The translations under genes were made by a program, and so were the position numbers. DNA of 64,000 bases from Thioalkalivibrio sp. AKL19 (GTDB taxonomy: Bacteria > Pseudomonadota > Gammaproteobacteria > Ectothiorhodospirales > Ectothiorhodospiraceae): NCBI RefSeq assembly GCF_000420165.1, contig NZ_ATUK01000016.1:1-64000 (forward strand). Direction: 5' to 3'. The notes below the pieces were generated by a model. That model was given only the letters and a program-made list of their open reading frames with translations. It made no database searches and was not told the origin of the DNA. Of the stretch, positions 1 to 64,000 are shown piece after piece. The stretch's first letter is position 1. Each line of letters begins with the position of its first letter.

Positions 1-342
1 TAGGCCCGACGCTTGATGACCTTGATCGTGTTGTTAATGCCCTCGACGACGCTGGTGTTCAGCCGGTGGCGGCAGCGCGAGACGATGCCGGGCAGGTAGG
101 GCTCCAGCAGGCGTGCGAAGCGCTGCAGGGCCTGGATTCCGCTCTCGTGCGCTTGCTGCACCCATTGCCGCCACGCCTGGTGCGTCCGCTCGGGGCTGCG
201 CTGGAACCACAGTCTCTTGAGTTCGTCGCGTAAGAGGTAGACCGTCAGTAACGCTTGGTTGGCCTGCAGCAGCTCGTCCAGGTGCACCGCCTGGCCGGCG
301 TTCAACGACGTCCGGTTGCGCGACAGCAACCAGCGGCTAGAT
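1..342 (-). pseudogene. ISL3-family transposase, C-terminal part (cut by window edge)
   Basis: The reverse strand reads without a stop as the C-terminal part of an ISL3-type DDE transposase. It contains RLWFQRSPERTH, GIVSRCRHRLNTS and VVEGINNTIKVIKRRA; the last is the conserved ISL3 motif around the final catalytic Glu. The frame continues off the left edge, so the 3' end of the gene is unseen. The 5' side stops abruptly next to a truncated LexA-like gene on the same strand, with no transposase N-terminus. It is therefore a fragment, or an element whose insertion or deletion broke the neighbour. Family call is firm; whether the right junction is a true IS end is not clear. Confidence 0.8.
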
Positions 343-346
343 TTGA

Positions 347-616
347 TCACTCGCCATGCCCGCGCAGGGCCGGGGGTACCTCCACGGGTTCGGGGTTCGC
401 CAGCGCCTCGATCGGTTGGTTGGCCGCGATGCGTCTGAGCAGGGGCAGGGTGTGGGTACCCCATGACCCGGTTGCCGCACCTTCGTCTTCGCGAGAGGGT
501 GAGCGGAACAAGCCGTCAGTTAGCCGGCCCCCTTGATGGCGCCCGCGGATGGCCTGCACATATCCCGCGGCCTCCAGGGCCCGGATGTGCTTGTGCAGCG
601 AGCCGTGTGAGCGCAT
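347..616 (-). pseudogene. LexA-like SOS repressor fragment
   Basis: The frame has the pattern of a LexA-family repressor. It starts in the helix-turn-helix region (SHGSLHKHIRALEAAGYV, with GG.RLT further on), and a LexA-like hinge follows (LPLLRRIAANQPIEALANPE). It lacks the first helix-turn-helix residues and the whole C-terminal self-cleavage domain with its Ser-Lys dyad. It stops where the ISL3 fragment begins. Upstream, the LexA-like reading is lost to frame disruption. This looks like a dead accessory LexA paralogue truncated at both ends. It could at most encode a DNA-binding stub; function is unlikely. Confidence 0.65.
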
Positions 617-866
617 AACCCGACTGAAGGGGCAGATCTAACCGCTTCAGGCAACCATGCATTTGGCAACGAGGCCGTCCATGCCTGTACTCACCGGCGA
701 AACCGACTAATACCTCTGGACCGCCGAGGACCACGACGCGGACGTCCTCTACAATCTAGGAGAGATCTCACAATCCCCCGCCAGTGGCACCGGTTCTGCC
801 GTTGACGTCGTTTCACTGCCACGAGTGTTGCGCGGCACCCTGCCCTCAGACTCCAGGAGAGATGCG

Positions 867-1559
867 ATGTACCAGTCTTACGCGCGAGCGATACTGATCG
901 GCGTCGGCCTCTGCACCTCCGGGGCCACCCTCGCGGAGACATCGGCGCCTCCGATATCGACGGTTCAAGAGGTTGAGGCTGGGGAGCTTTTCCCTCTGGT
1001 TCCCGGTAAAAGCACGTTCAGGGTGGTCGACGGAGACGGAGAAGGACGGCAAGTCGTGCTGGAACTGATTCCCGCAGACGGTGAAGGCCGCTGGGAAGTT
1101 CGATTTGGTGACTACAACATTCTCCATCTTTCCGAGCTTTGGGATGGCAGCGTGGTGCTGACCGGTCTGGACGTGCTGACGCAAGGCCAGACCGTGCTGT
1201 ACGAGCCACCCGTGGTGCTGCTACCCAGCAGGATCGTGCCCGACCGGACATGGAGCGCCTCTGGCAGGGCCACCGTCGTGAATAGAGAGACGCAAGAGGT
1301 TGAACACACGGGTGAGTACCAGCACCGAGTCATGCCCATCACTCTAGAGCGGTATGCGACTCCGGCGGGTGATTACGAAGGCTTCCTGGTGCCGATCGAG
1401 CAGAGCATCGATCTTGATGCTCCGGCGGTGATCCGGTTTTGGCTCGATCTTGGCTTCTTCCCCGGCCAAGGACTGGTGAAACGGTCGATGAAGTTCGTCG
1501 TCGACAAACCCCTGTGGTTCGGCTCGACCACACGCCGCACAGCAGATCTCGTCCGTTAG
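867..1559 (+). CDS. Hypothetical secreted protein
   Basis: A 230-residue protein that I do not assign to a named family. Residues 1-23 form a plausible Sec signal peptide (hydrophobic AILIGVGLCTSGATLA, then AE), so the mature protein should be periplasmic or outer-membrane associated. The rest is beta-rich with alternating hydrophobic residues, Trp and Gly (RWEVRFGDY, FWLDLGFFPGQG), and no visible catalytic motif. The start at 867 is chosen because AGGAGA lies six bases upstream and the signal peptide begins there; an in-frame start at 825 adds an untypical leader. It stands alone in the accessory region, with remnants of mobile DNA on both sides. Confidence 0.65.
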   Translation: MYQSYARAILIGVGLCTSGATLAETSAPPISTVQEVEAGELFPLVPGKSTFRVVDGDGEGRQVVLELIPADGEGRWEVRFGDYNILHLSELWDGSVVLTGLDVLTQGQTVLYEPPVVLLPSRIVPDRTWSASGRATVVNRETQEVEHTGEYQHRVMPITLERYATPAGDYEGFLVPIEQSIDLDAPAVIRFWLDLGFFPGQGLVKRSMKFVVDKPLWFGSTTRRTADLVR

Positions 1560-1658
1560 GGAAACACCGATTTACTCCGCCGTGGGCGGTGCCGATCGTG
1601 CACGTCTGGGATAATACGTGGGGGTTCGGACCGCCGGCGGCGATCGAAGCGCACTACC

Positions 1659-1844
1659 ATCAACCACTTCAGGGGTCCGTTCGTGCAGCGTGACCCAAAC
1701 CAACGGGACTCCGGGAAACCCGGGGCGGTTCATGCGCACGGTCATACCGGCGATGCCATAGCGCCGCGCCAGTTCTGGATCACTCCCGCTGGATGGTGCC
1801 TCCTGAAGCTCTCGCCCGATCTGGGGCGTGGAGCACGTTCGCAT
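1659..1844 (-). pseudogene. Possible transposase helix-turn-helix remnant in a gene-poor stretch
   Basis: The stretch from 1560 to 2145 has no convincing intact gene. On the minus strand one segment (TPQIGRELQEAP, then DPELARRYGI, then MTVR) resembles the N-terminal helix-turn-helix of IS481/IS3-type transposases, where ELA.RYG....TVRKWR is common. No DDE domain follows. The phrase ggggtagaaccc at 1894 recurs at 8821 near IS3 debris, which supports a mobile-element origin. Weak evidence, and it could be chance. Confidence 0.25.
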
Positions 1845-2061
1845 GAGTCGTACTCGCCATTGATGCCATCCCTGCGTTCGGTTGTCAGAAATGGGGTAGA
1901 ACCCGAGTCGCGTCCAGTGGAGTAAGAGCGGTGGGGTTCTCCTTCGTTGTTGCGAGTTCGGCGACTGCAACTCTAACGAAGGCTCACGGTGGCTTCACCA
2001 CCCTCGATCTGCACCACTTCCGGGGACGTCCGGATCCGGAGGAGAATGGAACGTTGCGAGC

Positions 2062-2090
2062 TTGGGTCTAGCTCTGATTAAGGCTAATGT
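2062..2090 (+). promoter_or_regulatory. Candidate sigma-70 promoter for the cfa-like gene
   Basis: TTGGGT at 2062-2067 and TAATGT at 2085-2090 are separated by 17 bases and lie about 55 bases before the chosen start of the Cfa-type gene. Both boxes are partial matches. Confidence 0.3.
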
Positions 2091-2145
2091 GGCGCGGTTA
2101 TTGCGCCCGGACCCCGGCCATCCGATTCCTGCAAGGAGCGCGAGC

Positions 2146-3276
2146 ATGTCAGCAAGACAACAAGTCACGGAACTGCTGAGCAGCGCTGACGTCGAGGCCG
2201 GCGGCGAGCGGCCCTGGGATCTCCAGGTCCACGACGAGCGCCTGTATCAGCGCATTCTGGCCGAGGGCTCGCTCGGTGCTGGAGAGGCCTACATGGACGG
2301 CTGGTGGGACACCGAGCGGCTCGACGAGTTGTTCTTCCGGATCCTCCAGGCCAGCCTGGACGACAAGGTCCGTACGCCGTCGGTACTTGGCCAGGTGTTG
2401 CTGAGCTGGCTCGGCAACGAGCAGAGTCGCCGGCGCTCGCGGCGGGTCGCGGAGCAGCATTACGACCTTTCGAACCGGCTCTACGAGTCCATGCTCGGGC
2501 CGACCATGCAGTACACCTGCGCCTATTACGGCCCCGACGGGGCTGACGCGACCCTGGACGAAGCCCAGCGCGCGAAGCTGGACCTGATCGCGCGCAAGCT
2601 GCATCTGGAGCCGGGCATGCGCGTGCTCGAGCTGGGCGGCGGGTTCGGCGAGCTGGCCCGGTATCTGGCCGCCGAGCACGGCTGCGAGGTGGACAGCTAC
2701 AACATCAGCAGCCAGCAGGTGGAGTACGCGAGAGGACTCTGCGAGGGCCTTCCGGTCGATATCCGGCAGCAGGACTACCGCGAGGCGGCCAACGAATCCC
2801 GGCAATACGATCGTGTCGTGAGCATCGGCCTGATGGAGCACGTCGGCCCGAAGAACTTTCGCGCCTTCTTCGAACTCGCGCGCTCCCGTCTGAAGCCCGG
2901 TGGCCTGATGCTGCTGCATACCATTGGCGGCAACGTCAGCCGCAGCAGCACCGACCGCTGGATCGCCAAATACATCTTTCCCGGTGGCGTGATCCCGTCC
3001 GAGGCGCAGCTCACCCGGGCCAAGGAGGGGGTGTTCGTGCTGGAGGACTGGCACAACTTCGGCCCGGACTACGACCGCACCCTGATGGCCTGGGATGCCA
3101 ATTTCGTCGCCGCCTGGCCGGAGCTGAAACAAAGCGAAGGGCTGGACGAACGCTTCTACCGGATGTGGCGCTATTACCTGCTGAGCTGTGCCGGCGCGTT
3201 CCGGGCCCGTCATCTGAATCTCTGGCAGCTCGTGCTCAGCCACGGGGATCTGCCGCGTTACGAGCCGGTCCGATGA
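2146..3276 (+). CDS. Cyclopropane-fatty-acyl-phospholipid synthase family methyltransferase
   Basis: A SAM-dependent enzyme (376 aa) that methylates the double bond of unsaturated acyl chains in membrane phospholipids. It aligns along its length with the Cfa family: the substrate-side segment GSLGAGEAYMDGWW near the N-terminus, EQHYDLSN.LY, QYTCAYY carrying the conserved Cys, the SAM site VLELGGGFGELA, EHVGPKNF, KYIFPGG and the C-terminal SCAGAFRAR. The SAM motif reads GGGFG where E. coli Cfa has GCGWG. The start at 2146 has AAGGAG ten bases upstream; a longer frame from 2062 lacks a good ribosome site. Its stop overlaps the next start (ATGA), so it is coupled to a FAD oxidoreductase. That pairing suggests product reduction, as in 10-methyl fatty acid (TmsB/TmsA, BfaB/BfaA) pathways, rather than plain cyclopropanation. 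Confidence 0.9.
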   Translation: MSARQQVTELLSSADVEAGGERPWDLQVHDERLYQRILAEGSLGAGEAYMDGWWDTERLDELFFRILQASLDDKVRTPSVLGQVLLSWLGNEQSRRRSRRVAEQHYDLSNRLYESMLGPTMQYTCAYYGPDGADATLDEAQRAKLDLIARKLHLEPGMRVLELGGGFGELARYLAAEHGCEVDSYNISSQQVEYARGLCEGLPVDIRQQDYREAANESRQYDRVVSIGLMEHVGPKNFRAFFELARSRLKPGGLMLLHTIGGNVSRSSTDRWIAKYIFPGGVIPSEAQLTRAKEGVFVLEDWHNFGPDYDRTLMAWDANFVAAWPELKQSEGLDERFYRMWRYYLLSCAGAFRARHLNLWQLVLSHGDLPRYEPVR

Positions 3277-4610
3277 GCAGCGCCGCCTGGGCCGCCCACC
3301 GCAATCGTGTGGAGGCGATGGCCGCGGCGCTGGCCGGGTCCGACGGGCCGGTGCGCCTGAGAAAGTCCACCAGCAACCTGTTCAGGCCGCGCGAGGAGGC
3401 CCGCCGGACCGAGATCGACGTGGCTTCGCTCAACCACGTGATCGAGATCGACGCCGAGGCCTGCGTTGCCGAGGTCGAGGGCATGACGACCTATGCCGAT
3501 GTGGTCGACGCAACCCTGCCGCACGGCCTGGCACCGGCCATCGTGCCGGAGCTCAAGAGCATCACGGTCGGCGGCGCGACCACCGGGATCGGCATCGAGT
3601 CGGGCGCGTTCCGCTACGGCCTGGTGCACGACATGGTGGACGAGCTCGACGTCATGGTCGCCGACGGCCGCGTGTTGACCTGCTCGCGCGAGCAGCGCCC
3701 GGAACTGTTCTACGGCTTTCCGAACTCCTACGGCAGCCTCGGGTACGCCACGCGGGTCCGGCTGCGGCTGATTCCGGTGCAGCCCTATGTCCGGCTCGAG
3801 CACACACGCTTCCGCGACCCCGAAGAACTGTTCGCCGCGATCGCCGAGGAATGCGCGCACCCGACCTGCGCGTTTCTCGATGGCGTGTACTTCGCTCCCG
3901 GCGATTTCGTGCTGACCCGCGCGCATTGTGTCGAAGCGCCGCCGGCGGGCACCGAGGCCAGCGACTACACCTGGATGCGTCAGTACTGGCAGAGCCTGCG
4001 CGAGCGGCGCGAGGACTATCTGAGCATCCACGACTACCTCTGGCGCTGGGACACCGACTGGTTCTGGTGCAGCAAGAACGTCGGCGCCCATCTCAAGCCG
4101 GTGCGGCTGCTGCTCGGACGCAAGCGCCTGTCGAGCGTGACCTACCAGAAGATCATGCGCGCCAGCCGCCGCTGGCCGCTGAGCCTGCTCCATGCCGTAC
4201 GGCCGCGCAGCGAGGCGGTGATCCAGGACGTCGACATCCCGATCGCCAGCGCCGCGGCGTTTCTGGAAGATTTCGAGGCCGAAATCGGGATCCGTCCGGT
4301 GTGGATCTGCCCGTTTGTCGTGCCAGAGGCCGGGTTCTCGTTGTTCGAGCTGCGTCCCGATACGGCGTACATCAACTTCGGCTTCTGGGACATCGTCCGC
4401 TCCAGCGAGCCCGACGGCTATTACAACGCGAGGGTCGAGGCACTGGTCGCGAAGCACGGCGGCAAGAAGAGCCTGTACTCGCGCAGTACCTACGACGAAG
4501 CGACCTTCTGGCAGAACTACGACCGCCCGGCCTACGAGGCCCTCAAACACGAGTGCGATCCCGAAGGGCGCTTTCCGGGACTCTATGAAAAGGCGGTGCA
4601 ACGGGGCTGA
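3273..4610 (+). CDS. FAD-binding (PCMH-type) oxidoreductase, TmsA/BfaA-like candidate
   Basis: A 445-residue flavoprotein. The N-terminal half has the PCMH/VAO-type FAD fold: LRKSTSNLF, VAEVEGMTTYADVV, then the FAD loop ITVGGATTGIGIES and GLVHDMVDELDVMVADGRVL. This layout is shared with DWF1/DHCR24-type C=C reductases. The C-terminal half (PVWICPFV, NFGFWDIV, SLYSRSTYDE) resembles the substrate domain of the same group. It begins inside the stop codon of the Cfa-type gene, implying translational coupling. In actinobacteria and some proteobacteria such pairs make 10-methyl branched fatty acids: the methyltransferase forms a 10-methylene chain and the flavoprotein reduces it. The family is clear; the substrate is inferred from the partner. 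Confidence 0.8.
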   Translation: MSSAAWAAHRNRVEAMAAALAGSDGPVRLRKSTSNLFRPREEARRTEIDVASLNHVIEIDAEACVAEVEGMTTYADVVDATLPHGLAPAIVPELKSITVGGATTGIGIESGAFRYGLVHDMVDELDVMVADGRVLTCSREQRPELFYGFPNSYGSLGYATRVRLRLIPVQPYVRLEHTRFRDPEELFAAIAEECAHPTCAFLDGVYFAPGDFVLTRAHCVEAPPAGTEASDYTWMRQYWQSLRERREDYLSIHDYLWRWDTDWFWCSKNVGAHLKPVRLLLGRKRLSSVTYQKIMRASRRWPLSLLHAVRPRSEAVIQDVDIPIASAAAFLEDFEAEIGIRPVWICPFVVPEAGFSLFELRPDTAYINFGFWDIVRSSEPDGYYNARVEALVAKHGGKKSLYSRSTYDEATFWQNYDRPAYEALKHECDPEGRFPGLYEKAVQRG

Positions 4611-4981
4611 GGCCGGTTTTTCCTCCAGGCGGAAAATCCTTGTCCACCCTGGCTGATTGCGCGCCGGGAAATCGCGGAGACCGGCAAGATCGCGATCCAC
4701 GGTGAATGCCCCGTCGCGCGTCCTGGTTGTCGTGGTCCGACCGCATCAACGTAGTTTGCGCTTTTGAGCCCCACCCTGGGGCTGCCCGCGCCGGGTAGCG
4801 GCATCGCGGGTTCGGTGTGCGGTATCGAACAGACGGTGAACGCGCATGGGTCCAATATGGCTTAAGAGGCTATGGCTATTGTGACCGGTATCGGGGCGAT
4901 GGCTCTGTGTCAGAAACCGGCACGCCGGCGATGGGTTGCGAACCCGTAGGTTGGAGGTCGAGCCTATTACGGAGTCCATAC
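4611..4981 (+). other. Intergenic region upstream of the desaturase
   Basis: This 370-base gap holds no supported gene. It contains a short hairpin right after the FAD gene (ttttcc / ggaaaa around 4617-4636) that could end transcription. The GGAG at 4971 serves the desaturase. No strong -10/-35 pair stands out. Confidence 0.4.
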
Positions 4982-6022
4982 ATGGATCCAGAAGTACTGC
5001 ACCAAGAAACAACCGGTGATCCCCGAGCGTTACAGCGGGCACTGTCCGCTTATCGTGCGCCGCGCCTCGCCCGCAGCGTCTTCGAACTGCTTGTTACGGT
5101 GATCCCGTTCGGCCTTTTCTGGTTTTTGACCTGGGCAAGCGTGAGCGCTGGCTACTGGCTCGGTCTGCTGCTGGTGATACCCGCCGCTGGATTTCTCGTG
5201 CGGGTATTCATGATCCAGCATGACTGCGGCCACGGCTCCTTCTTTCCGTCCCGGCGCGCCAACGACTGGGTGGGACGGGCCCTGGGGGTGTTGACGCTCA
5301 CGCCCTACGACCTCTGGCGCCACACCCACGCCCTCCATCACGCGCACTCTGGCAACCTGGATCGCGCTGACGAGGGGGGCATCGACACCTTGAGTGTGCG
5401 CGAATACCAGGCCCAGCCCCGGATGCAGCGTCTTCGGTACCGGCTGTACCGCCACCCGCTGATCCTGTTCGGCCTGGGGCCGGTCTACCTGTTCATGTTG
5501 CAGAACCGCGTACCCGTCGGGTTCATGCGCGCGGGATGGATGCCGTGGCTGAGCACCATGGGTACGAATGCGGCCATCGTGCTGGTCGTCATAGCGATGA
5601 TGTCGCTGGTGGGGGTGGGAACCTTTCTTCTGGTGCACCTGCCGATCGCGATTCTGGCTTCTTCCATCGGCGTCTGGCTGTTCTATGTGCAGCACCAGTT
5701 CGAGAATACGCGCTGGGCGCACGACGAGGAGTGGTCCTTCCGCGAAGCCGCGCTCTATGGGAGCTCCTACTATGATCTGCCGGCTCCGTTGCGCTGGATG
5801 ACCGCGAATATCGGGGTACACCACGTCCATCATCTCGCCAGCCGCATCCCGTTCTACCGGTTGCCCGAGGTGCTGAAGGATTTCCCGCAGCTTCGCGAGA
5901 TTAGTCGTCTCACGCTGCGGCAAAGTCTCCATTGCGCACGACTCGCCCTGTGGGACGAGGAGCGCCGGCGTCTGGTCCCCTTCGAGCACGCGAACGCGGA
6001 GACGCCTCCGGTGCGCGCGTGA
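4982..6022 (+). CDS. Membrane fatty acid desaturase (acyl-lipid, omega-6/Delta-12-like)
   Basis: An integral-membrane di-iron desaturase (346 aa). It has the three histidine boxes of the family: HDCGH near residue 80, HTHALHH near residue 115 and HHVHH near residue 280. Paired hydrophobic segments lie between them (VTVIPFGLFWFLTW, LLLVIPAAGFLV, MGTNAAIVLVVIAMMSLVGV). The spacing and the phrases TPYDLWRHTHALHH and SGNLDR match Delta-12-type acyl-lipid desaturases. It would introduce double bonds into membrane acyl chains using reduced ferredoxin or rubredoxin. Start 4982 is supported by GGAG seven bases upstream. It lies 370 bases after the Cfa/FAD pair and may supply or compete for the same unsaturated substrate; that link is inference. 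Confidence 0.88.
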   Translation: MDPEVLHQETTGDPRALQRALSAYRAPRLARSVFELLVTVIPFGLFWFLTWASVSAGYWLGLLLVIPAAGFLVRVFMIQHDCGHGSFFPSRRANDWVGRALGVLTLTPYDLWRHTHALHHAHSGNLDRADEGGIDTLSVREYQAQPRMQRLRYRLYRHPLILFGLGPVYLFMLQNRVPVGFMRAGWMPWLSTMGTNAAIVLVVIAMMSLVGVGTFLLVHLPIAILASSIGVWLFYVQHQFENTRWAHDEEWSFREAALYGSSYYDLPAPLRWMTANIGVHHVHHLASRIPFYRLPEVLKDFPQLREISRLTLRQSLHCARLALWDEERRRLVPFEHANAETPPVRA

Positions 6023-6230
6023 GCGCGAAGAGCGAGTTCTCCGGCAGGGAATAGGTCGCCCGCGCTCGACTTGTCAGTCAGGCGCGGAAGATAGGCGTGC
6101 AAGCGCGATACAGGCAAATCCTGCGTGCGTGGCTCGGGCTGCACCCCTGTCTGGCAGATGGCTCGTTCGATGAGGTATTCGCGAGGCTTGATCACAAGGC
6201 GGCCACGGAAGCTCTGGAGCCTAAAGCGAA

Positions 6231-6977
6231 ACCTGATTAGCACGGATGCTCCGCAGGCTTACTCTGTGAGCCACCACCGGGCGTAGTCTGGACCTGCGCC
6301 CAGAACGGAGCGCAGCAGCATGGCCCAGAATCGGAATCAGTTTCAGGCAGGAATGTCGATGCCCGAGTTCATCGCCCAGTACGGCACCGAGGCACAATGC
6401 GCAGCGGCGCTGGAGCAGACCCGCTGGCCCGATGGCTTTCGCTGCCCGCGCTGCGGTAGCGCGGCGCACGGCGCACGGCGTGATTAAGGCTGTCCGCGGG
6501 TCGGAGAACAAGGTCCCGTTCGTGGCCGCGGTGTTGCTGACCGAGGACGAACACCCGCTGCGCGTGAAGCTGTCCCCGGTTCCGGGTTTCACCTTCCGAG
6601 CCTTGTGGGACTGGTCGCGCCAGAGCTTGGCGCCGGGTTGCACCGTATACTCCGACGGTCTGGCCCGCTTCAACGCGGTCACCATGGCCGACTGCGCGCA
6701 CCAGCCCACCGTGGTCGGCGGCCGCAAGCCGAAGGACCTGCCGGAGTTTCAGTGGATCAACACCGTGCTCGGCAATCTGAAGACCAGTCTGAGCGGGACC
6801 TACCACGCCTTTGCCTCCTCCAATAATGCGGCCCGCTACCTGGCTGCGTTCGCATACCGGTTCAACCGACGCTTCGACCCGGCCACGTTGCCGCAGCGCT
6901 TGCTGATTGCTGTGGTGCACTGCGGTCGGCGGCCGGAACGCGAATTACGGTTTGGGGAGCATTCGTGCTAATGAGGT
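6231..6977. mobile_element. Degenerate IS1595-family element with terminal inverted repeats
   Basis: The left end (6231-6252, starting acctgattagcac) and the right end (6956-6977, read on the other strand acctcattagcac) are 22-base inverted repeats with two differences (20 of 22 bases match). They enclose a broken IS1595-type transposase gene. The right end lies about 30 bases before the DUF2254 gene. I cannot see a convincing target duplication outside the repeats, so the copy may be old or recombined. Confidence 0.75.
6320..6971 (+). pseudogene. IS1595-family transposase, internally deleted and frameshifted
   Basis: The N-terminal part (6320-6486) reads MSMPEFIAQYGTEAQC, then TRWPDGFRCPRCGS, the zinc-ribbon start of IS1595 transposases, and ends at a stop. 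The C-terminal part continues in another frame from about 6480. It carries VYSDGLARFNAV, INTVLGNLKTSLSGTYHAF and YRFNRRF, typical of the end of the DDE domain. The second zinc pair and the first catalytic Asp region are missing between the halves, so the gene is deleted as well as frameshifted. It cannot encode an active transposase. Confidence 0.8.
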
Positions 6978-7009
6978 GTTGGATTGTATTCCATCCTGCG
7001 AGGTCGACC

Positions 7010-8338
7010 ATGCTGAGCCGTCTCTACAATCTCTGGGCAACCCTGCGGACCGGCTTTTGGTTTGTGCCCACGCTCATGGCTGTCGGCGCGGTCGGGCTGG
7101 CTGTTATAGCCCTTAACCTTGATGCCGGCCTGCCGGAGGAGGAGGCCCGAAAGTTTTGGCTCCACAGCGGCGGGCCGGAGGACGCCCGCAATTTGCTGTC
7201 GACCGTCTTTTCCTCAATGGTCACGATGGCGACACTCGTAATATCGATCACCATGGTGGTGTTGACGCTAGCCGCCAGTCAACTTGGACCACGACTGGTA
7301 GGCAACTTCATGGGCGATCTCCGCACACAGATCGTGTTCGGCACCTTCCTCATGACCATCATTTATTGCCTGCTAGTGCTTCGCACCCTCGACAGCGAAT
7401 TCGACATTTCCGCGGTGCCGCACATTGCGATCACGATCGGCACTGCGCTCGCCCTCATCAACCTGTTCGCGCTGCTGTTTTTTATCCACATTTTAGCTCG
7501 GTCGATCATTTCCGATACAGCGATCCGACGTGTCAACAGAGATCTCCGCGATTCGATTTCACGCCTTCTGCCGGCGAAGGACGAAGGTCAACCTCCCGTT
7601 GAGCGGCCGAAGGCGGATGACGTGCTGCCGGCCGACTTCGATGAACATGCGGCTTCTTTGTGGCTATCCGAAGAAGGCTATGTGCAGGCGATCAAGTATG
7701 CGCACCTCGTGGAAATCGCCTGCCGGCACAAGGCGGTGGTCCGCCTGGACTTCCGTGCCGGTGATTTCGTCATGCGAGGATCGCACAAGGCCAGTATCTA
7801 TCCCGGGCGCCTGCCCGAGCCGGGTCTGGTGACCGAAATCGAAGGCGCGATCCTGGTCGGCGAAGATCGCACGGAGGTTCAGGATCTGGAGTTCTCGATC
7901 CGCCACCTGGTCGAAATCGCCGTGCGCGCGCTTTCGTCGGGCATCAACGATCCCTTCACCGCCACTGCCGTTATCGATCGCTTGGGCGCTGCGCTCGGCG
8001 AACTGATGCGGCGGGAACTCCAGCCCGAGGTGTTTTGCGATGAGGCCGGCGTGGTGCGCGTGGTTGGCCGAGCGCCGAGCTTCCGTGATTTCATGGACGT
8101 CGCTTTCCACCAGATCCGCCGAGCCGGAGCTACCCACCCCGCGGTCATCATCCATATGCTCAACACCATTGCGCGGCTTGCGGTCAACGTCCGCCTGTCC
8201 AGCCAACGCGACGCTTTGTACGATCACGCCGTCATCATCGCCGAAGCCGGCCGCTGCGGGGCGTCGGGAGCCTCCGACATGGCCGACATCGAGGGCAGCT
8301 ATCAGGCGGCTCAAATGGCGTTAAAGTCAAACGCATAG
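7010..8338 (+). CDS. DUF2254 family membrane protein
   Basis: A 442-residue predicted inner-membrane protein of the DUF2254 family, whose function is unknown. The N-terminal 180 residues contain about four hydrophobic segments (FVPTLMAVGAVGLAVIAL, MATLVISITMVVLTLA, IVFGTFLMTIIYCLLVL, IAITIGTALALINLFALLFFI). A soluble C-terminal domain follows, with the family phrases YVQAI, FVMRGS, DLEFSIRHLVEIAVRALS.GINDPFTA and LDR-like helices. Start 7010 is preferred because gcgagg precedes it. An in-frame ATG at 6965 lies inside the inverted repeat of the IS1595 remnant. That insertion sits about 30 bases upstream and has probably replaced the native promoter region. Confidence 0.8.
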   Translation: MLSRLYNLWATLRTGFWFVPTLMAVGAVGLAVIALNLDAGLPEEEARKFWLHSGGPEDARNLLSTVFSSMVTMATLVISITMVVLTLAASQLGPRLVGNFMGDLRTQIVFGTFLMTIIYCLLVLRTLDSEFDISAVPHIAITIGTALALINLFALLFFIHILARSIISDTAIRRVNRDLRDSISRLLPAKDEGQPPVERPKADDVLPADFDEHAASLWLSEEGYVQAIKYAHLVEIACRHKAVVRLDFRAGDFVMRGSHKASIYPGRLPEPGLVTEIEGAILVGEDRTEVQDLEFSIRHLVEIAVRALSSGINDPFTATAVIDRLGAALGELMRRELQPEVFCDEAGVVRVVGRAPSFRDFMDVAFHQIRRAGATHPAVIIHMLNTIARLAVNVRLSSQRDALYDHAVIIAEAGRCGASGASDMADIEGSYQAAQMALKSNA

Positions 8339-8426
8339 CCTAGGGCCGCACCGGATGATCAGGCAACCCGGCAGCAGTACCCCGGTTCTATAGCGACCCC
8401 GACGACGGACCCGCCAACTGCGCTAC

Positions 8427-8771
8427 TTATCTGGGCTGAGATCGATATCTCTCCATCCCCACACGAGCATTGCAGAAACTGCTGAGAGATAATCCCTTGG
8501 CAAAGTACGCGGCCGCGTCTCTTAAAAAATCCGGTTCCTTGGTCACCCGGGCCAGGTCGCGCCTCAGACGCGCGACCTCCTCATCCCTTGGCGCCCCAGT
8601 ACCGGAAAAGGCCTTGCTGGCCCCGGCCTCCGCCTCCCGAACCCAGCGGGTCAGCAGGTTCGGACTGATACCTAGCTCCAGGGCAATCTGCCGGCAGCTT
8701 GTGTCCGATCGACGGACCAACTACACCGCTTCCCGCTTTTATTCGGGGGTGTAACGTTTACGTTTCGACAT
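8427..8771 (-). pseudogene. IS3-family OrfA (transposase helix-turn-helix subunit), broken by stops
   Basis: Reading from 8771, the frame starts MSKRKRYTPE, hits a stop, reads KREAV, hits a second stop, then continues LVRRSDTSCRQIALELGISPNLLTRW. A leucine-zipper-like tail follows (DEEVARLRRDLARVTKE, FLRDAAAYFAKG). This is the usual IS3-group OrfA. Two in-frame stop codons near the start and the missing OrfB behind it make it non-functional. It lies head-on to an OrfB tail at 8839-8982. Confidence 0.75.
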
Positions 8772-8838
8772 GAACATTCCTTCGGCTCAGTATGGGACTC
8801 ATCGTAAGTGTCCGCGTTAACGGGGTAGAACCCGTCCG

Positions 8839-8982
8839 GATCTTTCGGCGATAGAACATATGAAGCAGGACGTGGCAGTCTATACTAGGTATTACAACCT
8901 GGAGCGGCGTCATACGGCCGCCGGTGATCTGTCACCTTTAGAGTGCGAAAACGCGCTGAATAAAGTGTCCGGTTTTTGTTGA
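8839..8982 (+). pseudogene. IS3-family OrfB, C-terminal fragment
   Basis: The plus strand reads DLSAIEHMKQDVAVYTRYYNL, then ERRHTAAGDLSPLE, and stops at 8982. This is the typical end of an IS3-type integrase (YN..RRH...G.LSP.E). Only the last 47 codons remain. Its strand is opposite to the neighbouring OrfA remnant, so the two come from different copies or from a rearrangement. Confidence 0.6.
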
Positions 8983-9036
8983 CCAGAACTAAGGGAAGTC
9001 GGCAATATGTGGAAACCATCATTTTTAGGCTGCTAG

Positions 9037-9972
9037 ATGCTTAGTCCGTTACAGGTGATCGCGGTGGGTTTCGGTCCCGGCGCCGACAGCGGAGTCCGGG
9101 TCCTGGCCGAAGTCGATCGACTGCAAGGTCGAGGAGTGTTGCGCCTCATCGACATGCTCTTCGTTGCTAAGGACGAGGACGGCACGATCCAGCGCCTGGT
9201 CATCGGTGACGACGAGGACTTCGGCGTTCTCTTGGCGAGCATCATCCCACTCGACGGTGCCCATCACGTGAAAACCGCAGTGGGCGATGGCTCGTCGGGC
9301 TTCAATGCGGCGGACGCATGGGCACTGATCGAGTCCCTGTCGCCGGGGACGGCACTCGCATTCCTGCTCATTGAGCACAGTTGGGCGCAGCCACTGTTCG
9401 ACGTGATCGCCGAGACCGGTGGCACACTGTTGGGCGAAGGATTCCTCACGCCCGAAACCGGGCTGTTCGTCGGCTCTGAGGTCGCAGCGATGGAGCAGGC
9501 AGCGACGGAGATTGCGGCAGCGCAGGCCGCCGAAGCCCACGCATTGCTCTCGGCCTTGGCGGCACAGACCCATGCAGCTGAGTCGATCGCAGCCTCCGAA
9601 GCGATCGGCGGTGCCGCTGCCGCTCGCGCCATACAGGCGCTGATCACTGCAGGGCTTGTGGAGGAAGCAGCCGCCCACGAGGCCGTCGACGCCTTGATCG
9701 AGGCCGGCCTCATCGCCGCCGCTGCCCACGAAGCAGCCGCCGAGGCTGTGTCAGAAGGTGCCGCCACCATCAAAGCAGCATCGATTACCATGGCTCAGGC
9801 ACTGGTCCTGCGCTACTTGCCCACTCAGTTGACCTTCGCGGTCATCGCCGAGAAACTCGGCATCTCACGGGCAGCCGCGAAGCAACGAGCAGAGCGCGCC
9901 TACAAGAAGCTCGGGGTCCACAGCCGCGCCGAGGCAGTCGCCCGGGCCCGCGCACTAGGCCTCATCGACTGA
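9037..9972 (+). CDS. DUF6325-like protein with C-terminal LuxR-type helix-turn-helix
   Basis: A 311-residue protein of unusual layout. The first 130 residues (VIAVGFGPG, GRGVLRLIDMLFVAKDEDGTIQRL, ALIESLSPGTALAFLLIEHSWA) resemble the DUF6325/DUF1269-type domain common in actinobacteria. Residues about 155-250 are Ala/Glu/His-rich helices (VAAMEQAATEIAAAQAAEAH and similar), probably coiled coil. The last 60 residues form a LuxR/GerE-like helix-turn-helix (ALVLRYLPTQLTFAVIAEKL, KQRAERAYKKLGVHSRAEAV). A transcription regulator sensing an unknown signal is likely; membrane insertion is not evident. It is bracketed by IS3 debris, which suggests horizontal acquisition. The ribosome site before 9037 is weak. 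Confidence 0.65.
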   Translation: MLSPLQVIAVGFGPGADSGVRVLAEVDRLQGRGVLRLIDMLFVAKDEDGTIQRLVIGDDEDFGVLLASIIPLDGAHHVKTAVGDGSSGFNAADAWALIESLSPGTALAFLLIEHSWAQPLFDVIAETGGTLLGEGFLTPETGLFVGSEVAAMEQAATEIAAAQAAEAHALLSALAAQTHAAESIAASEAIGGAAAARAIQALITAGLVEEAAAHEAVDALIEAGLIAAAAHEAAAEAVSEGAATIKAASITMAQALVLRYLPTQLTFAVIAEKLGISRAAAKQRAERAYKKLGVHSRAEAVARARALGLID

Positions 9973-10243
9973 CCGACAAGCCCGCTTGCCGGCGCAACTT
10001 CCCGTTCGCCCCCGAATGACTGCTTACTGTACAGCGCCCATGCTACCAATGGCCTCATGCTTCGAGCTTGCCTGGCTCATCGCGCTTTTCGTCCTTTGAA
10101 GGATTAGCGGCTCTGTTGCACAAAACGGTTGAAGGTCGGGGTTCCCCTTCCCCGGGCAGACAAATCCCACTGTCGCCTTCCCGTAAATTCGGTCCATTGA
10201 AAACTGGAGGTTTCCGGGCACACTAGAGCCAAAGGAGGCCGAG

Positions 10244-10324
10244 ATGCGCAAGAGTCGGTTTACGGAAAGCCAGATTGTTCAGACGCTGAAGCAAGTCGAG
10301 GGCGGCCGGAAGGTGAAGGACTAA
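10244..10324 (+). pseudogene. IS3-family OrfA, N-terminal stub
   Basis: After AAAGGAGG the frame reads MRKSRFTESQIVQTLKQVEG, then GRKVKD, then stop. The first part is the conserved start of IS3-group OrfA (MKKSRFTEEQI...LK....G). Only 26 codons remain, and the sequence then changes into the region beside the integrase. The stretch 9973-10394 otherwise shows no gene. It contains ggctctgttgcacaaa at 10108, which looks like the end of an unrelated insertion element. Confidence 0.6.
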
Positions 10325-10394
10325 AGTGGACCGGGATGCCCGAGGCGATGTTCACGTTCAGGGTCTCGACGTCGATTCTCTTTGCGCAGGCCTG

Positions 10395-11633
10395 TCAGGC
10401 CCGAGCATCTTCGATGCTGGTAACGGTGGCCCCGTCTGGCGTCCCTTCGCGCAGAAACCGCGCCCAATCCGCCATTAGTCGCGCCCGCTGAGGTAACAAC
10501 TCATCGCGGGCATAGGCCGCTCGGGTGGCATCGCTGTTGACGTGTGCCAGCGCTAATTCGCTCACCTCATCGGCGTAGGTGGTGCAGGAGCGGGCCCAGT
10601 CCTTGAACGTCGATCGAAATCCGTGCGGTACCGCGTCCACCTGCATGCGTTTGCAGACGGCGCTGATACTCATATCGGACAGCGCACCGCCTCGGGGTGC
10701 GGTGAATAGCAAATTGGAGTTCGCGAAGCGGGGCAGGCCTTCCAGCAGGGCCACGGCTTCATCGGACAACGGAACCCTGTGCTGTTTGCCCGCTTTGATC
10801 CGTTCAGCAGGCACTGTCCATGTTCGGGCGTCCAGATCGATTTCATCCCACGTTGCGCCGCGCACTTCACCCGATCGGGCGGTCGTCAGGATGGCGAATT
10901 CCAGCGCCCGTGCGCCCATGCCGGGCCGTTGGCGCAGCGCCTCCATGAATGCTGGGACATCGTTCCAGGGCAGGGCTCGGTAATGGTCGCGCTTGCGGAT
11001 CTTGCGCGGGGCAGGCAACGCAACCTCCAGGTTCCCTTTCCAGCGGGCCGGGTTGTCGCCTTCGCGATAACCGCTCACGGTGGCCCAGCTGAGCACCGAT
11101 TCAATGCGCTGGCGTATCCGGCTGGCCGTCTCGGTCTTTTCTTTCCAGATCGGGTCCAATACGGCTTTGACGTGCCCCAACTCGATAGCGGAGACCGGAA
11201 GTTTGCCCATCGTCGGGAAGGCGTAGTGCTCCAGCGAGCGAATCCAATCCTTGCGGTGCTTCAGGTTGCGGAACTCGTCTTGCTTCGCGGCATGGCATTG
11301 GTGGGCGGCTTCGGCGAAGGTGAGTCGCTTGGCTTCCTCGGCGCGCCTGGCGTCCTCTGCGGCCCTGCGTTCGACTACTGGATCGATCCCTCGCCACAGC
11401 TGATCCTTGAGCTCCCGAGCCCGCTCACGCGCTTGTGCGAGCATGACATCGGGGAATCCTCCAAGACCGAAGTTGCGACGTTTTCCGGCCACGCGCGCGC
11501 GTAACACCCATTGCCTCGATCCGGTGTCCGTCACCCGCAGCGTCAGGCCGGACACGCCGCCCACCGCATGGAAGCCTGGACGGTCGATCCGTTTGACCTC
11601 AATGGCGGTTAGCTCCTTCGCCTTCTTCGGCAC
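10395..11633 (-). CDS. P4-type tyrosine integrase (site-specific recombinase)
   Basis: A 412-residue phage-P4-type integrase with an N-terminal DUF4102 domain (KAKELTAIEVKRI, GLTLRVTDTGSRQWVLR, FGLGGFPDVML.QAR). A SAM-like core-binding domain follows, then the catalytic domain. The active-site residues can be seen in order: Arg in TTARSGEVRG, Lys in IKAGKQHRVPLS, His and Arg in HGFRSTFKDW, His in LALAHVN and Tyr in AAYARDELL. It therefore looks intact. I place the start at the GTG at 11633, which has GAGGG just upstream and gives the usual MPKKAKELT opening; a longer frame begins at a TTG at 11690. Such enzymes move islands into tRNA genes, but no tRNA or attachment repeat is visible next to it. 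Confidence 0.9.
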   Translation of the reverse strand: MPKKAKELTAIEVKRIDRPGFHAVGGVSGLTLRVTDTGSRQWVLRARVAGKRRNFGLGGFPDVMLAQARERARELKDQLWRGIDPVVERRAAEDARRAEEAKRLTFAEAAHQCHAAKQDEFRNLKHRKDWIRSLEHYAFPTMGKLPVSAIELGHVKAVLDPIWKEKTETASRIRQRIESVLSWATVSGYREGDNPARWKGNLEVALPAPRKIRKRDHYRALPWNDVPAFMEALRQRPGMGARALEFAILTTARSGEVRGATWDEIDLDARTWTVPAERIKAGKQHRVPLSDEAVALLEGLPRFANSNLLFTAPRGGALSDMSISAVCKRMQVDAVPHGFRSTFKDWARSCTTYADEVSELALAHVNSDATRAAYARDELLPQRARLMADWARFLREGTPDGATVTSIEDARA

Positions 11634-11842
11634 GTCGTCCCTCACAGAGTTATGTGGAGGCTTTTTGTGTAGTGCCTCCTGTATACCCAAAAAAGATGTT
11701 CTTGGATGCTACAGGTTGAGACGAAGTTCAACAAGGAGAGAACGGGGAGTCCGGACAAGGGCCGAAGAACCAGAGAGATAGAGAGGCTCTGTGAGACCTA
11801 CTGAAACACCGGGGCGGTGGTCCTCCGCTCCACCAAACACCG

Positions 11843-11870
11843 AAAAAGGCCTGCTGTCGCAGGCCTTTTT
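11843..11870. terminator. Bidirectional rho-independent terminator
   Basis: A 7-bp GC stem (ggcctgc / gcaggcc) with loop tgtc is flanked by five A on the left and five T on the right. It ends the GGDEF-EAL gene transcript on the minus strand. The stretch 11634-11881 has no gene. Confidence 0.85.
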
Positions 11871-11881
11871 CTTTTTGCGGG

Positions 11882-14335
11882 TTACGGGTTCGCTCGGCGC
11901 CGGGCGGGCGCGGCAGGGTGGCGGGCGAAGTGCTCGGGCGCATGTCGCCGGACGTGATCGGCGAGGGCATCGGCCGGTAAGGGCGGACTGCACAGATAGC
12001 CCTGCCAGGCGTCGCAGCCCTGGGAGGCGAGAAATCCGAGTTGTGGGGCGCTTTCCACCCCCTCGGCGAGGACGTCCAGTCCGAGGTTGTGGGCCATGCC
12101 GATGATGGTCACGGCCAGCTCGGCGTCGTTGCGGTCCTCGGGAAGGTCGCGCACGAAGGTCTGGTCGATCTTCAGGATGTCGATCGCGAATTCCTTCAGG
12201 TACGCCAGCGACGAATAGCCAGTGCCGAAGTCGTCGATGGCCAGTGCCACGCCCAGCTGCTTGAGCTGTTGCAGGGTGCCGCGGGTTGTGTCGGTTTGCT
12301 CCATCAGGGTGCTTTCGGTGAGTTCCAGGATCAGGCGCCGGGCCGGAAGGCCGGTCGTCTGGAGGACCTGGCGGACCTGCTGTTGCAGGCCTGGTGCGGC
12401 GACCTGGCGGGCCGAAAGGTTGACCGAGATCTCCAGCGGCGGGAGCCCGGCCCGGTCCCAGTCCACGACCTGGCGACAGGCTTCGTGCAGGACGAACGCG
12501 CCAACATCCGCGATCAGCCCGGTTTCCTCGGCCAGTGGGATGAACACGTTCGGCGCGATCAGACCGCGTTCCGGGTCGCGCCAGCGCACCAGTGCCTCGA
12601 CGCCGGTGATGGCCCCGGACGTTGTCTTGATCTGGGGCTGGTAGAACACCTCCAGTTCGCCCTGTGTCAGCGCGCGGCGCAGCCGGTTCTCGGTCTCCAG
12701 GCGCTGATTGGCGGCATCGGTGAGGGCGGTGCGGTAAAAACGGAAGGTGTTGCGCCCGGCGTCCTTGGCCTCGTACATCGCGGCGTCGGCCTGCGTAATC
12801 AGGTCGCCGGCCTCGGTGGCATCGTCGGGGAACAGGGCGATGCCGATGCTGGCGCCCACCTGGAGGTCGTTCCAGCCCCCGACCGCGAAGGGTTCGGCGA
12901 TCAGCGCCAGGAGCTGGCGGGCACGGGCCTCGAGTTCGCGGTGTTCGGCGACGTCGTCGATGATCGCGATGAACTCGTCCCCCCCGATGCGTGCAACGGT
13001 TCGGGCCTCGAAGCGCGTCGTGAGGCGCTCCCCCAGGATCTGCAGGAGGTCATCTCCCACGCGGTGACCCAGGCTGTCGTTGATGGTCTTGAAGCGGTCC
13101 AGGTCCACGAACAGGATCGCCAGTGGCCCCTTGCCATGGTGGGCTTGTTCCATGGCCTCGTTCAGCTGTTGCTGCAGCAGCGTACGGTTGGGCAGGCCGG
13201 TGAGCGGATCGTGTCCCGCCTGATAGGCCAGTTGAGCCTCGTGCGAGCGCAGGCGGGCCTCGGCCGCGCGGCGCTGTTCGACCTCCAGCGACAGACGGGT
13301 ATTGAGACGCCGGTAGTAGAGCGCCGCCAGGCCACTCAGCAGGAGCAGGCCGGCCAGCAGCCCGAGCAGGACCTCCGGGCGGGCCTCCCAGTAGGCGCGC
13401 AGGTCGATGACCACCGGACGGTCATACGGCGGGCGTCCCAGGTCCTCCAGCAAGGCATGCACGGAGGCGTAGGACAGCGGCGCCGACCAGCCGTGGTAGC
13501 CACCGGCGCGCGCCGCGGGATGGTCCGCGGGAAGGCTGAGCAGCGCGATACTGACGGCCTCGGCCAGGTGGTCCGGCGTGTGTTCGAGACGCGAGAACGG
13601 CCATTCCGGGTAGAGCCGGGTGGAGTGGGCAAACGGGAATCCCGCGATCTCCCGGGGTTCCAGCACCCGCAGGGTGTCGGGGGCCAGATTGCCCGAGCGC
13701 AGCTGTGCTTCGAGCACGCCCGTGCGCACGATACCGGCATCGGCCTGCCCGGCCAGCAGCCCTTCGAGTACCCGGTGGTGAGGCATGCCGGTGAAGTCCA
13801 GCGAGGTCAGGTCTTCCCGGGGGTCCACACCGGCGCTGCGCAGGGCCTCGTGGGCGGCCAGCCAGCCCCCCAGGGAGTCCTCGTTCACGGCGAGGAGGCG
13901 CTGGCCCCGCAGGTCGGCGAGCGACTGGAGATCCTCGCGCTCGTCGAGGACCAGGATGGTCCCGCCGAACTGGCGGATGGGCTGGCCCTGTTCCTCGACG
14001 ATCAGGGTCGCCAGGCGAGTGATGCCCTGTTCGGCCTCCAGGCGCACGTAGTGCCCCGTGTTGGTCAGCACAAGATCGATGTCCCCCGCGGCGACGGCCT
14101 GGTCGAGCTCCGGATAGTTCAGGGCGCGGATGCGGAACTCGGCCGCGTCGATCTGCGTGCTCAGATACGCGGCGGTGGGCTGCCACTGATTCGCGGTCTC
14201 TTCGGCATCGCGAAAGGCCAGCACGCCGATGGTGTATACGCTGGCGCCGTCACTATTTGCCGCCATTGCGGGGGCGGCAACGGACAGGCTGATCAGCAGG
14301 ATCAGCAGACGGGGCAAGGTGGATGGATGGCGCAT
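11882..14335 (-). CDS. GGDEF-EAL protein with periplasmic PhnD-like binding domain
   Basis: An 817-residue membrane-bound cyclic-di-GMP enzyme. In order: a signal peptide or first membrane helix (residues about 8-25), a periplasmic domain of the PhnD/phosphonate-binding type (YTIGVLAFRDAEE, DLVLTNTGHYVRLEAE, LRGQRLLAVNEDSLGGW, VLEGLLAGQADAGIVRTGVL), a membrane helix near residue 335, GGDEF near 448 (RIGGDEFIAI) and EAL near 578. The EAL domain keeps EAL, ELTES, IDDFGTGYSSL, KID and AEGVES, so phosphodiesterase activity is likely. GGDEF is intact, but I see no RxxD inhibitory site before it. The domain order suggests that a small periplasmic ligand tunes c-di-GMP turnover. Start 14335 gives the signal peptide; the frame extends 42 codons further upstream without one. 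Confidence 0.9.
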   Translation of the reverse strand: MRHPSTLPRLLILLISLSVAAPAMAANSDGASVYTIGVLAFRDAEETANQWQPTAAYLSTQIDAAEFRIRALNYPELDQAVAAGDIDLVLTNTGHYVRLEAEQGITRLATLIVEEQGQPIRQFGGTILVLDEREDLQSLADLRGQRLLAVNEDSLGGWLAAHEALRSAGVDPREDLTSLDFTGMPHHRVLEGLLAGQADAGIVRTGVLEAQLRSGNLAPDTLRVLEPREIAGFPFAHSTRLYPEWPFSRLEHTPDHLAEAVSIALLSLPADHPAARAGGYHGWSAPLSYASVHALLEDLGRPPYDRPVVIDLRAYWEARPEVLLGLLAGLLLLSGLAALYYRRLNTRLSLEVEQRRAAEARLRSHEAQLAYQAGHDPLTGLPNRTLLQQQLNEAMEQAHHGKGPLAILFVDLDRFKTINDSLGHRVGDDLLQILGERLTTRFEARTVARIGGDEFIAIIDDVAEHRELEARARQLLALIAEPFAVGGWNDLQVGASIGIALFPDDATEAGDLITQADAAMYEAKDAGRNTFRFYRTALTDAANQRLETENRLRRALTQGELEVFYQPQIKTTSGAITGVEALVRWRDPERGLIAPNVFIPLAEETGLIADVGAFVLHEACRQVVDWDRAGLPPLEISVNLSARQVAAPGLQQQVRQVLQTTGLPARRLILELTESTLMEQTDTTRGTLQQLKQLGVALAIDDFGTGYSSLAYLKEFAIDILKIDQTFVRDLPEDRNDAELAVTIIGMAHNLGLDVLAEGVESAPQLGFLASQGCDAWQGYLCSPPLPADALADHVRRHAPEHFARHPAAPARRRANP

Positions 14336-14462
14336 CGGCAAGAGCCTACTATGCGAAGGGACTTGCCGTACACGTTGGGGCGCGAACGGGCGCTGGGGTA
14401 CCGGCTCGCGGGAAGGGGCGGTCACGCGGCGCTTCTGGCCGCCGCGTGACCGATGGGGCACG

Positions 14463-14909
14463 CTACCAGCTCTTGTAGGGCAGGAACTTGCCGTTCCAGG
14501 TGATCTTCACACGGTCGCCCTTCGGGTCCTCGACCTTGTCGATGTCCATGGTGAAGTCGATGGCGCTCATGATGCCGTCACCGAACTTCTCGTGGATCAG
14601 CGCCTTCATGGTGTCGCCGTAGACGTTGATCGCCTCGTAGAAGCGGTAGATCACGGGGTCCGTCGGGATGGACTTGTCCCAGGTCTTGTGCGGGAAGGCC
14701 TGCAGCGCCTGCGAGACCTCGGGGCCGAGGCCGAGGAAGGTCGCCAGCTTGTCGGCCTGGTCGTCCTCCAGGTGGTTCATGCCGTAGCAGGCGGAGGTCA
14801 CGTAGACCTCGTGCAGCCCGGTGGCCTCGGCGATCGCGGCCCAGGTGGTTCCGCGGTTCTCCTTGGCCTCGAGGATGGTGGTGGTCATGGCGCTTTTGCT
14901 GAGACTCAT
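14463..14909 (-). CDS. cynS: Cyanate hydratase (cyanase)
   Basis: Cyanase catalyses bicarbonate-dependent decomposition of cyanate to ammonia and carbon dioxide in the cytoplasm. The 148-residue protein matches CynS along its length (E. coli 156 aa). It has an N-terminal helix-turn-helix-like region (TTWAAIAEATGLHEVYVTSACYG), then DPVIYRFYEAINVYGDTMKAL and HEKFGDGIMSAIDF. These hold the catalytic Arg and Glu (YRFYE) and the Ser in MSAIDF. It is the last gene of a minus-strand operon, 34 bases after an importer ATPase gene. That order supports import and breakdown of cyanate as a nitrogen source or for detoxification. Confidence 0.96.
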   Translation of the reverse strand: MSLSKSAMTTTILEAKENRGTTWAAIAEATGLHEVYVTSACYGMNHLEDDQADKLATFLGLGPEVSQALQAFPHKTWDKSIPTDPVIYRFYEAINVYGDTMKALIHEKFGDGIMSAIDFTMDIDKVEDPKGDRVKITWNGKFLPYKSW

Positions 14910-14943
14910 CTGAATGCTCCTTGAACGATGAAAAGGGTCGGGA

Positions 14944-15855
14944 TCAGACCGCGCGGACCATGCGCGGGCCGGGTTCCGGTTCGGCCTCCGACTTGGCCGG
15001 GTTGACGATGCGTGGGGTGTGACGCGGGTTGTCGCCGCGCGCGGCGGCCTCCTGGGCCTTGGCCGACATCACCTTGGCGCCCTCGACCAGGAAATCGACC
15101 AGGTGGTTGCGGATCGGGTAGTACGCCTCTTCCTGGTGGAGTGTGGCCCGGGTGCGCGGCCGGGGGATGTCGATCTTGACCGACTCGGCGACCTGGGCAT
15201 GCGGCCCGTTGGTCATCAGCAGCACGCGGTCGGCAAGCAGGATCGCCTCGTCCACGTCGTGGGTGATCATGAACACGGTCTGGTGGGTCTCCGACCAGAT
15301 CTTCAGCAGCTCCTCCTGGATGACCCCGCGGGTCAGGGCGTCCAGGGCTCCGAACGGCTCGTCCATCAGCAGCAGCTTGGGTTCGATGGCGAAGGCCCGG
15401 GCGATGCCGACGCGCTGGCGCATGCCGCCGGAGAGTTGCGCGGGCTTGCGGTCCATGGCGTGGTCCAGCCCGACCATGTGCAGGTAGCGCTCGGCGTGTT
15501 CCAGGCGTTTCGCCTTGCTCCAGTTCGGCCAGCGGGCGCGCACCGCGAACATCACGTTGTCGCGCGCCGACAGCCAGGGCAGCAGGCTGTGGTTCTGGAA
15601 GATCACGCCCTGGTCGAGGCTGGGGCCGGTGATCTCCTTGTTGTCCATGATCACGTTGCCGTCGGTGGGCGTGGCCAGTCCGGCGAGCACGTTGAGGATG
15701 GTGGACTTGCCGCAGCCGGAATGCCCGATCAAACAGACGAATTCGCCCTTGTTGATGGTCACGTCCACGCCCTCGAACACGGTCATCAGGTCGCTGGAAT
15801 CGGGCTGCGGGAAGCGCTGGCTCAGGTTCTCGATCTCGAGGAATCCCTTGCTCAT
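14944..15855 (-). CDS. ABC importer ATPase, nitrate/cyanate/taurine type (first system)
   Basis: The cytoplasmic ATPase subunit (303 aa) of a NrtD/CynD/TauB-type importer. Visible motifs: Walker A GHSGCGKST, Q-loop in VIFQNHSLLPW, signature LSGGMRQRV, Walker B LLLMDEPFGALD and the switch His in MITHDVDEA. A Glu/Pro-rich C-terminal tail of about 40 residues follows the domain. The start at 15855 has AAGGAG upstream; a longer frame from 15930 would overlap the permease gene. It lies 28 bases downstream of its permease and 34 bases upstream of cynS. Cyanate is the obvious substrate candidate, but this family also carries nitrate and sulfonates. Confidence 0.9.
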   Translation of the reverse strand: MSKGFLEIENLSQRFPQPDSSDLMTVFEGVDVTINKGEFVCLIGHSGCGKSTILNVLAGLATPTDGNVIMDNKEITGPSLDQGVIFQNHSLLPWLSARDNVMFAVRARWPNWSKAKRLEHAERYLHMVGLDHAMDRKPAQLSGGMRQRVGIARAFAIEPKLLLMDEPFGALDALTRGVIQEELLKIWSETHQTVFMITHDVDEAILLADRVLLMTNGPHAQVAESVKIDIPRPRTRATLHQEEAYYPIRNHLVDFLVEGAKVMSAKAQEAAARGDNPRHTPRIVNPAKSEAEPEPGPRMVRAV

Positions 15856-15883
15856 GTTTGGTCTCCTTTGGGGCTGCGCCGAC

Positions 15884-16732
15884 TCAGTCGGCGTAGCGCA
15901 CGAATTTGGTGGCCTGGGCGAGGGAGGCATCCAGCAGGAAGCCGACGATGCCGATCATGATGATCGCGAAGATCACGCTGGCGAGATCGAGGTTGTTCCA
16001 CTCGTTCCAGATGTAGTAGCCGATGCCGGTGCCGCCCACGAGCATCTCGGCGGCGACGATGACCAGCCAGGCGATGCCGATGGAGATGCGCATGCCGGTG
16101 AGGATGGTCGGGGCCGCGGCGGGCAGGATCACGGTGAACGCGGTGCGCAGGTTCGACAGTTGGTGGGTCTTGGCTACGTTCAGCCAGTCATTGCGCACCG
16201 AGGCCACGCCGTAGGCGGTGTTCACCAGCATCGGCCAGATCGAGCAGATGAAGATCACGAAGATCGCCGACATGTTCGAGTCGCGGATCACGAACAGGGC
16301 GAGCGGCATCCAGGCCAGGGGCGAGATCGGCTTGAGGATCTGGATGTACGGATCGAACGCCTTGTTCAGCAGCGGCGACATGCCAATCACGAAGCCGAGC
16401 GGGATGGCGATCAGCGCGGCCAGGGCAAAGCCCAGCAGGACCCGGTAGATCGAGTAGGCCAGCTGGATGCCGATCCCCTTGTCGTTCGGGCCCGCGTCGT
16501 AGAACGGGTTGCTCAGTTCGCCGAAGGCGTGGCTGAACACCTGGGTGGGGGCCGGGATGCCGCTGCTGGAACTGCGATCGGCCCCGCCCCCCATCAGCTG
16601 TTCGTACTCGCTCAACTCGCCCTGCTGGGGTGCGATGACCTCCGGGGCGGTGGCCAGCTGCCACACGCCCAGGAAGACCACGAGCATCACCAGCGAGAGG
16701 ACGGTCGCCCGGAAGTTGAGATTGCTCAACAT
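15884..16732 (-). CDS. ABC importer permease, nitrate/cyanate type (first system)
   Basis: Inner-membrane permease (282 aa) of the binding-protein-dependent family used for nitrate, cyanate and sulfonates. About six hydrophobic segments are visible, beginning with VLSLVMLVVFLGVWQLAT. The EAA-type coupling loop lies in the central part (NVAKTHQLSNLRTAFTVILP, then AAAPTILTGMRISIGIAW). An insert between the first two membrane segments (residues about 35-85, Ser- and Gly-rich) would be periplasmic and is typical of the NrtB/CynB branch. The gene lies three bases after its binding protein and 28 bases before its ATPase, so the three are one transcript. Confidence 0.9.
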   Translation of the reverse strand: MLSNLNFRATVLSLVMLVVFLGVWQLATAPEVIAPQQGELSEYEQLMGGGADRSSSSGIPAPTQVFSHAFGELSNPFYDAGPNDKGIGIQLAYSIYRVLLGFALAALIAIPLGFVIGMSPLLNKAFDPYIQILKPISPLAWMPLALFVIRDSNMSAIFVIFICSIWPMLVNTAYGVASVRNDWLNVAKTHQLSNLRTAFTVILPAAAPTILTGMRISIGIAWLVIVAAEMLVGGTGIGYYIWNEWNNLDLASVIFAIIMIGIVGFLLDASLAQATKFVRYAD

Positions 16733-16735
16733 GGC

Positions 16736-18190
16736 TTAGCTCCTGCGGATGTCGAAGCTGTCGAGATAGCCTTCCGGGTCGGTGTAGTCGAACACCTTGC
16801 CCATGATCTCGAAGTTCTTGTAGGTGTCACTGGGCGCTTCGTAGCCCAGCTCGGTCATCACTTCGGCGCATTCGCTGGCGAGGAAGACGTCTTCCGCGAG
16901 GCGGTTGTAGTCGAAGTCGCGGTCCACATAGCCCCAGCGCTTCATCTGGGTGAGGATCCAGGTGGCCATCGAGTGCCAGGGGAAGGGGTCGAAGTCGATC
17001 CGGTGCGGGTCGTTCTTGACCTCGCCCAGCCCGTCCGCGTAACGCCCGGTCAGCACCTGCTCGACCACCGATTGCGGCTGGTTGAGATAGGCACGCGGGG
17101 AGATGGCCTCGGCGATCTCGGCGCGGTTGTTGATATCCGAGCTGTACTGGGTGGCCTCGATCAACGCGCGGAACAGGGCACCGAAGGTGTTCGGATGCTC
17201 GTCGGCGAAGGCGGCCGAGCAGGCGAAGGCGCAGCACGGGTGGCCGTCCCAGATCTCCTTGGTCAGCATGTGAATGAACCCGATGCCGTCCCAGACCGCG
17301 CGCTGGTTGAAGGGGTCGGGGGCCAGGTAGCCGTCGACGTTCTCGGCACGCAGGTTGGCGACCATCTCCGGCGGCGGGACGACGCGGATACTGATGTCGC
17401 GATCGGGATCCAGCCCGTGTTCCGCGACGTAGTAACGCAGCAGGAAGTTGTGCATGGAGTACTCGAAGGGCACGGCGAAGGTGAAGCCCTTCCAGTCCTT
17501 GGGATCGCGCTTGTCCTTGTGCTTGTTGTGCAGGGTGATCGCCTGGCCGTTGATGTTCTCCACCGCCGGCATGATGTAGTGCTCGCGCGAGGAGCCGGAG
17601 CCCAGGGTCATCGACAGCGGCATCGGCGAGAGCATGTGCGAGGCGTCGTACTCACCGGACAGCGACATGTCGCGGGCCACCGCCCAGCCGGCGGTCTTGA
17701 TCACGTCGACATCCAGGCCGTGGCGCTCGTAGAAGCCCATGGGGTGGGCCATGATGATCGGCGTGGCGCAGGTGATCGGGACGAAGCCGACGCGCAGCTT
17801 GGTCTTTTCCAGAGGCCCGCCGTCCTTGATTGCGGCCTTGACCTTGTCCAACGGCAGGATGGAGCCCAGGGCCGCGGCCACCGTGCCGCCCCCGATCATC
17901 TGCAGGAAGCGGCGGCGGTTGATCTCGTTGTGGCCGAACATGCCGCGCACGATGGCGCTCTCCACCGCGCGATCGACCATGGCCTCGTCGCTCAGGTCCT
18001 CGCCGGTGGCGTGGGCATCGGCCTGTACGGGCTCATGGGTGGCGCGTCGTTCCAGTTTCTCTTCCAGGTCCGGGGACGCGGTGTCGAAGCAGCTGCAGCT
18101 GCCGGGACCGGTGTGCCCGTGGCGGCAGCTGGAGCCGTGGCGCAGGTCGGCGTTGGCGTCGAAGGGATCGTGAAGACTCTTGGTCGGCAT
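16736..18190 (-). CDS. Tat-exported substrate-binding protein, nitrate/cyanate type (first system)
   Basis: The periplasmic binding subunit (484 aa) of the first importer, of the NrtA/CmpA/CynA type (LRVGFVPITCATPIIMAHPMG, GYLAPDPFNQRAVW, RIDFDPFPW). A twin-arginine motif (NRRRFLQM) lies near residue 90 and is followed by a hydrophobic stretch, indicating Tat export. The roughly 88 residues before it are unusual: they contain a Cys/His-rich patch (Cys22, His24, His26, Cys32, Cys34) that could bind metal in the cytoplasm before export. The binding domain has GHPCCAFAC, where NrtA-type proteins usually have HPEK. The start at 18190 is supported by AGGAG. Substrate is not proven; cyanate is suggested by cynS in the same operon. 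Confidence 0.85.
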   Translation of the reverse strand: MPTKSLHDPFDANADLRHGSSCRHGHTGPGSCSCFDTASPDLEEKLERRATHEPVQADAHATGEDLSDEAMVDRAVESAIVRGMFGHNEINRRRFLQMIGGGTVAAALGSILPLDKVKAAIKDGGPLEKTKLRVGFVPITCATPIIMAHPMGFYERHGLDVDVIKTAGWAVARDMSLSGEYDASHMLSPMPLSMTLGSGSSREHYIMPAVENINGQAITLHNKHKDKRDPKDWKGFTFAVPFEYSMHNFLLRYYVAEHGLDPDRDISIRVVPPPEMVANLRAENVDGYLAPDPFNQRAVWDGIGFIHMLTKEIWDGHPCCAFACSAAFADEHPNTFGALFRALIEATQYSSDINNRAEIAEAISPRAYLNQPQSVVEQVLTGRYADGLGEVKNDPHRIDFDPFPWHSMATWILTQMKRWGYVDRDFDYNRLAEDVFLASECAEVMTELGYEAPSDTYKNFEIMGKVFDYTDPEGYLDSFDIRRS

Positions 18191-18257
18191 GGTCGGCTCT
18201 CCTCGTGGGTCGAATCGATGCGGGCATCGTTGCCGCGCATGTCGAGGGTCATTGCAG

Positions 18258-18356
18258 GTGCCATGCCAAGCGTGGGGAATGGGCCGCCAGGGCGGCGCGC
18301 GAGTGCCGGGAGATCGGACCATTGGTCGACATTGTCGACGAAGGGGACAAAAGGTC
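18258..18356 (-). promoter_or_regulatory. Candidate activator sites and -24 element upstream of the first importer
   Basis: Between the regulator gene and the binding-protein gene lie GGACC (18316), a palindrome gtcgacattgtcgac (18325-18339), GGACAA (18345-18350) and GGTCC. GGACAA and TTGTC also appear as repeated boxes upstream of the divergent osmC-like operon. On the minus strand TGGCAC at 18258-18263 could be a -24 element, but the -12 position reads GA instead of GC. Weak as a sigma-54 promoter; the shared boxes are the better evidence. Confidence 0.35.
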
Positions 18357-18378
18357 CGCTGGTGTCTGAGCGGTGGGC

Positions 18379-20040
18379 CTAAGTGGTTTCTATGCCGAGC
18401 TTTTTCAGGCGATAGCGCAATTGCCGCGGGGTCAGGCCCAGGTCCATCGCGGCGCGGGTCTTGTTGCCCCCGGTTTGCTCGATCGCGCGCTTCAGGCGCT
18501 CCGCCTCGGTGGCCTGCACGCGCTGATACGGCCGCACCGCGCTGGTGCAGGACGCGCCGGAAGAGGGCAGGGTTCGGGGCTCGTTGTGCCGCGATGGTGC
18601 CGGTGCATGCTCGTCGCGGAGGCCGTGCCGCTCGGCCTCGAACGGGCTGATGCGGGATTCCTCGTGCAGGATCTCGTCGATCAGCGGCGTGCCGATGCGG
18701 CCATCGGTGGACAGCAGTACCGCGCGCTCCAGCACGTTCTCCAGCTGGCGGATGTTGCCGGGCCAGTCGAAGGCCTCCAGGCGTTCCAACACGCCCTCGT
18801 CGACGACCACGTTCCAGCCGTGGAGGTGGGTGTAGCGGTCGAGGAAGTGGCGGGTGAGCAGGCGGATGTCGCTGGCGCGGTCGCGCAGGGCCGGCATGTG
18901 CAGCGGGATCACGTTCAGGCGGTAGAACAGGTCGAGCCGGAAGTTCCCGGCATTCACCGCGGCCTGCAGGTTCTGGTGGGTCGCGGCGATGATGCGTACG
19001 TCCACCGGGAGGTCGCGGTTGCCGCCAATGGGCTGGACCACCCGCTCCTGCAGCACGCGCAGGATCTTCGACTGCAACGCCTCCGGCATGTCGCCGATCT
19101 CGTCCAGGAACAGCGTGCCGCCGTCGGCCAGGGCGATCTTCCCGGTCTTGGCGCTGGAAGCACCGGTGAAGGCCCCCTTTTCGTGCCCGAACAGTTCGGA
19201 TTCCAGCAGGTCCGCCGGGATGGCGGCGCAGTTGATGGAGATGAACGGCTTCGCGTTGCGCTGGCTGATCCGGTGGATCATGCGCGCGATCTTTTCCTTG
19301 CCGGTGCCGGAGGCCCCGGTCACGAGCACCGTGGCCTGGGTGTACGCGATGCGGTGGACCTGCTTGAGGACGTGCCGCAGGGCCGGGCTCTCGCCGAGGA
19401 TGCCGTACTGCCCGCCCTGGGTATCCAGGGCGCTCTTCAGATAGCGATTCTCCGAGACCAGTTCGGCGGTGCGTTCGGCGATCAGCTGATGGATGCGCAG
19501 GACCTGGCCGATCATGCTGGCGACGACGCGCAGCAGGTTCAGATCGTCCTGGAACTGGCGCGAGCGGCGGCGCAGCCGGTGGACGCCCAGCACGCCGATG
19601 GCGTGCTCGTCCTGGACGATGGGCACGGCGATGTAGGCGACGGTCTCCTGCGGCAGGGTGGAACGGTCAATGGCGCGCGCGAGGTATTCGGGCTCGTTGT
19701 CGATGTCCTGGATCAGGGCGATCTGGCCGGTCTTCATGACGCGCCCGGTGACACCCTCGCCGAGGCTGTAGCTGCCGCGGTCGCGCTCGGCATCGGTCAG
19801 GCCGTAGGCGTGGCGGATACGCAGCTGGCCACTGTTCGGATCCGGCAACAGGACCCGGCCGCGGTTGAGTCCCAGTAGCTGGGACATCATCCCGAGGATG
19901 CGGTAGATCGCGGCATCCGGGTCGCCGGAGCGGCCCATCAGCTTGGCAACCTCCAGCAGCAGGGTGATCTCCTGCTCTCGGGTGGCCAGGTCGGGTGCCG
20001 CCGAATCGGGTACGGGTTGCGATGCCATGCGAGGGCTCAT
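18379..20040 (-). CDS. Sigma-54-dependent transcription activator, NifA-like (GAF-AAA+-Fis)
   Basis: A 553-residue enhancer-binding protein. An N-terminal GAF domain (residues about 30-180) is followed by a linker helix and the AAA+ domain. The latter has Walker A (GASGTGKE), the sigma-54 contact loop GAFTGAS, Walker B (GGTLFLDEIGDM) and the arginine-finger region (VRIIAATHQ.L). The C-terminus is a Fis-type helix-turn-helix (NKTRAAMDLGLTPRQLRYRL). It lies between two minus-strand importer operons and near a divergent operon with a -24/-12 promoter, so it probably activates one or more of these. The lack of a receiver domain and the presence of GAF suggest direct small-ligand control. The start at 20040 is preferred; a second ATG follows four codons later. 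Confidence 0.92.
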   Translation of the reverse strand: MSPRMASQPVPDSAAPDLATREQEITLLLEVAKLMGRSGDPDAAIYRILGMMSQLLGLNRGRVLLPDPNSGQLRIRHAYGLTDAERDRGSYSLGEGVTGRVMKTGQIALIQDIDNEPEYLARAIDRSTLPQETVAYIAVPIVQDEHAIGVLGVHRLRRRSRQFQDDLNLLRVVASMIGQVLRIHQLIAERTAELVSENRYLKSALDTQGGQYGILGESPALRHVLKQVHRIAYTQATVLVTGASGTGKEKIARMIHRISQRNAKPFISINCAAIPADLLESELFGHEKGAFTGASSAKTGKIALADGGTLFLDEIGDMPEALQSKILRVLQERVVQPIGGNRDLPVDVRIIAATHQNLQAAVNAGNFRLDLFYRLNVIPLHMPALRDRASDIRLLTRHFLDRYTHLHGWNVVVDEGVLERLEAFDWPGNIRQLENVLERAVLLSTDGRIGTPLIDEILHEESRISPFEAERHGLRDEHAPAPSRHNEPRTLPSSGASCTSAVRPYQRVQATEAERLKRAIEQTGGNKTRAAMDLGLTPRQLRYRLKKLGIETT

Positions 20041-20107
20041 GCAGAAAGCCTGCCAGCGCCGAAACGACGTTCTGAAGGGCGTTCGGGCGTATCTGGCTGG
20101 GTCGGGA

Positions 20108-20180
20108 CGAGGCGGTTGCCTCGAGGTGGGGCAGGGCCTTGCACTGTTGGGTTGCGCTTGCCCGTATTGTGTGCGCACAA
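20108..20180. promoter_or_regulatory. Palindromes upstream of the sigma-54 activator gene
   Basis: A perfect 14-base palindrome, ttgtgtgcgcacaa, lies at 20167-20180, and a 6-bp hairpin (cgaggc / gcctcg) lies near 20107-20122. Both are in the 185-base gap upstream of the activator gene (minus strand). They could be operator sites for autoregulation, but there is no direct evidence. Confidence 0.35.
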
Positions 20181-20206
20181 AAGGCCCGGCCAGAAACGGC
20201 CGGGCC
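20179..20206 (-). terminator. Rho-independent terminator of the second importer operon
   Basis: A 9-bp GC stem (ggcccggcc / ggccgggcc) with loop agaaac. On the minus strand it is followed by TTTT. It sits 20 bases past the stop of the second permease gene, separating that operon from the activator gene. Confidence 0.75.
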
Positions 20207-20225
20207 TGGACATGGACTGGAGGGA

Positions 20226-21065
20226 TCAGCCCTCCGCGTGATAGCTGCTGCGCTTGATCAGGCGCACGCAGATGGCGTCGAGCATATAGCCGATGATGCC
20301 GATGACCAGCACGAAGGCGGCCAGTTTGTCGTACTCCAGGGTGTCGCGGGCATCGTTGATGGCGTAGCCCAGCCCCGAGGTGACGCCCAGGTACTCGGCC
20401 GGCACCAGCACGATCCAGGCCACACCCACCGCCAGGCGAATCCCGGCGAACACATCCTGGGCGATCGCGGGCATCACGATGTAGCGCAGGGTGTGGTACG
20501 GATTGGCGCCCAGGTTGTTGCCCACCTTGAGCCACATCGGATCGATCCGTTGCACCCCGTGCGCCGTGGCGTAGGTAATGGGCCAGACGGCCGCGATGGC
20601 AATCAGGAAGATGATGGCCGCATCCCAGGTGGCGAAGGCCAGTACCGCGACCGGCATCCAGGCCAGCGGCGAGATCATCCGCAGGAACTGGAACGGCACG
20701 TGGGTGACCTGCTTCAGCGTCAGGAAGTAGCCGATCATGACGCCCAGTGGCACGCCGATGGCAATGGCGTAGGCCAGGCCCCAGCCCACGCGGTACAGGC
20801 TGGACTCGATCGGCGACCACACGGCCCCGGAGCTGACGATGTCCCAGAAGGCCGCCAGCGTGGGCCCCGGAGCGAAGCTCGCGAAGGCCATCGTGTCCTC
20901 GTTGTTGCCGATGGCCCAGCCGCCCCAGTACCACAGGGCGAACAGGCCGGCGATGCCCAGCGCCGGGTACTGCAGCGCCCGGCGCGCTTGGTCCGCGAAC
21001 CGCAGCAGCGGCATGAGCCGCTCCACGGTCGCGGTGTCGACGGAGAGTGTGGCTTCGCGGTTCAT
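20226..21065 (-). CDS. ABC importer permease, nitrate/taurine type (second system)
   Basis: Inner-membrane permease (279 aa) of the NrtB/SsuC/TauC family, with six hydrophobic segments (from LGIAGLFALWYWGGWA to FVLVIGIIGYMLDAI). The coupling loop region holds NNLGANPYHTLRYIVMPAIA and DVFAGIRLAVGVAW. Its start overlaps the stop of the upstream binding-protein gene (ATGA), and a terminator follows its stop, so it closes this operon. It is paralogous to the permease at 15884-16732 but lacks that protein's long periplasmic insert and is clearly diverged. Two different importers in one locus suggest two related substrates or two affinities. Confidence 0.9.
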   Translation of the reverse strand: MNREATLSVDTATVERLMPLLRFADQARRALQYPALGIAGLFALWYWGGWAIGNNEDTMAFASFAPGPTLAAFWDIVSSGAVWSPIESSLYRVGWGLAYAIAIGVPLGVMIGYFLTLKQVTHVPFQFLRMISPLAWMPVAVLAFATWDAAIIFLIAIAAVWPITYATAHGVQRIDPMWLKVGNNLGANPYHTLRYIVMPAIAQDVFAGIRLAVGVAWIVLVPAEYLGVTSGLGYAINDARDTLEYDKLAAFVLVIGIIGYMLDAICVRLIKRSSYHAEG

Positions 21066-22345
21066 AGGACCACCACCTCCTCGCGGGCATAGGGCGAATC
21101 CATGTCCACGCCCGGGGCGCCCTGCCAGGCGGTGTGTTTTTCCATCGCCTTGCGCACGAAGTCGTAGTTCACCAGGTCGTCACTCACGAACTCCGGGTCC
21201 AGGCCTTCGAGGAAGGTGGTGTCGCCGCCGACCAGCGTCTCGTTCATCGCTCCGACCAGCATCTTGGTGGCCGACGGGTAGGGCCAGGGCGAGAAGTCGA
21301 TGCGGCCGTTCTCCCATTCGGGGTGACGGATCGCGCCGCTGTCGGCGTAGGTGCTGTCGTCGTGGTAGTTCGTCATCGCGCGTTCCACCACGTTGGCGGG
21401 CATCGGGAGATACCCCTTGCCATCGCGCGAGAGCATGGTGGCGACACTCTTCTTGTCTTCCTGGATCGTGCCCTGGGCGCGGACCACGGCGTTCATCACC
21501 TTCTGGGTCCACTCCGGCTCGCGGTCGGTCAGGCGCTCGTTCATGCACACCACGCAACAGGGGTGGTTCTTCCAGATGTCGCCGGTAAAGCGCAGCACGT
21601 TGCCGCGCGCCAGCAGCTCGCCGGCCGCGTTGAACGGCTCGGCCACGATGTAGGCATCAATGGAGCGCGCGGCCAGCGCCGGGGGCATGTCCGGCGGCGG
21701 CATGATCATCAGGTTGACCTCGTGCGCCTCCAGGGCCGAACCCTGGTCGCGGATCACCGGGGTCAGGCCGGCGTCGCGCAGGGCCATCTGCATGACCACG
21801 TTGTGCATGGAGTACCAATAGGGCACGGCCACGCTCTTGCCGCCGAGATCGGCGAAGGTCTGTACATCCACATGGCGGCCGGTCACTACGGCCGAGCCGT
21901 TGGTGTGGGCCCAGGACATGATCTTCACCGGGAAGTCATTCTGGTAGCGCATCCACAGCGGGATCGGCTTGAGCAGGTGCACGAGGTTGAAGCGGTTGGC
22001 GGCGAAGGACTCGATCAGCGGCGACCAGCCGCGAATCAGGGTCGGGTCGGCGACCTCCAGCCCTTCGTCCTCGAAATAGCCCTCGGAGTGGGCGACCAGC
22101 AGGGCGGCCGCGTCGGTGATCGGGATGTAGCCGATGCGCACGACGCCGTCGAAGTCGCTGACGACGCCTTCGGGCTCCTCGAGGCTTCCGGGTTCGGCCC
22201 CGAACAATGAACCGGGCAGGGCAAGCCCGCTCCCGGCCAGGCCGCCGACGGCGGCGGTACGCAGGAAGTTGCGACGGGAGAAGCTGCGATCCAGCAGCCG
22301 GTCCAGTTCGCTGTCGATGTCGTGGTGGTTGTCGCAGTTGCACAT
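21062..22345 (-). CDS. Tat-exported substrate-binding protein, nitrate/taurine type (second system)
   Basis: Periplasmic binding subunit (427 aa) of the second importer. Residues 23-29 (SRRNFLR) are a twin-arginine motif, followed by a hydrophobic segment (AAVGGLAGSGLALPG), so it is Tat-exported. The mature part has VRIGYIPITDAAALLVAHSEG, KIMSWAHTNG, YIVAEPFNAAGE and RIDFSPWPYPS, as in NrtA/CmpA-type proteins. Before the Tat motif are Cys2, Cys4 and two His. The domain has NHPCCVVC, matching the HPCC in the first binding protein. The start at 22345 is preferred for its GAGGA site; an ATG at 22393 overlapping the ATPase stop would add 16 residues. Substrate unknown. Confidence 0.85.
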   Translation of the reverse strand: MCNCDNHHDIDSELDRLLDRSFSRRNFLRTAAVGGLAGSGLALPGSLFGAEPGSLEEPEGVVSDFDGVVRIGYIPITDAAALLVAHSEGYFEDEGLEVADPTLIRGWSPLIESFAANRFNLVHLLKPIPLWMRYQNDFPVKIMSWAHTNGSAVVTGRHVDVQTFADLGGKSVAVPYWYSMHNVVMQMALRDAGLTPVIRDQGSALEAHEVNLMIMPPPDMPPALAARSIDAYIVAEPFNAAGELLARGNVLRFTGDIWKNHPCCVVCMNERLTDREPEWTQKVMNAVVRAQGTIQEDKKSVATMLSRDGKGYLPMPANVVERAMTNYHDDSTYADSGAIRHPEWENGRIDFSPWPYPSATKMLVGAMNETLVGGDTTFLEGLDPEFVSDDLVNYDFVRKAMEKHTAWQGAPGVDMDSPYAREEVVVL

Positions 22346-22389
22346 GGTGGCGGTTCCTCGCTCGGGTTCGGGGTAGTGGTGGAGGTGGA

Positions 22390-23244
22390 TCATGCGGCGC
22401 GTACGCGCGCCCGGGATTCGGATGAAGAAGACTCGTCTTGTTCGCTTTCGGTATCCGGCGTCGGGGCTTCGGCCTCCGCTGAACCCTTGTCAGTGGCCGG
22501 GGTGCGGGTGGCGCCGAAGTAGCCCATCAGTTCGGCCTTGCGGTCGACGAAGGCCTGGCTGTTGCGATCGCGCGGGTGGGCAATGTCGATCGGCAGTTCG
22601 GCGGTGATGGTCCCCGGGTTGGAGCCCATGACCAGCACGCGGTCGGCCATGGCGACGGCCTCTTCGATGTCGTGGGTGACGAACACCACCGAGATCCCGC
22701 GTTCCCGGGCCAGGCGGGTGACTTCGTCCTGCAGCGCGACGCGGGTAAAGGCGTCCAGGGCCGAGAACGGTTCGTCGAGCAGGAGCAGCTCGGGGTCGGT
22801 GGCCAGGCTGCGGGCCAGGGCGACGCGCTGTTGCTGGCCGCCGGAGAGCGACTGCACGTTGACCTCGGCCTTCTCGCTCAGACCCACGGTCTCCAGCAGC
22901 TGGTCGATGCGTTCGCGCATGTCGGTCTTGCGGCCCTGGAAGATCAGGCCCAGCGAGGCGTTCTTGCGCACTGTCATCCAGGGGTAGAGCGAGGGCTTCT
23001 GGAACATCATGTTCCAGCGCGGGCTCGGCTTGATGACCTGGTGGCCGTTGATTCGCACGCAGCCTTCGCTGGGCAGCAGCAGGCCCGCGAGCATGTGCAG
23101 CAGGGTGGACTTGCCGCAGCCACTCTGGCCGATCAGGGCGACGGTCTCGCCCGGTGCGACGGTGACCTGGATGTCCTTGAGCGTGGGGGCTTCCTGCCCG
23201 GGATAGTGGTGGGTGATGTAGTCGATGGAGATGGCGGCGCCCAT
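22390..23244 (-). CDS. ABC importer ATPase, nitrate/taurine type (second system)
   Basis: Cytoplasmic ATPase (284 aa), first gene of the second importer operon. Motifs: Walker A GQSGCGKST, Q-loop MMFQKPSLYPW, signature LSGGQQQRV, Walker B LLLLDEPFSALD and switch His VTHDIEEA. The last 45 residues are acidic and Ser-rich (TPDTESEQDESSSSES) and probably disordered. The start at 23244 has GAGGG upstream; ATGs at 23271 and 23307 are possible. Gene order is ATPase, binding protein, permease. The divergent plus-strand promoter region begins about 200 bases upstream, so both directions may share control sites. Confidence 0.9.
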   Translation of the reverse strand: MGAAISIDYITHHYPGQEAPTLKDIQVTVAPGETVALIGQSGCGKSTLLHMLAGLLLPSEGCVRINGHQVIKPSPRWNMMFQKPSLYPWMTVRKNASLGLIFQGRKTDMRERIDQLLETVGLSEKAEVNVQSLSGGQQQRVALARSLATDPELLLLDEPFSALDAFTRVALQDEVTRLARERGISVVFVTHDIEEAVAMADRVLVMGSNPGTITAELPIDIAHPRDRNSQAFVDRKAELMGYFGATRTPATDKGSAEAEAPTPDTESEQDESSSSESRARVRAA

Positions 23245-23459
23245 GGCGTTTCCCTCTTGACCTTCGTTCATGAGCCGCCGGATGGATCGGATCGGCGGCG
23301 CGTTCAAGGGGGTTCCTTACAAGGGGCGTGCCAAACCCGTCGTGTTGCCCGGGAATTTCGTCTGGACCGGGGGCGAAACGGCGCGCTGGTGCGCAATACA
23401 GGGAGCGGCGAACGAGGCATCGCAGAAGCGGGGGGGATCCGGCGTGGGGGGCGAGAAGT

Positions 23460-23513
23460 GGACAATCCGGACAATGCGGACCAGTTCGAGTGGACAAAGC
23501 GGACGGATTGTCC
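23460..23513. promoter_or_regulatory. Repeated GGACAA boxes, likely enhancer sites for the sigma-54 activator
   Basis: GGACAATCCG (23460-23469) and CGGATTGTCC (23504-23513) form a perfect 10-base inverted repeat 34 bases apart. Two more GGACAA copies lie between them (23469 and 23492). The group sits 70-120 bases upstream of a -24/-12 promoter, the usual distance for a NifA/NtrC-type enhancer. Confidence 0.6.
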
Positions 23514-23581
23514 GACGGGGGGATGGGTTGGATTCGGGTGGCCCAGCTGGAAATGGCTTTGTGGTGCGGTCCGCACGGTTT

Positions 23582-23597
23582 TGGCACGGCTTCTGCA
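23582..23597 (+). promoter_or_regulatory. Sigma-54 (-24/-12) promoter of the osmC-like operon
   Basis: TGGCACG, four bases, then CTGCA: one mismatch from the consensus TGGCACG-N4-TTGCA, with correct GG-to-GC spacing. It lies about 65 bases before the OsmC-family start codon and downstream of GGACAA repeats. Confidence 0.75.
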
Positions 23598-23660
23598 CCG
23601 GGATGGACGACCCGGTCGAATGCCGGGGATCCACGAATCCCAACTATCAGGAGCACCACC

Positions 23661-24209
23661 ATGTCTGCAGCCGAAGCCACCACCTCCCTGTCCATCAACG
23701 CCCTGGAGCCGATCGACCAGGACGGCCTCAATAACCTCGCCGCCAAGGGCAAGGCCAACCCCGAGAGCGTCGTGACGCTTAAGGCCACCACGGTCTGCGA
23801 GGGCAAGTTCCGCAACCTGACCTTCGTGCGCGACCTCGAGGCCCACGTGATCGACGAGCCGCCGCATCTGCTGGGCGACGACACCGCGCCGAACCCCTCC
23901 GAGGCCGCTTTGGCCAGCCTCGGCGCCTGTCTGTCGGTCGGCATGCATGCCAACGCCATCGACCGTGGCATCACGCTGACCAAGCTCGAGTTGACCCTGG
24001 AGGGCGATATCAACGTGACCGCCGTATGGGGCGTCGGGGATACCGATGTGAACAAGCACCTCGGCTTCTCCGATATCCGCGTCAAGGCGAATCTGGAAGG
24101 GGATGCCAGCGAGGAACAGCTGAAGGAGCTGGTCGCCCATGCCGACTTCTGGTCGCCGGTGGCCAACACCATGCGCAACCCGGTCAAGCTCAGCGTCGAA
24201 CTGGCCTGA
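23661..24209 (+). CDS. OsmC/Ohr family protein
   Basis: A 182-residue OsmC-like protein, first gene of the sigma-54 operon. Family members reduce organic hydroperoxides or handle reactive thiol compounds with two cysteines. The first Cys is present in SEAALASLGACLSVGM. At the second site the usual CPV reads SPVANTMRNPV, with Trp before it, so the second thiol is missing. This agrees with the OsmC subgroup that is not a classical two-Cys peroxidase. The start is set by AGGAG ten bases upstream. It is followed after 34 bases by an acyl-CoA-dehydrogenase-like flavoprotein, which suggests a role in the same oxidative pathway. Confidence 0.85.
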   Translation: MSAAEATTSLSINALEPIDQDGLNNLAAKGKANPESVVTLKATTVCEGKFRNLTFVRDLEAHVIDEPPHLLGDDTAPNPSEAALASLGACLSVGMHANAIDRGITLTKLELTLEGDINVTAVWGVGDTDVNKHLGFSDIRVKANLEGDASEEQLKELVAHADFWSPVANTMRNPVKLSVELA

Positions 24210-24243
24210 TTCCGGTCCTTCTGCCCAACGGGAGTAAACCCCA

Positions 24244-25383
24244 ATGCTTGAAACCCGCACTCACGACGTGACGGGGGTGTCGCCGGCCGCAGGGCCGGCG
24301 GATGCCGATGCCGCGCTGCAGGCGCTGGTGGAGCGCGATCTGGCTCCGCTGACCGCCCGTATCGACCGCGAAGGCCTGTACCCCGAAGACTTCCTGCGCG
24401 AGGCCGGTCGCCTCGGCGCCTTCAACCGCCACCTGGCCAGCCAGAACGCCAGCGGCACCACGGATATTGCCAGTGCCATCCGCGCGACCGAGGTGATCTC
24501 GGCCGAGTGCATGACCACCGGCTTTGTTGCCTGGTGCCAGAACGCCTGTGCCTGGTACGTGGAGAACAGTGCCTCGGACACCCTGAAGCGCGAGGCCCTG
24601 CCGAGGCTGGCGAATGCCGAGGCACTGGGTGCCACCGCGCTGTCCAATCCGATGAAGTGGTTTGCCAACATCGAGGACCTCAAGCTCTCCGCCGAACGTG
24701 TCGACGGGGGCTATGTGGTCTCCGGTGCGCTGCCCTGGGTATCCAACCTGGGCGAGGACCACTACTTCGGGGCGATTTTCCGCACCACCGGCACGAACCC
24801 GCGGCCGGTGATGGCACTGATCAACTGCTCTGACCCCGGGTTCAGCCTGACGGCCTGCCCCGAGTTCACCGCGCTGGAGGGTTCGCGCACTTTCGGCTGC
24901 CATTTCGATCGCGTGTTCGTGCCCGATGAGCACGTGCTGGCCGACGCCCTGCCCGAGTACATCCGCCGGATCCGACCGGGGTTCGTGCTGCTGCAGATGG
25001 GCATGGGTCTGGGGCTGATCGATGGTTGCATCCAGACCATGCGCGAGGCCAACGAGACGCTGGCCCATGTGAATGGCTATCTGGATGACCAGGTGGGCGA
25101 GCTGGAAGAGGCACTGGAGGATGGTCGTTCGGCCTGTTATGCCTTGTCGGAGACCCCCTTTGATGAATCCGAGCGCTTCTTTGCCGATGTCCTGCAGATG
25201 CGCCTGACCGGTTCCGAGTTGTCGCTGCGTGCGTCGCAGTCGGCATTGCTGCATGCCGGGGCCCGGGGGTATCTGGCGAATGCCGCCGCCCAGCGCAAGC
25301 TGCGCGAGTCGTACTTCGTGGCCATCGTGACCCCGGCGATCAAGCACCTGCGCAAGGAGCTGGCGCGGATCCACGCGCACTAG
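24244..25383 (+). CDS. Acyl-CoA dehydrogenase-fold flavoprotein (possible monooxygenase)
   Basis: A 379-residue protein with the acyl-CoA dehydrogenase layout: N-terminal helices (LREAGRLGAFNRHL, CMTTGFVAWCQNACAW), a middle beta domain (LGATALSNPMKWF, GGYVVSGALPWVSN, FDRVFVPDEHVL) and C-terminal helices ending GARGYLANAAAQRKLRESYF. It lacks the usual catalytic-Glu and GTNEI region of true dehydrogenases. This fits the branch that includes flavin-dependent oxygenases and desulfurisation enzymes (DszC/SfnB-like). Rubredoxin and rubredoxin reductase, encoded two genes later, could supply electrons. It may oxidise a small nitrogen or sulfur compound brought in by the neighbouring importers; that is inference. 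Confidence 0.72.
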   Translation: MLETRTHDVTGVSPAAGPADADAALQALVERDLAPLTARIDREGLYPEDFLREAGRLGAFNRHLASQNASGTTDIASAIRATEVISAECMTTGFVAWCQNACAWYVENSASDTLKREALPRLANAEALGATALSNPMKWFANIEDLKLSAERVDGGYVVSGALPWVSNLGEDHYFGAIFRTTGTNPRPVMALINCSDPGFSLTACPEFTALEGSRTFGCHFDRVFVPDEHVLADALPEYIRRIRPGFVLLQMGMGLGLIDGCIQTMREANETLAHVNGYLDDQVGELEEALEDGRSACYALSETPFDESERFFADVLQMRLTGSELSLRASQSALLHAGARGYLANAAAQRKLRESYFVAIVTPAIKHLRKELARIHAH

Positions 25384-25438
25384 TCCACCACCCACGGTCG
25401 GGGCCTACCGGGGCCCCGCACCGAACGAAGGAATCGTC

Positions 25439-25819
25439 ATGCTGGAAACCATTACACGACTGGATCCCGAGACCGCGGTCGCGACCCTGAAGGAGGCGAT
25501 TGACGCCCAGGGCCTCAAGCTGGTCTCCCACATCAACGGCCAGGCCAATGCCGCGAAGATCGGGGTCGAGGTCCCGACCGACCAGATCCTGGAGGTTTTT
25601 CATCCGAGCTATGCGGTGCGTGTCTGGGAGGCCTGCAAGCCAGCCGGCATCGACATCCCCCTGCGAATCCACGTCTCCGGCGATGGCGAGATGCTGCGCG
25701 TCAGCGCGCGCTCGGCGCGGGACGTGTTCGCGCCGTGGGCCAACCCCGATCTGGACGCCATCGGATCCGAGCTGGACCCGAAGCTGAAGGCCATTCTCGA
25801 TGCCGTGGAGGCCGCGTGA
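25439..25819 (+). CDS. DUF302 family protein
   Basis: A 126-residue cytoplasmic protein that looks like a DUF302 member ([19 protein letters not shown] early, then [23 protein letters not shown] and [19 protein letters not shown]). The biochemical function of DUF302 is not established. AAGGA lies before the ATG, and its stop overlaps the start of the rubredoxin fusion gene (TGATG), so it is the third gene of the operon. No signal peptide and no cysteine pair are present. Confidence 0.7.
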
Positions 25820-27252
25820 TGAGCACCGAAACCGACGAGTTCAAGCGCTATATCTGCAAGGTCTGCGGGTATATCTACGACGAGGCCAAGGGCGACCCGG
25901 ATTCCGGTCTGGCCCCGGGGACCCGCTTCGAGGACATCCCCGACGACTGGTATTGCCCCGACTGTAATGTGACCAAGGCGGATTTCACCGCCCTGGAACC
26001 GCGCGCCGAGACCGCGGACGCCGGTGCCGCCGCGATGGCCTGGAGTGCCGGCGCCGGCGCGGCCGATCCGGACGCGGTGGTGATCGTCGGCGGCGGCATG
26101 GCGGGCTGGGCCCTGGCCGAGGCCCTGCGCGAGCGGGATCCGCGGCGCCCGATCCGTCTGCTGACCGCCGATTCCGGTGATTACTACACCAAGCCGCGGA
26201 TCTCCAATGCCTTTGCCCGGGGCGTCGCGGTCGCGGATCTGGTCGAGGAGACTGGCGTGGCGCGGGCGGCCCGGCTCGGTATTGACCTGATGCCGTTTGT
26301 CCGTGTGCTGGATGTCCAGCGGGCGCAGCAAAGAGTCATCACTGCCCGTGGGGGCGTGCCGTACGGCCAGCTGGTGCTGGCCACCGGGGCGCGTCCGCGG
26401 CAAATGGCGTTCCCGGGTGGGGCCGGGGCGCCGCTGTCCGTGAACACGCTGGAAGACTACCGCGCGCTGCGCGCGGCCCTCGAGGCGCGGGAAGAGTCAC
26501 CGACCCATACCCGTGTGGCCATCATAGGCGCCGGCCTGGTGGGCTGCGAGCTGGCCGACGACCTGGCGACGGGTGGCCATCCGGTGGCATTGATCGAATG
26601 CGCGTCACGGCCGCTGCCGAATCTGCTGCCCGAGTCGCTGAGCGACGATCTGGAGAAAGCGCTGGCCGACCACGGTGTGCAGTGGCATACCGGGGCCACG
26701 GTCGAGCGCGTCGAACCGGTTGCCGAGGGTACGGCGCGAGTCGCGCTCGCCGATGGCGAGGCGGTGGAGGCCGAAGTGGTCATCAGCGCGCTGGGGCTTG
26801 TGCCCAACCGCGAACTGGCCGAGCGTATCGGGCTCGCCTGTCACCAGGGGATCGAGGTGGACGCGCTGCTACGCACGACCGACCCGGCGATCTTTGCCCT
26901 GGGCGATGGCTGCGAGTTCGAGGGGCAGCTGCGGCCCTATGTGGAGACGCTGCGCGGGCAGGCGGCGGCGCTGGCGCGAACCCTGGCGGGCGAGGCGACG
27001 GTGTACCGGCCGGATGCCGGTGTCGTGCAGGTCAAGACGGGCAGCCTGCCGTTGAACATCTGCCCGCCGCAAATGGGCGGCGGCGAATGGCTCGAGATCG
27101 TGGTCGATGCCGAGGGGCGCCACCTGGAGTATCACGTGAACGGGCGGCTCGCCGGGTTTGCCCTGTCCGGTCGCCATGCACGGCGGGCGCGCGAACTGGA
27201 GACGCGTCTGGGCGAGCCGGCGGCGGATACCCGGACCCGGCTGGCTTCCTGA
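25819..27252 (+). CDS. Rubredoxin fused to NAD(P)H:rubredoxin reductase
   Basis: A 477-residue electron-transfer fusion. Residues 1-55 are a rubredoxin with both CxxC pairs ([11 protein letters not shown] and [13 protein letters not shown]) that bind one iron. A short Ala/Gly linker leads to a pyridine-nucleotide-disulfide-type reductase. It has an FAD site ([17 protein letters not shown]), an NAD(P) site ([17 protein letters not shown]) and the second FAD motif ([15 protein letters not shown]). Thus NAD(P)H electrons reach rubredoxin within one chain. In the operon the likely acceptor is the acyl-CoA-dehydrogenase-like flavoprotein, or an oxygenase or desaturase elsewhere. The start is fixed by the overlap with the upstream stop. 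It is the last gene before a hairpin. Confidence 0.93.
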
Positions 27253-27256
27253 GTCG

Positions 27257-27282
27257 GGTGGCCCGGCAGGTGTCGGGCCACC
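27257..27282 (+). terminator. Strong hairpin after the rubredoxin fusion gene
   Basis: A 9-bp perfect GC stem (ggtggcccg / cgggccacc) with an 8-base loop sits four bases after the stop. There is no T-run, so it is a probable transcript end or 3' stabiliser, not a textbook terminator. Confidence 0.5.
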
Positions 27283-27328
27283 GGATCTTTGCGATGCGGG
27301 TCGCGCAGAGTGGGTTGGTGGATGCGGG

Positions 27329-27493
27329 TTATATGACCCCGTCGAGGCGCAAGTAGCCAATCAGGAACAGCACCGCCAGGACGCCGGCCAGCACGTAGAG
27401 CCAGTTGGACAGCGTGGGGTTGTCGGGGCGGCTGAAGAAGGCCGCCCACAGCGCCAGCAGGATCAGGACAAAAAAGAAAAAGAGGAAGCGCAT
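27329..27493 (-). CDS. Small two-helix membrane protein (54 aa)
   Basis: A short gene of 54 codons. The product is almost entirely hydrophobic: MRFLFFFFVLILLALWAAFF, a short polar turn (SRPDNPTLSN), then WLYVLAGVLAVLFLIGYLRL. Two membrane helices with a polar loop are predicted. GGAG lies about eight bases upstream, and its start is four bases after the stop of ygfZ, so it is co-transcribed with ygfZ. I do not recognise a family. Codon use looks like that of the neighbours, supporting a real gene. Confidence 0.6.
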   Translation of the reverse strand: MRFLFFFFVLILLALWAAFFSRPDNPTLSNWLYVLAGVLAVLFLIGYLRLDGVI

Positions 27494-27496
27494 GCG

Positions 27497-28543
27497 TCAG
27501 GCTCCTTCCGGGACCGCGTAGGGCAGATCCACGACGTCGGCCTTCGCACCGTCCGGCGCGCCCCAGCGCAACCCGCCCTCGGCGGCATTGACCTGCACCA
27601 CCGCGAGGGCGGAGTAGAGGCCGTCGGGATGCAGCTCGGCCGCCACGATCTCGCCGTCGGACTGTTCGGGATTGCCGTCCGCGCGAAAGACCGGGGACCC
27701 GGGCTGGGGGGGCGTCTGGGCATGGATGGCCAGACGGAACATGCGCCGTTTGAGCTTGCCCAGATAGTGCATGCGGGCGACGACCTCCTGACCGGGATAG
27801 CAGCCCTTCTCGAAGCTGATCGCACCCAGGGCATGCAGGTTCAGCATCTGCGGCACGAACATCTCGGTGGTTTCCTCCACCACGGTGGGGACGCCGGCGA
27901 GGATGTCCAGCAGGGCCCAGTCGCGCGGGCCCACCGGGGCCGCATGGACGTTGAGGCTGTCCCAGGCCTTGCGCATGGCATCGATCTCGCCAAACAGCTC
28001 GAAACGCGGGTGCAGCCCGGGTACCCGGACTACGGTCACGCCGGCCTTCTCGACCACCTCTTCGGGCGCGGCGGGGCAGATGCCCAGGGCGCTTTGCAGC
28101 TCCTTTTCGGCGTCCGGCCCGGAAAAGCCGAAATGGATGCGGGAGTCGCCGGCCTGCTCGATGATCACGTTCGCCCGCAGCACGAACATCTGCAGGCGTT
28201 TGGCCACGGGCTCGATCCGGTCGGCGGGCATCTCCAGGAGGTAGCCGTCGCGGGTCGGCAGTACGCGGAACACGGCGTAGGCGCGGCCCTTGGGACTGGA
28301 GTAGCTGGAGAGCTGGCTGTGCTGCGCATCGACGGCGTGAATGTCGTTGCCGAACTGGCCCTGCAGGAAGTCGCTGGCGTCGTCGCCGCGAACCTCCAGC
28401 AGGCCTCGATGGGAGAGGTCGCAGATCACCTCGCCGTTGACGGCCATGCGGCGTTCACGTTCCGGGTTGCCGTAGTGCAGGAGGTCGTCCTCCTCGAACT
28501 CGGCGCCGGCATCGATCAAGTGGTTTTTCCAGTCTTCGCGCAT
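27497..28543 (-). CDS. ygfZ: tRNA-modifying/Fe-S assembly protein YgfZ (folate-binding)
   Basis: A 348-residue YgfZ/GcvT-like folate-binding protein that helps mature certain [4Fe-4S] enzymes, including the tRNA methylthiolase MiaB. The diagnostic motif is present: ISFEKGCYPGQEVVARMHYLG, with the conserved Cys in KGCYPGQE. Other family phrases are DLSHRGLLEVRGDDASDFLQ and SSPKGRAYAVFRV. The start at 28543 has GGAG upstream; the frame could extend 11 codons. It is divergent from the succinate dehydrogenase operon, whose Fe-S subunits depend on cluster maturation, a common neighbourhood in gammaproteobacteria. Confidence 0.93.
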   Translation of the reverse strand: MREDWKNHLIDAGAEFEEDDLLHYGNPERERRMAVNGEVICDLSHRGLLEVRGDDASDFLQGQFGNDIHAVDAQHSQLSSYSSPKGRAYAVFRVLPTRDGYLLEMPADRIEPVAKRLQMFVLRANVIIEQAGDSRIHFGFSGPDAEKELQSALGICPAAPEEVVEKAGVTVVRVPGLHPRFELFGEIDAMRKAWDSLNVHAAPVGPRDWALLDILAGVPTVVEETTEMFVPQMLNLHALGAISFEKGCYPGQEVVARMHYLGKLKRRMFRLAIHAQTPPQPGSPVFRADGNPEQSDGEIVAAELHPDGLYSALAVVQVNAAEGGLRWGAPDGAKADVVDLPYAVPEGA

Positions 28544-28721
28544 CGAGGATCTCCAGTGGACTGCTGCCCATGCCATCGCCGGGCGTACCGCGCGGGAGGC
28601 GGCGATACGGGGTCACGACGGCAGCATGGAGTGGTAAGCTGATTCGGTGGATCGATGGTAGACGAACCCCACGCGGGGTGTCAGCCTGACGGTCCTTTTC
28701 TTCCGGCTATTAGGGGTTGGC

Positions 28722-29102
28722 ATGACTCGGCAGGGACGTCCCGTCTTTCTGGATTTGAGCAAGATCCGACTGCCGCTGAATGCCGTGGTCTCCATTCTGC
28801 ACCGGATCACCGGTGTCTTCCTGATTCTGTCGATTCCCGTGCTGCTTTGGCTGCTGGACCGTTCGCTGGCCAGCCCCGAGGGCTTTGCCCACGTCGTGGC
28901 GATTATCCATCACCCGATCGGCCTGGCGGCGCTGGCACTGGGGCTTTGGTGGCTGCTGCATCACCTGTTTGCCGGGATTCGCTACCTGCTGATGGAATTC
29001 GGCATTGGCGAGGATCGCGCGGGCTCGCTGCGCACGGCGCGCGATGCCCTGTACGCAGGCATCCTCGGCACCGTTCTGGTGTGGCTGGGGCTGGTGCTGT
29101 GA
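28722..29102 (+). CDS. sdhC: Succinate dehydrogenase cytochrome b556 subunit
   Basis: Membrane anchor subunit (126 aa) of complex II. It has the N-terminal family signature RPVFLDLSKIRLPLNAVVSILHRITG (Ser and Arg of the quinone pocket). Three membrane helices follow ([51 protein letters not shown]). The His in LHHLFAG is the likely heme b ligand. First gene of sdhCDAB; its stop overlaps the GTG start of sdhD. Confidence 0.95.
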   Translation: MTRQGRPVFLDLSKIRLPLNAVVSILHRITGVFLILSIPVLLWLLDRSLASPEGFAHVVAIIHHPIGLAALALGLWWLLHHLFAGIRYLLMEFGIGEDRAGSLRTARDALYAGILGTVLVWLGLVL

Positions 29103-29437
29103 GGCTCCTGAGCGGACAGCGCGCCTGGCTGCTGCAACGCATCACGGCGGTGTACGTGGGCGTGTACGTGATCCTGGCCCTCGGATTCTTCGTGCTGGCC
29201 GCGCCGGCGGATCATGCCGCATGGCTGGGTATGGTCGGGCACCCGGTGATTGGGTTGCTGACGGCGGTGTTCGTGCTGCTGATGCTGCTGCATGCGTGGA
29301 TCGGGCTGCGCGACGTGGTGATGGACTACGTGCATGCGCCCGGCACGCGGCTCCTGGTGTTCGTGCTGGCCGCCGGCGGGTTGCTCCTGACGGGGCTGTG
29401 GGCATTTTTCATTCTGATTCGGGCGGGACTGGCATGA
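29099..29437 (+). CDS. sdhD: Succinate dehydrogenase membrane anchor subunit
   Basis: Second membrane anchor (112 aa) with three helices ([60 protein letters not shown]). LLQRITAVY at the N-terminus and [15 protein letters not shown] are typical of SdhD; the His in LLHAWIG is positioned for heme or quinone. I choose the GTG at 29099, which overlaps the sdhC stop. Earlier ATGs in this frame lie deep inside sdhC. Confidence 0.93.
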
Positions 29438-29447
29438 AGGGACTGGC

Positions 29448-31223
29448 ATGAACGTGGCGCGACGCAAGTTCGACGCCCTGATCATCGGGGCGGGCGGGGC
29501 CGGGCTGCGCGCGGCGTTGGAGCTGTCCAATGGCGATGCCAAGGTCGCGGTGGTCTCCAAGGTGTTTCCCACGCGCTCGCACACGGTGGCGGCGCAGGGC
29601 GGGGTGAACGCCGCGCTGGCCAACGTCCTGCCGGACTCCTGGCACTGGCACATGTTCGACACGGTGAAGGGCTCGGACTATCTGGGCGACCAGGACGCGA
29701 TCGAATACATGTGTCGTGCCGCACCCAAGGTGGTCTACGAGCTGGACCACTTCGGCGTGCCGTTCTCGCGCCTGGACAACGGCACCATCTACCAGCGCGC
29801 CTTTGGCGGGCAGAGCCAGAACTTCGGTCAGGACCAGGCGGCGCGCACCTGCGCCGCGGCGGACCGCACCGGGCACGCGATCCTGCACTCGCTGTACCAG
29901 CAGAACCTGCGCGCGCGCACGCACTTCTTCGACGAGTACTTCGCGGTGGACCTGCTGCGCGACGCGCAGGGCTGCGTGCTGGGCGTGCTGGCGTTCGAGA
30001 TCCTGACCGGCGAGCCGATCGTGATCGAGGCCAAGACCACCCTGATCGCGACCGGCGGGGCGGGACAGCTGTTCCGCACCACGACCAACGCGCTGATCAA
30101 CACCGGTGATGGCATGGCGATGGCCCTGCGCGCCGGGGTGCCGCTGGAGGACATGGAGTTCGTCCAGTTCCACCCGACCGGGATCGCCGGGCGCGGGATG
30201 CTGATTACCGAGGGCGCGCGCGGCGAGGGCGGGTTCCTGATCAATTCCGAGGGCGAGCGCTTCATGGAGCGCTACGCCCCGCGGGCGAAGGACCTGGCCT
30301 CGCGCGACGTGGTGAGCCGCTCCATTGCCACCGAGGTGCGCGAGGGACGCGGCTGCGGGCGCAATGCGGATCATGTATTGCTGGACCTGCGCCATCTGGG
30401 GGCCGATACGATCATGCAGCGCCTGCCGGGGATCCGCGAGACGAGCATGACCTTTCTCGGGGTCGATCCGATCGAGGCGCCGATCCCGATCTTCCCGACC
30501 TGTCACTACAGCATGGGCGGCATCCCGACCAATCGCTTCGGGCAGGTGGTGGCGCCGGAGAAGGATACGCCCGAGGACCCGGTCCCCGGGCTGTACGCGG
30601 CCGGCGAAACGGCCTGTGTCTCGGTACACGGGGCCAACCGCCTGGGCGGCAATTCGCTGCTCGACATCCTGGTGTTCGGCCGCGCGGCGGCCAACCATAT
30701 CCTCGAGTACCTGGCCGAGAACCGTTACCACCGGCCGCTGGACGAGTCGGCCGTGGAACAGGCGATGGCGCGGCTCACGCGCTGGGATCGCAAGGACCCG
30801 GGCGATGGCTCCGCCGAGCAGGTCGAGCCGCTCAAGCGCGAGCTGCGCAAGGTGATGGAAGACCACTGCTCGGTATTCCGCACCGACGAGGTGATGCGCG
30901 AGGGCGTGGAGAAGGTCCGTGCGTTGCGCGAGCGCCTGAACCATGCGGTGATCGCGGATCACTCCAGCACGTTCAATACCGCGCGGGTGGAGGCGATGGA
31001 GCTGGAGAACCTGATGGACTGCGCGATCGCGACCATCCGCTCCGCGCTGGGGCGCGAGGAGAGCCGCGGTGCCCACTCGCGGATCGATTTCCCCGAGCGC
31101 GACGATCAGCACTGGCTCAAGCACAGCCTGTACTCGCTGGCGGACGACAGCCTGGACTACAAGCCGGTGCGCACCCAGCCGAATACCGTGGCCTCGTTCC
31201 CGCCGAAGGAACGCGTCTATTGA
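29448..31223 (+). CDS. sdhA: Succinate dehydrogenase flavoprotein subunit
   Basis: Catalytic subunit (591 aa; E. coli 588), which oxidises succinate to fumarate with covalent FAD. Visible: the FAD-binding start [17 protein letters not shown], the flavinylation His in [13 protein letters not shown], the substrate-site region [25 protein letters not shown] (split by normal loops), [11 protein letters not shown] and the catalytic Arg/His near [15 protein letters not shown]. It follows sdhD by ten bases. FAD insertion should need SdhE, which is encoded downstream. A pair of REP-like repeats and a TraR/DksA-like gene separate it from sdhB. Confidence 0.97.
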
Positions 31224-31238
31224 TGGGTCGACTCGACC

Positions 31239-31384
31239 GTAGGATGCGGATGAGCGAAGCGAATCGCATCATGTGGCGGATATTCCCACCGGCATCGGTG
31301 CGTTTCGCGATGCTCAACGCACCCTACGACACCGGTGCATCAATACAGGCCGTAGGATGCGGATGAGCGAAGCGAATCGCATCA
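31239..31384. repeat. REP-like palindromic repeats between sdhA and the TraR/DksA-like gene
   Basis: Two near-identical 33-base units (31239-31271 and 31352-31384: gtaggatgcggatgagcgaa, then gcgaatcgcatca) lie in the same direction. A related unit (31297-31329, ggtgcgtttcgcgatgctca then acgcacc) lies between them. Each is imperfectly palindromic. The same unit recurs at 48308 and 48382. These are REP-type intergenic repeats and may act on mRNA stability or termination between sdhA and downstream genes. Confidence 0.8.
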
Positions 31385-31442
31385 GGGGGCATGGCAGCCC
31401 GCGCGTTCAACCATGGGCAACGCGCCCAATGGGAGACGAGCA

Positions 31443-31805
31443 ATGAGCAACCCTGCCGAACCGGTACCCGAGGCGTGGCTGCACGAGCAGCTCGAGGTGC
31501 TGTTGACGGAGCTGGATGCCGCGCTCGCGGGCGCCGCCGACAGTGGCGCGACCGTAGAGCTGGACCAGCAGCGCACCGGACGGCTCTCGCGGATGGACGC
31601 GCTGCAAGGCCAGGCCATGGCCAAGGCGAGCCAGCAGCGGCGCGAGGCCCAGCGTGTTCGTGCCCGCCGGGCGCTGAAGCGGCTGGAGGAGGACGAGGGC
31701 GGACTGTGCATCGACTGCCTGGAGCCGATTGCGCGCTCGCGGCTGGAGATCGACCCGTCGGCCGAGCGATGCATTGCCTGTGCCGAGGCGCAGGAACAGG
31801 ATTGA
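31443..31805 (+). CDS. TraR/DksA family zinc-finger protein
   Basis: A 120-residue DksA/TraR-like protein: an N-terminal coiled-coil region (residues about 8-85, LHEQLEVLLTELDAAL, RREAQRVRARRALKRLEE) and a C-terminal four-Cys zinc finger (LCIDCLEPIARSRLE, then ERCIACAE). DksA-type proteins bind the RNA polymerase secondary channel. The short coiled coil here lacks the DxxDxA tip of DksA proper, so the role may be different. GGAG precedes the start. Its position inside the sdh operon, between sdhA and sdhB, is unusual. Confidence 0.88.
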   Translation: MSNPAEPVPEAWLHEQLEVLLTELDAALAGAADSGATVELDQQRTGRLSRMDALQGQAMAKASQQRREAQRVRARRALKRLEEDEGGLCIDCLEPIARSRLEIDPSAERCIACAEAQEQD

Positions 31806-31862
31806 TTGGGGCTTACCGCAGCGTGTGACAACGGTGGCCGCGGTCACCGACAGGAGATACCG

Positions 31863-32564
31863 ATGGAGTTCTCGATCTACCGCTTCAACCCGGAGACGGA
31901 CACGCTGCCGAAGATGCAGCGCTTCAGCCTGCCCGATGACCAGGTCGAGCCCGGGATGATGCTGCTGGATGCCCTGCTTCTGCTGAAGGAACAGGACGAC
32001 TCCCTGGGCTTTCGCCGCTCCTGTCAGCACGGGGTGTGTGGCTCCGACGGCATGAACATCAACGGCACCAATGGCCTGGCCTGCATCACGCCGCTGGCGG
32101 ATTTGGACTCACCCGTGACCCTGCGTCCGTTCCCGGGCATGCCGGTGATCCGCGACCTGATCGTGGACATGGACAACTTCTGGGAGCAATACCGCAAGGC
32201 CGAGCCCTGGCTGGTCAATGACAGCCCGGAACCCGAGGTGGAGCGCAAGCAAAGCCCCGAAGACCGCGAACAACTGGACGGGCTCTACGAGTGCATCCTG
32301 TGCGGCTGCTGCTCCGCTGCCTGCCCATCCTACTGGTGGAACCCGGACAAGTTCCTGGGGCCGGCGGCGCTTTTGCAGGCCGCGCGCTTCATCCACGACA
32401 GCCGCGACGAGGCCACCGAGCACCGTCTCGAACAGCTGGATGATGCCTGGAAGCTTTACCGCTGCCACACCATCATGAACTGCACCCAGGTGTGCCCGAA
32501 GGGCCTGAACCCGAGCCGCGCGATCAGCGACATCCGCCGCACCATGCTGAAGAAGTCGCTGTGA
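31863..32564 (+). CDS. sdhB: Succinate dehydrogenase iron-sulfur subunit
   Basis: The Fe-S subunit (233 aa), which passes electrons from FAD to quinone. It carries the [2Fe-2S] ligands (RRSCQHGVCGSDGMNI and NGLAC), the [4Fe-4S] motif CILCGCCSAACPSYWW and the [3Fe-4S] set CHTIMNCTQVCPKGLNP. The length matches E. coli SdhB (238 aa). AGGAGA lies eight bases before the start. It is separated from sdhA by the TraR/DksA-like gene and repeats but probably belongs to the same transcript. Confidence 0.97.
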   Translation: MEFSIYRFNPETDTLPKMQRFSLPDDQVEPGMMLLDALLLLKEQDDSLGFRRSCQHGVCGSDGMNINGTNGLACITPLADLDSPVTLRPFPGMPVIRDLIVDMDNFWEQYRKAEPWLVNDSPEPEVERKQSPEDREQLDGLYECILCGCCSAACPSYWWNPDKFLGPAALLQAARFIHDSRDEATEHRLEQLDDAWKLYRCHTIMNCTQVCPKGLNPSRAISDIRRTMLKKSL

Positions 32565-32599
32565 TCGGCGCGACCCCCAACGGTTGTTCCACCCCGGTA

Positions 32600-32671
32600 G
32601 GAGCCTGCTTGCAGGCGAAGCCCCTGCCCGCGTCCTGCTTTGGCAGGGGCATTCGCCTGCAAGCAGGCTCC
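32600..32671. repeat. Long hairpin repeat between sdhB and sdhE
   Basis: Two arms, starting ggagcctgcttgcaggcgaa (32600) and ending ttcgcctgcaagcaggctcc (32671), pair almost perfectly. Inner arms gcccctgcc / ggcaggggc extend the stem to about 29 bp with one bulge. This is a known style of REP-like intergenic hairpin. It can separate sdhB from sdhE at the mRNA level. A related hairpin lies before pheS. Confidence 0.8.
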
Positions 32672-32700
32672 CACAGGGGGCCTGGACTGGTGTTTGGGTG

Positions 32701-32955
32701 ATGGAACCCGATAACCGGACACGCTGGCGCTGCCGCCGCGGCATGCTGGAGAACGACTGGCTGCTCGGCCACTTTCTCGCGCAGGGATATGCGCAACTGG
32801 ACCAGGAGGGTCGCGATGCCTTCGAGCGCCTGCTCGATTACCCCGACAACGTGCTGCTGGACGTGGTCATGGGTCGCCAGACCACGGTGGACGAGGGGAT
32901 AGCCCGTCTTGTCCCGGCGATCCGCGCCGCCACTCAGGCTTCGGCTCCGGCCTGA
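32701..32955 (+). CDS. sdhE: FAD assembly factor SdhE
   Basis: A small cytoplasmic factor (84 aa) that promotes covalent FAD attachment to SdhA. The family signature is present: RWRCRRGMLENDWLLGHF, with the RGM.E.D core and Arg/Gly essential for flavinylation. FERLLDYPDNVLLDVVMG follows in the usual place. It lies directly downstream of sdhB, as in many gammaproteobacteria. Its 3' end overlaps the next reading frame, which begins at a TTG at 32909. Confidence 0.92.
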   Translation: MEPDNRTRWRCRRGMLENDWLLGHFLAQGYAQLDQEGRDAFERLLDYPDNVLLDVVMGRQTTVDEGIARLVPAIRAATQASAPA

Positions 32956-33865
32956 CCCGGTTCTTCCCCGGCTCGCGCTCGCGGGCCAGATCCTCCTGCT
33001 CCTGGCTGTGGCCGCCTATGTGCTGGTGTACAGCCCGTTGTGGACGCTGGCCCCGGTCTTCGGGCTGGCCATCGCCGGGTGGTGGTGGCAAGGGCGCTCG
33101 CAACCGCCGGCCTGGGACTGGCTGGGGCAGACGCCCGAGGGTGCAACCTGGCTGGCCACCGCCGAGGGCCTGCGCCAGGAGCAGGTGGACTGGGTGGAGG
33201 TGCTGCCCGATACACGGGTGTTGCGTCGGGTCGTCATCCTCGTCGTTCGGGTGCCCGCGACCGGCCGGGTATGGCGCCTGTGGCTGCACGCCGGGCGCAT
33301 GCATCCGGAGGACCTGCGCCGTCTGCGCGTGCGGTTGCGCTGGTCGCCCGCGCGCGAGGTGGTGGATCCCGGCTGGCGGGTGCGGCTTCGCGCGGGGGTG
33401 GAGCGGGGCGTTGCTATACTGGCGAAAAGCCGAGTACCCGGAGGCCCGAACATGGCTGGACCCGACAATGCGCAGGTGATGGTGGACGTGTCACACCTGC
33501 TGAGCGACGAGCCCGATCACGTGTACAGCGAGGATGAGCTGGACGCGATCGAGGAACTCGATCCGGAGCTCGCGCTGCGCCTGGACCGAGCCCAGACCCA
33601 TGCGCAACGCGAGGCGGCCGACGTGCCGGCCGATGGTCCTATCGACGAGGACGCGGTGCGCGCCGCGATCGAGGAGGCGCGGCGGATCATGATGCAGGAC
33701 GGTGGCGATATCGAGTTCGTGGAGCTCGATGGTCGTACCGTGCGGGTCCGGCTCAAGGGAGCCTGTGTGGGCTGTCCGCGCTCCACGCTGGACCTCAAGA
33801 ATGTGGTCGAGCGCCTGGTCCGGTCGCGTGCGCCCGGCGTGGCCAGCGTCGCCAACACCTTCTGA
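32909..33865 (+). CDS. YgfX-like membrane segment reading in frame into a NifU-type domain
   Basis: A 318-codon open frame beginning at TTG inside sdhE. Residues 1-165 resemble YgfX/CptA (DUF1434): PPLRLRLRPDPVLPRLALAG, then two adjacent membrane helices (ILLLLAVAAYVLV, LAPVFGLAIAGWWW) and a small beta domain (WRLWLHAGRMHPEDLRRLRV). YgfX is the usual partner downstream of SdhE. The frame does not stop but runs into the NifU-type domain that has its own start at 33452. Either this is a true fusion, or the ygfX stop was lost and the scaffold protein is made separately. I cannot decide from sequence alone. The TTG start is inferred from family alignment. Confidence 0.5.
   Translation: MSRRSAPPLRLRLRPDPVLPRLALAGQILLLLAVAAYVLVYSPLWTLAPVFGLAIAGWWWQGRSQPPAWDWLGQTPEGATWLATAEGLRQEQVDWVEVLPDTRVLRRVVILVVRVPATGRVWRLWLHAGRMHPEDLRRLRVRLRWSPAREVVDPGWRVRLRAGVERGVAILAKSRVPGGPNMAGPDNAQVMVDVSHLLSDEPDHVYSEDELDAIEELDPELALRLDRAQTHAQREAADVPADGPIDEDAVRAAIEEARRIMMQDGGDIEFVELDGRTVRVRLKGACVGCPRSTLDLKNVVERLVRSRAPGVASVANTF
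33412..33420 (+). promoter_or_regulatory. Extended -10 promoter candidate for the NifU-type gene
   Basis: TGCTATACT is a full extended -10 element (TGn plus TATACT), 32 bases before the ATG at 33452. No good -35 is seen, as is common for extended -10 promoters. It lies inside the ygfX-like frame. Confidence 0.45.
33452..33865 (+). CDS. NifU C-terminal-domain Fe-S scaffold protein
   Basis: A 137-residue protein when read from the ATG at 33452, which has CGGAGG nine bases upstream. Residues 75-137 are a NifU/Nfu-type scaffold domain (AIEEARRIMMQDGGDIEFVEL, then VRVRLKGACVGCPRSTLDLKN) with the CxxC pair that holds a transient [4Fe-4S] cluster. The first 70 residues are acidic (SHLLSDEPDHVYSEDELDAIEELD) and unlike Nfu proteins I know. 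An independent start is favoured by the ribosome site and the extended -10 box. The same frame is open upstream into the ygfX-like part. Confidence 0.75.
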   Translation: MAGPDNAQVMVDVSHLLSDEPDHVYSEDELDAIEELDPELALRLDRAQTHAQREAADVPADGPIDEDAVRAAIEEARRIMMQDGGDIEFVELDGRTVRVRLKGACVGCPRSTLDLKNVVERLVRSRAPGVASVANTF

Positions 33866-33881
33866 ATCCGAGTTTTGGCAG

Positions 33882-34814
33882 TCAAGCCTGGCCGGCACCG
33901 AGCCGGCGCAGTAGCTGCCGGATGCGCCCCGGCCCGAATCCGTGCACCCGCTTGAAGGCCTTGCGAAAGGCCGCCTCCGAGGTATAGCCCACCGCGTCCA
34001 TCACGCCCGCGACCGACTCCCGCCCGTCGCGTAGCTGGCGTTCCGCCAGGACCATCCGCCACTGGGTCAGGTAGTCGATGGGCGTCTGGCCGACCAGCGC
34101 ATGAAAGCGCTCCGCGAAGCTGCTGCGCGACATGGCCGCCTCGCTGGCCAGCCCCTCCAGGGTCCAGGCCGCCTCCGGGTGGGCGTGCAGGGCATCCAGT
34201 GCCCGGCGGATGCGGTCGTCGGCCAGGGCGGCGATCAGCGATCCCTCCGAGTGTTCGCGTTGCGAGCAGATGTGATGGCGCACGGCCATCACGAACAGGG
34301 TGTCCGCCAGGCGGTCCAGCACCGGCCGGTAGCCGGAGGAGCGCTCCGCGAGTTCGATATTCATCAGGTCCGCCAGGTGTGACAGCCGGTCGCCGGATTC
34401 GCGGCGGCGGATGATGATGTGGTCGGGGAGTGCGGCCAGGATCGGGTTGCGGCGGCCGGAATCGAACTCGAAGTGGCCGCACAGGAGCTGTGTGACCGGG
34501 ATATCCGGCGGATCCTCGCCTTCCACCAGCGTCAGGTGGTTGTCGCGGTCGGGTACGGTGTCGCGGCTGGCCATCAGATGCCAATCGTCATGCGGCAGCA
34601 GGAGAAGATCGCCGGCCTCCATCCAGACGGGGGCCATCGCCTCCATGTGCAGATAGCATCCGCCTTGCCCCACCAGGTGAAAGCTGGCATTCCCCGAGCC
34701 CGACGTGCTGAGCTGCCACTCCCCGCACAGGCGCGGGTTGGTGTCGATGCGGGCACGCAGGTTGTAGGCGGCCAGAACCGTCGACAGCACGTCTTCGTGG
34801 GGGCTGATGTCCAT
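33882..34814 (-). CDS. AraC-family transcription regulator with cupin sensor
   Basis: A 310-residue regulator. The N-terminal half is a cupin-type domain (cupin_6: LCGEWQLSTSGSGNASFHLVGQG split by loops, GDLLLLPHDDWHLM, LLCGHFEFDSG). The C-terminal 100 residues are the paired AraC helix-turn-helices (WTLEGLASEAAMSRSSFAERF and VAGVMDAVGYTSEAAFRKAF, then GFGPGRIRQLLR). It is divergent from the DoxX/copper-RiPP genes across a 200-base gap and is their likely regulator. Ligand unknown. Confidence 0.9.
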   Translation of the reverse strand: MDISPHEDVLSTVLAAYNLRARIDTNPRLCGEWQLSTSGSGNASFHLVGQGGCYLHMEAMAPVWMEAGDLLLLPHDDWHLMASRDTVPDRDNHLTLVEGEDPPDIPVTQLLCGHFEFDSGRRNPILAALPDHIIIRRRESGDRLSHLADLMNIELAERSSGYRPVLDRLADTLFVMAVRHHICSQREHSEGSLIAALADDRIRRALDALHAHPEAAWTLEGLASEAAMSRSSFAERFHALVGQTPIDYLTQWRMVLAERQLRDGRESVAGVMDAVGYTSEAAFRKAFKRVHGFGPGRIRQLLRRLGAGQA

Positions 34815-34870
34815 CGACCCTTCCTTTTGCCTTTTGGCCTTTCCTGTTGGTTCTTCACCTTAGACCTTAG

Positions 34871-34891
34871 GACGCCCGGTTGCCGGGCGTC
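34871..34891. promoter_or_regulatory. Perfect inverted repeat in the AraC/DoxX divergent gap
   Basis: gacgcccgg, loop ttg, ccgggcgtc: a 9-bp perfect palindrome 57 bases upstream of the AraC gene and about 120 bases upstream of the DoxX gene. Just before it is a direct repeat of ccttag. It may be an operator or a leader hairpin. Confidence 0.4.
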
Positions 34892-35012
34892 ACGGGCCTC
34901 TCCCCGTGGTCCCGGACGATCGGACATAAAAGCCGGCGGATCACCCCGCGTACGGTACGAGCCCGCGGTCTAGGCTTTGTACCCAGTAGAAGGGGAAAAG
35001 GAGATCAGGACG

Positions 35013-35633
35013 ATGGCTGCGACTGGAACCTTGGCAGTGCGCTTGCAGGGTTGGCTGGACTGGACGCGAGGCGCGGACTTCCTGGCGCCTTTGCTGTTGC
35101 GGCTCTACCTCGCGCCGGTGTTCTGGATGGCGGGGACCAACAAGCTGGACGGCATCCTGCCGAAAGAGAACGTGGTGATGTGGTACGGCAACGCGGACTG
35201 GGGGCTGGGCATGCCCTTCCCCTATCTGATGGTGATGCTGTCGGCGTATGCCGAGGTGCTGGGTGCGATTGCGTTGTTGCTCGGTCTGGCGACGCGCTGG
35301 TTCTCGATCCCGCTGATGATCACGATGGTGGTGGCGGCCGTGACCGTGCATCTGGAACACGGGTGGCAACGGATCTCCGACCCGATGATGTGTCTGTTCA
35401 ACTGTTCCGGGATCGAGGAGGCACAGATGCGCCTGGATCGCGCCAAGTCCATTTTGCAGGAGCACGGCAACTACAATTGGCTGACGGAAACCGGAAATTT
35501 CGCAATCGTGAACAACGGCATCGAGATGGCCGCGACCTTCTTCGTGATGCTTCTGGTCCTGTTCTTCTGGGGAGCGGGACGTTATGTCAGCATCGACTAT
35601 TACATCCGTCGGAGGATGATGAGCAGGGGATAA
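35013..35633 (+). CDS. DoxX-family membrane protein of the copper-RiPP cluster
   Basis: A 206-residue inner-membrane protein with four hydrophobic segments (FLAPLLLRLYLAPVFWMAGTNKL, VLGAIALLLGLATRWF, IPLMITMVVAAVTVHLEHGW, FFVMLLVLFFWGAGRYVSI). The DoxX pattern RL.....F...G..KL is clear at the N-terminus. A longer periplasmic loop (CLFNCSGIEEAQ) contains two Cys. DoxX-like proteins accompany bufferin and HvfA-type clusters (HvfD in Haemophilus). AAGGAG lies upstream. It precedes the precursor gene by 74 bases, so it is the first gene of the operon. Confidence 0.85.
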   Translation: MAATGTLAVRLQGWLDWTRGADFLAPLLLRLYLAPVFWMAGTNKLDGILPKENVVMWYGNADWGLGMPFPYLMVMLSAYAEVLGAIALLLGLATRWFSIPLMITMVVAAVTVHLEHGWQRISDPMMCLFNCSGIEEAQMRLDRAKSILQEHGNYNWLTETGNFAIVNNGIEMAATFFVMLLVLFFWGAGRYVSIDYYIRRRMMSRG

Positions 35634-35707
35634 CTCCAAGAGCTGTTTCAGCAGCCATTACACAACGGGTCCAGCGGATCCATAATCGCAAGACGAGGAG
35701 TACGACC

Positions 35708-36004
35708 ATGAAGAACGATCTGTTTTCCACCAAGACCCTGGCCGGTGCCGTCGGCACGGCGGCGATCGGCATGGCCATGGCCACCAGCCCGGTGTTTGCC
35801 TCGGCCGACCTGAACCACGGCTATCAGCAGGGCGGCCAGTCGCCGCTGATGCTGGCCGAGGGTAACTGTGGCGAAGGCACTTGTGGTGGCGCGAGCGATA
35901 CCAAGGACAGTGAGGGCAGCTGCGGCGAAGGCACCTGTGGTGAATCGGACGGCGACGAGAAGGATTCCGAAGGCGCCTGTGGTGAGGGGACCTGTGGCGG
36001 CTAA
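35708..36004 (+). CDS. Copper-RiPP precursor with six EGxCG motifs (BufA2/HvfA type)
   Basis: A 98-residue precursor. Residues 1-31 are a Sec signal peptide (TLAGAVGTAAIGMAMATSPVFA), so the product is periplasmic. The C-terminal half is low-complexity with three tandem EGxCGEGTCG units (Cys54/59, 72/77, 91/96) separated by acidic Ser/Asp linkers. In bufferin and HvfA-type RiPPs, the enzyme made by the next gene (DUF692, with DUF2063) converts the Cys in such EGxCG motifs to a heterocycle (oxazolone/thioamide or thiooxazole type) that binds copper. GAGGAG lies eight bases upstream. Its 3' end overlaps the DUF692 start. Assignment rests on motif plus gene context and is strong. Confidence 0.88.
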   Translation: MKNDLFSTKTLAGAVGTAAIGMAMATSPVFASADLNHGYQQGGQSPLMLAEGNCGEGTCGGASDTKDSEGSCGEGTCGESDGDEKDSEGACGEGTCGG

Positions 36005-36878
36005 AGTCGTCCACCCCACCAACCCGGCCCGCGTCAGCGGCGCCGGGCTCGGCTTGCGGCGGGCCCTGCTGGGTCCGCTGGCCGAGGCCCCGGAGGCGAC
36101 GGAGCGCCTGGGGTTCTTCGAGGCGGCTCCGGAGAACTGGATGCACCTGGGCGGACGCCTGGGCCGTATCTTTCGCGAATACACCGAGGCCCAGCCCTTT
36201 GTCTGCCACGGGCTGTCTCTCGACATCGGCGGGCCACGGCCGCTGGACAAGGCCTTCCTGCAGGACCTGCGTGCCTTCCTGGATACCCACGGGATCGAGG
36301 ACTACAGCGAGCACCTCTCCGCCTGTGGCGACGGCCAGGGGCATCTGTATGACCTGATGCCGATCCCGTTTACCGAGGAGGCGGTGCGCTACGTGGCCGA
36401 TCGCGTGCGCCAGGTGCAGGACATCCTCGGGCGCCGGATGGCGCTGGAGAATGTGTCCTATTACACCCCGGTGGGGGCCGAACTGGACGAGATCACCTTC
36501 GTGCGGGCCGTGCTGGAGGAGGCCGACTGCGACCTCCTGCTCGACGTGAACAACATCGTCGTCAACAGCATCAATCACGGCTACGAGCCGACCGAATTCC
36601 TGGATGCAATGCCGCTGGAGCGAGTGCGGTACCTGCACATCGCCGGGCACGAGGAGGAGGCCCCGGATCTGCGGGTCGATACCCATGGCCAGCCGATCTG
36701 TTCCGATGTCTGGGCGCTGCTGGAGGCCACCTATGCGCGCATCGGGCCGGTGCCCACCCTCCTTGAGCGCGACTTCAACTTTCCGCCGCTGGAGGAACTG
36801 CTGGTGGAGACCGACCGGATTCGGGAGCTGCAGTTGCAGGCGCGCGCGGGCCAGGAAGAGCGGCTCCTGCATGCCTGA
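35994..36878 (+). CDS. DUF692 (MNIO) RiPP-modifying enzyme, BufB/HvfB/MbnB type
   Basis: A 294-residue TIM-barrel enzyme of the multinuclear non-heme iron family, related to MbnB of methanobactin synthesis. Conserved metal-ligand patches can be seen: VCHGLSLDIGG, YSEHLSACGD, ALENVSYY, LLLDVNNIVVNSINHG, LHIAGHEEE and LLERDFNFP. It would modify the EGxCG cysteines of the precursor encoded just upstream. I choose the GTG at 35994, with GAGGGG upstream, overlapping the precursor gene by 11 bases; the frame is open further left, inside the precursor gene, but that reading is an artefact of its repeats. It overlaps the DUF2063 gene by eight bases. Confidence 0.9.
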   Translation: MAAKVVHPTNPARVSGAGLGLRRALLGPLAEAPEATERLGFFEAAPENWMHLGGRLGRIFREYTEAQPFVCHGLSLDIGGPRPLDKAFLQDLRAFLDTHGIEDYSEHLSACGDGQGHLYDLMPIPFTEEAVRYVADRVRQVQDILGRRMALENVSYYTPVGAELDEITFVRAVLEEADCDLLLDVNNIVVNSINHGYEPTEFLDAMPLERVRYLHIAGHEEEAPDLRVDTHGQPICSDVWALLEATYARIGPVPTLLERDFNFPPLEELLVETDRIRELQLQARAGQEERLLHA

Positions 36879-37641
36879 GGCGGATTTCCAGCAGGTACAG
36901 GAGGCCTTCGCGCGGCACTTGCGTGACCCGGAGCGCTATCCGCCCCCCGAGGGGATCGAGAGCCGGCGCCTGGCAATCTACCGGCGTCTGTTCTTCAACA
37001 ACGTGGCCAACCTGCTGGCCAAAGGGTTCCCGGTCCTGCGGGGACTGCTGGAGGCGGCCGCCTGGGAACAGCTGGTGCGCGACTTCTATCGCGATCATGG
37101 CAGCGAAACGCCGTACTTTCCGCAGCTGGCGGCGGAGTTCGTGCGCTACCTGGCGGAGGAACGCCCGGCGCAGCCCGGCGATCTGCCCTTCCTGGCCGAG
37201 CTGGCCCACTACGAGCGGGTGGAGACCGAACTGGTCTATGCGGATGCCACGCCGCCTCCGGATGTCGAGCCGGATGGCGACCTGATGGTCCGGGTTCCGG
37301 TGTTTTCCGAGGCCGCGCGGCTGCTGGCTTACGAGTACCCGGTGCACCGGATCGGGGCCGACTTCCAGCCCGATCAACCGGGAGAGGTGCCGACCTACCT
37401 GCTGGCGTACCGCACCGGGGAGGAGCGGGTGCGGTTTGCCGAGCTGAACCCGCTCGGCGCCCGGCTGCTGTGGCGGGTGATCGAGACACCGGCGACCGGC
37501 GATGAACAGATCCGCCGGGTGGCCGGCGATTTCGGGCTGGAACTCTCGGACGAGCTGGTAACCAGTGGGCGCCAGTTGCTGCAGCACTACCGCGGGCTGG
37601 GCGCCATCGTGGGGACCCGGACTGACCGCGCATCCACCTGA
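36871..37641 (+). CDS. DUF2063 RiPP partner protein, BufC/HvfC type
   Basis: A 256-residue protein whose N-terminal domain matches DUF2063 (FQQVQEAFARHLRDPE, SRRLAIYRRLFFNNVANLLAKGFPVLRGLL, FPQLAAEFVRYL). Pfam names it a putative DNA-binding domain, but in these clusters it is a precursor-recognition partner of DUF692. The C-terminal domain (VFSEAARLLAYEYPVHRIG, PTYLLAYRTGEERVRFAELN) resembles the peptide-binding part of MbnC/BufC proteins. Start at 36871 is fixed by the eight-base overlap with DUF692. It is the last gene of the cluster. The 235 bases after it contain no gene. Confidence 0.88.
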   Translation: MPEADFQQVQEAFARHLRDPERYPPPEGIESRRLAIYRRLFFNNVANLLAKGFPVLRGLLEAAAWEQLVRDFYRDHGSETPYFPQLAAEFVRYLAEERPAQPGDLPFLAELAHYERVETELVYADATPPPDVEPDGDLMVRVPVFSEAARLLAYEYPVHRIGADFQPDQPGEVPTYLLAYRTGEERVRFAELNPLGARLLWRVIETPATGDEQIRRVAGDFGLELSDELVTSGRQLLQHYRGLGAIVGTRTDRAST

Positions 37642-37876
37642 CGCGGAGAGACTGGACGCGCACGCCGCAGACCCGGACGTCCAGGCATGGGCAAAATCCA
37701 GGGCAACCGCTAGTTACTGAAACAGGCAGCAGCTGTCCCCCAGGCGCCACCGGATACGGGCGCAGTGGCCTCGGCACAGCGGCGCCATTGTCTCTTTGCA
37801 GAGCGTACTCTCGTGCCTCGACGACACACGCGACTCGGTGCTGGAGCGGATCCGGAACCTGCGGTGAGACCGGGCC

Positions 37877-38863
37877 TCAGTAACCCAGATCGAGGGCGGG
37901 TTCGTCGAGTGCTGCGGCCTGCTCGCGCAGGGTGAGGATGTGATCCTCCCAGAAGCGCGGCGTGTAGAAGATCGGGAAGCCGTCGACAAAGGCCGGGTCG
38001 TCGGCGCGCCGGGCCAGCCAGGCGGCGTGGCGCAGGATGCGCAGGGTGCGTAGCGGGGCGATCAGCCCGAGCTGGCGGCGATCCAGCGGTACGAAGGTCT
38101 CGTAGCCTTCCAGGAGAGCCTGCATCTGCCAGGCCATCTCGGGCGGTTCCCCGGACAGGAACATCCACAGGTCCTGCATGGCGGGGCCGGTACAGGCGTC
38201 GTCCAGGTCGACAAAGTGCGGGCCGTCGTCGGTCCACAGGATGTTGCCGGGGTGGGTGTCGCCGTGCAGTCGTAGCTGTGGAATCGGTCCGATTGTGTCG
38301 AGGTCCCGCTGGATCCGCCCCAGGAGGTCGGCGCTGAGATCGCGATACACGGATTCCAGCTCCAGGGGCAGAAAGCCGGAGGCGAGCACGGCCTGGCGCG
38401 CCTCCTCGCCACGCGGGACGGGATCGAGTACCGGTCGCTCGTGGAAGCGTGCGGCGCGTCCGACCTCGTGGATGCGCGCGATGAAGCGGCCGATGCGGAC
38501 CAGGGTGTCGCGCTGCTCCAGATCCGGTGCGCGACCGCCGCAGCGCGGGTAGACGGCGAACATGAACCCGGCGTGATCGTGCAGGGTTTCGCCTTCAGGA
38601 TCGGCCAGAGGGGCGACTACCGGGATCTCGCGGCTTGCAAGTTCCTGGCTGAAGCCGTGTTCCTCGCGGATGGCGGCGGGTGTCCAGCGTTGCGGACGAT
38701 AGAACTTGGCGATGACCGGTGTGGTGTCCTCGATGCCGACCTGGTAGACGCGGTTCTCGTAGCTGTTCAGTGCCAGCAGGCGCCCGTCGCAGCGCAAACC
38801 GGTTGTTTCCACCGCGTCGAGGATGACACCGGGTTTCAGTTCGTCGTACGGATGTGCATGCAT
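37877..38863 (-). CDS. srkA: Stress response kinase A (YihE/RdoA-type)
   Basis: A 328-residue protein, the same length as E. coli SrkA, of the aminoglycoside-phosphotransferase-like Ser/Thr kinase fold. Motifs: LNSYENRVYQVG, the ATP Lys in VIAKFYRPQRWT, EEHGFSQELASREIPVVAP, the catalytic LRLHGDTHPGNILW and the metal site FVDLDDACTGPAMQDLWMF. E. coli SrkA protects cells during Cpx and oxidative stress. The start at 38863 gives the standard protein; the frame stays open far upstream only by chance. It is divergent from the TVP38-type gene, 60 bases away. Confidence 0.92.
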   Translation of the reverse strand: MHAHPYDELKPGVILDAVETTGLRCDGRLLALNSYENRVYQVGIEDTTPVIAKFYRPQRWTPAAIREEHGFSQELASREIPVVAPLADPEGETLHDHAGFMFAVYPRCGGRAPDLEQRDTLVRIGRFIARIHEVGRAARFHERPVLDPVPRGEEARQAVLASGFLPLELESVYRDLSADLLGRIQRDLDTIGPIPQLRLHGDTHPGNILWTDDGPHFVDLDDACTGPAMQDLWMFLSGEPPEMAWQMQALLEGYETFVPLDRRQLGLIAPLRTLRILRHAAWLARRADDPAFVDGFPIFYTPRFWEDHILTLREQAAALDEPALDLGY

Positions 38864-38923
38864 GCTTGCAGTGTACGGGTTTGCCGCGCATGGTTCCGGC
38901 AAATTGACCGCGAGGAGTCGCGA

Positions 38924-39628
38924 TTGAATCGCTATTACTGGGGGTTGGTTGTTGCCCTGGTGGGTCTCGTCGCCGTCTGGCTGGTGGTTGCGATGGGCCC
39001 GGGTCTGGATCTGGAGACCCTGCAGGTCGCGCGCCTGCAGGTGGAGGACTGGCGGGTCGCGCACCCGTTCGTCACGGCCTGGGTGTTCTTCCTGTTGTAT
39101 ATGGTGGTGGCCGCCTTTTCGGTGCCGGGGATCGTGGTGATGACCCTGGCCGGCGGTGCCCTGTTTGGCGTGGTCTGGGGCACCGTGCTGTCGTCGCTGG
39201 CTTCGACGTTGGGGGCGACCCTGACCTTTGTGGTGGCGCGGGCGTTGGCGCGCGATGCTGTTCAGCGTCGTTACAAGAACCAACTTGGGCGCATCAATGC
39301 GGGCTTTGAGCGCGAGGGCGCGTTCTACCTGTTCGCGCTGCGGATGATTCCGGTGTTCCCGTTCCTGTTGGTCAACGCCGGGATGGGCCTGTTGCCGATC
39401 CGGATCTGGACGTATTTCTGGGTATCGCTCGTGGGGATGCTGCCGGCCACGGCGGTGTTCGCGAATGCCGGGACGCAGTTGGGGCGGCTTGATGGCATCG
39501 AGGGCATTCTCTCGCCGGTGCTGGTCCTGTCCCTGGTTGCCACGGGGCTTTTTCCGCTCCTGGCGAGGTGGCTGGTGAATGCCGTGCGCCGCAGGCGGGC
39601 TCGATTGGAGAACCCGGGCGCGGACTAA
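38924..39628 (+). CDS. TVP38/TMEM64 (DedA-superfamily) membrane protein
   Basis: A 234-residue inner-membrane protein of the TVP38/TMEM64 family. Hydrophobic segments run from GLVVALVGLVAVWLVVAMG to VLVLSLVATGLFPLLA. The family core is VPGIVVMTLAGGALFGVVWG, then LGATLTFVVARALARD, and FALRMIPVFPFLLVNAGMGL. Such proteins are linked to lipid flipping or membrane homeostasis; the exact role is not known here. I use the TTG at 38924 with GAGGAG upstream. A longer frame from 38441 would overlap the divergent kinase gene over its whole N-terminus and is rejected. Confidence 0.85.
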   Translation: MNRYYWGLVVALVGLVAVWLVVAMGPGLDLETLQVARLQVEDWRVAHPFVTAWVFFLLYMVVAAFSVPGIVVMTLAGGALFGVVWGTVLSSLASTLGATLTFVVARALARDAVQRRYKNQLGRINAGFEREGAFYLFALRMIPVFPFLLVNAGMGLLPIRIWTYFWVSLVGMLPATAVFANAGTQLGRLDGIEGILSPVLVLSLVATGLFPLLARWLVNAVRRRRARLENPGAD

Positions 39629-39655
39629 CCCGCACGCAGTATCTGCCATCGCGTA

Positions 39656-39661
39656 TATAAT
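39656..39661 (+). promoter_or_regulatory. -10 box before the metallo-beta-lactamase-fold gene
   Basis: A perfect TATAAT, about 130 bases before the start codon. No clear -35 is seen at 17 bases upstream. Confidence 0.4.
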
Positions 39662-39790
39662 AGGGTTTACCGTTGGGAGGTGGCCGTGGAGCGCGCGCCG
39701 CCGGACACAATCTCGAAGTTCAACGAACGATCCCGTCACATATTGCGTACGCTGTCCGACTCGGGGCGCGAACGACACAAGGAGTTTTCC

Positions 39791-40774
39791 ATGACATTGA
39801 ATGTTCTGTTACGCCAGGGTCAGGCGGCATTCCTCGCGCTCGGCCTGATGGGCCTCGGCCTGGCCGCCCAGGCGGAACAAGAGCCGCTTGATCGGCCCAT
39901 CGAGAAGGTGCTGGAGCCGATTCAGCTGACCGACCGGGTGCATTACTTTTACGGCTCGCTCGAGAACCGCACGCCGGCCAATCTCGGTTTCACCAACAAC
40001 ACCGGCTTCGTGGTAACCGACGAAGGCGTGGTGCTGATCGATTCGGGGCCGAGCTACCAGGTCGCCCAGCGCATGGAGAAGGCGATTGCCGGGGTGACCG
40101 ACAAGCCGATCACGCACGTGATCTCGGTGGGCAGCCAGGATCACCGCTGGCTCGGCAACGGCTACTTCCACGAGCAGGGGGCGGAGCTGGTTGCGCTGCA
40201 GCGGACCGCGAGCACCCAGGCCGATCGCGGGGAGGGGCAGATCGCCTCGCTGGCCAACTCCGTGGGCGAAGAGGCGATGGACGGCACCCAGCCGGTTCCG
40301 GCACCGAACCCCATCGATGCCGATGAATACACGCTGACCGTCGGCGGTGTGGACTTCGAGCTGATCTATGCCGGGGATGCCCACTTCCCGGGCGACATCA
40401 TGGTTCACCTTCCGGGCGAGGATGTCGTCTTTACCGGTGACATCGTCTACACCGAGCGCATGCTGGGCATCCATCCCTTCAGCAACCCGGTGGAGAAGCT
40501 GGAGGCCTTCCGCCACCTGGAATCCATCGATCCGGAGATCGTCGTGCCGGGGCATGGCCGCGCGACCGACATGGCCGAGGCACGCCAGGATACGGGTGAT
40601 TACCTGGAGCTCCTGGTGCGCGAGGTGACGGCAGGCATCGAGGACTGGGAATCCCTTGGCGAGGTAGTCGATCGTCTGGCGGACCTGGAAGAGTTCAAGC
40701 ACCTGCGCCACTACGATGACTGGCACCGCCCGAACGTGAACCGGACGTACCTGTTTATTGAAGGCAACATGTAG
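39791..40774 (+). CDS. Secreted metallo-beta-lactamase-fold protein with altered metal motif
   Basis: A 327-residue protein with a Sec signal peptide (AAFLALGLMGLGLAAQAEQ), so periplasmic. The fold is visible from NTGFVVTDEGVVLIDSGPSYQVA through YAGDAHFPGDIMVHLPGEDVVFTGDIVY to VPGHGRATDMAEA. The first motif, normally HxHxDH, reads SVGSQDHRWLGNGYF: the first two His are Val and Ser, while the Asp-His pair, the His in GDAH and the His in PGHG remain. One metal site is thus damaged and the other mostly kept. This resembles a clade of SoxH/quinoprotein-relay-type hydrolases, function unknown. GGAG lies upstream of the start. Confidence 0.82.
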   Translation: MTLNVLLRQGQAAFLALGLMGLGLAAQAEQEPLDRPIEKVLEPIQLTDRVHYFYGSLENRTPANLGFTNNTGFVVTDEGVVLIDSGPSYQVAQRMEKAIAGVTDKPITHVISVGSQDHRWLGNGYFHEQGAELVALQRTASTQADRGEGQIASLANSVGEEAMDGTQPVPAPNPIDADEYTLTVGGVDFELIYAGDAHFPGDIMVHLPGEDVVFTGDIVYTERMLGIHPFSNPVEKLEAFRHLESIDPEIVVPGHGRATDMAEARQDTGDYLELLVREVTAGIEDWESLGEVVDRLADLEEFKHLRHYDDWHRPNVNRTYLFIEGNM

Positions 40775-40783
40775 CCTCCGTAG

Positions 40784-40802
40784 TCCCGGCCGGCGGCCGG
40801 GA
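40784..40802 (+). terminator. Hairpin after the metallo-beta-lactamase-fold gene
   Basis: An 8-bp stem (tcccggcc / ggccggga) with a 3-base loop lies nine bases after the stop and is followed by AAA. It is not a classic T-run terminator but likely ends the transcript before thrS. Confidence 0.45.
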
Positions 40803-40918
40803 AAACTGCCGACGCCGCGACGCCTGTGATAGGCTTCGCGGCGTTGTCATTTGTGGCAGCCCCCACTCTTAACAAGCGACGTTCGACCCCGCGTATGGGT
40901 CGGCGAAGGAGCCTCGCA

Positions 40919-42835
40919 ATGCCCGCAGTAACCCTCCCCGACGGCAGCCGCCGCGAGTTCGATCACCCGGTCACCGTGCTGGACGTGGCGAAGGACATTG
41001 GTCCGGGCCTCGCCAAGGCCACCCTGGCCGGCAAGGTGAACGGCCAGCTGGTGGACGCCCGCCACGAGATCGACGACGACGCCGAGCTGGCGATCGTCAC
41101 CGACCGCGACCCGGAAGGGGTGGAGATCATCCGGCATTCGACCGCGCACCTGATGGCGCAGGCGGTCAAGCAGCTCTTTCCCGAAGCCCAGGTGACCATC
41201 GGCCCCACCATCGAGAACGGCTTCTACTACGACTTCGCCTACGACCGCGGCTTCACGCCGGAGGATCTGGAGAAGATCGAGAAGCGCATGAAGGAGCTGG
41301 CCAAGCAGGACCTGCCGGTCGAGCGCTCGCTGATGGATCGCGACGAGGCGGTGAAGTACTTCCGCGACATGGGTGAGGAATACAAGGCCGAGATCATCGC
41401 GTCGATCCCGCAGGGCGAGAACATCTCGCTGTACAAGCAGGGCGACTTTGTCGATCTCTGCCGCGGCCCGCATATCCCGTCTACCGGCAAGCTGAAGGCC
41501 TTCAAGCTGACCAAGGTGGCCGGCGCCTACTGGCGTGGCGACTCCAACAACGAGATGCTGACGCGCATCTATGGCACGGCCTGGCCGAACAAGGACCAGC
41601 TGAAGGAACATCTGGAACGGTTGAAGGAGGCCGAGCGCCGCGACCATCGCAAGATCGGCCAGGAGCTGGACCTGTTCTCGATCCAGGACGAGGCCGGCGG
41701 CGGCCTGGTGTTCTGGCACCCGAAGGGCGCGCGCATCCGCCGCGAGATCGAGAAGTACTGGTACGACATGCACGAGAAGGCCGGCTACGACTTCGTGGTC
41801 TCGCCGCATATCGCGAACCTGGAGCTGTGGAAGACCTCCGGCCACGCGGATTTCTATTCCGAATCCATGTACGAGCCGATGGAGGACGAGCACCAGTCCT
41901 TCCAGCTCAAGCCGATGAATTGCCCGTTCCACGTGCTGATGTACAAGGACCGGCTGCATTCCTACCGTGACCTGCCGCTGCGCTGGGCGGAGATGGGCAC
42001 GGTGTACCGCCGCGAGATGTCCGGTGCGCTGCACGGACTGATGCGCGTGCGCGGGTTTACCCAGGACGATGCGCATATTTTCTGCCGCGAGGACCAGATC
42101 GAGGCCGAGGTGATGGGCGTGATCGATCTGACCCTCGAGGTCCTGCAGACCTTCGGCTTCGAGAAGTTCGACGTGAACCTCTCGACCAAGCCCGAGGATG
42201 CGGTCGGCTCCGACGAGATCTGGGAACATGCGACCGCCTCGCTGCGTTCGGCGATCGAGAAGAAGGGGCTGGAATACTCGGTGGATGAGGGCGGCGGGGC
42301 CTTCTATGGGCCGAAGATCGACATCAAGATCCACGATGCGATCGGCCGCGAATGGCAGTGCTCCACGGTGCAGCTGGACTTCAACCTGCCCGAACGTTTC
42401 GATATGGAATACGTCGCCGAGGACAACGAGCGTCGGCGCCCGATCATGATCCACCGCGCGCTGCTCGGATCGGTGGAGCGCTTCTTCGGCGTGCTGATCG
42501 AGCACTACGCCGGTCACTTCCCGACCTGGCTGGCCCCGGTGCAGGCCGAGGTGCTGACGATCACCGAGCGCCAGGACGACTACGCCCGCGAGGTCACGAA
42601 GACGCTGCGGGGCAAGGGCTTCCGGGTCGAGTCCGACTTGAGAAACGAGAAGATCGGCTTTAAGATTCGCGAGCACACGCTCAAGCGCGTGCCGTATCTG
42701 CTGGTCCTTGGCGACAAGGAAATGGAAAACGGGCAGGTCGCGGTACGGACGCGAAGCGGGGAAGACCTCGGGGTCATGAGCCTCGAGGCCTTCGGCGAGC
42801 GCCTCCGGGAGGAGGTCGGCAGTCGCCAACACTGA
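40919..42835 (+). CDS. thrS: Threonyl-tRNA synthetase
   Basis: A class II synthetase (638 aa; E. coli 642). In order: TGS domain ([11 protein letters not shown]), editing domain ([16 protein letters not shown], then the second-half ligand region [10 protein letters not shown]), catalytic core with motif 2 ([26 protein letters not shown]), zinc ligands (Cys in MNCPFHVL, plus two His) and motif 3 ([18 protein letters not shown]), then the anticodon-binding domain. AAGGAG precedes the ATG at 40919; the 31 codons upstream are a read-back. It starts the thrS-infC-rpmI-rplT-pheST block. No strong leader structure for ThrS autoregulation can be claimed from sequence alone. Confidence 0.97.
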
Positions 42836-42857
42836 ACCTTGAACTGGAGAGAAGGCT

Positions 42858-43376
42858 ATTAGCGCAGCAAAAACGGTCCGCCTGAACGATCAGATCAACT
42901 GTCCGCAAATCCGGCTGATCGATGCCGAAGGCGAGAATCGCGGTGTCTGCAGCACTGCAGAGGCCCTGGAAATGGCCCAGGAAGCGGGTCTGGACCTGGT
43001 CGAGATCTCGCCGAATGCCGAGCCGCCCGTGGCCCGGATCATGGACTACGGCAAGTTCAAGTTCGAGCAGGCGAAGAAGGCGCAGGAAGCCAAGAAGAAG
43101 CAGAAGCAGATCCAGATCAAGGAAGTGAAGTTTCGTCCGGGTACGGACGAGGGCGACTACAACGTCAAGCTTCGCAACCTGCGTCGCTTCATCGAGGCCG
43201 GTGACAAGGGCAAGGTGACCATCCGCTTCCGCGGGCGCGAGATGCGCCACCAGGAGCTGGGGGGCGAGCTGCTCGACAAGATCGAGCAGGACATGGCCGA
43301 TATCGCGGTCGTGGAACAACGCCCGAAGATGGAAGGGCGCCAGATGATCATGGTGCTGACCGGCAAGAAGAAGTAG
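42858..43376 (+). CDS. infC: Translation initiation factor IF-3 (AUU start)
   Basis: IF-3 (172 aa), which binds the 30S subunit and controls start-codon choice. The conserved parts are present: [72 protein letters not shown] and [16 protein letters not shown]. No ATG or GTG fits the N-terminus. The frame begins with ATT at 42858 behind GGAGAGAAGG, which matches the rare AUU start used for IF-3 autoregulation. The next in-frame ATG (42972) would delete the N-terminal domain. It lies 22 bases after thrS. Confidence 0.96.
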
Positions 43377-43478
43377 GCCGGTCGGACGACAAGGATCGCG
43401 CAGGTCTCCGCATACCTGCCGGTCCTCCCATAAACGGCCGGCCCACGCTGGGTACGGTCCAAAATGCCGGAGAGAGCA

Positions 43479-43676
43479 ATGCCAAAGATCAAGACCAATC
43501 GGGGTGCGGCCAAGCGCTTCACCCGTACTGGGTCGGGGAAGTTCAAGCGGTTCCAGTCGCACCGCAGCCACATCCTGACCAAGAAGCCTACCAAGCGTAA
43601 GCGTCACCTGCGCAGTCCGGCGATGGTGCACGAGTCGGATGCCCCGGCTGTGCGCAAGCTGCTGCCGTACCGTTGA
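43479..43676 (+). CDS. rpmI: 50S ribosomal protein L35
   Basis: A 65-residue basic protein with the L35 signature ([36 protein letters not shown], then VRKLLPY). It lies between infC and rplT as in other gammaproteobacteria. The start at 43479 is the conserved MPKIKT. The 100-base gap after infC may hold an RNA leader for L20-type control, which I cannot fold by eye. Confidence 0.96.
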
Positions 43677-43696
43677 ACTGACCGAGGAATCGAGAC

Positions 43697-44056
43697 ATGC
43701 CACGAGTCAAGCGCGGTGTAACCGCTCACGCCCGTCACAAGAAAGTCCTGAAGCAAGCCAAGGGCTACTACGGCGCCCGGAAGAACGTCTTCCGCGTTGC
43801 CAACCAGGCCGTCATCAAGGCCGGTCAGTATGCCTACCGTGACCGTCGCCAGAAGAAGCGTCAGTTCCGGTCGCTGTGGATCGTCCGCATCAATGCGGCG
43901 GCCCGTCAGTTCGATCTCTCCTACAGCCGTTTGATGAACGGTTTGAACAAGGCCGAGATCGATATCGACCGCAAGACCCTGGCCGATCTGGCCGTGCACG
44001 ACCTGACCGCGTTCGGCAAGATCGCGGAGAAGGCCAAGGCTGCACTGCCGGCCTGA
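43697..44056 (+). CDS. rplT: 50S ribosomal protein L20
   Basis: A 119-residue protein typical of L20 ([60 protein letters not shown]). L20 binds 23S rRNA and in E. coli represses rpmI-rplT translation. It follows rpmI by 20 bases and is followed by a rho-independent terminator. Confidence 0.97.
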
Positions 44057-45273
<1,217 letters not shown>

Positions 45274-45274
<1 letters not shown>

Positions 45275-47634
45275 TGCGTATCAGTGTGCAATGGCTGCAG
45301 GAATGGCTGCAGATTGACGAGACTCCGGAGGCGCTGGGTCATCGCCTGACGATGGCGGGCCTGGAGCTGGATGCCGTGGAACCCGCGGCCCCGGACTTCA
45401 GCGGGGTCCGGGTGGGCCACGTGCTGTCCGTGGAGCCGCATCCGGATGCCGACCGCCTGCGCGTGTGCCGGGTGGAGGCGGGCGAGGCGGAGCCGCTGAC
45501 GATTGTCTGCGGGGCGCCCAATGTTCACGAGGGGATGCGTGCGCCGGTGGCTGTGATTGGCGCGGTTCTGCCGGGCGATTTCCGGATCAAGCGATCCAAA
45601 CTGCGCGGGGTGGCCTCCGAAGGCATGCTCTGTTCGGCGCGCGAGCTGGGACTTTCCGAGGATGCCGCGGGGCTGCTGGCATTGCCGGCGACGCTGGAGG
45701 CCGGACAGGACCTGCGCGAGGCGCTGGCGCTGGACGACACCATCCTGGAAGTGGACCTGACCCCGAACCGGGCGGATTGCCTCGGGATGCGCGGCATCGC
45801 GCGGGAATGCTCGGCGTTGCTGGACCGCCCGCTGCAGGCGCCTGCGGCGTCGGTTGTGGGGGTTGCCAGCGCGGCCGGGGTGGCTGTGGATGTGAGGGAC
45901 CCGGAGGCCTGTCCGCTGTATGCGGCCCGAGTCCTGGAAGGGCTGGATGCCCAGGCCGCGACGCCGTTGTGGATGACGGAACGGCTGCGTCGCGCCGGTG
46001 TGCGGCCGCTCAGCGCCATCGTGGACGTGACCAACTACGTCATGCTGGAGTTGGGACAGCCCCTGCACGCGTTCGATGCCGGACGCACGGGCGACCCGAT
46101 TGTGGTGCGCCGGGCCGAGAAGGGGGAATCCCTGACCCTGCTCGGGGGCGATCAGACGGTGAAGCTTTCTCCGCAGGATGTGGTCATCGCCAGTGCCGAG
46201 GGTCCGCTGGCGCTCGCCGGCGTGATGGGGGGTGCCGCGAGTGCGGTCGATGATGCCACCACACGGGTGATCCTCGAGTGCGCCCATTTCACGCCGCGGG
46301 CGCTGGCCGGCCGGGCGCGGGCCCATGGTTTGCACACCGATGCCTCCCACCGCTTCGAGAGGGGCGTCGATCCCACCCTGGTGCCGCAGGCAATGGAACG
46401 CGCGACGCAGTTGCTGCTGGAGATCTGCGGCGGACAGTGTGGCCCGGTCGAACAGGTAGGCGAGACGCCCAGCTCCCATGGCGAGTCGGCCATAACCCTG
46501 CGGCCGTCGCGCGTTCAGCGGTTGCTCGGAGTCACGCTCCAGGCGACCGAGGTCGAACGCATCCTGCGCGCGCTCGACTGTCAGGTCACGACCACCGACG
46601 AGGGCTGGTCGGTGCATGCGCCGCGTGCACGCTTCGATCTCGAGCGCGAGGAGGACCTGATCGAAGAGCTGGCGCGGGTGCACGGCTACGATGCCCTGCC
46701 GCAGACGCTCCCGAAGCCGGTGGCGCCGGCGACCCCGGACGCGGGTCTTCGATCCTTGCGCACCGGCCTTGCCCGTCAGGGATTCCACGAGATCATCAGT
46801 TTCAGTTTTGTCGCCCGCGAGGCGGCCCAGGCCTTTTATCCGGACGTGGAACCGCTGGCGCTTGCCAATCCGATTTCTTCGGACCTTGCGGTGATGCGCC
46901 CGGGTCTGTGGCCGGGGCTGGTGACCACTGCCGCCTATAACCAGGCGCGCCAGCAATCGGATCTTCGCCTGTTCGAGCATGGCCTGCGCTTCGTGCCCGA
47001 TGCCTCGGGGCTGCGCCAGGAGGCGCGCCTGGCGGGCCTGATCGGCGGACGGGCACACCCGGAATTCTGGCAGGGTGCGGCGCGCGAGCTGGACTTCTTC
47101 GATGCCAAGGGGGTCGTGGAGGGCCTGTGCGCACGCGTGGGCGGGCGACTCGGCTTTTGCGCCGAGCGTCACCCAGCGTTGCATGATGGCCAGTCGGCCC
47201 GGGTCCTGGTGGACGATCAGGCCATCGGCTGGGTCGGTCGCTTGCATCCGTCGCTGTGCGAGCGTTTCGACGTGGACCCAGTCTACCTGTTCGATCTGGA
47301 TGCGGTGGCTGTGGTGCGCGCGCCGGTGGCGCAGTTCGCGCCGTTGTCGCCGTATCCGTCGATCCGCCGGGATCTGGCGCTTGTGGTTTCGGAGTCGGTG
47401 GCGGCGGGTGACGTGCTGGCGGCCATCGACGAACTGAACCTGGGACTTGTGCAGGACGTTCGCCTGTTCGACGTCTACCAGGGCAAGGGCTTGAATCCGG
47501 GCGAAAAGAGCCTCGCTTTGGGCTTGATTTTACGGGCTTTTGATCGCACCCTAGGCGAACAGGACGTCGCTGGTGTCACCGATGCGGTGGTGCGGCATCT
47601 CCAGACCCGGTTCAACGCAACCCTGAGACAATAG
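45274..47634 (+). CDS. pheT: Phenylalanyl-tRNA synthetase beta subunit
   Basis: The large subunit (786 aa; E. coli 795), which carries the editing site and helps bind tRNA. Visible: N-terminal MRISVQWLQEWL, the tRNA-binding OB domain (VGHVLSVEPHPDADRLRVCRV), B3/B4 editing domain (VVDVTNYV-like IVDVTNYVMLELGQPLHAFD), B5 domain (LRPSRVQRLLGV), and the ferredoxin-like anticodon domain at the end (SPYPSIRRDLALVV). Overlaps pheS by one base and precedes ihfA by three. Confidence 0.97.
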
Positions 47635-47637
47635 CCC

Positions 47638-47937
47638 ATGGCAGCTGTAACCAAGGCGGATCTCGCCGCCGTGCTAAACGAGGAACTGGGTCTCAACAAG
47701 CGCGAGGCCAAGGAATTCGTCGAGATGTTCTTCGAGGAGATGCGCCAGTCGCTGGAGTCGGGCGAGGGCGTGAAGCTCTCCGGTTTCGGCAACTTCATCC
47801 TCCGCGACAAGAATCAACGGCCGGGGCGCAATCCCAAGACGGGTGAGGAGATCCCGGTCTCCGCGCGCCGCGTGGTCACCTTCCGCCCGGGACAAAAACT
47901 GCGCGAGCGGGTAGAGAGCTATGCTGGAGGCGAGTAA
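47638..47937 (+). CDS. ihfA: Integration host factor alpha subunit
   Basis: A 99-residue DNA-bending protein ([64 protein letters not shown]). The beta-arm Pro in [10 protein letters not shown], needed for DNA kinking, is present. IHF often assists sigma-54 promoters such as those seen in this window. It starts three bases after pheT and overlaps the MerR gene. Confidence 0.97.
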
Positions 47938-48277
47938 CCACCAGGAACTGCCCGCGATCCCGGGCAAGCGCTACTTCACCATTGGCGAGGTGGCGGAGCT
48001 GTGCCAGGTCAAGCCGCACGTGCTGCGTTACTGGGAACAGGAGTTCCCGATGCTGGAACCGGTCAAGCGCCGCGGCAACCGTCGCTACTATCAGCGCCAG
48101 GATGTTATCCTGATCCGCCAGATCCGGGCCCTGTTGTACGAGGAGGGCTACACCATCAACGGAGCCCGCCAGAAGCTCTCCGGAGACGAGGCGAAGGGCG
48201 ATCGGCAACAGGCGCAGCAGATCATCCAGGACACCATCTCCGAGCTTGAATCGGTTCTGCGCGTGCTGCGCGCCTGA
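47921..48277 (+). CDS. MerR-family transcription regulator
   Basis: A 118-residue MerR-like protein with the winged helix ([30 protein letters not shown], then [16 protein letters not shown]) and a short C-terminal helix ([21 protein letters not shown]). It has no metal-binding cysteines at the C-terminus. This gene regularly follows ihfA in gammaproteobacteria. It overlaps ihfA by 17 bases. Target unknown. Confidence 0.92.
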
Positions 48278-48307
48278 GTCTCCGTAGGGGACGCCCAGAC
48301 GCCGTAT

Positions 48308-48413
48308 TGATGCGATTCGCTTCGCTCGTCGCATCCTACGGTGTCCTTCTGTACCCAACTTCAGTTCGAAATTTCCGGCCTGTAGGATGCGACGAGCGAA
48401 GCGAATCGCATCA
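48308..48413. repeat. Pair of REP-like repeats in opposite orientation
   Basis: Units at 48308-48340 and 48382-48413 are inverted copies of the same 33-base palindromic repeat (gtaggatgcg, gagcgaagcgaatcgcatca) seen twice after sdhA. Head-to-head pairs like this are typical of BIME-type elements. They lie after the MerR gene stop and may shield or end its transcript. Confidence 0.8.
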
Positions 48414-48483
48414 ATGCTCCATTCTCGGTGTACCTGGCACGAATGGTCCGCACGGATCTCGCAGCAATGGGGTGGCCGATGCT

Positions 48484-48511
48484 TTCGTGAAGGCGGGGAA
48501 TCGGATATAGT
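48484..48511 (+). promoter_or_regulatory. tRNA promoter
   Basis: TTCGTG (48484-48489) and TATAGT (48506-48511) are 16 bases apart, followed by a GC-rich stretch (tcgcggcttc) and the tRNA start at 48521. This fits a stringently controlled stable-RNA promoter. Confidence 0.5.
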
Positions 48512-48520
48512 TCGCGGCTT

Positions 48521-48597
48521 CGGGGCGTGGCGCAGTCTGGTAGCGCATCTGCATGGGGTGCAGAGGGTCGCAGGTTCAAATCCTGCCGTCCCGACCA
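48521..48597 (+). tRNA. tRNA-Pro, anticodon GGG
   Basis: A 77-base cloverleaf. Acceptor stem cggggcg / cgtcccg (one G-T pair), D-arm gcgcagtctggtagcgc, anticodon stem tctgc / gcaga with loop atggggt (anticodon GGG at 48555-48557), T-arm gcaggttcaaatcctgc and encoded CCA. It closely resembles E. coli proL. It reads Pro codons CCC and CCU. Confidence 0.97.
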
Positions 48598-48611
48598 AAC
48601 AGGAACCAACG

Positions 48612-48639
48612 AAAAAGGCCGCTTGAAAGCGGCCTTTTT
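48612..48639. terminator. Terminator shared by tRNA-Pro and ycgR
   Basis: Stem ggccgct / agcggcc with loop tgaa, flanked by five A and five T. It lies 15 bases after the tRNA and 33 bases past the ycgR stop on the other strand. Confidence 0.88.
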
Positions 48640-48672
48640 CGTGTCTGTGGCTTCGACCAACGGGCCCAGGGA

Positions 48673-49389
48673 CTATTCCATTGAACGTCGGCGCGCCGCG
48701 CGCTGATAGTGGAGCAGGGCGATGTTGGTCTGGCGCTCCAGCCACTGGGTCATCCCGACGATCTCGAATCCGGCGTACTCGTAGCCGTCCCGCGTGCTGC
48801 GCCGACGGTTGGCCAGGCGCATGTCACCCGAAAGCCGTTCACTGACATCCGGGAGCAGCAGGTTCGCGAACGCGAGGGTGGTGCCGATCTCCAGGGTGTC
48901 GAGGATCGTGGTCGGCAATTCGATGCACATGCCCTGGCCCGACAGGTCGACCAGTTCCGCAACGACCGGATCGTTCCAGGACGGGGCGCGCAGCTCGATC
49001 TGCGGGCGCTGGGCCATGGGGATGTGGACGCGGAAGGTCTCGCGGCGCTGGAGGTATTGCAGTGTGTCGGGATAGGGGCAGGCGTACAGGGCACCCCCCT
49101 GTTCCTGCTCGATGCGCGCGACGGTGGTGGTGAACCGGACCGCGACCCCGCGCAGGGCCGCGAAGACGCGCAGCGACATGCCGGCGGCGACCTGCTGGTG
49201 CGCGCGGGACGGGTTCAGCTCGTCAAGAAAGAGTTCCCTGGCCCCGGAATCGAGCCGCACCAGGGCCGAGGTGTACAGCGGGCCGTCAGCGTCGAGACGG
49301 ACGCTGACGAGGGTAAGCTTGTGATCGAGATCCTTGAGGATGCCGGCGATCCGGTCCGGCTTGTCGACCGTGTAGTCGGTGTCGTCCAT
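48673..49389 (-). CDS. ycgR: Flagellar brake protein YcgR (PilZ domain)
   Basis: A 238-residue c-di-GMP receptor that slows the flagellar motor. The N-terminal YcgR domain is followed by PilZ. The c-di-GMP motifs are present: QRRETFRVHIP (RxxxR) and LVDLSGQGMCIEL (D/NxSxxG). Its position beside flgN/flgM and the presence of a GGDEF-EAL gene in the window fit c-di-GMP control of motility. Convergent to tRNA-Pro. Confidence 0.9.
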   Translation of the reverse strand: MDDTDYTVDKPDRIAGILKDLDHKLTLVSVRLDADGPLYTSALVRLDSGARELFLDELNPSRAHQQVAAGMSLRVFAALRGVAVRFTTTVARIEQEQGGALYACPYPDTLQYLQRRETFRVHIPMAQRPQIELRAPSWNDPVVAELVDLSGQGMCIELPTTILDTLEIGTTLAFANLLLPDVSERLSGDMRLANRRRSTRDGYEYAGFEIVGMTQWLERQTNIALLHYQRAARRRSME

Positions 49390-49472
49390 GCGTCCGTGGC
49401 GTTATTGAAGTGTGAGGACGCAAGGTACTGGTCGGTGCCGGGAAATGCCAGCGCCAGAGAGAAAAAGCTGCA

Positions 49473-49958
49473 TCAGGCCTGCGTAATACGGCGTCCGCCC
49501 CGACTGTTGGGGCGTGTGCGGCCGTAGGGGTCGTAGGTCGCGGCCGGACCGGCCTCCTCGCCACGCAGGATCTGCATCGACAGCTCCACGCGCTGGCGAT
49601 CACGATCGATCAGCCGCGCGTTGCCCTGGTTGAGGGTATTGCAGCGTTCGATGGACTGGCGCAGTGCCAGCCAGTGGTTGTTGAGCATGGCACCGTCGTC
49701 CAGGCGCGACAGCAGTCGGGCCATGCCCTCCGGCGTAAATGACTCGTTCTCGGCCTCGGCGATTTCCCGTTGCTGGCGGGTCTCGGTCTCGAGGTCATGG
49801 AGGAGGCCCTGCTTGGTGGTCACGACTTCCTGCAGGGTATCGGGCGTGCGCGCCTCGACCGCGCGGGTCTCCTGCAGCAGTGCCTCTTCCAGCTGGTGGG
49901 CCAGCCGGATCGAGGTCTCCAGGGAGCGCTGCAGGCGATGGCGCGAGTCGGCATTCAT
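49473..49958 (-). CDS. flgN: Flagellar chaperone FlgN
   Basis: A 161-residue, mostly helical protein (LAHQLEEALLQETRAVEARTP, LQEVVTTKQGLLHDLETETRQ) matching FlgN, the cytoplasmic export chaperone for the hook-filament junction proteins FlgK and FlgL, which are also encoded in this window. It lies 28 bases after flgM in one operon. Confidence 0.85.
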   Translation of the reverse strand: MNADSRHRLQRSLETSIRLAHQLEEALLQETRAVEARTPDTLQEVVTTKQGLLHDLETETRQQREIAEAENESFTPEGMARLLSRLDDGAMLNNHWLALRQSIERCNTLNQGNARLIDRDRQRVELSMQILRGEEAGPAATYDPYGRTRPNSRGGRRITQA

Positions 49959-49986
49959 GGCGTCGGGTCCCGTCGTTGGTCCGTCG

Positions 49987-50301
49987 TTAGCGCAGCAGGC
50001 GTTCGAGGTCGATCATGCGATCGGCCAGCTGTTCGTTGTCCACCGGGTAGTTGCCGCTGGAAATCGCCTCGCGCAATTCGGCCACCCGTGCGGCGTCGAA
50101 CGGCGCGCTGTCGCTCGCGCCGGCCGCCGAGCTGATGGCCTGGGCCGCGCCGGTCAGGGTCAGCGAGTCGTTGCCGGCTGCCGGCGCATTGTCCGTGCCC
50201 TGCGTGCGGTTGGCTGCGCCGTTGTTGTCCTCGCGACCCTTGACCGTGGAACTCTGGCCGTCGGGGCGAAGGTTGTTCGAATTGAGGCCCTTGATATCCA
50301 T
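49987..50301 (-). CDS. flgM: Anti-sigma-28 factor FlgM
   Basis: A 104-residue protein with the FlgM pattern: N-terminal MDIKGLN (usually M.I), a disordered polar middle, and the C-terminal helices that bind FliA (VAELREAISSGNYPVDNEQLADRMIDLERLL). FlgM holds sigma-28 inactive until it is exported through the finished hook. It is preceded by a good sigma-28 promoter candidate. Confidence 0.93.
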   Translation of the reverse strand: MDIKGLNSNNLRPDGQSSTVKGREDNNGAANRTQGTDNAPAAGNDSLTLTGAAQAISSAAGASDSAPFDAARVAELREAISSGNYPVDNEQLADRMIDLERLLR

Positions 50302-50336
50302 TGTGCCGTCCTGTCGTTGTAACTGTGCTGCAATTG

Positions 50337-50363
50337 TTTACGGCCGGAATGTCTGAAACTGTA
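50337..50363 (-). promoter_or_regulatory. Sigma-28 (FliA) promoter of flgMN
   Basis: On the minus strand TACAGTTT, eleven bases, GCCGTAAA, 35 bases before the flgM start. The sigma-28 consensus is TAAAGTTT-N11-GCCGATAA, so spacing is exact and 13 of 16 positions match. Confidence 0.65.
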
Positions 50364-50407
50364 GTCCCGCGGCATTCGATTTTGTAACGCCGGTCACAGA
50401 CCCGCGT

Positions 50408-51136
50408 TCAGAGTGCGACCCGGACATGTCCGGAGGGCTGAATCTCGCCCTCCACGACCCGCCCGGAGGAGGTGTTCTTCACCTGGATGCGATCGCCCAG
50501 GGTGCCGTTCTCCAGGGCCTCGCCCTGCATGCGGATCGCGATGGATCCGTTCTCGGCCAGGATCGTTACGCGCTGGCCCCGGCTGACGATCTCGCGCTGC
50601 GTCACATGCTGGGTGCCGATGATCTGGCCCGGCCGGATGCTGCGCCGCGTTTGCTGCCCGACCAGGGCGGATTTGTCTTCATGATAGCTGCCGGCATGCC
50701 GCGACGTCTCGATCCGCTGGAAGCGCAGGTCGCCGTTGGTGAGCGTGTGCTGACGCGGCAGGGTGCGGCTGGCAACCAGCACCTGGGCATAGCGCTCCAC
50801 GGTCGCGGGGACATACAGCTGCCAGGTGACCGGTCCGGCACACTGGAGGTGGACCGCGGTGTTTCCGTCGCGACGACCGCCGGGAGGGAAGCGAGCATTC
50901 AGGCCGTCGCTGCAATAGGCCAGGCGCAAACGGTTGTCGAGCTGACCGATCTCGATGTTGATGTCTTCGGCATTCGCGGCGTCCAGTTCCTGCAGCAGGA
51001 ATTCCTCGGCTGCCTCGCGAATCTCGGAGACCGGGTGGATCTCCGCCTGCGCCGCTGCCGGGAACGCGGACAACGCGATGAGCAACAAGAGCCCGAGAGG
51101 GCCCCGTCGGAGCATGCAGGCTGGCTGTTGGTTCAT
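50408..51136 (-). CDS. flgA: Flagellar basal body P-ring assembly chaperone FlgA
   Basis: A 242-residue periplasmic protein with a Sec signal (GLLLLIALSAFPAAAQA). The SAF-like C-terminal part has RTLPRQHTLTNGDLRFQRIET, RRSIRPGQIIGTQHVTQREIVSRGQRVTILAE and RIQVKNTSSGRVVEGEI, as in FlgA, which assists FlgI P-ring formation. The start at 51136 has GAGGA upstream and gives the signal peptide. It is divergent from cheV and preceded by a -24/-12 promoter. Confidence 0.93.
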   Translation of the reverse strand: MNQQPACMLRRGPLGLLLLIALSAFPAAAQAEIHPVSEIREAAEEFLLQELDAANAEDINIEIGQLDNRLRLAYCSDGLNARFPPGGRRDGNTAVHLQCAGPVTWQLYVPATVERYAQVLVASRTLPRQHTLTNGDLRFQRIETSRHAGSYHEDKSALVGQQTRRSIRPGQIIGTQHVTQREIVSRGQRVTILAENGSIAIRMQGEALENGTLGDRIQVKNTSSGRVVEGEIQPSGHVRVAL

Positions 51137-51212
51137 GTTTCGGTCCTCGCCCTTTGGGCGGACATCAATCGGTGGCCGCGGGTCGGCCGGTCGCAACACG
51201 GACCCATTGCCA

Positions 51213-51228
51213 TGCAGGTTTGGTGCCA
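51213..51228 (-). promoter_or_regulatory. Sigma-54 promoter of flgA
   Basis: On the minus strand TGGCACC, four bases, CTGCA, with correct spacing, about 75 bases before the flgA start. It is two changes from consensus. Confidence 0.65.
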
Positions 51229-51401
51229 AGATTAGAGACTGACGACATTCAAGACCCGGGCGCCGCCGCCGTTATCCCGGTAGGGCGGCGCCAGCGTGCG
51301 CGTTCAAGCCAATGCAAATGACAGGCCGGGGTTGCGCGGTGCACACTTGGCCTTCGGAACCTGCCCGCAGCATGCGGCCGCGGGACAAGGAGAGCAGGAC
51401 C

Positions 51402-52340
51402 ATGAGTCAATTCATTGACGATGTGAACCAGCGAACACAGCTGGTAGGGCAGAACCGGATGGAGCTGCTGTTGTTCCATCTGGGGGGCTCGCAGACGTTC
51501 GGAATCAATGTGTTCAAGGTGCGCGAGGTCATCCCGTCGCCGCCGTTGCGCCAGATCCCGGGGTCCATGAGTGTGGTACGCGGCGTGGCGACACTGCGCG
51601 GCGGTACCGTGCCGATCATCGACCTGGCGCGGGCGATGGGCCTGCGCGGAAGTGCCGGCGCGGGGGACAGTGGGGATCAGAAGGTGGTGGTCACCGAGTT
51701 CAACCGGTCGGTGCAGGGCTTCTGGGTGTCGGCCGTGGATCGCATCGTCAACGTGAACTGGCAGGACGTGAAGTCGCCCCCGCGCGGGACCGGGCGCGAA
51801 TCCTTCCTGGTTGCCGTCACCGAGATCGACAACAAGCTGGTCGAGATCATCGATGTCGAGCGGGTGCTCTCCATCGTCAATCCGCTGCCTTCCGAAGTCT
51901 CCGAGTCCATCCGCGCGGATGCTACCGTGGAGGGCGGCCGCAAGGTCGTGATCGTCGATGACTCTGTGGTGGCCCGCAAGCAGATCGAGGGTGCGATCCG
52001 CGGGCTCGGATTCGAGTACGAGGTCTTCAAGGATGGCCAGGAGGCACTCGACTTTCTGGAACAGAAGGCGGCGGAAGGGCCGGTGCGGGACCAGGTCGAG
52101 CTGGTGATCTCGGATATCGAGATGCCGCGCATGGACGGCTACACCCTGACGGCGCGTATCCGGGACGATGCGGCCCTGAAGGATCTCAAGGTGCTGCTGC
52201 ATTCCTCGTTGAGTGGCGAGTTCAACACCGACATGGTCAAGCGCGCCGGCGCCGATGCCTTCCTGTCGAAGTTCAACCCGGACGAGCTGGCCAATGCGGT
52301 GCTGGATCAGACCGGGCGCGAGGATCGGCAGGGCGAATGA
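51402..52340 (+). CDS. cheV: Chemotaxis coupling/response protein CheV
   Basis: A 312-residue CheW-receiver hybrid. The N-terminal CheW-like domain (ELLLFHLGGSQTFGINVFKVREVI, SMSVVRGVATLRGGTVPIIDLARAMG) couples receptors to CheA. The C-terminal receiver has the acidic pair and Lys: KVVIVDDSVVARKQ, VISDIEMPRMDGYTL (phospho-Asp) and LLHSSLSGEFN, with the Lys in FLSKFNPDEL. AAGGAG lies upstream of 51402. The pair cheV-cheR before flgB is typical of Pseudomonas-like gammaproteobacteria. Confidence 0.95.
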   Translation: MSQFIDDVNQRTQLVGQNRMELLLFHLGGSQTFGINVFKVREVIPSPPLRQIPGSMSVVRGVATLRGGTVPIIDLARAMGLRGSAGAGDSGDQKVVVTEFNRSVQGFWVSAVDRIVNVNWQDVKSPPRGTGRESFLVAVTEIDNKLVEIIDVERVLSIVNPLPSEVSESIRADATVEGGRKVVIVDDSVVARKQIEGAIRGLGFEYEVFKDGQEALDFLEQKAAEGPVRDQVELVISDIEMPRMDGYTLTARIRDDAALKDLKVLLHSSLSGEFNTDMVKRAGADAFLSKFNPDELANAVLDQTGREDRQGE

Positions 52341-52530
52341 CCGCCGGGCGGAACGGGTTTGCCGCCCGGCAAGCGCAGTGTGGCGGTGCAAGACCGCGTA
52401 CCCGTGTCTGTCGTGACATGGGCGCGACGCCGTATACTGGGGCCCGATTCGCGGGGATTGCCCCGGTTCTGCGGCGCGGGTGCCGCTGTCAAGGATTCGT
52501 CATCAGGATGCCTAATCACGATGGACCGCG

Positions 52531-52818
52531 CTAGGGAAACACTGATGAACGTGAGCACTCGCTCGGGTACCCCTGGTTTTCCACGATCAGGCGCGTCCTG
52601 CAGTGGGTAGTGGTCCGACCCACAAGCGGCGCAATGCAGGATCGGGGAACCTGGGGTACCCACCCCAGGGAGTTCGGTCACCCGTCGTTGATGAAAACGG
52701 GTGCGCGCACGGCGTTGCGGCTCCCTTGTGCAGAGTGACTGCACGGCAGTCGCCGCGCCTTGTCCGCCCGCAAGAGCGACTCGAGCGCGAACGTGTACAT
52801 TCAGCGGTGTTTCCCTGG
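52531..52818. mobile_element. MITE-like element, copy 1 (between cheV and cheR)
   Basis: An element of about 288 bp with no coding capacity, whose ends are inverted repeats (agggaaacactgatgaacg at the left; on the other strand agggaaacaccgctgaatg at the right). It shares long blocks with a second copy at 54264-54571, for example caggatcggggaacctgggg and gactgcacggc. Its right end stops 12 bases before the cheR start, so it lies directly upstream of that gene. Copy 2 has better-preserved ends. Confidence 0.75.
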
Positions 52819-52829
52819 GGGATGAACGG

Positions 52830-53645
52830 GTGATCGATTCCCGCGACTACGAAGAGTTTTCCCGCTTCCTGCAGGATTGCTGCGGCCTGGTGCTGGGCGA
52901 CAGTCGGCAGTATCTGGTGTCCAGCCGCCTTTCACGGCTGCTCGACGAGTTCGACTTCAAGAGCGTTCCGGAGCTTCTGCATGCAATGCGGCAGGCGCCG
53001 AATCCTCGGTTGCGTACCCGCGTCATCGATGCGATGACCACCAACGAGACCTCCTGGTTTCGCGATGGCTTTCCGTTCGAGATCCTGCGCCATGTGCTGC
53101 TGCCGGAACTCGCCGCGAAGGGCAGCAGCATCAAGGTCTGGTCTTCGGGCTGTTCCAGCGGCCAGGAGGCCTACAGCATTTCCATGGTTGTCTCGGAGTG
53201 GGAGGAGTCGCGCCCGACCCGCAAGGTGCCGGTCTCCATCCTGGGGACGGACCTGTCGGAAAAGATCCTGGACGATGCCCGGCGGGCGGTGTACGACGGT
53301 CTGAGTATTGTGCGCGGGCTCAGCGAGAGCCGGCGCGCCCGTTTCTTCGAGACCGTGGCGGACGGCCACAAGGTGATCTCCGAGGTCCAGCGCCGCTGCC
53401 GTTTCCAGAAGCTCAACCTGGTCGACAGCTACGCGGCGCTCGGCAAGTTCGACCTGGTGTTCTGCCGCAATGTGCTCATCTATTTCTCCGGCGAGACCAA
53501 GCGACAGGTTCTTGACGGTATTGCCCGGCAGATGAATCCGGGCGGGTATCTGTTTCTTGGCGCTTCCGAGACGGCCGGGCCCTATACCCAGGCTTTCGAG
53601 ACCGTCCGCACCGAGTACGGCTCGGTCCTGCGGCTGAAATCCTGA
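52830..53645 (+). CDS. cheR: Chemotaxis protein methyltransferase CheR
   Basis: A 271-residue SAM-dependent methyltransferase that methylates Glu residues of chemoreceptors. The N-terminal helical domain (FSRFLQDCCGLVLGDSRQYLVSSRL) is followed by the catalytic one: TTNETSWFRDG, KVWSSGCSSGQEAYSI (SAM site), ILGTDLSEKILDDAR, FDLVFCRNVLIYF. I use the GTG at 52830, with GGGGGA about nine bases upstream. Upstream codons of this frame fall inside the repeat element. Confidence 0.93.
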   Translation: MIDSRDYEEFSRFLQDCCGLVLGDSRQYLVSSRLSRLLDEFDFKSVPELLHAMRQAPNPRLRTRVIDAMTTNETSWFRDGFPFEILRHVLLPELAAKGSSIKVWSSGCSSGQEAYSISMVVSEWEESRPTRKVPVSILGTDLSEKILDDARRAVYDGLSIVRGLSESRRARFFETVADGHKVISEVQRRCRFQKLNLVDSYAALGKFDLVFCRNVLIYFSGETKRQVLDGIARQMNPGGYLFLGASETAGPYTQAFETVRTEYGSVLRLKS

Positions 53646-53764
53646 TGTAGTTCCGCCCCGGGTCGGTTTCCCGGGAACGCCCGTGCAATGCGGGTGTCGC
53701 GCCTTTCCAGTCCCCTATCGTTCTAGCCGGAACATCCCCGCCCGTTCGAGCGCGCCGGCCTTGA

Positions 53765-53780
53765 TGGCACAGCGTTTGCA
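53765..53780 (+). promoter_or_regulatory. Sigma-54 promoter of the flgB operon
   Basis: TGGCACA, four bases, TTGCA: a near-perfect -24/-12 element with correct spacing, about 80 bases before flgB. It indicates FleQ/RpoN-type control of the rod and hook operon. The rest of the 215-base gap after cheR shows no gene. Confidence 0.85.
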
Positions 53781-53861
53781 TCTTCCTGGCTGCAAGGGAC
53801 CGCAACGGTTGCGTCCCGGTACTCGAAGCGAGGGTCCGCCACGGCGGACAGGACGGAAGGT

Positions 53862-54269
53862 ATGAGTCTCTCTCTCGACAAGGCGATGGGCATTCTGCCG
53901 CAGGCGGTGAACGTGCGGGCGCAACGCATGGAGCTGCTGGCGTCCAACATCGCCAACGCGGATACCCCGAACTACAAGGCGCGCGACATCGATTTCCGCT
54001 CGGTGCTTGAATCCGCCGCCGGGGGTGGCAATACCTTGCCCATGGTGCGCAGTCAGGCGGCGCATCTCGACCCCAACGTCGGCGCGATGAACGGGCAGGC
54101 CGAAGCGCTTTATCGCGTGCCGTCGCAGGCGTCGCTGGACGGCAACACGGTGGATCCGCAGATGGAGCGGGCCGCCTTTGCCGAGAACGCGGTGCAGTAC
54201 CAGAGCAGTCTGGAGTTCCTTAATCGCCGGGTCTCCGGCATCCGCGAGGCCCTGCGGGGCGATCGTTAA
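53862..54269 (+). CDS. flgB: Flagellar basal-body rod protein FlgB
   Basis: Proximal rod protein (135 aa). Typical phrases: LDKAMGILPQAVNVRAQRMELLASNIANADTPNYKARDIDF at the N-terminus (split by normal variation) and AVQYQSSLEFLNRRVSGIREAL at the C-terminus. GAAGG precedes the start. Its stop codon lies exactly at the left edge of the second MITE-like element, so that element follows without a gap. Confidence 0.95.
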   Translation: MSLSLDKAMGILPQAVNVRAQRMELLASNIANADTPNYKARDIDFRSVLESAAGGGNTLPMVRSQAAHLDPNVGAMNGQAEALYRVPSQASLDGNTVDPQMERAAFAENAVQYQSSLEFLNRRVSGIREALRGDR

Positions 54270-54571
54270 GGAAACACTGATTAATGTACACACTCGCGTT
54301 GGTACCCCAGGTGTTCCGAGACAAGGCGCGGTGCGCAGCCGGTAGTGGTTCTACCGGCAAGGGCCGCAACGCAGGATCGGGGAACCTGGGGTGCCAACCC
54401 CCGCAAGCCATTGAAAGCAGGGGATCGGCCGCCCGTTGTTATCAAAAACGGGCGCGGGAAGGGCGTTGCGGTTCCTTTGTGCAGAATGACTGCACGGCGG
54501 TCACCGCGCCTTGTTCGCACGCAAAAGCGACTCGAGCGCGAGCGTGTACATCAATCAGTGTTTCCTTAACG
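54264..54571. mobile_element. MITE-like element, copy 2 (between flgB and flgC)
   Basis: A 308-bp element bounded by inverted repeats of about 35 bases: cgttaaggaaacactgatta at the left and, on the other strand, cgttaaggaaacactgattg at the right, continuing atgtacac in both. It carries no gene. The middle is about two-thirds similar to copy 1 (52531-52818) with long shared blocks. It sits inside the flg operon between flgB and flgC, which are normally almost adjacent, and overlaps the flgB stop codon. Confidence 0.82.
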
Positions 54572-54596
54572 CGGACCTGATCGGGAGATCGATGTC

Positions 54597-55016
54597 GTGA
54601 GCAATATGTTCAGCCTGTTCAATACCTCCGCCTCGGCGCTCTCGGCGCAGTCGGTGCGCCTGAACACCGTGGCCTCGAACCTGGCCAACGCGAACACCGC
54701 GGCGACCAACCCGGACGAGACCTATCGCGCCAAGCAGGTGCTGTTCCAGAGCGTGATGGACCAGGCCAACCCGAACGGTTCGTCGACGGCCGTGCGGGTG
54801 GCCGGCGTCACCGAGTCGCAGGCGGCACCGAATGCACACTACGAGCCGCACCACCCGCAGGCGAACGAGGACGGCTACATCTTCCGGCCCGCGATCAGCG
54901 TGGTAGAGGAGATGGCCAACATGATGTCCGCCTCGCGCAACTACGAAGCCAACGTCGAGGTGATGGAGACCTCGCGTCAACTGCTCCAGCGCACATTGCA
55001 GATCGGTCAAGGCTAG
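54597..55016 (+). CDS. flgC: Flagellar basal-body rod protein FlgC
   Basis: Proximal rod protein (139 aa from the GTG at 54597; an ATG at 54606 is also possible). It has LFNTSASALSAQSVRLNTVASNLANANTA, YRAKQVLFQSVM and the C-terminal MMSASRNYEANVEVMETSRQLLQRTL. GGGAGA precedes the GTG by eight bases. It is separated from flgB by the inserted element. If that element blocks transcription, flgC onward would need another promoter. Confidence 0.94.
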   Translation: MSNMFSLFNTSASALSAQSVRLNTVASNLANANTAATNPDETYRAKQVLFQSVMDQANPNGSSTAVRVAGVTESQAAPNAHYEPHHPQANEDGYIFRPAISVVEEMANMMSASRNYEANVEVMETSRQLLQRTLQIGQG

Positions 55017-55026
55017 GGAGCCATCG

Positions 55027-55701
55027 ATGACACAGATATCCCCCGAATTGCTGGATCGCCTGGGCCTCTCGCGCCCCGAGCAGAAACAGGACAAGGACAT
55101 GGACCGCCTGGGTCAGTCCGACTTTCTCAAGCTGATGACGACCCAGCTGGAGAATCAGGACCCGATGGAGCCGATGGATAACGGCGACTTCCTGGGCCAG
55201 ATGGCGCAGTTCTCGACCGTAACCGGCATCGAGGAGCTGTCCAAGTCGTTCGAGAAACTGGCGCAGTCGCTGGGGCAGAACCAGACGCTGCAAGCGGCAT
55301 CCCTGGTGGGCAAGGACGTGCTGGTCCCGGTGGAATTCGGTGAGCTCGGTGCAGACGGCATGGTCAAGGGTGCAGTGGACCTGGAGCGCTCGACCGAGGA
55401 ATTGCAGATCGACGTCTACAGCCCGAATGGCGAACGCATCCGACGAATGAATATGGGGGCCGCTGGCAGCGGCCTGCAGGAATTCAGTTGGGACGGCATG
55501 CGTGATGACGGCACGTTCGCCCCGCCCGGTGTGTACGAGTTCAAGGCAACGGCTCGTTCCGGCACTCAGACCGAATCCGTGGATACCTTTCTGGATGCCC
55601 GTGTGGAGAGCGTCGCGGTAGGCGGCGATTCGGGGCTTGCACTGACCGTGCAGGGCCTTGGCGAGATCAGTTTTTCGGATGTACGGCGGATTGGCGGCTG
55701 A
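55027..55701 (+). CDS. flgD: Hook capping protein FlgD
   Basis: Hook scaffold (224 aa). The N-terminal part has QSDFLKLMTTQLENQDPMEPMDNGDFLGQMAQFSTVTGIEEL, clearly FlgD. The Ig-like and tudor-like C-terminal part includes FSWDGMRDDGTFAPPGVYEF. It lies ten bases after flgC. Confidence 0.95.
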   Translation: MTQISPELLDRLGLSRPEQKQDKDMDRLGQSDFLKLMTTQLENQDPMEPMDNGDFLGQMAQFSTVTGIEELSKSFEKLAQSLGQNQTLQAASLVGKDVLVPVEFGELGADGMVKGAVDLERSTEELQIDVYSPNGERIRRMNMGAAGSGLQEFSWDGMRDDGTFAPPGVYEFKATARSGTQTESVDTFLDARVESVAVGGDSGLALTVQGLGEISFSDVRRIGG

Positions 55702-55744
55702 CGCCGGGCCCGCGACGAACGAACCCTAACGGAGGAAACACCCC

Positions 55745-56992
55745 ATGCCTTTCAATATCGGATTGAGCGGTCTCAACGCGGCCCAGGCGGATCTGCAGAC
55801 CACTGGTAACAACGTCTCCAACTCGGGAACCACCGGGTTCAAGCGCTCGCGGGCGGAGTTTGCAGACGTGTTCGCCCAGAGCTTCGGTGGCATCAGCCAG
55901 ACCGCAATCGGCTCCGGTACTCGGCTGCAGGCCGTGACCCAGCAGTTCTCCCAGGGTCGGACCGAGTTCACTGAGAACGGCTTGGACTTGGCGATCGACG
56001 GTGAGGGTTTCTTTGTACTCAACGATCAGGGAAACGAGCTGTATACCCGAGCGGGCGAATTCCAAGTGGATAACGAGGGCTTTTTGGTTAATAACCAGGG
56101 CCAGCGTTTGCAAGGCTATCCTCCGGAAGATCCCGGTAGTGCTGATCCGAATTTTACAACCGGACAGCGGGATGATCTTCGGCTGCAGACCGGAGCCTCT
56201 GAGCCACAAGCTACCAGCGAGATCGAGGCGCTAGTCAACCTGCAGTCAGACGCGGCAGAACTGGATGGGGGCGACTTCAATCCCGAGCAGCCAGATACCT
56301 ATAACTTCTCGACCTCACTGACGGTTTACGACTCGCTTGGTACCGCACGGGACGCGAACCTGTATTTCGTGAAAACCGGGCCTCAAAGTTGGGAGGCACA
56401 TTCGCGTATTTCTAACGGCGTCGATGTGGATGGTATCCCCCAGTTTCTTGAGAGTGACGCGATCCCCCTTGAGTTTGACGGGAGTGGCCAACTGACCGGT
56501 GCCACTGAGGAAGCCTTTACATTTGAGAATCTGGACAACGGCGCGGATGACCTTGAGATCAATTTCGACTTCGCCGGGACTACTCAGTACGGCGGCGATT
56601 TTTCGGTCAATGACTTGGGCCAGGATGGCTTTGCCTCGGGCCGGCTGACTGGGGTGGACATCGACTCGAGTGGAGTGGTGTTTGCCCGGTTTACCAATGG
56701 ACAGGCATCGGCGCTCGGGCAGGTTGCATTAGCCAATTTCCGTAATCCGCAGGGGCTGGAACAACTAGGCAATAACAACTGGGCCCAGACATTTGCATCG
56801 GGGGAACCGCAGGACGGTGCCCCAGGTACGGGGGATCGCGGTCAGATCCAAGCGGGGGCACTGGAAGCATCGAACGTCGATATCGCCCAGGAACTGGTGA
56901 ATTTGATCACCGCGCAGCGCAACTTCCAGGCGAACGCGCAGACCATCTCCACGGCCGATCAGGTCACCCAGACGATCATCAACATCCGCTAA
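55745..56992 (+). CDS. flgE: Flagellar hook protein FlgE
   Basis: The hook subunit (415 aa). The N-terminus has FNIGLSGLNAAQADLQTTGNNVSNSGTTGFKRSRAEF and the C-terminus EASNVDIAQELVNLITAQRNFQANAQTISTADQV, as usual. The middle, about 56040-56750, is less GC-rich than its neighbours and rich in Asp/Glu/Asn, consistent with the surface-exposed variable D2 domain. GGAGG lies upstream. Confidence 0.95.
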   Translation: MPFNIGLSGLNAAQADLQTTGNNVSNSGTTGFKRSRAEFADVFAQSFGGISQTAIGSGTRLQAVTQQFSQGRTEFTENGLDLAIDGEGFFVLNDQGNELYTRAGEFQVDNEGFLVNNQGQRLQGYPPEDPGSADPNFTTGQRDDLRLQTGASEPQATSEIEALVNLQSDAAELDGGDFNPEQPDTYNFSTSLTVYDSLGTARDANLYFVKTGPQSWEAHSRISNGVDVDGIPQFLESDAIPLEFDGSGQLTGATEEAFTFENLDNGADDLEINFDFAGTTQYGGDFSVNDLGQDGFASGRLTGVDIDSSGVVFARFTNGQASALGQVALANFRNPQGLEQLGNNNWAQTFASGEPQDGAPGTGDRGQIQAGALEASNVDIAQELVNLITAQRNFQANAQTISTADQVTQTIINIR

Positions 56993-57024
56993 GTCGCGGA
57001 TGAGACGCTGAAGAGGGCTTGAGC

Positions 57025-57765
57025 ATGGATCGATTTCTGTACATCGCGATGTCCGGTGCGAAGGAGACGATGCACGCACAGGCCATCAACAACCACAACC
57101 TGGCCAACGCCAATACCGATGGCTTCCGCCAGGCGCTGGCCACGGCGGACACCGTGCCGGTACGCGGCCCGGGCTATGCCTCGCGCGACTACACCCAGGT
57201 GGGCAACGAGGCGGTGGACTTCAGCAAGGGCAAGATGCAGAGCACCGGCCGGGATCTGGACATCGCCATCGAGGGCGAGGGGTTCATCGCGGTGCAGGGC
57301 CCGGACGGGGAGGAGGGCTACACCCGCGCCGGCTCGCTGCATGTGGATGCCTTCGGTCTGCTGCGCACGGCGCAGGGCCACCAGGTGCTGGGCGATGGCG
57401 GGCCGATTGCCATCCCGCCGGCGGAGAAGATCGAAATCGGTACTGATGGCACGGTCAGCGTGCGTCCGCTGGGTGTCGGCCCGGAGGCCCTGGCGGCGGT
57501 GGAACGCATCCGCCTGGTCAACCCGGATACGGACGAGCTCCAGCGCGGGGATGACGGTCTGTTCCGCCTGGCGGATGGCGGCGAGGCGCCGGCAGATGCC
57601 GAGGTGCGCATCGTCTCCGGGATGCTGGAGGGCAGCAACGTGAACACCGTCGAGGCGCTCACGCGAATGATCGAGCTGTCCCGCCACTTCGAGATGCAGG
57701 TGAAGATGATGGATAGCGCCAACACGCTGGAACAAAGTAGTAATCGCCTGCTTGGCATTGGCTAG
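57025..57765 (+). CDS. flgF: Flagellar basal-body rod protein FlgF
   Basis: Proximal rod protein (246 aa): FLYIAMSGAKETMHAQAINNHNLANANTDGFRQAL at the N-terminus, DLDIAIEGEGFIAVQGPDGEEGYTRAGSL in the middle and GSNVNTVEALTRMIELSRHFEMQVKMM near the end. The ATG at 57025 has GAGGG eight bases upstream. Confidence 0.95.
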   Translation: MDRFLYIAMSGAKETMHAQAINNHNLANANTDGFRQALATADTVPVRGPGYASRDYTQVGNEAVDFSKGKMQSTGRDLDIAIEGEGFIAVQGPDGEEGYTRAGSLHVDAFGLLRTAQGHQVLGDGGPIAIPPAEKIEIGTDGTVSVRPLGVGPEALAAVERIRLVNPDTDELQRGDDGLFRLADGGEAPADAEVRIVSGMLEGSNVNTVEALTRMIELSRHFEMQVKMMDSANTLEQSSNRLLGIG

Positions 57766-57796
57766 CACGGCATTTGAGAGATAACGGGAGAACACC

Positions 57797-58585
57797 ATGA
57801 ACCAGGCACTGTGGATCGCCAAGACCGGCCTCGACGCGCAGCACACGCGCATGTCGACGGTCTCGAACAACCTGGCCAACGTGAATACCACGGGCTTCAA
57901 GAAGGACCGGGCGGTATTCGAGGACCTGATCTACCAGACCGTGCGCCAGCCGGGTGCCCAGGCCACGCAGGACCAGCAGCTGCCCTCGGGCCTGCAGATC
58001 GGCACCGGCGTGCGTGCCGTGTCCACCGAGAAGATGTTCGAGCAGGGCAACCTGCAGCAGACGGACAATTCGCTGGATATTGCCATCGAGGGACGCGGGT
58101 TCTTCCAGATCCTGCTGCCGGACGGCGACGTCGGGTACACCCGCGACGGCAGCTTCCAGCTGAATTCGGACGGCCAGGTGGTGATGTCCAATGGCTACCC
58201 GCTGCAGCCGGGCCTGTTCGTGCCGGAGGACACCCAGTCCCTCTCGATCGGCAAGGATGGCACGGTGACCGCACAGATCCCGGGGCAGGCCGCACCGGTG
58301 GAGCTGGGCAATATCCAGCTGGCGGACTTCGTGAACCCGGCCGGCCTGCAGGCGGTGGGCGAGAACCTGTTCCGCGAGACGGCGGCCTCGGGCGTGGCGC
58401 AGCAGTCCCTGCCGGGCCTGAACGGCACCGGCACGGTGGTGCAGGGTTCGCTGGAGACCTCGAACGTGAACATTGCTGAGGAGCTGGTGAACATGATCGA
58501 GACCCAGCGCGCCTACGAGGTCAACTCCAAGGCGATCTCCGCGGCCGACCAGTCGCTGCAGTTCGTCAACCAGACGATCGGGTGA
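57797..58585 (+). CDS. flgG: Flagellar basal-body rod protein FlgG
   Basis: Distal rod protein (262 aa). It shows LWIAKTGLDAQHTRMSTVSNNLANVNTTGFKKDRAVFEDL, the FlgG-specific YQTVRQPGAQATQDQQLPSGLQIGTGV and the C-terminal SNVNIAEELVNMIETQRAYEVNSKAI. The length matches E. coli FlgG (260 aa). Confidence 0.96.
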   Translation: MNQALWIAKTGLDAQHTRMSTVSNNLANVNTTGFKKDRAVFEDLIYQTVRQPGAQATQDQQLPSGLQIGTGVRAVSTEKMFEQGNLQQTDNSLDIAIEGRGFFQILLPDGDVGYTRDGSFQLNSDGQVVMSNGYPLQPGLFVPEDTQSLSIGKDGTVTAQIPGQAAPVELGNIQLADFVNPAGLQAVGENLFRETAASGVAQQSLPGLNGTGTVVQGSLETSNVNIAEELVNMIETQRAYEVNSKAISAADQSLQFVNQTIG

Positions 58586-58589
58586 TGTG

Positions 58590-59288
58590 ATGATGCACCT
58601 CGGAACCGTTCTCCGCCTGGCCCTGGCCACGACCGCCGCATTGGCGTTGTCGGCCTGCGCCGCCACCCAGACGACCAAGCCGGACGACAATCCGGATTAC
58701 CAGCCGGTGATGCCGGCGCAGCCGGTCCCGCAGTCCCAGAACAATGGCGGCATCTACCAGGCTGCCCACTCCCAGGGCCTGTTCGAGGACTACAAGGCAC
58801 GCAACGTCGGCGACATCCTGACCGTTATCCTGGCAGAGAGCACCAACGCGCAGAAGTCGGCGTCGACCTCCACCGGCAAGGACTCGGACCTCGAACTGGG
58901 GAATCTCACAGCCTTCGGCCGCGATGCGACTTTCAACGGGCGCCCGCTGTTCGGGGCGAGCAATTCGAGCTCGCGCAGCTTCGATGGATCCGGCGATTCC
59001 TCGCAGAGCAACCAGCTCGACGGCGAGATCACCGTGACCGTCGCCGAGGTCCTGCCGAATGGCAACCTGGTGGTGCAGGGCGAGAAATGGCTGGGCATCA
59101 ACCAGGGCGAGGAGTACGTGCGCTTTCGCGGCATCGTGCGCCCGGTGGACGTGACGACCAACAACACCGTGCTTTCCACCCAGGTGGCGAACGCCCGCGT
59201 GTACTACGGCGGCTCCGGCGTACTGGCCGACAGCAACACACCCGGCTGGATTACGCGCTTCTTCAACAGCCCGATCTGGCCCTTCTGA
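58590..59288 (+). CDS. flgH: Flagellar L-ring lipoprotein FlgH
   Basis: Outer-membrane L-ring protein (232 aa). The signal peptide ends in a lipobox (LALSAC, Cys near residue 22). FlgH phrases: LFEDYKARNVGDILTVILAEST, EITVTVAEVLPNGNLVVQGEKWLGINQGEEYVRFRGIVRP. The start is uncertain among GTG 58587 and ATGs at 58590 and 58593; I use the first ATG. Confidence 0.94.
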   Translation: MMHLGTVLRLALATTAALALSACAATQTTKPDDNPDYQPVMPAQPVPQSQNNGGIYQAAHSQGLFEDYKARNVGDILTVILAESTNAQKSASTSTGKDSDLELGNLTAFGRDATFNGRPLFGASNSSSRSFDGSGDSSQSNQLDGEITVTVAEVLPNGNLVVQGEKWLGINQGEEYVRFRGIVRPVDVTTNNTVLSTQVANARVYYGGSGVLADSNTPGWITRFFNSPIWPF

Positions 59289-59315
59289 CCCGGCATGACC
59301 GTGGCGAGGTACGAC

Positions 59316-60533
59316 ATGGATTCCACACCCCTCAAGCAACACGGCCCCGGCAGCCGGACCGTACTGCGCGGAGACTGGCGCCAGATGGGGCTGCTGCTCC
59401 TAGTGGCGCTCCTGGTGGGTGGGCTGGGAAGTGCCTCCGTGTCGGCCCAGACGGCCATCCAGCAACAAGCCGCCCTGCAGGAACGCAGTTACATGGAGCG
59501 GGTCAAGGATGTGGCCAGTGTCTCCGGCGTCCGTGACAACCAGTTGATCGGCTACGGCCTGGTGGTCGGCCTCGATGGTACGGGGGACCAGACCACCCAG
59601 ACCCCGTTCACCGTGCAGAGCCTGAACAACATGCTGGGACAGCTGGGCCTGACACCGGATGCCGGCAACCCGCAGCTGCGCAACGTTGCGGCGGTGATGG
59701 TGACGGCCGAACTGCCGCCGTTCGCCAAGCCCGGGCAGCGGATCGACATTACCGTGTCGTCCATGGGCAATGCGACCAGCCTGCGCGGTGGCACGCTGTT
59801 GATGACACCGCTCAAGGGCGCGGACGGGCAGACCTACAGTATCGCCCAGGGCAATCTGGTGGTGGGCGGATTCGGCGCCGAGGGCACCGATGGCTCGCGC
59901 ATTACCGTGAACGTGCCCAGCGTCGGGCGCATCCCCAACGGTGCGACGGTCGAACGCGAGGTCCCGACGGCCTTTGCCCAGGGGGATCATGTGACCCTGA
60001 ATCTGAACCGTCCGGATTTCACCACCGCGAACCGCCTGGTGCAGACGGTGAACGATACCTTCGGCCAGGGCGTGGCTCACGCCCTGGATGGCTCGTCGGT
60101 GAGGGTGCGGGCGCCGTCGAACCCGGATCACCGGGTCGGTTTCGTGGCCGAGCTGGAGAACCTGCCGATCGAACGCGGCGCGCCACCGGCGCGGGTGATC
60201 GTCAACTCGCGCACCGGGACCGTGGTGATCGGCTCCAGTGTGCAGGTGACCCCGGCCGCCGTATCCCACGGCAGCCTGACTGTCACCATCAGCGAGGCGC
60301 CTCAGGTCGTACAGCCGGCGCCCTTCGGCGAGGGCGAGACGGCCATCCAGCCGGATACCGACATCGCGATCGAGGAGGGCGACAACACCATGTTCCTGTT
60401 CGACCCGGGCACCTCGCTGGACGAGATTGTCCGCGCCGTGAACAACGTGGGCGCGGCGCCGGGCGATCTGGTCGCGATCCTGGAGGCCCTGCGCGAGGCC
60501 GGTGCCCTGCGTGCGGAGCTGGTGGTGATCTGA
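59316..60533 (+). CDS. flgI: Flagellar P-ring protein FlgI
   Basis: Periplasmic P-ring protein (405 aa). A signal peptide lies at residues about 25-45 ([20 protein letters not shown]) after an N-terminal extension. Then come [32 protein letters not shown] and NMLGQLGL, which are diagnostic. GAGG precedes the ATG at 59316. Its stop overlaps the flgJ start. Confidence 0.95.
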
Positions 60534-61573
60534 TGATTGGCTCGGGCGTCGATACCCAGACGCAGGCCCGCGCGGCCATGGCCTCGGACCCCAGTGGTCT
60601 GCAGGACCTGGCCCGGGGCGCGCGTTCGGGCGATCAGAAGGGTCTGGAAGCCGTGGCCCGCGAGTTCGAGGCCATGCTGATCGGCCAGATGCTCAAGCAG
60701 ATGCGCGAGGCCTCTCTGGGCGACGGCCTGTTCGACAACGACCAGAGCGAGATGTACCTGGAGATGCAGGATCAGGAGTTCGCCAAGGCCATGAGCCAGG
60801 GCGACGGCATCGGCCTGCGTGATGCCCTGATGCGCCAGCTCTCCGCCCAGCAGCCCGCCGACCCCGAGTCCCTGAACGACCCCGACCGTCAGGCGGCGCT
60901 CGAACTGCCCCGCCGGCGCTCGGAGCTGGACACCCTGCGGGCGTTGCAGGGCGGTCCCGAGGCCGAGTTGCAGCCCGTGGGGCCGCAGCGACCCGAGTCT
61001 ACCGGCCCGCAAGCCGCACGACCGGGTTCGGCACAACCGGCGCCGATTGCCTGGCCGCCGCGGGATGCCGCAGATTTCGTGCAGACCCTGGAACCGCTGG
61101 CACGGGATGCCGCCGCCGAGCTCGGGGTCGAGCCCGGCATCCTGCTGGCGCAGAGCGCGCTGGAGACCGGCTGGGGGCAGCACGTGCCGTCGCGGGCCGA
61201 CGGCCAGCCGAGTTTCAACCTGTTCGGGATCAAGGCCGACAGCCGCTGGGATGGCGACCGTGTCTCCGTGGGCACCCTGGAGTTTCGCGAGGGGGTTGCG
61301 CAGCGGGAACAGGCACGCTTCCGCGCCTATGCCGATCCGTCCGAATCGTTCTCCGATTACGTGGAGTTCATCCGCAACAATCCGCGTTACCACCGGGCCC
61401 TGCAGGCCGGCGATGACGCGCAGTACATCCGCGAGCTGCAGGATGCCGGGTATGCGACGGATCCGGCGTATGCGGACAAGGTCCTGCGGGTGCGCGATCA
61501 GCTGGCCGCGCACCAGGGCAGCGGATCGACTCAAGTCGCGGCCGATGCGGCCGTTACCCGTACCGAGGGGTAG
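60533..61573 (+). CDS. flgJ: Flagellar rod assembly protein/muramidase FlgJ
   Basis: A bifunctional 346-residue protein. Residues 1-105 are the rod-scaffold domain (LEAVAREFEAMLIGQMLKQMREAS, SEMYLEMQDQEFAKAM). A Pro/Arg-rich linker leads to the GH73 glucosaminidase domain (GVEPGILLAQSALETGWGQHVP, with the catalytic Glu, then FNLFGIKADSRWDG and SFSDYVEFIRNNPRY) that opens the cell wall for the rod. Confidence 0.95.
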   Translation: MIGSGVDTQTQARAAMASDPSGLQDLARGARSGDQKGLEAVAREFEAMLIGQMLKQMREASLGDGLFDNDQSEMYLEMQDQEFAKAMSQGDGIGLRDALMRQLSAQQPADPESLNDPDRQAALELPRRRSELDTLRALQGGPEAELQPVGPQRPESTGPQAARPGSAQPAPIAWPPRDAADFVQTLEPLARDAAAELGVEPGILLAQSALETGWGQHVPSRADGQPSFNLFGIKADSRWDGDRVSVGTLEFREGVAQREQARFRAYADPSESFSDYVEFIRNNPRYHRALQAGDDAQYIRELQDAGYATDPAYADKVLRVRDQLAAHQGSGSTQVAADAAVTRTEG

Positions 61574-61635
61574 AGCATGAAGCAGAAATGGCCCAGTCCG
61601 TGTACTGAATACGCGTTGTCGCGGGAGGCACGGGT

Positions 61636-63522
61636 ATGAGTGCGTCCGGCATCGGGACCTCCGCGCTGCTGGCCTTTCAGCGTGCGATCGGGACCACCAG
61701 CAACAACATCGCGAACTCGGCGACCGAAGGCTACAGCCGCCAGCGCACCGAGCTGTCCAACCTGACGCCGCAGTTCCTGGGGGGCAGCTTCCAGGGCCAG
61801 GGCGTGCAGGTGGACACGATCCGCCGGATCTCCGACGACTTCGTCAACACCCAGCTGCGCAATTCGATCTCCGATCAGTCGAACGCCGAGCTGAAGGCGT
61901 CGCTGGCCGGGCGCATCGACGACCTGCTCGGCAGCTCCAGTTCCGGCCTGACCCCGGTGCTGCAGGACTTCTTCGATGCCGGCCAGGACCTGGCCAACGA
62001 TCCGACCTCCAGCGCCGCGCGCACGGTCTTCCTGACCGAGGCGGAATCCCTGGCCGAGCGTTTTGCCTCCATCGACCGGCGCATCGAGGAGCAGCGCGAC
62101 ATCATCAACGGGCAGATCCGCACCAACGTCGAGGAGATCAACTCCCTGACCGAGGCGGTCGCCGGGCTCAACCGCGAGATCGTATCCAAGTCCACCCAGG
62201 GCACCCCGAACGACCTGCTGGACCAGCGCGACCGCGTGCTGAACCAGCTGGCGGAGAAAGTGAACGTCCGCATTACCGAGCAAGATGACGGGGCGGTCAA
62301 TGTGTTCGTCGGCAATGGCCAGGCGCTGGTACTGGGCGGCAACAACCGTGAATTGGTCGCCGAGTCGCTCACGGGCGACCCGCGCTCCCCGGACATCGGG
62401 CTGGCCACCAGTGGTGACCCGGTGAACATCTCCCGCTTCATCCAGGGCGGCGAGCTGGGTGCGTTGCTGGAGACTCGCACCGGGATCATCGACGAGGCCC
62501 AGAACACCCTGGGTCGGCTCGCGATCAGCATCGGGGCGGAGTACAACCAGCAGAACAACCTGGGGCTGGATCTGAACGACGAGCTGGGCGCGGATATCTT
62601 CGGGATCGGTGATCCGGCGGTGCGCAGTTTCCCCGGCAATGAGTCTGACGATGTTCCGTCTGTCGAATTCGGCGAAGTGCGCGACCTGACCACGTCCGAT
62701 TACCGCCTAAGTTATAACGGTACGGACTATGAACTGCGGAAGCTGTCGGATGGTGAGGTCGTGGCGAGTGGCAATGGAGTCCTTGAGGCGGACGGGATCG
62801 TTGTGGATACAGACACGATTACCGGACCAGTGGAAGGGGATGGCTGGCTGATCCAGCCGACACGCAACGGCGCACGGGATCTGTCGGTGGACATGACCGA
62901 TCCCTCGGGGATTGCAGCCGCTGCTGCCGTGCGGGCGGATCTCGGTGAGGGCAATAGCCAATCAGCCACGATCAGTTCCGTACAAGCGGTTGATAGTGAT
63001 CTTGGTGATCCTTGGGATTCTGATGACCCGGTCACGGTGGAGTATGACGCTGCTGATGAAAGGTTTCTTATAAATGGTAATCAGGTCGCCGATTTGGGAC
63101 CGGACGGGGTGACCACGATCGAATTCAATGGCTGGGAGATGGAGATCCGTGGGACGCCAGCGGATGGAGATACCTTCGAGGTCAGCAGCAACGAAGGTTA
63201 TCCGGGCGACAACCGCAACATGCTGGCGATGAACGAGCTTTCAGACGAACGCCTGGTGGGTGGTGACCGGACCTTCGGGGATGGCTACAACAGCCTGCTG
63301 GCGAACGTCGGCACGCGCACCCGCCAGGCCCAGGTCGCGCAGGAATCGGCCGATGCGCAACTGGAGCAGGCTCGGGCGCAGCGCGAGGCCGTGTCCGGCG
63401 TCAACCTGGACGAAGAGGCGGCGGACCTGATCCGCTATCAGCAGGCCTACCAGGCGGCGGCCCAGGTTATTTCGGTCAGCAATTCGCTGTTCGATTCACT
63501 GCTCGGTGCGGTCCGCCGCTAG
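61636..63522 (+). CDS. flgK: Flagellar hook-filament junction protein FlgK
   Basis: Hook-associated protein 1 (628 aa; E. coli 547). The N-terminus has TSALLAFQRAIGTTSNNIANSATEGYSRQRTEL and the C-terminus VSGVNLDEEAADLIRYQQAYQAAAQVISVSNSLFDSLL. The extra length is in a less GC-rich, acidic segment about 62640-63180, the variable exposed domain. Secretion should use FlgN. Confidence 0.95.
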   Translation: MSASGIGTSALLAFQRAIGTTSNNIANSATEGYSRQRTELSNLTPQFLGGSFQGQGVQVDTIRRISDDFVNTQLRNSISDQSNAELKASLAGRIDDLLGSSSSGLTPVLQDFFDAGQDLANDPTSSAARTVFLTEAESLAERFASIDRRIEEQRDIINGQIRTNVEEINSLTEAVAGLNREIVSKSTQGTPNDLLDQRDRVLNQLAEKVNVRITEQDDGAVNVFVGNGQALVLGGNNRELVAESLTGDPRSPDIGLATSGDPVNISRFIQGGELGALLETRTGIIDEAQNTLGRLAISIGAEYNQQNNLGLDLNDELGADIFGIGDPAVRSFPGNESDDVPSVEFGEVRDLTTSDYRLSYNGTDYELRKLSDGEVVASGNGVLEADGIVVDTDTITGPVEGDGWLIQPTRNGARDLSVDMTDPSGIAAAAAVRADLGEGNSQSATISSVQAVDSDLGDPWDSDDPVTVEYDAADERFLINGNQVADLGPDGVTTIEFNGWEMEIRGTPADGDTFEVSSNEGYPGDNRNMLAMNELSDERLVGGDRTFGDGYNSLLANVGTRTRQAQVAQESADAQLEQARAQREAVSGVNLDEEAADLIRYQQAYQAAAQVISVSNSLFDSLLGAVRR

Positions 63523-63532
63523 GGATACGATG

Positions 63533-64000
63533 ATGCGCATTTCGACCACCCAGATTTTCCAGACCGGGATCGACCAGATCCAGCGCGGCCAGACGGAGCT
63601 CAACCGGACCTCGCTGCAGATGGGGCGGGGGGAGCGCATCCTGTCGCCATCGGATGACCCGAGCGGTGCCACCCAGGTCAACCAGTTCGAACGCATCATC
63701 CAGGCCACCAAACAGTACCAGCGCAACATCGACAACACCCAGCCGCGCCTGCAGCAGGAGGAATCGGCCCTGCAAAGCGGAACCGACCTGCTGCAGCGTG
63801 CGCGCGAGCTGGTGGTGGCCGGCAATAACGATTCCCAGACCAACGAGACCCGTAGTTATCTCGCCGGCGAACTGCGTCAACTGCGCGACGGGATGTTCGA
63901 TATCGCGAACACTAAGGATCCCAATGGCGAATACCTGTTCGCCGGTACGAAGTCTCTGGATCAGCCCTTCCGCCAGAATGGCGACGGGGAAGTCATCTAC
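63533..64000 (+). CDS. flgL: Flagellar hook-filament junction protein FlgL (3' end outside window)
   Basis: The first 156 codons of FlgL: RISTTQIFQTGIDQIQRGQTEL, SPSDDPSGATQVNQFERI, LLQRARELVVAGNN and GEYLFAGTKSL, all typical. The ATG at 63533 is preceded by AGGGA; an adjacent ATG at 63530 is equally possible. The frame is open at the right edge of the window. Confidence 0.95.
   Translation, partial: MRISTTQIFQTGIDQIQRGQTELNRTSLQMGRGERILSPSDDPSGATQVNQFERIIQATKQYQRNIDNTQPRLQQEESALQSGTDLLQRARELVVAGNNDSQTNETRSYLAGELRQLRDGMFDIANTKDPNGEYLFAGTKSLDQPFRQNGDGEVIY

Follow-up and report, generated by a model that had tools for sequence, protein, structure and literature searches.

A conserved OsmC-flavoprotein-rubredoxin module beside cyanase in Thioalkalivibrio sp. 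AKL19 as a candidate system for oxygen-dependent conversion of thiocyanate to cyanate

Thioalkalivibrio sp. AKL19, a sulfur bacterium of soda lakes, possesses a gene island (positions 14463-27252 of the 64,000-nucleotide stretch of contig NZ_ATUK01000016.1 that was analysed, hereafter the window) in which genes for cyanase, a sigma-54 activator and two importers accompany a divergent operon for an OsmC-fold protein, an acyl-CoA dehydrogenase (ACAD)-fold flavoprotein, a DUF302 protein and a rubredoxin-reductase fusion. Judging from sequence comparisons, we consider it somewhat probable that this island encodes an O2-dependent system that converts thiocyanate to cyanate and supplies cyanase with it, for nitrogen. 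We see an even chance that it represents a previously undescribed flavoprotein-OsmC-rubredoxin thiocyanate oxygenase, i.e., a third enzymatic cleavage of thiocyanate besides thiocyanate hydrolase and the copper enzyme thiocyanate dehydrogenase (TcDH). In it OsmC would accept sulfur instead of acting as a peroxidase, and the system would have a regulator and an importer of its own and be spread over Proteobacteria and cyanobacteria. A literature search limited to open-licence papers other than preprints found no description of this gene set. The gene list of an earlier note on this DNA (cyanase and two importers around the activator, and a divergent four-gene operon behind a -24/-12 site) was borne out in every position:

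14463..14909, (-): cynS, cyanase (PF02560, 3.7e-38, and CYNS_N)
14944-18190, (-): importer 1 as a whole (NtrCD/NtrB/NMT1_2)
14944..15855, (-): cynD-type ATPase of importer 1 (TIGR01184, above cut-off)
15884..16732, (-): cynB-type permease of importer 1 (TIGR01183, above cut-off)
16736..18190, (-): cynA-type substrate-binding protein of importer 1 (NMT1_2, 7.4e-89)
18253..18268, (-): -24/-12 site before cynA, TGGCATGGCACCTGCA (2 mismatches; recognisable in 6/6 sequences)
18325..18357, no strand: candidate activator site, GTCGACATTGTCGAC and GGGGACAAAAGGTCC (by eye; resembles the blocks at 23459-23513)
18379..20028, (-): GAF-AAA-HTH_8 sigma-54 activator (NifA model, 3.3e-140, under the model's cut-off)
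20226-23244, (-): importer 2 as a whole
20226..21065, (-): permease of importer 2 (BPD_transp_1, 1.7e-18)
21062..22345, (-): SBP2, substrate-binding protein of importer 2 (NMT1_2, 1.7e-40)
22390..23244, (-): ATPase of importer 2 (ABC_tran, 3.7e-37)
23318..23333, (-): -24/-12 site of the importer-2 operon, TGGCACGCCCCTTGTA (1 mismatch; recognisable in 7/7 sequences)
23459..23513, no strand: candidate activator sites, TGGACAATCCGGACAAT and GGACAAAGCGGACGGATTGTCC (by eye; block largely conserved among Thioalkalivibrio loci)
23582..23597, (+): -24/-12 site of the OsmC operon, TGGCACGGCTTCTGCA (1 mismatch; recognisable in 7/7 sequences)
23661..24209, (+): OsmC-fold protein with one invariant Cys (Cys90)
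24244..25383, (+): ACAD-fold flavoprotein
25439..25819, (+): DUF302 protein (PF03625, 1.6e-06)
25819..27252, (+): rubredoxin fused to NAD(P)H rubredoxin reductase (PF00301, PF07992 (Pyr_redox_2), PF18113 (Rbx_binding))

The only cyanase detected genome-wide is the cynS listed above, and the order cynA-cynB-cynD-cynS behind a sigma-54-type site is that of cynFABDS clusters. The -24/-12 sites are credible because of their position and their conservation (the seven-sequence comparison comprised the window and six Thioalkalivibrio loci). The motif itself is not enriched across the window (36 matches with at most 2 mismatches versus 30.4 expected), and its count was therefore dropped as statistical support; a scan for sigma-70 promoters and terminators gave no signal above chance. 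A promoter type and candidate activator sites (GGACAA/TTGTCC blocks) appear common to the cynABDS genes and the OsmC operon.

The OsmC-fold protein, previously noted as a one-Cys protein, in fact contains two (Cys46 and Cys90), of which Cys90 alone is invariant in 24 rows. It occupies the peroxidatic position (24/24), and Ser165 is found at the resolving position. The protein shares fold and peroxidatic-position Cys with Ohr/OsmC peroxidases but has Ser where these have the second, resolving Cys (24/24). The flavoprotein has the ACAD fold (matches to seven NCBIfam families) and, as the note had claimed, lacks the usual catalytic motif: at the two known positions of the catalytic Glu, located by residue count from the conserved R-E/R-D motif and by reference to the SCAD, MCAD and IVD motifs, Thr363 (28/28) and Ile243 (at least 90%) are present. 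The rubredoxin-reductase fusion contains both rubredoxin CxxC pairs, the FAD/NAD reductase and the rubredoxin-binding domain. The replacement of the catalytic Glu by Thr/Ile, together with the co-encoded rubredoxin and reductase, would suit an oxygenase. SfnB and DszC are ACAD-fold monooxygenases acting in sulfur chemistry; the AKL19 protein resembles them as an ACAD-type protein without the dehydrogenase base, proposed to act on sulfur, but is encoded beside rubredoxin/reductase rather than a flavin reductase. The suggested likeness to Sfn did not hold at the level of the family: the SfnB model TIGR04022 is not among the families matched by the ACAD and gave no hit genome-wide at E 0.001 (as a control, it matched 9/14 control genomes, none above cut-off), and an SfnB-type sulfone/sulfonate enzyme was rejected.

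The distribution of the module was analysed in loci gathered by ACAD similarity alone, the best 80 of at least 570 ACAD-relative stretches, including many MAGs and short contigs; neighbour genes were counted at blastp >40 bits. Among these best 80 of at least 570, which span Proteobacteria and cyanobacteria, OsmC is encoded at 76, either importer substrate-binding protein at 68, cynS at 53 and rubredoxin at 51 (57 if reductase-only matches are counted), and at 65 the OsmC gene lies directly beside that of the ACAD on the same strand. A DUF302 gene is close to the ACAD gene at 18 of these 80; its Cys66 is present in 14/19 sequences, and DUF302 was thus rejected as a carrier of an invariant Cys. 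A TetR gene is found near ACAD at 21 loci by clustering (plasmid loci included) versus 14 of the 80 by blastp. Culturable bacteria with the cluster include Thioalkalivibrio versutus AL 2, Guyparkeria and Marinobacter.

At the genome level, cynS accompanies the ACAD clade in 17/17 genomes of the order sample and occurs in 6/30 that lack the clade (Fisher 4e-8); the corresponding figures are 11/11 versus 29/265 in the class sample (2e-10) and 14/17 versus 74/380 in the phylum sample (1e-7). The Fisher values take no account of relatedness, and some genomes are common to the three samples and the 80 loci. In the order sample, 25/47 genomes match ACAD, and eight weak matches (22-25% identity) were left out of the clade; in the other two samples the clade was cut at E 1e-60. 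The two genes share a contig and lie no more than ~11 kb apart in 17 (order), 9 (class) and 11 (phylum) of the genomes that have both. The dependence is one-way, from ACAD clade to cynS, as expected if the ACAD makes cyanate. Exceptions are the three of 17 ACAD-clade genomes without cynS in the phylum sample. Ten non-Thioalkalivibrio ACAD loci of at least 19 kb also lack cynS; of nine of these checked genome-wide, six have cynS elsewhere and three (two Halomonas, one Azospirillum) do not.

The controls comprised 20 out of 31 cynS loci from those class-sample genomes that lack the ACAD clade (19 genomes, Gammaproteobacteria only; three loci shorter than 16 kb). OsmC, rubredoxin, rhodanese and DUF302 are found at none of them, versus 45, 32, 18 and 8 of the 46 non-Thioalkalivibrio cynS loci with ACAD (p 5e-16, 4e-8, 6e-4 and 0.09, respectively; the link of DUF302 is therefore not significant). 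Chance neighbourhood is rejected by these controls. It could still be argued that a cluster for cyanate assimilation alone (cynABDS) adjoins an unrelated OsmC/ACAD stress operon, as cynABDS occurs by itself in the Pseudomonas description (PMC6627978) and in control loci L115, L119, L126 and L133. The co-occurrence across phyla, the one-way genome-level dependence and the activator clade (see below) make this very unlikely. Co-occurrence elsewhere, which the earlier note had named as the check, is strong. The comparison likewise supports its idea of an imported small compound that a flavoprotein, served by a dedicated electron supply, oxidizes with release of cyanate; only Sfn as the family of comparison falls away.

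An alternative to nutrition is detoxification: the flavoprotein and OsmC would clear something toxic, either an oxidant or a by-product (hypothiocyanite, cyanide-derived thiocyanate), and cyanase would mop up cyanate. The shared peroxidase fold of OsmC is consistent with this, as are Neisseria and Moraxella, in which an AhpD-like CxxC protein replaces OsmC; a Neisseria record keeps this protein, ACAD and rubredoxin and has no cynS. Nevertheless, a related importer substrate-binding protein at 68 of the best 80 of at least 570 loci and sigma-54-type sites before the importer- and cyanase-bearing operons fit nutrient scavenging better, and we regard detoxification as improbable.

A link to sulfur is provided by a rhodanese with the conserved loop CFKG[AS]RASN, which is encoded at 25 of the best 80 of at least 570 ACAD loci (26 in the blastp pass; L104, without the loop, was left out). 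The dedicated rhodanese and OsmC accompany the flavoprotein, not cyanase as such, and a sulfur carrier together with cyanase points to thiocyanate as the substrate. In the AKL19 genome only one weak, partial match (34%) was detected, and a dedicated rhodanese there was rejected. The rhodanese neighbours could also mean that the compound serves as a sulfur source, as in sulfonate/sulfone systems, with cyanase merely removing waste. Synechococcus pANL, a sulfur- and CysR-regulated plasmid, carries a related importer and a divergent ACAD (29%) beside cysK, and a cysR mutant is reportedly unable to use thiocyanate as sulfur source. However, the bacteria of the host genus oxidise sulfur, the putative control regions of cynABDS and the OsmC operon look alike, and cyanase is strongly enriched in ACAD-clade genomes; we regard sulfur scavenging as improbable, slightly more so than detoxification.

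The activator and SBP2 both group with ACAD-linked relatives. In the activator tree (26 ACAD loci and 20 control loci, 34 rows kept), the window activator falls into a starred set of 11 rows, the other 10 being ACAD-linked (100/99), and 5/6 plain-cluster activators form a separate set (100/99). An ordinary plain-cluster CynF was accordingly rejected. In the substrate-binding protein tree, which kept 61 rows from 50 of 88 ACAD loci plus the 20 controls and for which the program issued a warning about long branches that meet, the cynA-type protein has five CynAs from plain cyn clusters as its nearest rows (fork 92/83, under the starred level), and the SBP2 side comprises 24 rows: 22 from ACAD loci, the window and one plain (100/100). 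Importer 1 probably transports cyanate, and thiocyanate is proposed as the ligand of SBP2. SBP2 also matches the aliphatic-sulfonate-binding model TIGR01728 under its cut-off (94 of 163.5 bits), and the module is tied to cyanase and a sulfurtransferase with the substrate itself only deduced; the same module might thus act on another C-N-S compound (isothiocyanate or a thiourea-type compound) or on selenocyanate, still yielding cyanate and sulfur or selenium. This is unlikely, though less so than the other alternatives: free cyanate is what cyanase handles, both importers are close to nitrate/cyanate-type anion importers, and thiocyanate is the simplest anion that gives cyanate on removal of sulfur.

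In the proposed thiocyanate pathway, SCN- would enter through importer 2, and electrons would flow from NADH through the rubredoxin-reductase fusion and rubredoxin to the ACAD-fold flavoprotein. The reduced flavoprotein would react with O2 and oxidize the SCN- sulfur to OSCN- or an equivalent; the sulfur would be taken by Cys90, the single conserved thiol of OsmC, and hydrolysis would free cyanate and leave a persulfide on OsmC. The latter may be passed to the dedicated rhodanese in many relatives; in AKL19, DUF302 or the machinery for sulfur oxidation might receive it. Cyanase would convert cyanate to NH3 and CO2, importer 1 would take up external cyanate as well, and the activator, related to yet distinct from CynF, would switch on all three sigma-54 operons. 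Oxidation of SCN- to cyanate requires no reductant in principle, so rubredoxin could be the electron acceptor instead.

The closest described relative is cynFABDS of Pseudomonas pseudoalcaligenes CECT5344, for which PMC6627978 gives a CynABD importer, CynS, a putative sigma-54 promoter before cynA and an adjoining sigma-54 activator. AKL19 has the same importer, CynS, a sigma-54-type cynA site and a nearby sigma-54 activator, but adds the OsmC/ACAD/DUF302/rubredoxin operon and a second importer, and its activator gene lies on the same strand as cynA, hence not divergent from it, and encodes a protein outside the plain-cluster clade. The net result proposed here, cyanate from thiocyanate and sulfur at the sulfane level, is also that of the TcDH cyanate pathway of Thioalkalivibrio; according to PMC5744179 and PMC5778177, however, TcDH is a copper enzyme that is predicted to carry a Tat signal and passes electrons to cytochrome c, whereas AKL19 has a flavoprotein beside cyanase with no signal peptide evident by eye. 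Thiocyanate use would also be common to thiocyanate hydrolase, but that route is a hydrolysis, to COS and ammonia (PMC5328954). The model NHase_alpha (thiocyanate hydrolase-type subunit) has no match in the AKL19 genome, and none in the control genomes either.

PMC6172326 and PMC5778177 describe that thiocyanate can serve as a nitrogen source via cyanate, a route for which an uncharacterised enzyme was initially proposed; TcDH is the one enzyme described for it since and is reported from few lineages. If our reading is true, the island provides candidate genes for the thiocyanate-to-cyanate step in many genomes, distant bacteria included (at least 570 ACAD-relative stretches, the best 80 of which were examined for the module). 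It would assign new functions to OsmC and ACAD subfamilies labelled in records as OsmC family protein and acyl-CoA dehydrogenase, and the module could serve as a marker for communities that clean up thiocyanate and cyanide.

The compact island (window positions 14463-27252) carries the only cyanase gene found in the host genome. In a similarity search, its acyl-CoA-dehydrogenase-fold flavoprotein (ACAD) is 98% identical to the ACADs of Thioalkalivibrio versutus AL 2, T. sp. ALMg11 and T. sp. ALE14; this closeness assigns the host to Thioalkalivibrio. The genes of the island and those beside it are the following.

Island, minus strand: cynS (cyanase); NtrCD/NtrB/NMT1_2 importer; GAF-AAA-HTH_8 sigma-54 activator; second NMT1_2 importer
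Island, plus strand: OsmC; ACAD (24244-25383); DUF302; rubredoxin fused to rubredoxin reductase
10395-11690, minus strand: tyrosine integrase with arm-binding domain
11882-14461, minus strand, directly downstream of cynS: GGDEF-EAL protein carrying a periplasmic domain of the phosphonate-binding type at its N-terminus
27497-28576, minus strand: 359-aa open reading frame

A mobile element boundary may lie near the integrase and the island. The 359-aa frame is probably the real gene at its position; a 494-aa plus-strand frame overlapping it has no Pfam match. The 359-aa frame equals in length a frame of another Thioalkalivibrio locus (L036), which resembles YgfZ by its motif.

A motif scan placed -24/-12 sites upstream of three units: the OsmC operon, the second importer and cynA. 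By count, the window shows no excess of the motif, and the case for these sites therefore depends on where they lie and on how well they are conserved: those of the OsmC operon and the second importer are discernible in 7/7 sequences (the window and L035-L040, all Thioalkalivibrio), the cynA site in 6/6. Mostly conserved GGACAA/TTGTCC half-site blocks 5' of OsmC, with similar blocks 5' of cynA, were picked by eye as candidate activator sites.

For a census, 80 loci were chosen by ACAD similarity alone, and their neighbours were labelled from blastp matches to proteins of the window and to a small number of further proteins. Among these best 80 of at least 570 ACAD relatives, OsmC was present at 76, an importer substrate-binding protein (SBP) of either type at 68, cynS at 53, rubredoxin at 51 (57 if reductase-only matches, some of just ~30% identity, are counted), a CynF-like activator at 45 and DUF302 at 18. 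With Thioalkalivibrio left out and at least 19 kb available (45 loci), the numbers were 45 for OsmC, 44 for SBP, 35 for cynS and 30 for rubredoxin (36 with reductase alone). Plasmid records of Marinobacter, Acetobacter and Caballeronia hold the same set, including cynS and the activator; those of Pseudosulfitobacter and Methylocystis hold OsmC, ACAD and importer, and a Moraxella plasmid record has the importer and no cynS in the stretch.

Some loci differ in content. The Synechococcus elongatus plasmid pANL (L034, 7388-11847) encodes a SCO4226-like protein, a divergent ACAD (29%) and an importer of the second type, close to cysK and chromate-transporter genes. A Neisseria gonorrhoeae record (L032, 5276-7044) encodes an AhpD-like protein, an ACAD (44% identical) and rubredoxin; cynS is absent from the record and a related importer from the stretch read. 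An outer-membrane-protein-like frame, recognized by eye and lacking a Pfam match (L073, 19042-20319, minus strand), is perhaps an outer-membrane substrate channel; its relatives, pooled with those of an alginate-export-type porin of the Acetobacter cluster, occur at 6 of the best 80 of at least 570 loci.

Genome samples link the close relatives of the window ACAD (ACAD clade) to cyanase. Among 47 genomes of the order, 25 had some ACAD match, 8 of them weak (22-25% identity), and 17 the clade proper; all 17 carried cynS on the same contig within ~11 kb, versus 6/30 of the others, one copy being interrupted by a stop. In 276 genomes of the class (clade cut at E 1e-60) cynS was found in 11/11 clade genomes (9 close, on one contig) versus 29/265, and in 397 genomes of the phylum in 14/17 (11 close) versus 74/380. 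Fisher tests, uncorrected for relatedness and made on samples overlapping with one another and with the 80 loci, gave 4e-8, 2e-10 and 1e-7, respectively. ACAD presence thus nearly implies cyanase, and the reverse does not hold; such one-way dependence is expected if the ACAD pathway produces cyanate. The 3 of 17 phylum-sample clade genomes without cynS count against this reading, and of 9 genomes checked that lack cynS at the ACAD locus, 3 have none genome-wide; the Neisseria record, too, is without it.

A tree of the SBPs puts the window CynA closest to its counterparts from plain cyanate clusters (fork 92/83, under the starred level). The binding protein of the second importer (SBP2) falls on a side of 24 rows, 22 from ACAD loci (100/100). 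This side also includes one SBP2 whose cynS locus (L132) has neither ACAD nor OsmC, so such importers are not restricted to the ACAD module. The window activator belongs to a starred set of 11 with 10 ACAD-linked rows (100/99); another set (100/99) unites 5/6 plain-cluster activators with the second activator of Vreelandella utahensis. In the latter organism (L042), cynS is present twice, and the two activators are of different types, one plain-cluster and one ACAD-linked.

As a control, we used 20 of the 31 cynS loci in Gammaproteobacteria genomes for which no member of the ACAD clade was found; the 20 come from 19 genomes. OsmC, rubredoxin, DUF302 and rhodanese were each at 0/20, CynA and a CynF-like activator each at 6/20, and SBP2 relatives at 1/20. 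Of the 46 loci outside Thioalkalivibrio that combine cynS and ACAD, 45 had OsmC, 32 rubredoxin, 18 rhodanese and 8 DUF302, the excess being significant for the first three and not for DUF302 (p 0.09). The sulfur and redox parts thus go with ACAD rather than with cyanase. Clustering gave a two-domain rhodanese and a TetR regulator as the commonest extra neighbours at ACAD loci (21 loci each). This rhodanese, with the loop CFKG[AS]RASN, occurs at only 25 of the best 80 of at least 570 loci and is absent from the window's own genome; both facts count against the mechanism proposed below.

According to the literature, nitrogen is obtained from thiocyanate by a cyanate route, for which an uncharacterized enzyme was proposed first and the copper enzyme thiocyanate dehydrogenase (TcDH) found later; Thioalkalivibrio using the TcDH route reportedly have no cyanase activity. 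One thiocyanate-fed community showed cyanase transcripts and no TcDH transcripts (PMC6172326), and Guyparkeria sp. SCN-R1, which has TcDH, is reported to possess a cyanase operon (PMC6504805). This strain carries the OsmC/ACAD module (L054). No report of the OsmC/ACAD/rubredoxin/cyanase gene set was found in open-licence literature.

We infer all steps of the following mechanism except the cyanase reaction. The second importer would take in SCN-, whose sulfur would be oxidized by O2 and reduced flavin, with electrons passing from NADH through the reductase fusion and rubredoxin to the flavin. OsmC Cys90 would accept the sulfur, and cyanate would be set free and then cleaved by CynS; possible recipients of the OsmC persulfide are a rhodanese, DUF302 and the machinery of sulfur oxidation. 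Thiocyanate cleavage would most simply provide both cyanate and sulfur for a sulfurtransferase.
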